Positions 1 through 34,531 of a stretch of 34,531 nucleotides of DNA are shown in pieces (position 1 is the stretch's first letter; each line of letters begins with the position of its first letter). The notes under the pieces were generated by a model. That model searched no databases and was not told the DNA's origin. It was given only the letters and a program-made list of their open reading frames with translations. The stretch comes from Planctomycetaceae bacterium (GTDB lineage: Bacteria; Planctomycetota; Planctomycetia; Pirellulales; Thermoguttaceae), in assembly GCA_003561895.1 (NCBI GenBank), contig PWXP01000406.1, forward strand, positions 1 through 34,531, given 5' to 3'. A program made the position numbers and the translations under genes.

Positions 1-28
1 CCGTCACGATGCGGGCCCAGTTTGATTT

Positions 29-724
29 TTAGGCAACCTGGCCGCCGCAGCCGAACAACTCGCACGCCCGCTGCCGTCCCGCCTCCGTGCCGAGGTCCGC
101 TGCAAGGGCGTGGCCCTGGTCCCGCCGCGAAGCCTCCGGCGCGGCGCGTTCGGTGGCCAACTGTGCCAGGAGCCGGGCATCGTTCAAGTTGCGGAACTCG
201 GGCGTGTCGAGAACCGCGCGCCGGCGAAAGACCTCGAGCAGCTCAACCACCTGCGCAATGGCGGCCTCGTCGAGTTCCACGGACCTCAGCACCGCGACGG
301 GATCGAGGGGAGACGAGCCGCCGGGCGCGCGGTCTTCCTCCGGTTCCAACGGGACGACATCGCTCACGTGCGGCAGCAGCAGTGCGGCGGCAAGCACGAT
401 GCGCGCATCGCCCCCCGACCGGGCCATCAACGCGCCGGCGTGCTGAAACACCAGCAGCGACCGGGCAAATCCCGCCGTGTCGCCCCGCAACCGGCCCTCG
501 ACGGCGCCCATCAGCCGGTGGGCCAATGCGGTCTCGATCAGGCTGTTCACCCGGGAAGCCGACACGCCGACACATTGTTCGGCGTATTCGCACCAGTTGG
601 CGCAGTCGAAGGCGCCTTTCGGGTTGGCGAAGCGGTGCCCGCAGCGCCGGCAGCGAGCCCTTTGCTCGTCTTTGAACACTTCGACCGCATGGGTACAGCG
701 GGGGCAGGGGATGTCGAAGGCCAT
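29..724 (-). CDS. Zinc-ribbon plus HD-like (phosphohydrolase-like) protein
   Basis: ORF 29..844 re-started at ATG 724 (MAFDIPCPRC). CPRC...CRRCGHRF...CANWCEYAEQC cysteine motifs, then a helical region with VFQHAGAL...LLLPHVSDV resembling a degenerate HD motif. Confidence 0.5.
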   Translation of the reverse strand: MAFDIPCPRCTHAVEVFKDEQRARCRRCGHRFANPKGAFDCANWCEYAEQCVGVSASRVNSLIETALAHRLMGAVEGRLRGDTAGFARSLLVFQHAGALMARSGGDARIVLAAALLLPHVSDVVPLEPEEDRAPGGSSPLDPVAVLRSVELDEAAIAQVVELLEVFRRRAVLDTPEFRNLNDARLLAQLATERAAPEASRRDQGHALAADLGTEAGRQRACELFGCGGQVA

Positions 725-883
725 GTCGGCCGTCCAGGATCGGCGGTCTTGACCGGGGCATTGCATGGAATTCGTCCGTGGGAGGGCAACGGGGGCGTTG
801 AAGGTTGCCGGTGCCGCCGTTTGCGGCGCCACCCATGGCAACACCTCTTTCGCACACCCGGGGACAGGTCCGTCAACGGTGTT

Positions 884-1147
884 CTATCCGCCGGCGTCGG
901 CGGAGAGGATCAACACGCAATCGCCGGGGCAAAGCGGGGTGGTCGGATCGTTGACGAACCGGTCGCCATTGACGTTTGCTACGTAGCCCGGCCGCAGCCG
1001 GCCCGGGGAAAAGCACCGTTCGGCCAGCGTGGGAAAGCGACGGGACAGGTCGGCGAGCACCTCCCCGAGCCGGCAGCCCGCGGCGGTCGTCGCATCGACG
1101 CCCGCCGTCCGGCGCGCCATACCGAATAGTTCCACGCGGACCCTCAT
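884..1147 (-). CDS. MoaD/ThiS-family ubiquitin-like sulfur carrier
   Basis: 87 aa ending in ADAGG with beta-grasp-like sequence (MRVRVELFGMARR...VNGDRFVND...LCPGDCVLILSADAGG). ATGA overlap with the end of fdhA. Confidence 0.75.
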   Translation of the reverse strand: MRVRVELFGMARRTAGVDATTAAGCRLGEVLADLSRRFPTLAERCFSPGRLRPGYVANVNGDRFVNDPTTPLCPGDCVLILSADAGG

Positions 1148-3828
1148 GCTTTACCGTTGAGTTTTTCGATGCGCACGGCGCACACTTTCGTTTCGGGAAT
1201 CTTCGACGCGGGGTCCAAGGCGGCGTGGGTCAGCACGTTGGTGGGCGCGTCGGGGAAGTGGAACGTGAGTGAGACCAGGCCCGGCGGGCACGCCTCGGTC
1301 AACCGGGCCTCGACTTCCAGCCTGCCCCGGCGGGAACGGACCTCCACGGTTTGGCCGTCCGCGATCTCCAGCCGCGCGGCGTCGTCGGGATGGATCCTCA
1401 GCAACTCCCGGTCGCTCAAGGTCTTCAGCCCCTCGACCCGCAGGGTCATCGTGCTGGTGTGGTAATGGTAGAGGCTCCGGTCGGTGGTCAGCAGCAGGGG
1501 ATATTCCGGGTCGGACAACTCGGCCGGCGGTTTGTACTCCAACGGAACGAAGCGCGCTTTGCCACCGGTGGTGTTGAAACGCTCCGTGTGCAGAACCGGC
1601 GTGCCCGGATGATCGGGAGTCGGGCAGGGCCACTGCAGGCCCCCGTGGTCGAGCCGCTCGTACGCCATACCGCCATAGCTCGGGGTGACCGCGGCGATTT
1701 CAGCCGAAATCGCTTGCGGATTGCCGCAGTCGAAGCTCACCGCGCCCATGCGCCGGGCGATCTGGTTGACGATCCACCAGTCGGGCTTCGCCTGGCCGAC
1801 CGGCTCGACGGCCGTCCGGACCCGCTGCACCCGGCGCTCGGTATTGGTGAACGTGCCGTCCTTCTCGGCGAAGCTGGCCGCCGGGAGGACGACGTCGGCC
1901 AGCCGGGCGGTTTCCGTGAGAAAAATGTCCTGGCAGACGAAGAAGTCCAACTGGGAAAGGCCCTCGAGCACGTGGCTCGAGTCGGCCTCGCTGAGGACCG
2001 GATTCTCGCCGACCACGTACAGCGCCTTCACCCGGCCGGCGCTCATCGCATGGAACATCTCCGTCAAGGCCAGCCCCGGACGGTCGCTCAGTTCGGCTTG
2101 CCAGGCTGCCTGGAACTTCGACCGGACGGCGGGGTCGGCCACTTTCTGATAGCCGGGATACACGTTCGGCAGCGCGCCCATGTCGCACGCGCCCTGCACG
2201 TTGTTCTGGCCGCGCAGCGGGTTGATGCCGCCGGCCGGCCGGCCCACGTTGCCGGTCAGCAGCGCCAAGTTGCTGACCGCCAGCACGTTGTCAGTGCCGT
2301 GGCTGTGCTGGGTGATGCCCATAGCATAGAGGATGGCGGCGGGCTTGCGCGTGGCATAGGTCCGGGCGGCGTCGACGATCGCTTGCCCGGGCACGCCGCT
2401 GATCTGCTCGACCCGCTCGAGGTCGAAGCCGCCCAGTGAGCTGCGGAATGCTTCGAAGTTCTCGCAGCGCTCGGCGACGAAGCCGTGGTCGAAGAGTTCT
2501 TCCTCGACGATCACCCGCATCATGCCCATGAGCACCGCCACGTCGCTCCCCGGACGCTGGCGCAGGCGGATCGAGGCGTGGCGGCCCAGGTCGATATCCT
2601 TGGGGTTGACCACGATCAGTTCAGCGCCGCGGCGAACGGCCTCCTTTACGTGCAGGCCGATGATCGGATGGGCGGCGGTCGTGTTCGTCCCGATCGCCAG
2701 GATGCACGCCGCGTCGCGCAACTCGCCGATGCTGTTGGTCATCGCGCCGCTGCCGAGGGTCTGCGCCAGGCCGGCCACCGACGGCGCGTGGCACAGCCGC
2801 GCGCAGTGGTCGACGTTATTGGTGCCCATGACCGCCCGGGCGAACTTCTGGATAAGGTAGTTCTCTTCGTTGGTGCACCGGGCCGAGGCCATGGCGGTGA
2901 ACCGGTTGCCGCGGTAGACCGCCAGTTTACGGGCCACCAGGTCCAGGGCTTCGTCCCAGGAGGCCTCCACAAGCCGGCCAAATCGCTTGATCAGGGGCGT
3001 GGTGAGACGGTCGGGATGGTGAACGAAATCGTGCCCGTACCGGCCCTTCACGCACAGCCGGCCGCGGTTGACGGGGCTGCTCCGATCGCCCTCGACCGAT
3101 ACGATCCGGCCGCTGCGGACGCCCAAGGCGATGGAGCAGCCCGTGCCGCAATAGGGGCAGATCGTGCGGACCTCGCGCGCCGGCTGCTGGAACCGCTTCG
3201 GGACCAGCGCTCCGACCGGGCAGCGCTCCACGCATTCGCCGCACGATTCGCATCGCGACTCGACGATCGGCCGGTTGCCGAAGGTGCTCACGCGCATTCG
3301 GTGGCCGCGGAAGGCGAACTCCAGCGCGTCGACCCCGGCCACCTCGTTGCACGTGCGAATGCAAATGCCGCACAGAACGCATTTGTCGTGGTCGAGCGTG
3401 AAGAAGGGATTCGACGCGTCGCGCTCGCCGCTGGGCTCAGGGTGGCGCAGCCGGGCCATCCGTTGTGGGTCGATGCCCACCCGAGCCGCCGCCTGCTGCA
3501 ACTGGCAGTTCTGATTCTGCACGCAGCTCAGGCAGTCGCCGTGGTGGTTGGCGATCAGCAGTTCGAGGGTGACGCGCCGGGCGAACTCGACCTCTCCGGG
3601 GTCGGTGCGGACGCCCATGCCTTCCTCGACAGGCGTCCGGCAGGCGAGCACCTGCCCGCGACCTTCCACGTCGACCAGGCACAGGCGGCAGGAGCCGGTC
3701 GGCTCCAGGTCGGGATGGTGGCACAGGTGGGGAATGTAGACGCCAGCCGCCAGGGCCGCTTCCAGCAGGTTGCTGCCGGTCGGGGCTTCGATGATCGCAC
3801 CATCGATCGTGATCGAAAGTCGTTCCAC
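1144..3828 (-). CDS. fdhA: Formate dehydrogenase catalytic subunit, NuoG-like N-terminus, Cys (not Sec) form
   Basis: GTG start at 3828, 2 nt after the stop of the upstream gene. 2Fe-2S ferredoxin domain (CHHPDLEPTGSCRLCLV), two 4Fe-4S clusters (CVLCGICIRTC, CESCGECVERCP), molybdopterin domain CPYCGTGC and active-site motif HCARLCHAPSVAGL. Confidence 0.9.
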   Translation of the reverse strand: MERLSITIDGAIIEAPTGSNLLEAALAAGVYIPHLCHHPDLEPTGSCRLCLVDVEGRGQVLACRTPVEEGMGVRTDPGEVEFARRVTLELLIANHHGDCLSCVQNQNCQLQQAAARVGIDPQRMARLRHPEPSGERDASNPFFTLDHDKCVLCGICIRTCNEVAGVDALEFAFRGHRMRVSTFGNRPIVESRCESCGECVERCPVGALVPKRFQQPAREVRTICPYCGTGCSIALGVRSGRIVSVEGDRSSPVNRGRLCVKGRYGHDFVHHPDRLTTPLIKRFGRLVEASWDEALDLVARKLAVYRGNRFTAMASARCTNEENYLIQKFARAVMGTNNVDHCARLCHAPSVAGLAQTLGSGAMTNSIGELRDAACILAIGTNTTAAHPIIGLHVKEAVRRGAELIVVNPKDIDLGRHASIRLRQRPGSDVAVLMGMMRVIVEEELFDHGFVAERCENFEAFRSSLGGFDLERVEQISGVPGQAIVDAARTYATRKPAAILYAMGITQHSHGTDNVLAVSNLALLTGNVGRPAGGINPLRGQNNVQGACDMGALPNVYPGYQKVADPAVRSKFQAAWQAELSDRPGLALTEMFHAMSAGRVKALYVVGENPVLSEADSSHVLEGLSQLDFFVCQDIFLTETARLADVVLPAASFAEKDGTFTNTERRVQRVRTAVEPVGQAKPDWWIVNQIARRMGAVSFDCGNPQAISAEIAAVTPSYGGMAYERLDHGGLQWPCPTPDHPGTPVLHTERFNTTGGKARFVPLEYKPPAELSDPEYPLLLTTDRSLYHYHTSTMTLRVEGLKTLSDRELLRIHPDDAARLEIADGQTVEVRSRRGRLEVEARLTEACPPGLVSLTFHFPDAPTNVLTHAALDPASKIPETKVCAVRIEKLNGKA

Positions 3829-3830
3829 AA

Positions 3831-5720
3831 CTAGGCCTCCACCGGGACGAAGTTGCCGGAGAGCCGTTCCACCGCCGCCACCTTGGGCGGACAAGCGTCG
3901 AGGCAAGCTCCGCACCGAATACACCGATCCTGCTCGATCCGGTGGGCCTGCTTGCGATCGCCGCGGATGGCGTCGGTGGGGCATACCCGCTTGCAGGCGC
4001 TGCACCCGATGCAGCGGTCGGCGTCGATCTGGAACGAAATCAGCGCCCGGCAAGCGCCCGCCGGGCACTGCCGCGCATGCACGTGGGCCTCGTACTCGTC
4101 GCGGAAGTAGCGGAGCGTGGTAACCGCCGGGTTGGGCGCCGTTTGCCCAAGGCCGCACAGCGAGCCCTTCGCAACGCCCCGGGCGAGGTCTTCCAGCAAA
4201 TCCAGATCGCCGGCGCTGCCCTTCCCTTCGGTGAAATCGGTCAGAATGTCCAGCATCTGTTTCGTCCCCAGGCGGCAGGGAGGGCAAGCGCCGCACGACT
4301 CCTGCTGGGCGAAGTCGAGGAAGTAGCGGGCGAAATCGACCATGCAGGTCGTGTCGTCCATCACGACCATGCCGCCGGAGCCCATGATGCTGCCGGCCGC
4401 CTTGAGGGAATCGTAATCGACCGGCGCGTCGAGCAGGGCAGCCGGGAGACAACCCCCGGACGGTCCGCCCGTCTGCACGCCCTTCAAGGGCCGGCCCCCG
4501 ATCAGTCCCTCGCCGATGTCGAAGATCATCTCCCGCAGGCGGATTCCCAGCGGCACTTCGATCAGGCCGGGCCGCTGCACCTGCCCGACCAGCGAGAACG
4601 TCTTCGTGCCCTTGCTCTGCTCGGTGCCGTACTGGGCGAACCAGGCCGGGCCTTTCTGGAGGATCAGCGAGACACAGGCGAGGGTTTCGACGTTGTTGAT
4701 GATGGTGGGCCTGCCCCACAATCCCGCGGCGGCGGGAAACGGCGGCCGGGGGCGGGGCATGCCGCGCCGGCCCTCGATCGACCCGATCAAGGCCGTTTCC
4801 TCCCCGCACACAAAGGCGCCGGCGCCCTCCTTGACCTTGATGTCAAAGCGGAAACCCGATCCGAGCACGTCATCGCCCAGCAGGCCGTAGGCTTCCGCCT
4901 GGGCCAACGCGGTGCGCAGCCGCTCGAGCGCCAGCGGATACTCGGCGCGGCAATAGATGTAGCCGGTGCGGGCGCCCAGGGCGTGCCCGCCAATGAGCAT
5001 GCCCTCGAGCACGGCGTGCGGATCGCTTTCCAGCAGGGCGCGATTCATGAAGGCGCCGGGGTCGCCTTCGTCGGCATTGCAGACGAGATACTTGTCGCTC
5101 CCGGCCGCCTCCCGGCAGAGTTGCCACTTGCGCCACGTGGGGAAGCCGGCCCCGCCGCGACCGCGCAGCCCCGCCGCGCGGAGTTGTTCGATGACCGCCG
5201 CGGGCCCCGCCTCCAGCGCGCGGGCCAGGCCGCCGTAACCGCCGTGTGCCAGGTACTGGTCGATGTCGGTCGGATCGATCCATCCACAACGCCCCAAGGT
5301 ACGCCGGACCTGGCGCTTCAGGACCGGCGTGTCGAACAGTGGCAGAATGCCGTCCACGCGCGCTTTGCCCAACGTGCCCAAGGCGTACTCGGCGGCAGGG
5401 TCGCCGCCGGCCAGGTATCGCGCCACCAGTTCCGCAGCCCGCTCGGACGTCACCTCGCCATAGCACACCGTCGGCATTCCGGGCCTGGCGATGGCGACGA
5501 CCGGCTCGGCATAGCACAACCCGATGCAGCCGACCTCGATCAGCCGCGCCTCGATGCCCCATGCGGCCAACGCCTGGCGGAGGGCATCCCGCACTTCCAA
5601 CGCGCCGGCCGACCGGCCGCACGTTGCCGTGCCGATGAGAATGCGCGGCCGCGGGTCGGCCTGGAGAAACTCCCATCGCTTGAGGGCCCGCGCGCGCAGG
5701 TCTTCGAAGGATCGGCTCAT
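3831..5720 (-). CDS. NuoF-like NADH-binding flavoprotein with N-terminal thioredoxin-like 2Fe-2S domain and C-terminal 2x[4Fe-4S] (HydB/HylB type)
   Basis: ATG 5720 (MSRSFEDL). GRGGAGFPTWRKW, CNADEGDPGAFMNR, SCGACPPCRLGT, C-terminal CIGCSACKRVCP...CIRCGACLDACP. Confidence 0.9.
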   Translation of the reverse strand: MSRSFEDLRARALKRWEFLQADPRPRILIGTATCGRSAGALEVRDALRQALAAWGIEARLIEVGCIGLCYAEPVVAIARPGMPTVCYGEVTSERAAELVARYLAGGDPAAEYALGTLGKARVDGILPLFDTPVLKRQVRRTLGRCGWIDPTDIDQYLAHGGYGGLARALEAGPAAVIEQLRAAGLRGRGGAGFPTWRKWQLCREAAGSDKYLVCNADEGDPGAFMNRALLESDPHAVLEGMLIGGHALGARTGYIYCRAEYPLALERLRTALAQAEAYGLLGDDVLGSGFRFDIKVKEGAGAFVCGEETALIGSIEGRRGMPRPRPPFPAAAGLWGRPTIINNVETLACVSLILQKGPAWFAQYGTEQSKGTKTFSLVGQVQRPGLIEVPLGIRLREMIFDIGEGLIGGRPLKGVQTGGPSGGCLPAALLDAPVDYDSLKAAGSIMGSGGMVVMDDTTCMVDFARYFLDFAQQESCGACPPCRLGTKQMLDILTDFTEGKGSAGDLDLLEDLARGVAKGSLCGLGQTAPNPAVTTLRYFRDEYEAHVHARQCPAGACRALISFQIDADRCIGCSACKRVCPTDAIRGDRKQAHRIEQDRCIRCGACLDACPPKVAAVERLSGNFVPVEA

Positions 5721-6184
5721 TTCGCGGCGCTCCCGTTCCGGCCGAAGACCTCGGCCACTTTGCCCGGTGTCATCTTCGCCTGGACCTTCTTGTTGGTCAT
5801 CACGCAAGGAGAAAGGCCGCAGGCGCCGATGCAGGCCACCGTTTCCAGAGAGTACTCGCGGTCGGGCGTGGTCTGCCCTTGCTTGATGCCCAGGTGTTGC
5901 TCAAACGCCTCCAGGATGCAACGAGCCCCGCGGACATGGCAGGCCGTCCCCCGGCACACCGCCACGTGGTTGCGGCCGACGGGGGTGAAGCGAAACTGGG
6001 CATAGAACGTGGCAATTCCGAAGACCGTGCCTTCCGGGACGCCGGTGAAACGAGCGACCGCCTCCATGCCGGCGTCGGACAGGTAGCCAAATTCCTCCTG
6101 CACTCGCTGCAACAGAAGGATCAGCTCCTCGCGGCACCCGTCGAACGAGGAGAAGATGGCCTCCAGACGAGGGTCGCTTTGCAT
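5717..6184 (-). CDS. NuoE-like thioredoxin-like [2Fe-2S] subunit
   Basis: ATG 6184 with GGAGG Shine-Dalgarno. CRGTACHVRG...CIGACGLSPCVM motif. ATGA overlap with the nuoF-like gene. Confidence 0.88.
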   Translation of the reverse strand: MQSDPRLEAIFSSFDGCREELILLLQRVQEEFGYLSDAGMEAVARFTGVPEGTVFGIATFYAQFRFTPVGRNHVAVCRGTACHVRGARCILEAFEQHLGIKQGQTTPDREYSLETVACIGACGLSPCVMTNKKVQAKMTPGKVAEVFGRNGSAAK

Positions 6185-6244
6185 GGCATCCTCCGCTGAG
6201 GTGGGGTTTGGTAGCGTATCCAACGGATACGAAAACTACGTTTT

Positions 6245-6273
6245 ATTCTACCCCTTTCCGGAGCACGCGTCAA
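6245..6273 (-). promoter_or_regulatory. Candidate sigma70-type promoter for the nuoE-nuoF-fdhA-moaD operon
   Basis: Minus strand TTGACG-N17-TAGAAT about 60 nt upstream of ATG 6184. Confidence 0.6.
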
Positions 6274-6418
6274 GCGAAGAGCGATTTATTAAGTGATGTT
6301 TATTCATGGCCGAGCACCCCCTCCTGGCAACGCAAGCAGGTGGACTTTCGACGCGATTCTCCGAAAAATCGGGAGGCGGGAGCCGTCGGAGTTGCTCGAT
6401 CCTTGGTAGAATAACGAC

Positions 6419-8248
6419 ATGAACGCTAATGATCGTGCCGAAACCTTCGCCTACCATGGCCGTTACCTGCGGTTGAACGTGAGTAGCGGTCAGGCTGAGC
6501 CCGTCGCGCTAAGCGAAGGCGAATTGCGCCGTTCTCTGGGCGGGATCGGGCTGGGGGTCTTCCTGGCCCTGCGGGAGGGCGGAGCGGCGGCCGATCCCCT
6601 CGCCGAGGCGGCGCCCCTGGTCTTCGCGTTCAGCCCGCTGGTCGATAGCCCGCTGACCACTTCCGCTCGGTTCGCCGTGGTTGGCAAGAGCCCGTTGTCC
6701 GGACGCATCAACGATTCTCTTGCCGGAGGGCCGTTTGCCATCGAAGGGAAGCGGACCGGCTACGATGCACTGGTCCTGGTCGGGCGGGCCGCCAAACCCT
6801 CCCTCCTGGTGGTCGACGACGCCGGGCCGCGGCTCGAGCCGGCCGGCGACCTGTGGGGCGCCGGCTGCATCGAGGCCGAGAAGCAACTTGCCGGACGATT
6901 GGGGCCGGAGCACCAATTTGCCGTCATTGGTCCGGCCGGCGAGAAGCACGTGCGGTTTGCCTTGATCGCCCACGCCGGGCGTTTTGCCGGGCGCGGCGGG
7001 AGCGGCGCGGTCCTCGGCGCCAAGAACCTCAAGGCGATTGCCGTGCATGGGGCACACCGCTGCCGCTGGTCCAACCCGGACCGGCTTGCCGAACTGGCCG
7101 ACGGACTGTCGCAGCGGTCGCTCGGCCCGGCCACCGCCCGTTACCGGGATATCGGCACCATCGAAAACCTCGTCTTGTTGAACCGCCTGCGCGCCCTGCC
7201 CACCCGGAATTTCCAGCAAGGCTCCTTCGGCCGGGTCGCGGAGCTATCGCCGGAGCGGATCGCGGAAGTCCGGGGCGAGGTCCGAAGCAGTTGTACGTGC
7301 TGCACGATCGGCTGCGAGCACCTGTTCCCCGCCGGACGCGGGCGGAAACCGGTCCGCCTGGAATACGAGAGCCTGTTCGCCCTCGGACCGCTTTGCGGGA
7401 TTCACGACCCGGAGGTCGTCCTGACGGCCGTCGAGCGCGCGAACGAACTGGGCCTGGACACGATCAGCACCGGGGGCACGATCGCGTTCGCCATGGAATG
7501 CTGCCAGCGAGGCCTGGTCCGCGCCCCGTGGCTGCGGTTCGGCAGCGGACCGGCCCTGCTCAGGGCCGTCGAGGAAATCGGCGCGCGCCGCGGACTTGGA
7601 AACCTGATGGCCGAGGGCACCCGCGCGATGGCCCGGGCGGTCGGCGGCGGAAGCGAAGCCTTCGCGCCGCACGTGAAGGGGCTGGAGATTCCCGGCTACG
7701 AGCCGCGGGCGATGCAGACGACGGCCCTCGGCTTTGCGGTCGGAACGCGGGGTGCCGATCACAACCGCTCGGGCGCCTACGAGGCCGACTTCTCGCCCGG
7801 GGTGGACCGCCGCCATGCCGGTCCCGACGCGGCGCTGCACGCCGTGGAAACCGAAGACCGCGCGGCCGTGCTCGATTCCCTGGTGCTCTGCAAGTTCTTG
7901 CGAGGCGTGTTCACCGATTTCTACGCAGAAGCCGCGGAGTTGCTGGCCGCCGCCACCGGATGGGACGTCGGCGGCGACGAACTCCGACGGACCGCCCAAC
8001 GCATCGTAACGGCCAAGAAGTACTTCAACATCCTCGCCGGTTGGCAACCGGAAGAAGACCGGCTCCCGGCGCGCTTCCTCAGCGAGCCCCTGGGCGACGA
8101 TCCCCGGGCCGAGCTGTCGGCGCAGCAGTTGGGCGAAATGGTGCGGGCCTACAACCTCGCCCGCGGCTGGTCGCCGGAGGGCTGGGTATCGCAGGAGCAA
8201 CTCAATGCGCTCGGCGTGCCGCCCCTGGACCACACCATGCCGGCGTAA
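6419..8248 (+). CDS. aor: Aldehyde:ferredoxin oxidoreductase family (tungsten/pterin) protein
   Basis: 609 aa. SGRINDSLAGGPFAIEGKRTGYDALVLVGRA, GRGGSGAVLGAKNLKAI, CTCCTIGCEH, FAVGTRGADHNRSGAYE typical of the AOR family. Confidence 0.88.
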   Translation: MNANDRAETFAYHGRYLRLNVSSGQAEPVALSEGELRRSLGGIGLGVFLALREGGAAADPLAEAAPLVFAFSPLVDSPLTTSARFAVVGKSPLSGRINDSLAGGPFAIEGKRTGYDALVLVGRAAKPSLLVVDDAGPRLEPAGDLWGAGCIEAEKQLAGRLGPEHQFAVIGPAGEKHVRFALIAHAGRFAGRGGSGAVLGAKNLKAIAVHGAHRCRWSNPDRLAELADGLSQRSLGPATARYRDIGTIENLVLLNRLRALPTRNFQQGSFGRVAELSPERIAEVRGEVRSSCTCCTIGCEHLFPAGRGRKPVRLEYESLFALGPLCGIHDPEVVLTAVERANELGLDTISTGGTIAFAMECCQRGLVRAPWLRFGSGPALLRAVEEIGARRGLGNLMAEGTRAMARAVGGGSEAFAPHVKGLEIPGYEPRAMQTTALGFAVGTRGADHNRSGAYEADFSPGVDRRHAGPDAALHAVETEDRAAVLDSLVLCKFLRGVFTDFYAEAAELLAAATGWDVGGDELRRTAQRIVTAKKYFNILAGWQPEEDRLPARFLSEPLGDDPRAELSAQQLGEMVRAYNLARGWSPEGWVSQEQLNALGVPPLDHTMPA

Positions 8249-8256
8249 GGTGCGCG

Positions 8257-8958
8257 TCAGGGCGCGGTTTCGCGGTCAGATAACCATTTCTGTCCGCCAG
8301 CGAAAGACGCACAACGGGGAGGAAATCCGGCACCTTCCACCGGCAGCCCGGCTATCCGCAACGCTTCGCAGTATTCGTCGGGGTGGTTGATGTTCCGGAA
8401 GGTCATCAACCGGGGATCGACGTCGCGGAGTTCGGCGGGCTGGACAAACCGGGTGGCGACGCGACGGAACAGGAAGACCGGACGCCGCCGGTGACGGACC
8501 AGCAGCCGGTCGACCTCCGCGAGCACGCTGCGCCGATACACGGCCGCCAGCGGTTGGTAGCGGCCGTCGACCACCGGGACCGCCGCTTCATAACCGTCGT
8601 TCAACTCGATCATGCGGGCGGCGAATTCGGGGACCAGCAAAGGCACGTCGCACGCCGTGACGTAGGCGGCCTCGACCGGCGGCGGCAGGGCGGCCAGCCC
8701 GCTGCCGATGCCTTCCAGCGGGCCGGTGTCGGGGCGGCGATCGCGGGCGATCAGCACGCCGGGCGGCAGGTCGGGCAACTCCTGGCCGGCCGCGGCGGCG
8801 ACCACAATGGAATCGACCACCTGGCCGAGGAGGCGCACCACGCGCTGGAGCATGTACTCGGGCCCGAACGGCAGCCACGCTTTCGCGGCGCCCATCCGGC
8901 GGCTTTCACCCCCGCACAGGACCACCGCGCCAAATCGTGAAGTTCTACGGCGGATCAT
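8257..8958 (-). CDS. mobA: Molybdenum cofactor guanylyltransferase / MobA-like NTP-transferase
   Basis: AVVLCGGESRRMGAAKAWLPFG and YVTACDVPLLVPEF motifs. Start at ATG 8958 or ATG 8988. Confidence 0.85.
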   Translation of the reverse strand: MIRRRTSRFGAVVLCGGESRRMGAAKAWLPFGPEYMLQRVVRLLGQVVDSIVVAAAAGQELPDLPPGVLIARDRRPDTGPLEGIGSGLAALPPPVEAAYVTACDVPLLVPEFAARMIELNDGYEAAVPVVDGRYQPLAAVYRRSVLAEVDRLLVRHRRRPVFLFRRVATRFVQPAELRDVDPRLMTFRNINHPDEYCEALRIAGLPVEGAGFPPRCASFAGGQKWLSDRETAP

Positions 8959-9008
8959 TCGGAGTTCGACGATCGAAGTCGAGGGCATGGAGCGCCCTGC
9001 TACGGTAG

Positions 9009-9644
9009 TCAAAACGGTTTGCCTTCCAACCGCGACACGCAAGATTCGCACAGCACGACGATGTCTTCGGTGGCAAGGAACATTTCGATGTTCGGCGGCA
9101 GAAGCCAGGTGGCCTCGACGGGAAACTCCTCGTCGGCGTCGTGCCAGACCAGCCCGGTGGCCAGGCGGGGAAATACGTCGAAGAGGAAGGTCAAAGGTTC
9201 GTCGGCGGTTCGGCGCCCGCCGATGGCCACCGCCGCCGCGTGGATCGACGCCCGGGTCTTTCCCGCCGTGGCACAAAGGCGGCCGGTGGTCCGTTTGCGG
9301 CACACTTCGGCATAACCCCGGCCGGCCGAAAGGTCGGCGAAGGTGACGTGCGGCGGTTGGCGGGCTGGACGGCCGGAAACGGCCAGGTAGTGCAGTACCA
9401 GGATCTGCCAGGCCGGCCGGACCGTTTCGCCGCGCGAGGTGACCACGTTGCCGGAAGAGAGATCGACCGCAAGCGAAGCGCCGAGGACCGGGAGTTCCCA
9501 CCCGGCCGGCGAGGGCACGCCGCCCAGCCAGGAAATCTGCTCCGGCGCCTGGCGCCGGAGAGCCTCGACGGCCATGCCGACGGCCACCTGGTAGGCGTTT
9601 TGGGGAGGTGGGGCGGGGCGGTGTCGACTGGTGGCGTTGGTCAT
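9009..9644 (-). CDS. DUF3786-type protein
   Basis: 211 aa (LGGVPSPAGWELPVLGASLAVDLSSGNV...WQILVLHYLAVSG) resembling DUF3786 proteins seen near corrinoid/C1 genes; recalled without a search. Confidence 0.6.
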   Translation of the reverse strand: MTNATSRHRPAPPPQNAYQVAVGMAVEALRRQAPEQISWLGGVPSPAGWELPVLGASLAVDLSSGNVVTSRGETVRPAWQILVLHYLAVSGRPARQPPHVTFADLSAGRGYAEVCRKRTTGRLCATAGKTRASIHAAAVAIGGRRTADEPLTFLFDVFPRLATGLVWHDADEEFPVEATWLLPPNIEMFLATEDIVVLCESCVSRLEGKPF

Positions 9645-9689
9645 GCTTTGGCGATGGACGGCACACGGCGTGTGCCTGCCGCATTGGGG

Positions 9690-10727
9690 TTACTGATGGA
9701 TCGTTTGGCTGAGGTCGGCGGCCAGGTCGCGAGTGAGCGCGAGGGCCCGTGCGGCTGCTTCCGGCGGGCGCGTACCCAGGCCGCAGGCGGGCGTGATGAG
9801 GCTCTGCCGGAGCACCTGCTCGCGGGAGAATCCCAAGGCGGCTACTCGGGCAATTTGCGGCAGCAGCCGCTCTCGCAACGTGTCGACGGTTTCCGCGGCA
9901 AGCGATTCGGGGTCCGTCGGGACGACGCCCCAGGCGATGGTCCCGCCGCGCGCAAGGAACGTTTCCAGGTCGTCGCGATAGACGAGGAAGTTGTCGGCAA
10001 ACTCGAAGGCATCGAAGGAAACGACGGCCAGTTTTCCGCCCAGGAAGATCGACCAGTCGGTATTCGAGCAGCAGTGCGAGCCGACGGTCTCGGCGCCGGC
10101 CGCCACGGCTTCCAGACACGCGCGGACCTGGGCTACGCTCCAACCGAAGAACGGAGTGCCGAACGACGCCAGGAACGGTTCGTCGACGAACACGACGGGT
10201 TCGGTCCCCGCGGCACGCAGCCGCTCGGTCAGCCACTTCACGCGCAGGTGAAGGAACTTTACCAGCACGTCGCGGACGACTTCGTCGTACAGGATCGGAT
10301 TTCCATCCTCGCCGAGCACGGCCATGCCGACCGTGATGGGCCCGGCGATCTGGGCCTTCGCCTGAACGGCTCCGCGCTGCCGGAGTGCGGCGAGGAAGGG
10401 ATCGAAGCCGCAGGCTGATTCAACCGGGAGAGCGGCCGCGGCCGCATCGCCTGACTCGTAAGCCGCGAAGACCTTCTCCACGCCCAGGTAGAACACCTCG
10501 TCCTGAACGAGCCGTAGTTTGCCATCTTCGGCCTGCACCCCCGGCATGCCCGCCACCGCCTGCTCGTTCATCCCCTCGTTCCGGGAGACTTTCGGCAGTT
10601 GCGGCCAATAGGGCAGGTCGGGCGAGAAGTCGAACACCGCCTCGACGGCCGCCGGGACGTCGGTGTGCGGCAGGCTCCCGATGCCGGTGGCCCGGCAGTT
10701 TCCCAGGAAGATTGTTGTTGCTGGCAT
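9690..10727 (-). CDS. Core-MetE-like (cobalamin-independent methionine synthase C-terminal/UROD fold) methyltransferase
   Basis: ATG 10727. N-terminal GIGSLPHTD; putative Zn ligands in SHCCSN and CGLGTRPPE. No MetE N-terminal folate domain. Confidence 0.7.
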   Translation of the reverse strand: MPATTIFLGNCRATGIGSLPHTDVPAAVEAVFDFSPDLPYWPQLPKVSRNEGMNEQAVAGMPGVQAEDGKLRLVQDEVFYLGVEKVFAAYESGDAAAAALPVESACGFDPFLAALRQRGAVQAKAQIAGPITVGMAVLGEDGNPILYDEVVRDVLVKFLHLRVKWLTERLRAAGTEPVVFVDEPFLASFGTPFFGWSVAQVRACLEAVAAGAETVGSHCCSNTDWSIFLGGKLAVVSFDAFEFADNFLVYRDDLETFLARGGTIAWGVVPTDPESLAAETVDTLRERLLPQIARVAALGFSREQVLRQSLITPACGLGTRPPEAAARALALTRDLAADLSQTIHQ

Positions 10728-10729
10728 GG

Positions 10730-12445
10730 TCAAAACAGTCCGACGACCTCTTCATTCTCGTTGATGTCGATCGAGGCGGCCGCCGGGACTTTCGGGAGTC
10801 CCGGCATGGTCATGATGTCGCCGGCCAGCGCGACCACGAACCCGGCCCCGGCCGCCAGGCGGACGTCGCGCAGGGGCACGTCGAAGTTCTTGGGCCGCCC
10901 CGTCAGGCGAGGATCGCTGGAGAAAGAATACTGGGTCTTGGCCATGCAAATGGGCAGGTGCCCGTAGCCGGCGTCCTCCAGCGCCTGGAACCGCTGGCGC
11001 AACTGCTTGTCGGCCAGCACGTCGGTCGCCCCGTAGATTTCCCGGCAGATGATGTTCACTTTCTGCCAAAGGCTGCACGTATCGGGGTACAGGTAGTGGA
11101 AATCGCTCTTGGTGTTCTCGGCCACGTCCACGACGGCCCGGGCCAGCTCTTCCGCGCCGGCGCCGCCGTGGGCCCAGTTGGTCGCCGGCACGATCTCGAC
11201 CGACAGGTGGGCGCACTTCTGCTGGACGTGGTCGATTTCCTCTTCCGTGTCGCCCCGGAAGGCGTTGAGGGCCACCACGACGGGCAGCCCGAAGCGGTGG
11301 ATGTTCTCGATGTGCTTCTTCAAGTTGCCGAGTCCCCGCTCAAGCGCGTCGAAATTGGGCCGGTCGAGTTCCTTCGGCCCCGCCCCGCCGTGATGTTTCA
11401 GGGCTCGCACGGTGGCCACGAGCACCACGCAGTGCGGGTGGAGGTTGGCCTTGCGGCACTTGATGTTGAGGAACTTCTCGGCCCCGAGGTCGGCCCCGAA
11501 TCCGGCCTCGGTCACCGTGTAATCGGCCAGGCGCAAGGCGAGCTTCGTGGCGATGACGCTGTTGCAGCCGTGGGCGATGTTGGCGAACGGACCGCCGTGG
11601 ACGAACGCCGGCGTGTGTTCCAGCGTCTGCACGAGATTGGGCCTCAGCGCGTTCTTCAACAGCACGGTCATCGCGCCCTGGGCGTTGAGGTCGGCGGCGG
11701 TGATCGGCTTCCGATCGCGGGTGTAGGCGACGATGATCCGGCCGAGCCGCTCGCGCAGCTCGGTGAGCGATTCGGATAGACAGAAGATGGCCATCACTTC
11801 GCTGGCGACGGTGATGTCGAAGCTTCCCTCGCGGGGAATGGAGTTCCCGACGCCGCCCAGGCCGACGAGGATCCGCCGCAGGGCGCGGTCGTTCATGTCC
11901 ATCACCCGGTTCCAGGTGATCCGGCGGGGGTCGATCTGCAGGGCGTTGCCCTGGTGGAGGTGGTTGTCGAGCATCGCGGCGAGCAGGTTGTGGGCCAGTT
12001 CGATGGCGTGCACGTCGCCGGTGAAGTGGAGGTTGATGTCCTCCATGGGGACCACCTGGGAGTAGCCGCCGCCGGCGGCGCCCCCCTTCATGCCGAAGCA
12101 CGGTCCCATGGACGGCTCGCGCAGGCAAACAGCCGTACGCTTGCCGATGCGTTGCAGGCCGTCGGCCAGACCGATGCTGGTGGTGGTCTTCCCTTCGCCG
12201 GGCGGGGTGGGGGTGATGGCCGTGACCAGGACGAGTTTGCCCGTTCGGTGGGCGTTCCTCCGCCCATCGAGCCCCGGCGGGACTTTCGCCTTGTACCTCC
12301 CGTACAATTCCAGGTGTTCCTCCTCGATCCCCAGCCGGGCGCCCACTTCGGCAATGGGGAGCGGCTTGACGGAGCGGGCGATTTCGATGTCCGGCCGCAG
12401 GCCGACCGATGGCAGGTCGACCGGCGGAGACGGTGCAATGGTCAT
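10730..12445 (-). CDS. fhs: Formate-tetrahydrofolate ligase
   Basis: [81 protein letters not shown]. Confidence 0.97.
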
Positions 12446-12501
12446 AACGTCCTCTCGAGCTGAGTAAGGCAAAGATACGTAAACGCGCCGGTCACGGCGT
12501 C

Positions 12502-14238
12502 TCATGGTGGCAACGACTCTGTCTCTCGAGTGCGGGCGAGGCGCTGTGTCTCAGATTCGGGCGATGCGGCGCCGGCGGGCATCTCCCCCGTAACGGGGTT
12601 TCTCGCCGGCGGCGCGCCGGCGCGCTCCGCGCCGGCGGCCCCATTGCCCGCTCCCGCGCGGTCTTCGGCGTCCGAGTCCTCTTCGGCCAGGTGATCGCGC
12701 TCCAGGAATCGGTTCGCCCAGGCGGAAGTGTGCCGCAGTTCGCCGCGGTAGAAGACCGGGGGGCGATCGAGCATCGTTTCGCCTTCGCCGAGGTATCGCA
12801 TGCGATGGTACACCCGCACCCAAAAACAGTGCTTGTCGTCCCGTTCACAGCGGCCGTCGGCGGATCCGCCGCACGGACCGTTGCGCAGGTGTTTCGAGCA
12901 GGCGATCATGGGGCACAGGTAGGCGCATTCCGGGAGACTGCAATCGCCGCAATCCTGGCAGTCGTACGTCAGAAACTTCGCCCGCCTCTCCAGCCAATGG
13001 GCCGCGCGCCCGAGCCGCCCGCCCTGAGCGTCCCATCGCGAGCAAAGTTTTTGCATCGCGCCGAACAGCCCCCGATCGCGCGTGAACAGCCAGCGGTGCG
13101 CCAGGAGCGAAACCCGGTAGCCGAGGGTGATTTCGCGGCTTCGCGGCGGATGGTCGAGCGTGCGGAGGTATTCGGGGTTCAGCCGCGCCGGCTCGCTCAG
13201 GCCCGTGGCCGGCTCGTGCTCGAACAGGAAGAACTCGCCGGGCTGGGCATACTGGATTTCCCGGATGAAGTCGCGCCAGTCGTCGGGGCCGAAGCCTTCA
13301 GCCATCTCGATGATCCGGCTGAAGGTGTCCGGCTTGGCCATTCCCCCCAGATAGCCGCCGGCAAACCCGAGCCCCTTGAATACGGCCAACTGCTTCGCGG
13401 CCAGTTCTTGGAAAAAGCCGCGCCCCTTGTCGGGGCCGGCGGCATACTTCCGGACCTCGGCCAGCAACGCGTCGCTGACCACGCAACCGGCCAGTTGGCG
13501 CTCGTGGAACATGCGGGCGACGGTCTTGCTGAGCAGATAGGCGTTGCCGACCACGGGCACGTCGAGGCCGCGGGAGGCCAGCAGCAATTTCACCTCGTGG
13601 AATTTCCGCATGTCGTAGCCGAGTTGGGGAATCACCCAGCGGCCCCCGGCGGCAATCTTCCGCACCAGCTTCAGATACTGGGGGATCAACTCCGCCTCGT
13701 GCCGCTTGAACGGCGAGACGGCGCAGCCGATGAAGAAATCGGTCGCGGGAAGGACCTCCAGATTGCCGCGCCGGCCCGGCACCCGGAGCCCCTCGTTCAT
13801 CGACTGCAGCAGTCCGATCAGGCTCATCGCGTCCAGGTCGAACACGGGGGTCGCCCCGCCCCGGAAACCGCCGGTCGGATAGTCGCCGGTCAGGGCCAGC
13901 ACGTTCTCGAGGCCCTCGGCGCCGTTGCGCCAGGCAGCGGCCTCCAAGGCATTGCGGTTCATGTCCTTGCAGGTCAGGTGGACCACGAGCCGCTCGCGAT
14001 GTTCGGGCAACAGCCCCGCAAGCCAGTCCGGCGGAAGCATGGCCGTGCCGCCCGGATTGTCGGTCACCGAGATCCACCCCACCTGCGGCGCCGCAAGCAG
14101 GTCGCTGGCCATGGCCGCCGCGTCGCCGCCGGAAGCGGGCGACGGGAGCCCGCGGCTGGTGACCACTTCCACCCCATAGTGGAACCGGTCGGACGTGACC
14201 ATCTCCCGGTAAGAACGGGCCTGGTTGGCGGCAATCAT
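12502..14238 (-). CDS. Fused MetF-MetV-type methylenetetrahydrofolate reductase
   Basis: N-terminal MTHFR domain ([15 protein letters not shown]...[12 protein letters not shown]...LTGDYP). C-terminal cysteine-rich MetV-like domain ([39 protein letters not shown]). True start may be ATG near 14202 ([10 protein letters not shown]). Confidence 0.88.
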
Positions 14239-14289
14239 GGTTGGCTCCCCTTGTTGGTCGGACGGTGTTGTCCAGCGCAGCAGCGGCCT

Positions 14290-15129
14290 CTATACCTGGG
14301 CCGGCTCCACTTGGGCCGGCAGGCCCCTCTGCATCCTCCATGCCTTGATGTAATCGTCGCTGTACAGTTCCTTGCCCAGCAGGACCTCGGCGGAGATCAT
14401 GGCCGCGATCAACTCGTCATCGGCGGCGTCGACGATGGCCGCGTCCAGCCCGGCCGCCAGGCACATGACCAGGAAGGTGCGGTTCAGCAGCCGGTTCATC
14501 CGGCATTTCTGGCTGACGTTGGAAAGCCCGACGATGAACTTCGGCGGCGGGTCGTTGACGATCGACAGTTGCCGGATGGCCTCGATGACGAACTGTTGCT
14601 GCTTGAACGCCGCGTTGACCGGCAGGACGATGGGGTCGATGTAGATCGCGTCGATGGGGATGCCGTGCTCCAGGGCGGTCATGATGAAGGTCGCGCCGCA
14701 CTCGATCCGCTTCTCCACGTTGCCCGGCACGCCCTCCTGGTCCATCGTCAGGCCGATGATGGCCGCGCCGCACGAGGTTGCCACGGGAAGGAGTTTCTCC
14801 ATGTAGCTCGGTGCGGCGGTGCAAGAGTTGATCACCAGTTTGGTGTCGGGCAGCGCATCCCGCACCCGCGGCACCACCTGGACCAGCAGGTCGGCCTTGG
14901 CGCTGTCGAGCGAGAGCGGCTTGTCGGTCACCTCGTGGACGGTGCGGGCGAGCCAGACGAAATGCTCCACGGCGTCTCCCTTGGCCGGGCCGACGTTCAG
15001 GTCCATCACGTCGGCGCCGCCGGCGAGCTGCTGCTCCGCCAGATCCTGGATCACTTCCGGGTTCCGCTCGACAATGGCCGATCGAACGTCGCGGTACATG
15101 CCGTTGATGCGTTCACTGAAGACAATCAT
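14290..15129 (-). CDS. acsE: Methyltetrahydrofolate:corrinoid/iron-sulfur protein methyltransferase
   Basis: DUF-type pterin-binding fold: ERINGMYRDVRSAI, GADVMDLNVGPAKGD, PLSLDSAKADLL, NSCTA. Confidence 0.92.
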   Translation of the reverse strand: MIVFSERINGMYRDVRSAIVERNPEVIQDLAEQQLAGGADVMDLNVGPAKGDAVEHFVWLARTVHEVTDKPLSLDSAKADLLVQVVPRVRDALPDTKLVINSCTAAPSYMEKLLPVATSCGAAIIGLTMDQEGVPGNVEKRIECGATFIMTALEHGIPIDAIYIDPIVLPVNAAFKQQQFVIEAIRQLSIVNDPPPKFIVGLSNVSQKCRMNRLLNRTFLVMCLAAGLDAAIVDAADDELIAAMISAEVLLGKELYSDDYIKAWRMQRGLPAQVEPAQV

Positions 15130-15236
15130 TCACTATCTCCTGGTGGTTGGGATGGAAGGTAGATGTTCCTTGATGGCATCGCCGAGGGGTTTTCCGCCGT
15201 ATCCAAAGGGAACCGCCCCCATGCGACGTTCCGTTA

Positions 15237-16199
15237 TTATGTTGCCGTTAGTTCGCCGATCGTCTGGCGGACCGCCTGCATGGCCTCGGGATGGCGAAGC
15301 ACCAGCAGGTCGGCGCTGCCCTGGAGGAGCACCGCGGCGGTGACCGCTTCCCAGGCCGGCCCGCGCCGGCCGATCGGGCCCCAGACCTCCGCCGCCTCGT
15401 CGCCGGTGCGGGCCTCTTTCGTCCGCCACGCCTCGTAACCCACGTCCAGGATCACCGGCTGGGCCATCACCCGGTCCCCGGCCAGCGCCGCCAGCCGGCC
15501 CCGCTCGAGGATCGAGTACACGTACTCCATGCCGTAGCCCAGCGCGGCCGTGGTCGGGTAGATGACCAGGTTGGTCAAGGGATAGCCCGTGTCGCTGACG
15601 AGGATGTTCACCTGCTTCGACTTGTTGATGTCGCACGGGGCCAGGGCGATCAGCTTGTGGCCGTAGGCCTGGGCGGCGGCGGCCAGCGTGCGGTAGTCGG
15701 TCTCGGTCACCGCGCCCAGCAGGCAGTTTTCCCCCCGGGTCGCCTCGGCCACCTTGGGCATCACCGCCTGGTCCTTCGCCGGCACGTCGCAGCCCCAGAC
15801 CACCAGCGGCAGATCGACGGCCTCGAGCACCGCCTGGACCGTTTCGACGGCGGCTTCGGGGGGCCGGTCGCCCTCGTCGGGGTGCGTGCCCAACAGCCGA
15901 AGATTGATCAGGTCGGCCCCCAGGTCCGCGGCCCGCCGAGCCCAGCCGGCCGGCTCCGACCAGACGTCGCCGTAGACCTCCCGCAACGGCTCGGGCCAAC
16001 CGACCGGCGTCGTATCGAGCACGTCCAGGGCGATCGCCGGGGGGTGGGGCGTCTCGCCGTCGGAACTCAAGAAGGCGATGCCCGCCTCGCCGCCGAGCGT
16101 CACCGTGCGGCCGCGGGTGCCGCCTTCGGCGGGCGTGGCGCCGAGCGTCACCGGGTTGATGCGGCCCGACCAGGTTTGTGTGGCGTCAGGAATGGGCAT
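15237..16199 (-). CDS. acsD: CO dehydrogenase/acetyl-CoA synthase delta (corrinoid Fe-S protein small subunit)
   Basis: ATG 16199 with AGGAGA upstream. GADLINLRLLGTHPD, DVPAKDQAVMPKVAEAT, YPLTNLVIYPTTAALGYGMEYVYSI. Confidence 0.93.
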   Translation of the reverse strand: MPIPDATQTWSGRINPVTLGATPAEGGTRGRTVTLGGEAGIAFLSSDGETPHPPAIALDVLDTTPVGWPEPLREVYGDVWSEPAGWARRAADLGADLINLRLLGTHPDEGDRPPEAAVETVQAVLEAVDLPLVVWGCDVPAKDQAVMPKVAEATRGENCLLGAVTETDYRTLAAAAQAYGHKLIALAPCDINKSKQVNILVSDTGYPLTNLVIYPTTAALGYGMEYVYSILERGRLAALAGDRVMAQPVILDVGYEAWRTKEARTGDEAAEVWGPIGRRGPAWEAVTAAVLLQGSADLLVLRHPEAMQAVRQTIGELTAT

Positions 16200-16235
16200 A
16201 GGGTTCTCCTCGCAGGCTGTGGGAAGTTCCATGGT

Positions 16236-17012
16236 TCAATACGCACACGCCGTACGCGTGCAAAGCATCTCGGCCACTTGCTCGACGGCCGACCAGGCAG
16301 GGCTCGGCTCCGGCAGGGTGAATACGTCGCGGCCCGCGGCGCCGGCACGCAGGACGCCGCGGTCCTCGGGCACGTCGGGAAGGCGGTGGGCGTCCAGCGC
16401 TTGCAACTCGTCCCGGATCTCCGCCGGCACCCCCTCCGGTTCGGCCCGATTCAACAACACCGCCCGGTAGCCGATCTGCATCGGCAATTCCCGCGAAAGG
16501 GCCACGATCCGCTGGGCCGCGCGGAGCGACGGGCGCGTGGGGTTCAACACGGCAATGAGGAAGTCGATGTCGTTGGTCGTCCGCCGGGAAAGATGCTCCA
16601 TGCCGGCCTCGTTGTCGATCACCACGGCGGCATAGTTCCGCGCCAGTTCACCGAGCGACGTGCGCAGCAAGTTGTTCACCGCGCAGTAGCAGCGGGGTCC
16701 CTCGGGCCGGCCCATGGTGACCAGGTCGAAGCCCTCGGCCTCGCTGATCGCGCGCTGAAGCTCGTCCTCGACGGCGCGGACGCGGCCGATGCCGCTGGAG
16801 GGGGAGCCTTCGGGCGCGGAGCCCTGCTCGCGTATGTCGGCGAGGGTCGTGCCCTCCTCAACTCCCAGGGCCTCGGCAAGGTTCGAACTGGGATCGGCGT
16901 CGACGGCCAGGATCGGCCGGACGCCGCGCTGGCGCAGGGCGCGGACCAGCAGGGCGGCCACGGTCGTCTTGCCGATGCCCCCTTTACCGGCTACGGCGAT
17001 GGAAAGCGTCAT
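16236..17012 (-). CDS. cooC: CooC/AcsF-type nickel-insertion ATPase (copy 1)
   Basis: Deviant Walker A AGKGGIGKTTVAALL, AVDADPSSNLAEALG. ATGA overlap with the preceding gene. Confidence 0.9.
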   Translation of the reverse strand: MTLSIAVAGKGGIGKTTVAALLVRALRQRGVRPILAVDADPSSNLAEALGVEEGTTLADIREQGSAPEGSPSSGIGRVRAVEDELQRAISEAEGFDLVTMGRPEGPRCYCAVNNLLRTSLGELARNYAAVVIDNEAGMEHLSRRTTNDIDFLIAVLNPTRPSLRAAQRIVALSRELPMQIGYRAVLLNRAEPEGVPAEIRDELQALDAHRLPDVPEDRGVLRAGAAGRDVFTLPEPSPAWSAVEQVAEMLCTRTACAY

Positions 17013-19030
17013 GATGCGTTTCTCCTTCCCTCACGAGCGTAGGCCAAGACCGCCGGCCCCGACTCGCGCTGCAAGCGCTCCGCCGTCGAGGGGAAATAGG
17101 CCAGATCCGTATGCGGCAGGAAGCAGGCGGAGGTGAACCGCTCCATGTACTGGGGATCGGCCATCAATTCCTGGTAGGTGATCCGCTCGCGGATGCGGTG
17201 GGCGTCATCGAACATCCGGCGGTTGAGAATCGCCTGCTTGGCCCCGGTCAGCGCGCTGTTGCCGATGAACTGGAATTGCTCCAGGGGCAGCTCCGGCAGC
17301 AGCCCGATGGCGATGCAACCGGCCACGTCCAGCCGGTTGCCGAACGCGCCGGCGATGTAGACGCGCCCGATGTCGGCAAAGGACAACCCCAACGACTGGA
17401 CCAGGGAATCGGCCGCGGCAAAGATGGCGCCCTTGGTGCGGATGAGGTTGTCGATGTCGTACTGGGTAATCACCAGGTCGCGCCAATGCTGGGCCTCCTC
17501 GGCCGAGACGACGACGAACTCCGGCTGGACGTCCTCCTCGCGCAGGCGGAAGCGGCTGCCGGCGGCCTCCGGGTCGAGGCGGCCGTTGCGGTCGATGATC
17601 CCGGCGAGAAACATCTCGGCCAGGGTCTCGATCAACCCGGTGCCGCAGAAGCCCACCGGCAGCGCCTCGTCGATGGTGGTAACGGACACGACCGGGCCGG
17701 GGCGGAAGATCCGCACGCGGTCGATCGCCCCGGTCGTGGCCCGCATCCCGCAGGCCACCGACGCGCCCTCGAACGCGGGTCCCGCCGAGGCGGAGCAGGC
17801 GACGAGAAACTCCTTGTTCCCCAGCACGACCTCGCCGTTGGTGCCGATGTCGAGAAACAGCGCGATCTCGTCGCGCTGGTGCATGCCCGAGGCGAGGATG
17901 CCCGCGGTCGTGTCGCCGCCCACGTAACTGCCGACCATCGGCAGCCCATAGAGCAGGCCGCGGGGATGGATGCGGATTCCCGCTTCGGCCGCGCGGACCG
18001 GAGGCGGACAGGCGACCGTGGGAACGAACGGCGCGATGCGGACCAGGTCGGTCTCCAGGCCCAAGAGGAAATGGAGCATGGCCGTGTTGCCCGCCGCCAC
18101 CACGCACTGGATGTCGCCGCGTCCGATTTGGGCGCGGCGGACGAGGTCCTCCAAGAGGGTCTCCACGTCGCCGATCACGGCGTTGTGCAGCGCCTTGGCG
18201 CCGCCGGGGCGGCGGGCGTAATTGATCCGGCCGATCACGTCCTCGCCGAAGCCGATCTGGGAGTTGTACTTGGCCGCCGCCTCGCGGGTTGCGCCGGTGA
18301 GCAGGTCGACCACGTGGGCGACCACGGTGGTCGTGCCGACGTCCAGCGCCAGGCCGAAGCTTCGTTGCGAGGTGTCGCCTCGTTCCAAGCAGAGGACCTC
18401 GCCCACCTCCCGGCGCATGCCCACGGTGGCCGTCACCTGCCCCTCCCACTCCCAATGCCACGACGAACGGTTCACCGTCAGCCGGCGCAGCAGCCGGGGC
18501 AGTTCCCGGGCGACCTTCAGTCCCATTTGCAGCGGCCCCGGCTGCCGCTTCGCCACCGCTTCGAGCAGCCGTTCCTGGTCGGCGGTCGGGTTGTCGAGGG
18601 TCGGCGCGTCCAACTCGAGGAAGGTCTTCTGGGTCACCGGGTCCAGCCCGCCGGGCAAACGCTCCGCCTCGCGCCGCTCGAACGCGCGGAACCGGTCGCT
18701 GTCCTTGCCGACCCCGATGAAGCTGCTCAGCCGCGATTCGGGCGGGACCTCCACGACCAGGTCGCTGTGCGGCACCACCTGACAGGCAAGGACGTAGCCG
18801 CGGCGGATTTCGGCGCGGGTGAGAAACTCGGTCGACTCGCCGCTCACTTCCCCGTCGCGGACAATCAACCGGCACTTGCCGCAGGTCCCTTCACCGCCAC
18901 AGATGGCGCCCACGTACACCCCGGCGGCCTGGGCGGCTTCAAGCAAGGTCTTTCCCTCCTCAATGGCGGCTTCGCGCTCATCCGGCAGAAAGCGGATCCG
19001 GTGCCCGATGTTCAGGCTGGTCTTTTCCAT
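17009..19030 (-). CDS. RACo/AcsV-type reductive activator of corrinoid proteins (2Fe-2S plus ASKHA domain)
   Basis: ATG 19030. AICGGEGTCGKCR ferredoxin cluster, LALDVGTTTVVAHVVDLLTG, DIGTNGEVVLGN, IAGAFGNRLDV. Confidence 0.9.
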   Translation of the reverse strand: MEKTSLNIGHRIRFLPDEREAAIEEGKTLLEAAQAAGVYVGAICGGEGTCGKCRLIVRDGEVSGESTEFLTRAEIRRGYVLACQVVPHSDLVVEVPPESRLSSFIGVGKDSDRFRAFERREAERLPGGLDPVTQKTFLELDAPTLDNPTADQERLLEAVAKRQPGPLQMGLKVARELPRLLRRLTVNRSSWHWEWEGQVTATVGMRREVGEVLCLERGDTSQRSFGLALDVGTTTVVAHVVDLLTGATREAAAKYNSQIGFGEDVIGRINYARRPGGAKALHNAVIGDVETLLEDLVRRAQIGRGDIQCVVAAGNTAMLHFLLGLETDLVRIAPFVPTVACPPPVRAAEAGIRIHPRGLLYGLPMVGSYVGGDTTAGILASGMHQRDEIALFLDIGTNGEVVLGNKEFLVACSASAGPAFEGASVACGMRATTGAIDRVRIFRPGPVVSVTTIDEALPVGFCGTGLIETLAEMFLAGIIDRNGRLDPEAAGSRFRLREEDVQPEFVVVSAEEAQHWRDLVITQYDIDNLIRTKGAIFAAADSLVQSLGLSFADIGRVYIAGAFGNRLDVAGCIAIGLLPELPLEQFQFIGNSALTGAKQAILNRRMFDDAHRIRERITYQELMADPQYMERFTSACFLPHTDLAYFPSTAERLQRESGPAVLAYAREGRRNAS

Positions 19031-20358
19031 TGCTGTTTCTTCAAGTAAGTGGGAAGTCCGGCGGCCTCTTTGGGGCCGATCTCGACACCCCAGCCCGATT
19101 CGTCTTCCACGCCCGCCGAAAGTACCGCCACGAAGCCCGGGAGCACCAGCTTCTTGTGCGCGATCCGGCTTTCGAGCCCCGTTTGGTTCAGGGCCTTGGT
19201 AATGGTTTCGGCGTTGAACTTGTCGGAGGCCCAGGCGGTGAGCACCGAGGTCCCCTCCGTGTCGACGGCCAGCACGTAGGCCGGTACGCGACTGGCCTCG
19301 ACCTCCGACTCGACCGAATAGTAGCTCAACGAGAAGTTCGTGGTCACCAGCACGGGCGAGTCGTCCCCGACCGCGCCCACGCTGTACAGCTTCGGCTCCA
19401 CCGCCACCGGTTTCTGGGGATCGGTGTAGATGTCCTGCCGGGTGGTGAGAATGGGCAGGATCTGCCACGGCTCGCAGGCGTCGGTGACGACCACCGCGGC
19501 GTACTTGGCCACGTAGGTGCCGGCCTCGACGGCCTGCATCGTGGGGTCGGCGCTGCTGGTCAGTGCGAGGGTCGGGTAGCCCAACGCCCGGAAGTTCTTC
19601 AGGGCCAGGCGCCGTATCGCCGTCATGGCCTCCAGGGTCGGTTTCAGCCCCCGCGCACCCGGATCGAGCACGAGTTGCTCCACGCCGAGCACCGCCAGCT
19701 TGGAACTCAAGTCGGCCAGCGCCTCCAACCCGTCGGCCCGCACGGCCAGGGGGCAGTTCTCGTCCTTGGCCACCGCGGCGGCGGCCCCGGCCTCGGCCGG
19801 GTCGGTAATGTACAGCAGGGGGCGCCGGCCGGAGAGGGCCGCGGCCGCCCGGCGGAGGTTGCCCGCGGTGGCCGACATCACCACGCAGGCCAGCCCCGAG
19901 GCGTCGGCCGCCCGCTTCGCGGCCTTTTCCAGCTTCGCCGGGTCGCCCGACTCGTTGTCCACGGCAACCAGGTCTACGCGAATCCGGAGCCCGACCCGCT
20001 CGAACGCCAACCGGCCGACCGCCTCGGCCCGCGCGGTAATCGCCTGCTCGTCGTCGAGGTCGGAAATGCGGACGGCGACGGCCGTGGGGCGGTGGAACTT
20101 CTCCTCGTGGCGGTACAGTTGCGTCTCGTTGCCCACCTTGATCTCGGCATCGCCCGCCCCGATGGTGACCAGTTGGATAGGCGGGCGCGAGGCCGATTCG
20201 AGAGCGGCTGCCGCGTCGGCGCTCACGTGGGGGCACGCCTCCAGCGCCACCTGCTTGGTCGCCACCTTCATGGCAAACGCCAGGCAGGTGGGAAGGCCGC
20301 AGTCCTTGCAGTTCGTCTTCGGTAAGTTCTTGTAAATGTCGAGGCCGGATAACGCCAT
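19012..20358 (-). CDS. acsC: Corrinoid Fe-S protein large subunit (gamma)
   Basis: ATG 20358. MALSGLDIYKNLPKTNCKDCGLPTCLAFAMKV (4Fe-4S) and TIM-barrel/corrinoid domain sequence. Confidence 0.95.
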   Translation of the reverse strand: MALSGLDIYKNLPKTNCKDCGLPTCLAFAMKVATKQVALEACPHVSADAAAALESASRPPIQLVTIGAGDAEIKVGNETQLYRHEEKFHRPTAVAVRISDLDDEQAITARAEAVGRLAFERVGLRIRVDLVAVDNESGDPAKLEKAAKRAADASGLACVVMSATAGNLRRAAAALSGRRPLLYITDPAEAGAAAAVAKDENCPLAVRADGLEALADLSSKLAVLGVEQLVLDPGARGLKPTLEAMTAIRRLALKNFRALGYPTLALTSSADPTMQAVEAGTYVAKYAAVVVTDACEPWQILPILTTRQDIYTDPQKPVAVEPKLYSVGAVGDDSPVLVTTNFSLSYYSVESEVEASRVPAYVLAVDTEGTSVLTAWASDKFNAETITKALNQTGLESRIAHKKLVLPGFVAVLSAGVEDESGWGVEIGPKEAAGLPTYLKKQQWKRPA

Positions 20359-20405
20359 CGAATTTTCCTTTCCACGGGGAATCAGTATTCGTCGAGTCCT
20401 GCGCC

Positions 20406-22607
20406 TCACCCAATCAGCGGATCGAGGCTGGCCGCCGGGTGTCCCTTCGCCGCCAGGAACCCCGCCACCTCCTCCTCGGTCGTGGCGTCTTCCTCGGTGG
20501 CGATCTTCTCCAGCAGGTCGGGCTCGCCGATCCGCTCCGCTTCTTGCTGAAGCCTCTCGGCCACCGTTTCCTTCAGCGAGCGGGGCATCCACACCAGCCG
20601 CCGGATGCCGCCGTCGGCGGCGAGGAACTTCGGGCTGGACAGGTACAGCCGCCCCACTCCCAGGAATCCCGGCGTCTGCGCCCCGCCGCCGGTGACCGAG
20701 GCCAACTCGCCAAAGCTCATCCCGCACGGCGTTCCCCCTTGGTGCTCCCGGTTGACCACCATCACGCCGTTGGCTACCGGCAGCATCGCCACGATGCACT
20801 CGAAGCAGCCGCAACTGGTCATCGGCGATTCCAGAAGGCTGTAGGCGCAGAAGCGCTCGACCTTGCGGTTCGACTGCTGGTACACAAACTGGTTGACCCC
20901 TTCCCACTCGCCCTTGCCCGCGTCGATGGTGCGGCCCTTGGCGATGGGCTGGTTGGGGCCGGTGGGGCTGATCTCGAAGTTGGCCCGGCCGTCCAGCCAG
21001 TTGTACGCCCCGCACAACCCCAGCCGCTGCGGCGTGATGACGCACACGTGGTCGGGCGCATAGCTCTGGCAGATCGTGCAACTGTAGTACGTGTCGACCG
21101 ATTCGTCGGTCATCCCCGCAATGCGGTCGTCGCGGAAGGCGAAGGCGTCGCCGGCCTCGGCCGCCTTGGCCTCGACCTTCTGGGGATCGGTGGCGAGGTG
21201 GACGGCCACCTTGTCGACAATCCCGCCGTACTCCTCGTGGATCTTCCCGTAGAGGATCGTGCCGAGGGGCTTCAGGCGCAGGCCGGCGTGGAAGGCCTTC
21301 TTGCTGATCCGGCACCAGATCTGGTCGCGCTGGCCGGTGTGCATGAAGCCCATGGCGTGGCTGAGCCAGCGGTGGACCTGCCGTTCGAGGATTCCCTCGA
21401 AATCGCGCTGCATCTTCCGCCCCGCCACGAGCACCTCGATCGCAAGCGGCATGGCCCCGCCCTCCTCGATGGTGTCGATGTCCGGGCCGTCCACCACGGT
21501 CCGGCCGTCCTCGACGTCGTCGGCCACGTGGACGTACTCGACCGCCGGCGAATACTTGTAGCCGAACTGCACGTGCATGTCGTCCTTGCGCACCCGCTCC
21601 CCCTCGAACGCCGCCGCGTAGCCGATAGGAATGTCGATCTTCTCCACCTTCACCTTCACGGCCCGGGTGTCAGTACACGTGGGGACCAGCTTGTCATAGT
21701 CGGTCTGGACGACCAGGGCCTCGCGCACGGTCACGCCGGTCGGTCGGACCTCCGGCGTGGTGGGCCGGTCGGAAATAATCGGGTAGCCCATGAGAATCGC
21801 CCCGGCGCCCAGGGCGTACCAGTCGTCGGGAATGTCGCCGAAGGTGATTCCGAAGGCGTGAATGCGGTTCTTCGTGTAGTCGAGGCACTTGCGCGTCTCG
21901 CCCCGCTTGTGGCCGCCGAACGTCAGCGCGCTGCGGATCGACCAGTTGAGCACGTAAATCGAGTCGAGTGTGTCGGGCCCGACCGGTACGACGTACTGGT
22001 CCCAGCACTCCTTCAGCGGCGCGTGCTCCTGGAGCACGCCGCCTTCGTACATCTGCTCCCGGGCCGTCTTTCCCTCATGGTTGGCGCACAGGAAGGTGAG
22101 GATGCTCCGATTCTGGAGTTCGCGCACTACCTTCACGGCGATCTCCGTGCTCGGCGCCGGACCGAGGATCAGGGCGAAGCCGGGCATGCGGCCGTCGACG
22201 AGCTGAATGCCCAGTTCGCGCATGATCGTGTCGGAGATGAACCCCTGCCAGCCCGGCGGCGTCTGGTAGCCGTTGGCGGTCCGCAGCGCCACGAGCGCCT
22301 CGGTGGCCAACATGCTGGCCACCCCCGCGTCCAGGCCGTCGCCCAGGTAGGGCAGCCAGAGCTGCGCGTCGGGAACCGGCCGCAGCAACTCGCGGGCGTG
22401 GTCGAGTTGGGCTTGCAGGTCGCCCAACGTCTTCACTTCCAACCCCATCAGGGCGTACGACATGGGCAGGGAATAACATGTCTGAGTTCCCCAGCCCACG
22501 GGCCGGTCGGGGCCGTACTCGGCAATCGCCGCCTGGAACTCCGCTTCCGCCTGCTGAACCCAGGCGTGCGTCCCTCGGATAACTTGCGTGAATACTTCTC
22601 GCGACAT
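20406..22607 (-). CDS. acsB: Acetyl-CoA synthase (ACS, A-cluster subunit)
   Basis: ATG 22607, 733 aa. A-cluster motifs CTICQSYAPDHVCVITPQRLGLCGA and CGCFEC; GGGAQTPGFLGVGRLYLSSPKFLAADGG. Confidence 0.97.
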   Translation of the reverse strand: MSREVFTQVIRGTHAWVQQAEAEFQAAIAEYGPDRPVGWGTQTCYSLPMSYALMGLEVKTLGDLQAQLDHARELLRPVPDAQLWLPYLGDGLDAGVASMLATEALVALRTANGYQTPPGWQGFISDTIMRELGIQLVDGRMPGFALILGPAPSTEIAVKVVRELQNRSILTFLCANHEGKTAREQMYEGGVLQEHAPLKECWDQYVVPVGPDTLDSIYVLNWSIRSALTFGGHKRGETRKCLDYTKNRIHAFGITFGDIPDDWYALGAGAILMGYPIISDRPTTPEVRPTGVTVREALVVQTDYDKLVPTCTDTRAVKVKVEKIDIPIGYAAAFEGERVRKDDMHVQFGYKYSPAVEYVHVADDVEDGRTVVDGPDIDTIEEGGAMPLAIEVLVAGRKMQRDFEGILERQVHRWLSHAMGFMHTGQRDQIWCRISKKAFHAGLRLKPLGTILYGKIHEEYGGIVDKVAVHLATDPQKVEAKAAEAGDAFAFRDDRIAGMTDESVDTYYSCTICQSYAPDHVCVITPQRLGLCGAYNWLDGRANFEISPTGPNQPIAKGRTIDAGKGEWEGVNQFVYQQSNRKVERFCAYSLLESPMTSCGCFECIVAMLPVANGVMVVNREHQGGTPCGMSFGELASVTGGGAQTPGFLGVGRLYLSSPKFLAADGGIRRLVWMPRSLKETVAERLQQEAERIGEPDLLEKIATEEDATTEEEVAGFLAAKGHPAASLDPLIG

Positions 22608-22629
22608 TTCGTCTTCTCTCCAACTAGGG

Positions 22630-24582
22630 TCAGCCCACGGCGGCCACGGCTTCCACGGTCTTCTGGGCATAGGGAACGGGGTACATCGACGCCGGGAGCC
22701 CCAACTCGACGCGCTTGCAATCGATGTGGTCGATCATCAGTTGCGCCGCCTTGATCGGATCGGGCTCGAAGCTCCAGGTGGCGCCGAAATGCTTCTCGAT
22801 TTCCCGCGTCAGGAAATCGACCGCCCAGGCGCTCCCCTCCACCGGCAACGACTGGCCGATAACCACCGACACGCCGCTGGCGACGAAGTACATGCCAATG
22901 GCGATGGCCTTCTCGCTCATCCACTCGGGCGCGGCGCCGGCCACCGGCAGTTTGTCGAACGAATCGCCCAGACCGCCTTCGGCGACCATCTCGGCGCAGG
23001 TCGTCAGGATCCGCGAGTTATCCACACAGCTTCCGCAGTGCAGGACGGGCGGCATGCCCACGGCGCGGCACACCTCCTGAAGCCCCTCGCCGGCGTGCTG
23101 CATTGCCGCCTCCGGCGTCAGCAGCCCACCCTTGGCGCACGCAATCGCGCTGCAGCCGGTTTGCACGACCAGCACGTCGTTGCGGATCAACTCCTTGACC
23201 ATCGCCAGGTGGGACTCGTCCTGGGGGAATTTCGGGTTGTTGCACCCCACCACGCCGGCCACCCCGCGGATGCGCCCCGTTTGGATGGCGTCGTTCAGCG
23301 GCCGGTAGCTCGGCCGGTAGCGCCCGCCGAGAATCTCGGAAACCACCTCGCGCGTGAAGCCCGCAATCAGCGGCTGCCGCTCGTGCGGAATGGCCACCTT
23401 GCCCGGATCGCGCCGGCCGAACGCGGCAATGGCCTCGCGGACGATCTGCCGTGCGGTGTCCCAGGCCCGCTCCTCCTCGAAGGCGATGTGCTTGGCCCCG
23501 CGGAACTGGGCCTTCGGACTCGTGGAAACCACCCGCGTGTGGAAACACTGCTCGAACTCGGCCAGCGACGGGAACACGCACTGCACGTCGACGAGCATCA
23601 CGTCCACCGCGCCGGTCATCAGGGCCAGTTCCTGCTGGAGGAAGTTGCCGGCGATGGGCACGCCGTGGCGCATCAGCACTTCGTTGGCCGTGCAGCAGAT
23701 GCCCGCTAGGTTGATGCCCGCCGCCCCGGCCGCCTTGGCCTCGGCCAGCAGTTCCGCGTCGCGGCTGGCGGCCACCATCACGTCGGAAAGCGTCGGCTCG
23801 TGGCCGTGGACGAGAATGTTGACCTCATCGGCCTTCAACACGCCCAAATTGGCGCTGGCCCGAAGCGGCTTCGGCTGGCCGAACAGCACGTCGGAAACAT
23901 CCGTGGCGATCATCGAGCCGCCAAAACCGTCGACCAGGGCCACCCGGGCCGCCGCCAGCAGCAGGTGCTCCGGATCGTTGTCCACCCCCATGGCCGTCAT
24001 GTGCAGGGCGGTGGAGACCTCGCGGTCGATTCCCCGCGGGGTGGCGGCGCCCTGCGCCCAATTCTTCTGCTGTTGCTCGGGGGCGCGCCGGGTGTTGGCC
24101 AGCGCCCCGTCCTGCCGGCCGAACTCGGCCAGGAGGAACTCGGCCAGGTCCTTGGCAATCTGCCGGTCGGACCGGCCGTCGCGCGCGATGCCGTATTCCT
24201 CGGCCAACGCGTGCAGCTTGGCCGGACCGCGAATCTGGTACACCGGCGAGTTTCCCTCGGCCGCCATGAGCAGCGCCCGGACGATTTCGCGGGCGTGGTC
24301 GCAGTGGGCGGCCGTTCCGGCGGCGACGTGGCGGAGCAGATTCCGCGCGACGATCGTCTCGGCCGTCGCGCCGCAAACGCCCTGTTGCGGGCCGCGCCCG
24401 TCCTTGCCCACGCGGCAGGGCCCCATGAAACAATGGCGGCAACACAGCCCTTCGCGGCCGAACCGGCACTGCCCTTTCTGGGCGTCCAGCCGATCCCACG
24501 CCGTTTGGACCCCAAGGTTGCCCGCCACGTCCAGCATCGCCACGGATGCCGAGTCGGCGGATCGTCGCTTCTGCTCAGCCAT
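22630..24582 (-). CDS. acsA: Anaerobic Ni,Fe carbon-monoxide dehydrogenase
   Basis: ATG 24582 with AGGAG Shine-Dalgarno. CRFGREGLCCRHCFMGPCRV (B/D clusters), ICCTANEVLMRHG, VQTGCSAIACAK, HCGSCVDNSRI (C-cluster). Confidence 0.97.
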   Translation of the reverse strand: MAEQKRRSADSASVAMLDVAGNLGVQTAWDRLDAQKGQCRFGREGLCCRHCFMGPCRVGKDGRGPQQGVCGATAETIVARNLLRHVAAGTAAHCDHAREIVRALLMAAEGNSPVYQIRGPAKLHALAEEYGIARDGRSDRQIAKDLAEFLLAEFGRQDGALANTRRAPEQQQKNWAQGAATPRGIDREVSTALHMTAMGVDNDPEHLLLAAARVALVDGFGGSMIATDVSDVLFGQPKPLRASANLGVLKADEVNILVHGHEPTLSDVMVAASRDAELLAEAKAAGAAGINLAGICCTANEVLMRHGVPIAGNFLQQELALMTGAVDVMLVDVQCVFPSLAEFEQCFHTRVVSTSPKAQFRGAKHIAFEEERAWDTARQIVREAIAAFGRRDPGKVAIPHERQPLIAGFTREVVSEILGGRYRPSYRPLNDAIQTGRIRGVAGVVGCNNPKFPQDESHLAMVKELIRNDVLVVQTGCSAIACAKGGLLTPEAAMQHAGEGLQEVCRAVGMPPVLHCGSCVDNSRILTTCAEMVAEGGLGDSFDKLPVAGAAPEWMSEKAIAIGMYFVASGVSVVIGQSLPVEGSAWAVDFLTREIEKHFGATWSFEPDPIKAAQLMIDHIDCKRVELGLPASMYPVPYAQKTVEAVAAVG

Positions 24583-24642
24583 GTTCACTCCTGATTGCTA
24601 GTAGAATGTTCCTTCGCAACGGCGGGTCGCGCCGTCGCCTCC

Positions 24643-25437
24643 TTAGCCCGCCGTGGCCGATACCCTTTCCGTCAGCTCGTGTTCCAGCTCGCCGGCCACG
24701 CGCTCGACGGCCTCGGCCACGGCGGCTTCGGCCTGCCCGACGGACCGGTCTTCCAGATCGGCACGGGCCAATTCCGCCGCATAGGGGAGGACGCCCAGGA
24801 TCGCCGCATCCGGCAGGGCACCCCGCAAGGCGGCTTCCTCGGCAGCCGATCGCACCCGGTTGCCCACGACAAAGAAGGGTTCGATACCGATCTCTCGGGC
24901 TAGATGCTGGAGGCGTTTGGCGGTGCGTACGCTCCGCATTCCCGGCTCCACGACGCCGATCATCGCGTCGACCCCGCGTGCCGAGGCCCGGCCGATATGC
25001 TCCAATCCGGCCTCCATGTCGAGGATCACGTCATCGTCCACCCGCAGAAGCAGATGCTGCATCAAGGCCTTCAGCACCGCGCCTTCCGGACACATGCACC
25101 CCTTTCCGCCGGCTTCGACGGTGCCGAGCACCAGGAGCCGGACGCCGCCGGCCCGGACGGAAAAGCGGCCGGGAAGGTCATCGACCTGCGGGTTCAGGCG
25201 GAACATCAGTCCCGCCCCTTCGTCCTTCGCCTCCGTTCGCTCGAGGATCAGATCGCGCATCCCGGCGATCGGTTCCGGGACGTCCTGCTCGGCCACGCCC
25301 AGGGCCGAGGCGAGATTGCCGTCGGGGTCGGCGTCGACGGCCACGACCCCACGTCCCCGCGCAGCCGCCCGTCGCGCAAGCAAGGCGGCAAGCGTCGTCT
25401 TGCCCACCCCCCCCTTGCCAACGATGGCGAATTTCAT
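24643..25437 (-). CDS. cooC: CooC-type nickel-insertion ATPase (copy 2)
   Basis: ATG 25437. VGKGGVGKTTLAALLARR, VDADPDGNLASALG, CMCPEGAVLKALMQ. Confidence 0.92.
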   Translation of the reverse strand: MKFAIVGKGGVGKTTLAALLARRAAARGRGVVAVDADPDGNLASALGVAEQDVPEPIAGMRDLILERTEAKDEGAGLMFRLNPQVDDLPGRFSVRAGGVRLLVLGTVEAGGKGCMCPEGAVLKALMQHLLLRVDDDVILDMEAGLEHIGRASARGVDAMIGVVEPGMRSVRTAKRLQHLAREIGIEPFFVVGNRVRSAAEEAALRGALPDAAILGVLPYAAELARADLEDRSVGQAEAAVAEAVERVAGELEHELTERVSATAG

Positions 25438-25618
25438 CGACTGACCCCCTCTTGCGGGTGACACTGTTCTACCTTGCGAAAGCTACCGTCTGGTATCCAC
25501 AAGGGCTGGCGATCGAAATGGTACGAGGTCCGGTCATGTATATCATTAGACCTATCATAATAGTAATGTTATCGCAAATCGCGAAGGATGTCAACCGACC
25601 GGCAGCAAGAAAAAGCGC

Positions 25619-25718
25619 GCTCTTCCGTTTCGAGGTGCAGGCCGCGTCAATGGTAGTAGGCACCCGCCGTTGTGCCGTCCCCCCCGGCAAAGCAGTCTGC
25701 ACCTCGAAATGGAAGAGC
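25619..25718. repeat. 22-bp inverted repeat (one mismatch) flanking a 56-nt core
   Basis: GCTCTTCCGTTTCGAGGTGCAG (25619-25640) versus CTGCACCTCGAAATGGAAGAGC (25697-25718). Short internal hairpin ggcac/gtgcc at 25659-25676. Confidence 0.8.
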
Positions 25719-25734
25719 AAGAGAATATTCCCCC

Positions 25735-25762
25735 TTGTAACCGATTGCGTCTGTGGTACAAT
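25735..25762 (+). promoter_or_regulatory. Candidate sigma70-like promoter for the LeuD-like gene
   Basis: TTGTAA-N16-TACAAT about 107 nt upstream of ATG 25869. Confidence 0.4.
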
Positions 25763-25868
25763 AAACTGGATATTACCAAGTGGTCGACTATACTAATGCA
25801 TAGCCATCCCGGGCCATCGTGAGGATTTCAATGCCCTCCCCGCCTTATCCAATCAAAGGAGGCACCCC

Positions 25869-26366
25869 ATGCGAGTTTGGAAATTCGGCGATCATGTTCC
25901 CGCCCACGCGCTTGTGGACGCAGCCGAACGCCTGAGGCTGTCCCAGAAGCAGAAGGCCATCGAAGTCGATCGGCGCATGATCGCGCGATTCGTCGCAGCC
26001 GTGGCCGAGGCCGAGGACGATTTGCTGCTGGCCGGCTTCGACTTCGGCACGGGACCCTCGGCCGACGCGCTGGCCCGGTTCCTCAACGCGTCGCACGTTC
26101 GGGCCGTGGTCGCGAAGAGTTTCGCGCCGGAATTCGCCGTCGCCGCGTCGTCCCTCGACGTCGCGCTGATCGCCCAGGCCAACGCCGTCGATACCTACGA
26201 GCAGAACGAATACCTCCCCCCGGACGACTGCTTGATCCGGTATATCCTCGAAGCGGGACCCGATGCGATGCGGCGGGTTCCGGAAGTCGAACTCGATCTC
26301 CACGAGGGACGACTCGTCATTGACGGAACGCCGTTCACCTTCGCGCCGCCCGTCCATCAGACGTAA
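25869..26366 (+). CDS. Orphan LeuD-like aconitase swivel-domain protein
   Basis: Strong AAAGGAGG Shine-Dalgarno. VWKFGDHV start and LLLAGFDFGTGPSADALARFLNASHVRAVVAKSFAPEFAVAAS, comparable to LeuD GRNFGCGSSREHA...VIAxSFAxIF. Confidence 0.65.
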   Translation: MRVWKFGDHVPAHALVDAAERLRLSQKQKAIEVDRRMIARFVAAVAEAEDDLLLAGFDFGTGPSADALARFLNASHVRAVVAKSFAPEFAVAASSLDVALIAQANAVDTYEQNEYLPPDDCLIRYILEAGPDAMRRVPEVELDLHEGRLVIDGTPFTFAPPVHQT

Positions 26367-26579
26367 CCCGATCGCCTCGAGGGAGAGCAACTTCAGGTTT
26401 CCTGATCTCTGGCCTTCGGAGCCGATAGCAACTGGGGCGATATTCGCTTGAATTTCGGGCGTTTGGCGAGAACTTGCCCCCGGTGGCCCGGAGTAGCCAG
26501 GGGGAAAATAAAGCGGTACCTTCAACACTTCAGACACGGCTCTCGCCCGGGAAGGCAACGCGGGGTTCTTCCAGCTCCG

Positions 26580-26815
26580 CCGAGGCCGCGGTGCATCGGT
26601 CATCACGAAGAAGGTGGTGGCCGAAGTCGCAAGCGGCTGATGGACACCGTGAAAATGGTGGCGTATCGTGCGGAAACGGCGTTGGCCATGATCGTACGCG
26701 ACAAGCTCTCCCACCCGGACAAGGCGCGGGCGCTGATTCGCGGCGTGCTTCGCTCCGATGCCGACCTTCATCCGGATGAGGCAGCAGGCGTTCTGCACAT
26801 GCGCATGCGGCTACA
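26580..26815 (+). pseudogene. Remnant of a transposase C-terminal region
   Basis: RLMDTVKMVAYRAETALAMIVRDKLSHPDKARALIRGVLRSDADLHPDEAAGVLHMRMR resembles the C-terminal part of a planctomycete-type transposase family. No intact upstream portion. Confidence 0.5.
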
Positions 26816-26862
26816 GTGTCCTTCCGGCAAGCCCAATTCATGCACGCTTGCCGGAAGGACAC
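26816..26862. repeat. Perfect 17-bp inverted repeat with 13-nt loop
   Basis: GTGTCCTTCCGGCAAGC (26816-26832) ... GCTTGCCGGAAGGACAC (26846-26862). Confidence 0.9.
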
Positions 26863-26886
26863 AAGATTCGAACGGACCTCCTGGAA

Positions 26887-26961
26887 ACCCGGGCCGCTGG
26901 TCCAACGGGAAGACGCCTGGTTTGCACCCAGGTAATCGGGGTTCGACTCCTCGGCGGGGTA
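26887..26961 (+). tRNA. tRNA-Ala(UGC)-like gene with a 4-nt insertion in the 5' acceptor strand; possibly a pseudogene
   Basis: Anticodon arm CCTGG-TTTGCAC-CCAGG (anticodon TGC at 26923-26925), T arm CGGGG-TTCGACT-CCTCG, D arm GTCCAACGGGAAGAC, 3' acceptor GCGGGGT. The 5' side ACC[CGGG]CCGC matches only if 4 nt are removed. No G3:U70. Confidence 0.6.
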
Positions 26962-27006
26962 CTTTCGTGGTTGGCTGCCGCCAAGCCTGCTGTGAGTGAA
27001 CGCAAC

Positions 27007-27042
27007 ACCCGGGGCCGGGAGCGATTCCGGTCCCGGGTTTTT
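27007..27042 (+). terminator. Rho-independent terminator downstream of the tRNA-like gene
   Basis: ACCCGGGGCCGG-gagcgatt-CCGGTCCCGGGT followed by TTTT; 12-bp stem with one G-U. Confidence 0.8.
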
Positions 27043-27233
27043 GTTGAATCTCCGGTTCCCTGAGCGCTCCTGGCGTCCCTGCGCAACGGTTCCGCACGGA
27101 CCGACAGCCGGCCCCGTTGCAGTCCTTGATTCGGATGCCATTCGGTTGCGAATCTCGATCGCGATACTGGTGAGCCCAAGTATGGGCGAGAATCGGCCGC
27201 AGAAGCCCCCAGGGGCCACTGTGGGGCCGCGGA

Positions 27234-27314
27234 CGCCGAGAAGGCCTCGGATGCCATGAAAGCCGGCAAGAAGCGCCAGCGGCCTCCTGGCGCTTCTCAG
27301 CGGCCTTCTCGGCG
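27234..27314. repeat. Nested inverted repeats
   Basis: Outer CGCCGAGAAGGCC (27234-27246)/GGCCTTCTCGGCG (27302-27314). Inner AGAAGCGCCAG (27269-27279)/CTGGCGCTTCT (27287-27297). Confidence 0.75.
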
Positions 27315-27564
27315 ATCGGTAGGCCGCGATTGGTGTTCGCGCCGTGCGCGGACGCGATATACCCACCGAAAAAACCGAATACTTGGTCATCGCTGTCCAC
27401 GTCGATTGCGGACATCATGTCCGAACTACGAAAGTGTTTATCATGACGTCGGTGTCTGAGCGAAGACGACCTGACTACCGCGATGTTCGACCGGTCTGCT
27501 CGTGCGACGGCCATCAACTGTTGGCACGCGTAAATCGCGCGGCGGATTTCCAAAATGTGATTAT

Positions 27565-27677
27565 TCCCTTGTGGCCTACGCCTATTGCACGCCGCCATTT
27601 GGGCACAACATGTAGGGTACGCCCGGTAGGTCGGGTACAATATGTAGGGGTGTGCAACGCGCGTAGGCCACAAGGGA
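27565..27677. repeat. MITE/REP-like element with long terminal inverted repeats
   Basis: TCCCTTGTGGCCTACGC (27565-27581) versus GCGTAGGCCACAAGGGA (27661-27677), extended after a 3-nt mismatch by TTGCAC (27585-27590)/GTGCAA (27652-27657). Core has repeated ACAAcATGTAGGG/ACAAtATGTAGGG. Confidence 0.75.
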
Positions 27678-28340
27678 TTATTCGGCAGTACGTACCGCTC
27701 CCCGACCCCCACGGAGAGCCGACCGGGAAGCCGAACAACAAGAAAAGGGACCGCCATCGGGAGTGGGTGGTAGCTCTTGGCACTTGGCATTTCTGGAACC
27801 ACCGGCAGACGCTGCCGCCTCCTCCGCGCCTGTCTCTGTCGCCGCAAACTGACCACCCCCTCCCAATTCCCTTCCAGGCGGCGCCCTGCCGAGGTTCTTC
27901 ACGCTTGCCGGACACGCCGACCCACACCTACATCGAAGGCTACAGCGCAACCGGTGGAGAGGGTCCGCCGATATCCGCACTGCACGGCGAGACAATCTTC
28001 GCCCCCAAACGCGATGCGGTCATCCGCTTTCTCAAATCGTTCGGCCTGAGCGATGATGAGGCCGCGGAAGTCGTCCGCCGGGTGGGGACGGTGCCGTGAC
28101 GGGCGTTCGCGGGAGGCCAGGGAACATGCGATGCGAGAAGTTTCGGGCAGGGACAGCACCGATTAGCGCGCCGCACATATCGGGAATGTACCAGCCAGCC
28201 GCGCCGTTCCTTCGAGTTTTTTTTCTGCTCTTCGTGGTTTTCCCCTTGCCCTATGCCCTGCGGAAGAGTTCCCCCTCGGCCAAGAGCGTCACGACCAGCG
28301 ACAATAAGCGCCCGCCACGCTCGCGCCAATCCAGAATGCA

Positions 28341-28385
28341 CGGTGGCCGGGCGCCCTGCGGGGCGCCCGGCTGCCGGTTTTTCTT
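28341..28385 (+). terminator. Strong terminator-like hairpin
   Basis: CGGTGGCCGGGCGCCC-tgcg-GGGCGCCCGGCTGCCG (16-bp stem with two G-U) followed by gTTTTTCTTT. Confidence 0.7.
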
Positions 28386-28939
28386 TAGCATTCAGGGGGG
28401 TTGAAAGTCGTTCGGCCGTTGTCGCGCGTGGTTGTACGCCACCAGTCGCCATGCGTCAGATGAGGCGAAACTCCTTGCACGGTTGACCGATCGCGATTTC
28501 AGACGCGGATGCTTTACCGCCAGACGCTGGCCGCCGCCTTTTCCCCACCTGCAGGTCTTTCGTTCGTGCCCCAGCGCTGCCGGCCCCTTTTGCCGCGAAA
28601 ATCGGGACAGGCCCCCGCCGGCGTTCCCTCCACCCGCCGAATCTCGGGCCGACAGTCAGCGCTGCTTCGCCAACTCCCATGGGGGAGTGAAAGCTAGGTG
28701 ATTTCCGTAAGTGCTTGCTGTGGCTTGGTTTACTTGACACGGCAGCGAGCGAGTGCAGGACTTTCATGCCACACCCAGAGTACCACTGAGCAAAAGTCGC
28801 GCCTTCCGGCGCTGGAGGGTCGCGTCGAGTGCGTGTGTGGGGGTGTTTTGATGAGCGAAATAGTGTATTATGAACGATACGGTGTTGTGCTTTCTTCCGG
28901 CGGTGGCGTTGTTGGACGTGCCGATGCAGGAGGGCCGCA

Positions 28940-30847
28940 ATGAGCCTTCGATTCAAGCTGACCACCGTTGCTGTCGCAGTCATCGTGGTGGCCAATTCTC
29001 TGCTCTCATTTCTTGCGCTTCGGTACCTGGGGCATATCTGGCTCAACGAGGTCCAGACTCGGGTCCAGAGGAACTTGAACTCCGCCCGCGGCGCCTACCA
29101 AAAACATATCGAGTTGATCGTCGCCAGCTTGCAGGCCGCGGCACTGGACCAAACGTTGATTGCCGCGGTAGGGCGGGGTGACCGGGCGGAACTGAAGCAG
29201 ACGCTGCAAGCATTCCATGCAACGGGCAAGATGGATTTCGTAGGCGTACTGGACCCGATGGGGCAGGTGGTCTGCCGGGCCGGGAGTGAGCAGCGGGGAG
29301 ACGATCTTTCTGCCGACCCCCTCGTCGCCCAGGTAATCGACACGCGAACACCAGCCGGCGGCACGGTAATCCTGTCACAACAGCGCCTATCGGCGGAGGG
29401 ACCGGAATTGGCCGGGCAAGCACGGTTTGAAGTCATTCCGACCCCGGCCGCAAGGCCCACCGACGACCGTATCCGCACGGACGGCATGGTACTTGCCGGA
29501 GCCGCGCCGGTAACCGACCGAGAAGGGGAATCTGTGGCGATCCTGTACGGTGGGAAACTGCTGAACCGGCGCTACGAACTGGTCGACGCGATCAAACGGG
29601 AGGTATTTCCCGGCGAAATCTATCAGGGCAAGGACATAGGCACGGTGACCATCTTTCAGGAAGACCTGCGGATTTCCACGAACGTGACGATGGCCGACGG
29701 GGAGCGCGCGGTAGGCACCCGCTTGAGCAGGGCTGTGTGCGAAGCCGTACTCGACCGCGGCCAAACGTGGGCGGCTCCGGCCTTCGTGGTCAACGATTGG
29801 TACATTACGGCGTATGAGCCCATCCGGGATCCCACGGACCGGATCATCGGGGTGCTGTACGTGGGCCTGCTCCAAGCTCCATTCACGTCCCAACTCAACG
29901 TGATTCGCGCCGTCTTCCTGGCAATTGTGGGCGTGGCCACGCTGACCAGCCTGGCCCTGCTGGTGCTGGCTACCGAATTGGTGCTCCGGCCGATCCACAG
30001 CGTCGTGCGCATGGCTCATAAGGTGATCGGCGGCGATCTCTCCGCCCGCGTGGGCATCCGGCCGCCGGGCGAAATGGGAACGCTCTGCCGCGCGGTCGAC
30101 AGCATGGCCCAGGCCGTCGCGGAGCGGGAGGAACTCCTCGCGCTGGCCACGCGGCAGCAGATTGGCCGCAGCGAACAACTGGCGGCCGTCGGGCGGCTGG
30201 CGGCGGGCGTTGCCCACGAAATCAACAATCCGCTCACCGGCGTCCTGGCCTTCGCCGACATGCTCCGGGAAAAAGAAAACATGGACGAACAGGACAGGCA
30301 GGACCTGGACCTGATCGTCCGCGAAACCAAGCGGGCGCGCGAGATCGTCCGCGGGCTGCTGGAGTTCGCGCGGGAGACACCCTCGGCCAAAACCCTGCTG
30401 AACGTCAACGACGTTGTCCGGCAGACCACCCGCCTGTTGGGAAAACGCGAGGCGTTTCAGAATACCTTCATCGTCGAGGACCTTTCTGAAGACCTACCGC
30501 CGGTCAACGCCGACAAGAATCAGATCCAGCAAGTGCTGGTAAACCTGGCGCTGAACGGCTGCGAGGCGATGCCCGAGGGCGGAACCCTCATGATTTCATC
30601 CCGCTACGAGCATGGCCGGGTGGTTGTCAAAGTGACCGATACCGGCTGTGGAATCCAAAAGGCACACTTGGACCAGGTCTTCGAACCGTTCTTCACTACC
30701 AAGCCGGTGGGCAAGGGCACCGGGCTGGGGCTGAGCGTCAGTTACGGCATCCTTCGTCAACACGGCGGCACGCTGGAGGTCGAAAGTGAAGAGGGAAAAG
30801 GCTGTACCTTTACGATGACTCTGCCCTCAGCAGGGACGACGTCATGA
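28940..30847 (+). CDS. Membrane sensor histidine kinase (extracytoplasmic Cache-like sensor, HAMP, HisKA, HATPase)
   Basis: N-terminal TM, sensor region, second TM near LTSLALLVLATELVL, HAMP, H-box LAAGVAHEINNPLTGVL, G-box GKGTGLGLSVSYGILRQHGG. Confidence 0.9.
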   Translation: MSLRFKLTTVAVAVIVVANSLLSFLALRYLGHIWLNEVQTRVQRNLNSARGAYQKHIELIVASLQAAALDQTLIAAVGRGDRAELKQTLQAFHATGKMDFVGVLDPMGQVVCRAGSEQRGDDLSADPLVAQVIDTRTPAGGTVILSQQRLSAEGPELAGQARFEVIPTPAARPTDDRIRTDGMVLAGAAPVTDREGESVAILYGGKLLNRRYELVDAIKREVFPGEIYQGKDIGTVTIFQEDLRISTNVTMADGERAVGTRLSRAVCEAVLDRGQTWAAPAFVVNDWYITAYEPIRDPTDRIIGVLYVGLLQAPFTSQLNVIRAVFLAIVGVATLTSLALLVLATELVLRPIHSVVRMAHKVIGGDLSARVGIRPPGEMGTLCRAVDSMAQAVAEREELLALATRQQIGRSEQLAAVGRLAAGVAHEINNPLTGVLAFADMLREKENMDEQDRQDLDLIVRETKRAREIVRGLLEFARETPSAKTLLNVNDVVRQTTRLLGKREAFQNTFIVEDLSEDLPPVNADKNQIQQVLVNLALNGCEAMPEGGTLMISSRYEHGRVVVKVTDTGCGIQKAHLDQVFEPFFTTKPVGKGTGLGLSVSYGILRQHGGTLEVESEEGKGCTFTMTLPSAGTTS

Positions 30848-31950
30848 AAGACGATTGCCCAGTGACCCGCAGTAATGCAGTAGAGCCGTTGCCAAACCAG
30901 CCCGGTCCTGCGGCCGGCACTTCGACATGCCGGCCGGCCATCGAGTTTGAGGGAATGCTCGGCGGGTGCCGGGGCATGCAGGAGGTGTTCGGGCTGATCG
31001 AGCGGATCGCTCCGGCCGAGAGCACGGTGCTCGTCACCGGGGAAAGCGGAACCGGGAAAGAGATGGTTGTCGGGGCAATCCACCGGCACAGCCGTCGGCG
31101 GGATTTCCCACTCCTGGCCTGCGACTGCACGGCCCTGGCTCCCACGTTGTTGGAGAGCGAGTTGTTCGGCCACGTCAAAGGGTCCTTTTCCGGAGCGATA
31201 GCCACCAAGCGGGGCCTGTTCGAGGTGGCGCACCAGGGCACCCTCTTCTTGGACGAAGTGGGAAATCTCAGCCTGGAGACCCAAGGGAAGCTTCTGCGCG
31301 TGTTGGAAACCCGTCGCGTTCGCAAGGTCGGCGATACCGCGGAGCAGGAGGTGAATATCCGGCTGGTCGCCACGACCAATCGGAGTCTGGCCGAGATGGT
31401 CAAGATGGGCGCCTTCCGCGCCGACCTCTACTACCGGCTCAACGTCGTGCCTATCTCCCTGCCTCCGCTTCGCGACCGCCCCGGGGATATTTCCCTACTG
31501 GCCATGGCCTTCCTAGCAGAGTTCTCGCGGCAAATGGAGGTCGAACCCCGGGGGTTCTCGCCCGAGGCCATGCACCAGTTGGAAATCTATCCCTGGCCGG
31601 GCAACGTCCGCGAATTGCGGAACATCGTGGAACGATTGGCGGTCCTTTACGGCGGGACGCGCATCGAGCGCCGCCATTTGCCAGGTGAGATCCATGAAGC
31701 CCGAGCCGCGCGTTCAAGTGTGGAGGTATCGGGAAGTTGGGAAGAACTGAAGCAGCGGAAGCGGCAGATCGCCGACGATCTGGAACGCCGATTCCTCATC
31801 GCGGCCCTTCAGCGCTGCTCCCAGAACGTTACCCAGGCAGCGGAGAGCGTCGGGATGCAACGGACCCATTTCCACGCACTCTTGCGGAGCCATGGCCTAA
31901 AGGCCGGAGCGCCTTCCGAGGGTCCCACCGGGGATCTGGGTGAATCGTAG
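30844..31950 (+). CDS. Sigma54-dependent AAA+ activator without receiver domain
   Basis: GESGTGKEMVVGAIH (Walker A), GSFSGA (GAFTGA variant), LFLDEVGNLS (Walker B), YPWPGNVRELRN, Fis-type HTH NVTQAAESVGMQRTHFHALLRSHGL. ATGA overlap with the kinase. Confidence 0.93.
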   Translation: MKDDCPVTRSNAVEPLPNQPGPAAGTSTCRPAIEFEGMLGGCRGMQEVFGLIERIAPAESTVLVTGESGTGKEMVVGAIHRHSRRRDFPLLACDCTALAPTLLESELFGHVKGSFSGAIATKRGLFEVAHQGTLFLDEVGNLSLETQGKLLRVLETRRVRKVGDTAEQEVNIRLVATTNRSLAEMVKMGAFRADLYYRLNVVPISLPPLRDRPGDISLLAMAFLAEFSRQMEVEPRGFSPEAMHQLEIYPWPGNVRELRNIVERLAVLYGGTRIERRHLPGEIHEARAARSSVEVSGSWEELKQRKRQIADDLERRFLIAALQRCSQNVTQAAESVGMQRTHFHALLRSHGLKAGAPSEGPTGDLGES

Positions 31951-31964
31951 CACCCGTGTTTCTG

Positions 31965-31986
31965 GGTGTATGTACTTTCATACACC
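31965..31986. promoter_or_regulatory. Palindromic candidate upstream activator sequence
   Basis: Perfect GGTGTATG-N6-CATACACC, plus an extra half-site TATACACC at 31998-32005, upstream of the sigma54 promoter-like site. Confidence 0.6.
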
Positions 31987-32121
31987 GTACCAGCATCTAT
32001 ACACCGGCACGCCCGCGGTACGATTGTCGGACGAGGTATTGCTCGGATAACTGGGCGGTTGTGTCCGCAAAGAAAGCGTTATTGTCCCACAAAGCGAGTC
32101 CTATCGGCTCCGCTCGCGATG

Positions 32122-32137
32122 TGGCACGGCAGTTGCC
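32122..32137 (+). promoter_or_regulatory. Consensus-like sigma54 (-24/-12) promoter
   Basis: TGGCACGGCAGTTGCC fits TGGCACG-N4-TTGC, 120 nt upstream of ATG 32257. Confidence 0.75.
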
Positions 32138-32256
32138 CTGTGGAAAGGGCTCATGGAGGGATGGCTGAGGTAGCACCCCTCCTACGGCACTTCGCGTTGT
32201 TCTGCAAAGCGATACTTATCCTGTTTCACCCAGCAATTGATAAGGAGGAGGCTGTT

Positions 32257-33840
32257 ATGGCGGACAATCCTGCACTGTTGGTGGTCGATGACGAGGAGGT
32301 CGTTTGCCAGGCATGCCGGCGGATATTCTCTCGGCAAGGGTACCAAGTCGATCTGAATACTGATGCCCGGCAAGGGCTGGCCTGGGCGGTGAAGAACGAC
32401 TACGAAATTATCCTCTTGGACATCAAAAGGCCGAACATGGACGGCATCCAGTTCTTGGAGCAATTGCGGGAGCAGAAGTCGGACGTACCCGTGCTGATCA
32501 TTACCGGCTACCCCAGCATTCCCAATGCCGCCTCGGCAATGCGGCTGGGGGCTTGCGACTACGTTACCAAGCCCTTCACTCCCGAGGAAATCACGCAGGC
32601 GGTGCAAAGGGTTTTGGCCACGCGGCGGTTTCCCGACGGCGAAACGGAAACGCCTGCCGGCATGGAGGAGCCGGACACCGGGGTCGAAGCGGGTTCCGAA
32701 ACGTTGTTCTGGGACGAATCGTGGTTGCGGGCCGAGCCCGATGGATCGGCATGTGTCGGGGCTGTGCTGCCGGGGTTGCGGGGCGACGAACCGGCCACCG
32801 TTCAGTTGCCGCGCATTGGCGAGGTCGTTTACCAGGGACTGCCGCTGGCCGGAGTCGGCACGCCCGATAAGCCGGTGCATATCGTCCCTTCGCCCATCTC
32901 CGGCGTCGTGGTCGCGGTCAACGACTTGCTGGCGCAGCGGCCCGCACTGGTGGCGGGCGATCCCTGCGGATCGGGTTGGCTTGCCTGCATTTGCACGACT
33001 CAATACGACGACGAAGTCAAACATTGCCGTCCGCGGCGGATCGTCCTGGTCAATGCCGATCCTCCCTCCGCAGGGCAACAGGCGGAGAAGCTCGGCAACC
33101 TTGGTTGCGAGGTCGTGCAGGTGCAGGATCGCGGGGCATTGGCCGAGGTGCTCGAGGATACCCGCGATCGCGTGGCCGTTCTTGACGCCGCCTCGCTCGG
33201 CGAATCGGGTCCGGAGTTGGCGGGCATGATCAACGAGCGAGCGCCCTCGCTTCGGACCGTGGTAGTCGGCGCGCCCGGCGGCGCGTACGAAACGGCCTAC
33301 CGGAAACAGAAGATATTCTACTACGCCGTCGAGCCCTTCTCCGACAACGAAATTGCCGACATCCTATCGGACGTCTTTCACGTCTCGGCGGCCGCCGCTC
33401 CCGAACGAAAAGGCCCCTCGGAGCCGGTCAGCAGCATCACGATCACCAACCGCAACGGGCACAAGGTGCATCTGCTTTCCGCCCCGGGCCTGCTGTGGCG
33501 GAACGAGGGCCTCGGCGCCCTGATCGGGCAGAAGCTGCTGGCCAAGATGTTCCCGGTGGTGATCACGCCGGGCGTGGCCAACCTCACGCCGGCCAACATT
33601 CTCAAGATGGCCGCCGGCAACGACCGGCTGATGGTCTTGCTCGCCCGCGACGCCGGCCGGCTGCCCGGCAGCCTCTCGCGCGACACGAAGCCGGAGTTCG
33701 GCATCGACCCCGGCGAGGCTGCCGGCAAGGTGACCACGCTAGCCGTACAGCCCGACGCCGTCGGCGGGCTCGCCACCCTCGACGCCCGCACCACCGCCGC
33801 CCTGGCCGACCATATTGTGCGGGAAATGGCATTGTATTGA
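32257..33840 (+). CDS. Multidomain response regulator: receiver, GcvH-like domain, pseudo-receiver-like domain, C-terminal domain of unknown function
   Basis: ATG 32257 with AAGGAGGA Shine-Dalgarno. Receiver VVDDEE...LLDIKRPNMDG...ITGYPS...YVTKPF. GcvH-like segment DESWLRAEPDGSACVGAVLPGLRGDEPATVQLPRIGEVVYQGLPLAGVGTPDKPVHIVPSPISGVVVAVNDLLAQRPALVAGDPCGSGWLACI. Confidence 0.85.
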   Translation: MADNPALLVVDDEEVVCQACRRIFSRQGYQVDLNTDARQGLAWAVKNDYEIILLDIKRPNMDGIQFLEQLREQKSDVPVLIITGYPSIPNAASAMRLGACDYVTKPFTPEEITQAVQRVLATRRFPDGETETPAGMEEPDTGVEAGSETLFWDESWLRAEPDGSACVGAVLPGLRGDEPATVQLPRIGEVVYQGLPLAGVGTPDKPVHIVPSPISGVVVAVNDLLAQRPALVAGDPCGSGWLACICTTQYDDEVKHCRPRRIVLVNADPPSAGQQAEKLGNLGCEVVQVQDRGALAEVLEDTRDRVAVLDAASLGESGPELAGMINERAPSLRTVVVGAPGGAYETAYRKQKIFYYAVEPFSDNEIADILSDVFHVSAAAAPERKGPSEPVSSITITNRNGHKVHLLSAPGLLWRNEGLGALIGQKLLAKMFPVVITPGVANLTPANILKMAAGNDRLMVLLARDAGRLPGSLSRDTKPEFGIDPGEAAGKVTTLAVQPDAVGGLATLDARTTAALADHIVREMALY

Positions 33841-33944
33841 GGGAGTTGGTTCCGAGTACAACGATGAATCCCTGAACTCACCCAATTGACCTTTTATCGC
33901 CGCCGCGTGATCATCGTCATTAGACGAGCGGAGCGACGACTCCA

Positions 33945-34425
33945 ATGGCAGGAAGCGATCCCAACAAACCCGTCGGAAGGCGTGACGATGCGCGCGAGGT
34001 CCACATCTTCCTTCGTGTGTTCCTCGGCTTCTTCGGGAGCATGTTCCTTGCGGTCGTTGCCGTTGTCATGCTTTGGTCTTTGACGGAATCGCGGCCAACG
34101 CCCGACGGTTCTGTGCTCGTGATTATGTTCGTATTTGGCGCACCTGCTGTTGGATTCGGAGCCTTCGCACGGCATCCGTTCCTTCGAGTGTTGGCCTGGG
34201 GAGCGGGCCCTGGAGTTTCAGGCGCGCGTGCGCGAGTTGCATGAGTCTATTCAGGCACGGCACGCGGCGGAGTTGGCAGCGGCTGGTTTCTTTCGGCGGT
34301 TGCTTCTGGGCTGGCGCATCGCCGCAGAGTTTCGTCGAGAGCGCCGAAAGATTGAGCCGTCACCGGGTTCGCTTTACAGCAATCAGACCGTGGTGCGGAT
34401 GCCTGATAAAGAGGAGGGATCATGA
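33945..34425 (+). pseudogene. Small membrane protein ORF split by an apparent frameshift
   Basis: ORF 33945..34244 (two TM-like segments) continues in another frame as ORF 34135..34425. Removing one G from GGGG 34198-34201 joins FLRVLAW to ERALEFQARVRELHESI. Confidence 0.5.
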
Positions 34426-34531
34426 AAACGCGGATCGCGGTCACCCCCGAAATCCACTTTGGGAAGCCTTGCGTGGCGGGCACGAGGATTCCGGTGCAGA
34501 ACGTCCTGGAGTTGGTCCGCGACGGTCTTTC
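34422..34531 (+). CDS. DUF433 antitoxin-like protein (partial, runs off the window)
   Basis: MKTRIAVTPEIHFGKPCVAGTRIPVQNVLELVRDGLS matches the DUF433 N-terminal motif. ATGA overlap with the upstream ORF. Confidence 0.8.
   Translation, partial: MKTRIAVTPEIHFGKPCVAGTRIPVQNVLELVRDGL

Follow-up and report, generated by a model that had tools for sequence, protein, structure and literature searches.

A four-domain response regulator with GcvH-like and HycI/HybD-like folds in a family of anaerobic planctomycetes

What does a response regulator do when its receiver is followed by a relative of the glycine-cleavage H protein (GcvH)? This question is raised by a gene of a Planctomycetaceae contig (PWXP01000406.1), of which the whole stretch of 34,531 nucleotides analysed here is called the window. 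In most response regulators, the output domain binds DNA or is a signalling enzyme. The initial annotation of this gene, whose product we call RRH, had proposed a regulator that senses or carries a C1, lipoyl or redox state, or else uses the H fold as a scaffold, next to a Wood-Ljungdahl cluster.

Table 1. Features of the RRH locus, with a fusion protein from another genome in the last line
Feature	Position	Strand	Basis or remark
Wood-Ljungdahl cluster	10730..24588	-	transcription runs away from the kinase-activator-RRH genes
Sensor histidine kinase (sCache_3_3, HAMP, HisKA, HATPase_c)	28940..30847	+	Pfam; first gene of the module, conserved in sister genomes
Sigma-54 activator, AAA+ domain and lid	30844..31950	+	Pfam; 4-base overlap with the kinase gene
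Sigma-54 (-24/-12) promoter-like site TGGCACGGCAGTTGCC	32122..32137	+	135 bases 5' of the RRH start codon
Shine-Dalgarno AAGGAGGAGG	32242..32251	+	read from the sequence; strong; precedes the RRH ATG
RRH, four-domain response regulator	32257..33840	+	527 aa ORF
Canonical receiver, RRH residues 8-117	32278..32607	+	phospho-acceptor D55 codon at 32419-32421
GcvH-like domain, RRH residues ~150-250	32704..33006	+	Pfam, PDB search, orthologs, AlphaFold
K205 codon, H-protein lipoyl-lysine position	32869..32871	+	alignment; unconserved among orthologs
Pseudo-receiver, RRH residues ~258-374	33028..33378	+	alignment, AlphaFold, residue conservation
HycI/HybD-like domain, RRH residues ~388-527	33418..33837	+	motif, profile, Foldseek on AlphaFold model
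REC-GcvH-HdrC fusion, one protein	L090:6701-8068 (G098 contig C232)	-	adjoins a second REC-GcvH protein

Domain make-up of RRH

RRH consists of a receiver (REC), a GcvH-like domain, a degenerate second receiver and a C-terminal domain, in this order. The canonical receiver seen by the initial annotation is borne out: Pfam Response_reg matches residues 8-117 with E=4.3e-32, and D11, D12, D55, T83 and K105, as expected of a REC phosphorylation site, are invariant in 13/13 orthologs. No helix-turn-helix (HTH) or other DNA-binding Pfam match was found in any of the 13 family members examined (0/13), and RRH also lacks an AAA+ domain. The AlphaFold model of the whole protein, built from a 13-row alignment, predicts four ordered units and a disordered linker at residues 124-146 (mean pLDDT 81, pTM 0.72). 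Foldseek with this whole model was swamped by receiver matches and thus uninformative.

The homology with GcvH claimed for the segment behind the receiver also held. Pfam GCV_H matches residues 155-251 (E=4e-9, 36.9 bits for a cut-off of 22.2), the domain alone retrieves the E. coli H protein from the PDB (phmmer, E=2.3e-10), and all aligned orthologs (13/13) match GCV_H, the best of them with E=2.8e-12. Since the two Pfam matches, the PDB match and the 13 orthologs agree, the domain observation is confirmed far beyond chance. The lysine is another matter. Its gapless alignment with the lipoylation position of H proteins is correct for K205 in the window's RRH, but Lys occupies this position in only 10/22 distinct orthologs, the remainder having Q, N, R, G, S, E or D. 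Among five REC-GcvH relatives from other planctomycetes, none has Lys there (0/5), the residue being R, H or G. Also, the ESxK context is absent throughout the RRH orthologs and these five relatives; an ESxK-type motif is retained by 25/27 ordinary GcvH-like proteins found in the same search. With 37.5 bits, the H domain of RRH stays far under the 115.85 required by the gcvH equivalog model, and in a tree of H domains those of RRH form a single clade (98/94) separate from GcvH. A common clade of RRH and REC-GcvH H domains was neither supported nor rejected (AU p=0.235).

Judged from these alignments, the GcvH-fold domain of RRH has lost the ESxK lipoylation signature, and since the lysine is not conserved, lipoylation as the function of RRH is very unlikely. 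Compared with GcvH (PF01597), the RRH domain shares fold and sequence homology over ~100 residues but sits behind a receiver and belongs to a clade of its own, without a conserved lysine or ESxK motif. The proposed carrier or sensor of lipoyl or C1 state finds no support in this conservation check, and the alternative of the H fold as a scaffold gains support and stays standing.

A second receiver-like region does exist, in degenerate form. Among its phosphorylation-site residues only D310 is kept, which is invariant; where a receiver has its second pocket acid, switch Thr and Lys, this region has A/G and mostly E instead.

The C-terminal domain, which the initial annotation had left unassigned, can now be attributed to the fold of the hydrogenase maturation proteases HycI and HybD. 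In this domain, PGLLWRNEGLG (33484-33516) aligns with GNxLxxDDGxG of these proteases, and CDRxMVLLARDxGxLPGSL resembles their YDRAIVVDAIxTGAPPGT. Its AlphaFold model has a pLDDT of 91, and Foldseek against the PDB placed HycI/HybD at ranks 1-6, 8, 10 and 13 (top E=1.9e-3, prob 0.99), with modest TM values of 0.42-0.52. A comparison by hhalign with local HycI sequences gave a score of 24.4 (P=0.0036), a weak sequence statistic, to be set against controls of at most 17.2 for other families, 17.4 for the reversed profile and 20.2 for the best of 60 column-shuffled profiles. The sole match among 18,950 NCBIfam models was "hydrogenase 1 maturation protease", with a weak E=0.089; Pfam gave no match and the PDB sequence search nothing significant. 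On the predicted structure, the domain most likely adopts the HycI/HybD fold. As to the metal ligands of the protease, which we take to be Glu, Asp and His after E. coli HybD, Glu is kept in 9/13 RRH orthologs, Asp is lost and there is no conserved His; to judge by these positions, enzymatic activity is unlikely. Thus, the predicted fold is that of HycI/HybD (PF01750), and the domain differs from this family by its fusion to a response regulator and by lacking both conserved metal ligands and a Pfam match. Across many genera, neither the H domain nor the C-terminal domain has decayed: both folds are intact, and their core residues are invariant.

Distribution and genomic neighbours

Four-domain RRH occurs in 23/119 genomes of the window's Pirellulales family. 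In a phylum-wide sample of 392 genomes, all but three of them outside that family, we found no further case, so that in the sampled genomes this architecture is confined to one Pirellulales family. Two-domain REC-GcvH proteins were found in five genomes of the phylum sample (G098, G182, G197, G226 and G280). Like RRH, they combine a receiver with a lysine-less GcvH domain, and in several a histidine kinase gene is adjacent. Unlike RRH, they have neither the pseudo-receiver nor the HycI-like domain, and their H domains fall in a separate clade. A search for REC-GcvH on plasmids returned receiver matches only, among the matches listed.

Sister genomes share the order sCache kinase, sigma-54 activator, RRH. 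The window's activator has a Fis-type HTH match slightly under the Pfam cut-off and is missing the receiver that is present in most sister-genome activators; the L001 activator also lacks a REC, and those of L002 and L136 have a decayed one. The site TGGCACGGCAGTTGCC is the only one over the score threshold in the whole window. Given that 0.8 matches are expected there by chance for a simple sigma-54 pattern with one mismatch allowed, this single site alone proves little. Across loci, 14/20, the window included, have a site with a score of 11.5 or more out of 12.9 within 450 bases before RRH, versus 0.6% of equally long random stretches taken from these loci; RRH start codons are approximate in some loci. 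The RRH module resembles NtrC-type systems in having an sCache kinase, a sigma-54 activator and a -24/-12 promoter, and differs from them in that RRH itself has neither AAA+ nor HTH. Within the clade nearest to the window (L001, L002, L131, L134 and L136), RRH is often followed by a further kinase and/or sigma-54 response regulator, distinct from the first. The G447 genome has two RRH paralogs (contigs C11 and C57), one at the head of an Hdr-hydrogenase operon and the other with an additional kinase and sigma-54 response regulator next to it.

By surveying the neighbourhoods, we found heterodisulfide-reductase (Hdr), FlpD and hydrogenase genes to be the recurrent neighbours of RRH. Genes of the HdrC/HdrB/HdrA type follow in the same direction in about 11/21 loci; FlpD is also found downstream in L024, L130, L132, L136, L138 and L139, with an MvhG/MvhA-type hydrogenase in addition at some loci. 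In L130 (G447), for example, the order is histidine kinase, sigma-54 activator, RRH, HdrC, HdrB, HdrA, FlpD and NiFe hydrogenase large subunit, and in L132 (G453) Hdr-type and EtfA genes are followed by HdrA-FlpD-MvhG-MvhA. In L017, NuoF and formate dehydrogenase (FDH) genes lie 3' of RRH in place of Hdr genes. About half of the RRH loci, the window among them, are without adjoining Hdr genes. The NiFe hydrogenase of the window's genome is 80-82% identical to the operon-borne versions, and its contig starts inside the small-subunit gene; HdrB had no match in this assembly, which is 86% complete.

Outside the family, an operon in G098 encodes a kinase, a sigma-54 response regulator, a REC-GcvH protein, a REC-GcvH-HdrC fusion, an HdrA-like protein, FlpD and formate dehydrogenase, so that here REC-GcvH lies within an HdrA-FlpD-FDH operon and is itself fused to HdrC. 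This fusion appears, at the level of gene structure, to be the most direct evidence for a REC-GcvH module acting at an Hdr complex. Another G098 contig (C443) carries a receiver fused to a pyridine-nucleotide-disulfide oxidoreductase (L093:2558-4375, + strand), which is CoA-disulfide-reductase-like with a single-Cys motif and hence a second receiver-tagged redox protein; it adjoins a REC-GcvH protein, a HypE-like AIRS protein and an sCache sensor. In other planctomycete families (L094, L096, L098, L101 and L107), receiver-less GcvH-like proteins of mostly 230-265 aa form a separate clade in which the lipoyl position is mostly Arg. Three GcvH-like proteins are found close together in L092.

Family genomes with RRH more often have HycI (20/23 versus 17/96 without RRH; P=9e-4 by genus), NiFe hydrogenase (19/23 versus 19/96; P=2e-4 by genus) and CdhC (10/23 versus 5/96; P=0.012 by genus), all figures being confounded by shared ancestry and incomplete genomes. 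As to the Wood-Ljungdahl adjacency to which the initial annotation had pointed, the cluster is real, with FTHFS, MTHFR with a zinc domain, AcsE, AcsD, CooC-like, RACo, AcsB and CODH genes, but it was seen next to RRH only in the window's genome, and the link is only a co-occurrence with CdhC. Elsewhere, the only candidate was CODH/ACS ~38 kb off in G009, and Wood-Ljungdahl was dropped as a conserved partner; its association with RRH is looser than that of the Hdr and hydrogenase genes. Within the cluster, an apparent AcsC-RACo fusion (17009-20413) was also rejected, RACo starting from about residue 467 and the upstream part having no AcsC match. At the contig end (~34423-34531), a truncated + frame, MKTRIAVTPEIHFGKPCVAGTRIPVQNVLELVRDGL, resembles the start of a DUF433-type antitoxin.

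A possible adaptor of electron-bifurcating complexes and its rivals

In about half of the sampled species, RRH heads genes of electron-splitting complexes, H2- or formate-linked, so that its probable role is that of a docking part that can be switched, not of a DNA-binding regulator or lipoyl carrier. More specifically, we infer, with a probability of roughly 0.45, that RRH, induced through sigma-54 and switched by phosphorylation, serves electron-bifurcating complexes of Hdr and hydrogenase (or FDH) as an adaptor without binding DNA. The sCache kinase would sense an anaerobic small-molecule or redox cue and itself phosphorylate RRH, whose gene, like the Hdr operon, would be turned on by the sigma-54 activator. 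RRH could then dock on the complex with its two borrowed folds, contacting the Hdr part through the H fold and the hydrogenase, FlpD or formate-dehydrogenase part through the HycI fold, and phosphorylation might gate the assembly or activity of the complex. In the window's genome, the likely client would be the group-3c-like hydrogenase encoded on another contig, and the Wood-Ljungdahl enzymes encoded next to RRH would consume the reduced ferredoxin. We hold somewhat more tentatively the fuller proposal that the receiver controls a flavin-based electron-bifurcating Hdr-hydrogenase/FDH complex directly at the protein level, through an adaptor of four domains of which two would stem from decommissioned GcvH and HycI enzyme-accessory folds, while the same kinase module controls transcription via sigma-54.

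A contact between an H fold and Hdr is made plausible by LbpA, a GcvH-type protein encoded with Hdr-type genes and an obligate, essential partner of Hdr-like complexes in sulfur oxidisers (PMC6067878); Hdr genes adjoin RRH in about half of the loci. However, the lysine is strict in LbpA, where two cysteines are also present with few exceptions (PMC6067878); in RRH it has been lost as a conserved residue, and a receiver is added.

The main rival takes RRH for an in-trans phospho-switch of the neighbouring sigma-54 activator: RRH would take up phosphate from the kinase and then free or hold back the AAA+ protein, which would close a feedback loop on the sigma-54 promoter of RRH itself. Since the window's activator has no REC, RRH would be the kinase's nearest intact receiver, and this, together with the REC-less activator of L001, the decayed RECs of L002 and L136, the fixed order of the three genes and the promoter directly 5' of RRH, is what recommends such a switch. 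There is also a precedent, REC-less sigma-54 activators under the control of a partner protein being known from PspF/PspA. However, most sister activators retain a good receiver beside a full RRH, so that this cannot be the ancestral role, and the H and HycI folds as well as the REC-GcvH-HdrC fusion would be left unexplained. We thus regard it as doubtful. Less probable again is that RRH is a phosphate sink or relay node in a branched two-component system, its other domains being inert remnants. A canonical REC, the absence of a DNA-binding domain and the frequent second kinase/sigma-54 response regulator pair downstream would suit such a node, but H and C-terminal domains that stay intact across many genera, with invariant core residues, are unlike inert remnants.

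Two readings would give RRH a catalytic or carrier output. A lipoyl (or other acyl/thiol) carrier under phosphorylation control, with K205 lipoylated, would account for the gapless alignment with the H-protein acceptor lysine and for the Lys of 10 orthologs; we rejected it on the non-conservation of this lysine, which is replaced in 12/22 orthologs and in 5/5 REC-GcvH relatives with the ESxK context gone, and the low equivalog score and the retention of the lysine by all Hdr-linked LbpA carriers (PMC6067878) also leave it highly improbable. Hardly credible, too, and if anything slightly less probable, is an active maturation protease in which phosphorylation would trigger hydrogenase processing. 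The HycI/HybD fold and the association with hydrogenase genes agree with it, but it was discarded on the loss of metal ligands, where the Glu is partly kept, the Asp lost and no His conserved, and a normal HycI is usually also present in RRH genomes.

Meaning for the family

RRH has a domain make-up that is new for a response regulator, and its output is probably not transcriptional. In the open-access literature searched, we found neither a GcvH fold nor a HycI fold described as a response-regulator output, and an archaeal two-component census does not mention the combination of receiver and GcvH.

RRH would be a case of accessory folds reused as interaction modules, lysine-less and metal-less, and automatic labels such as "glycine cleavage H" or lipoyl carrier would be misleading for such proteins. 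Its hosts belong to a little-studied family of anaerobic planctomycete bacteria. If RRH docks on the Hdr-hydrogenase, anaerobes would have a direct phospho-control of electron bifurcation, a process whose regulation is little understood.
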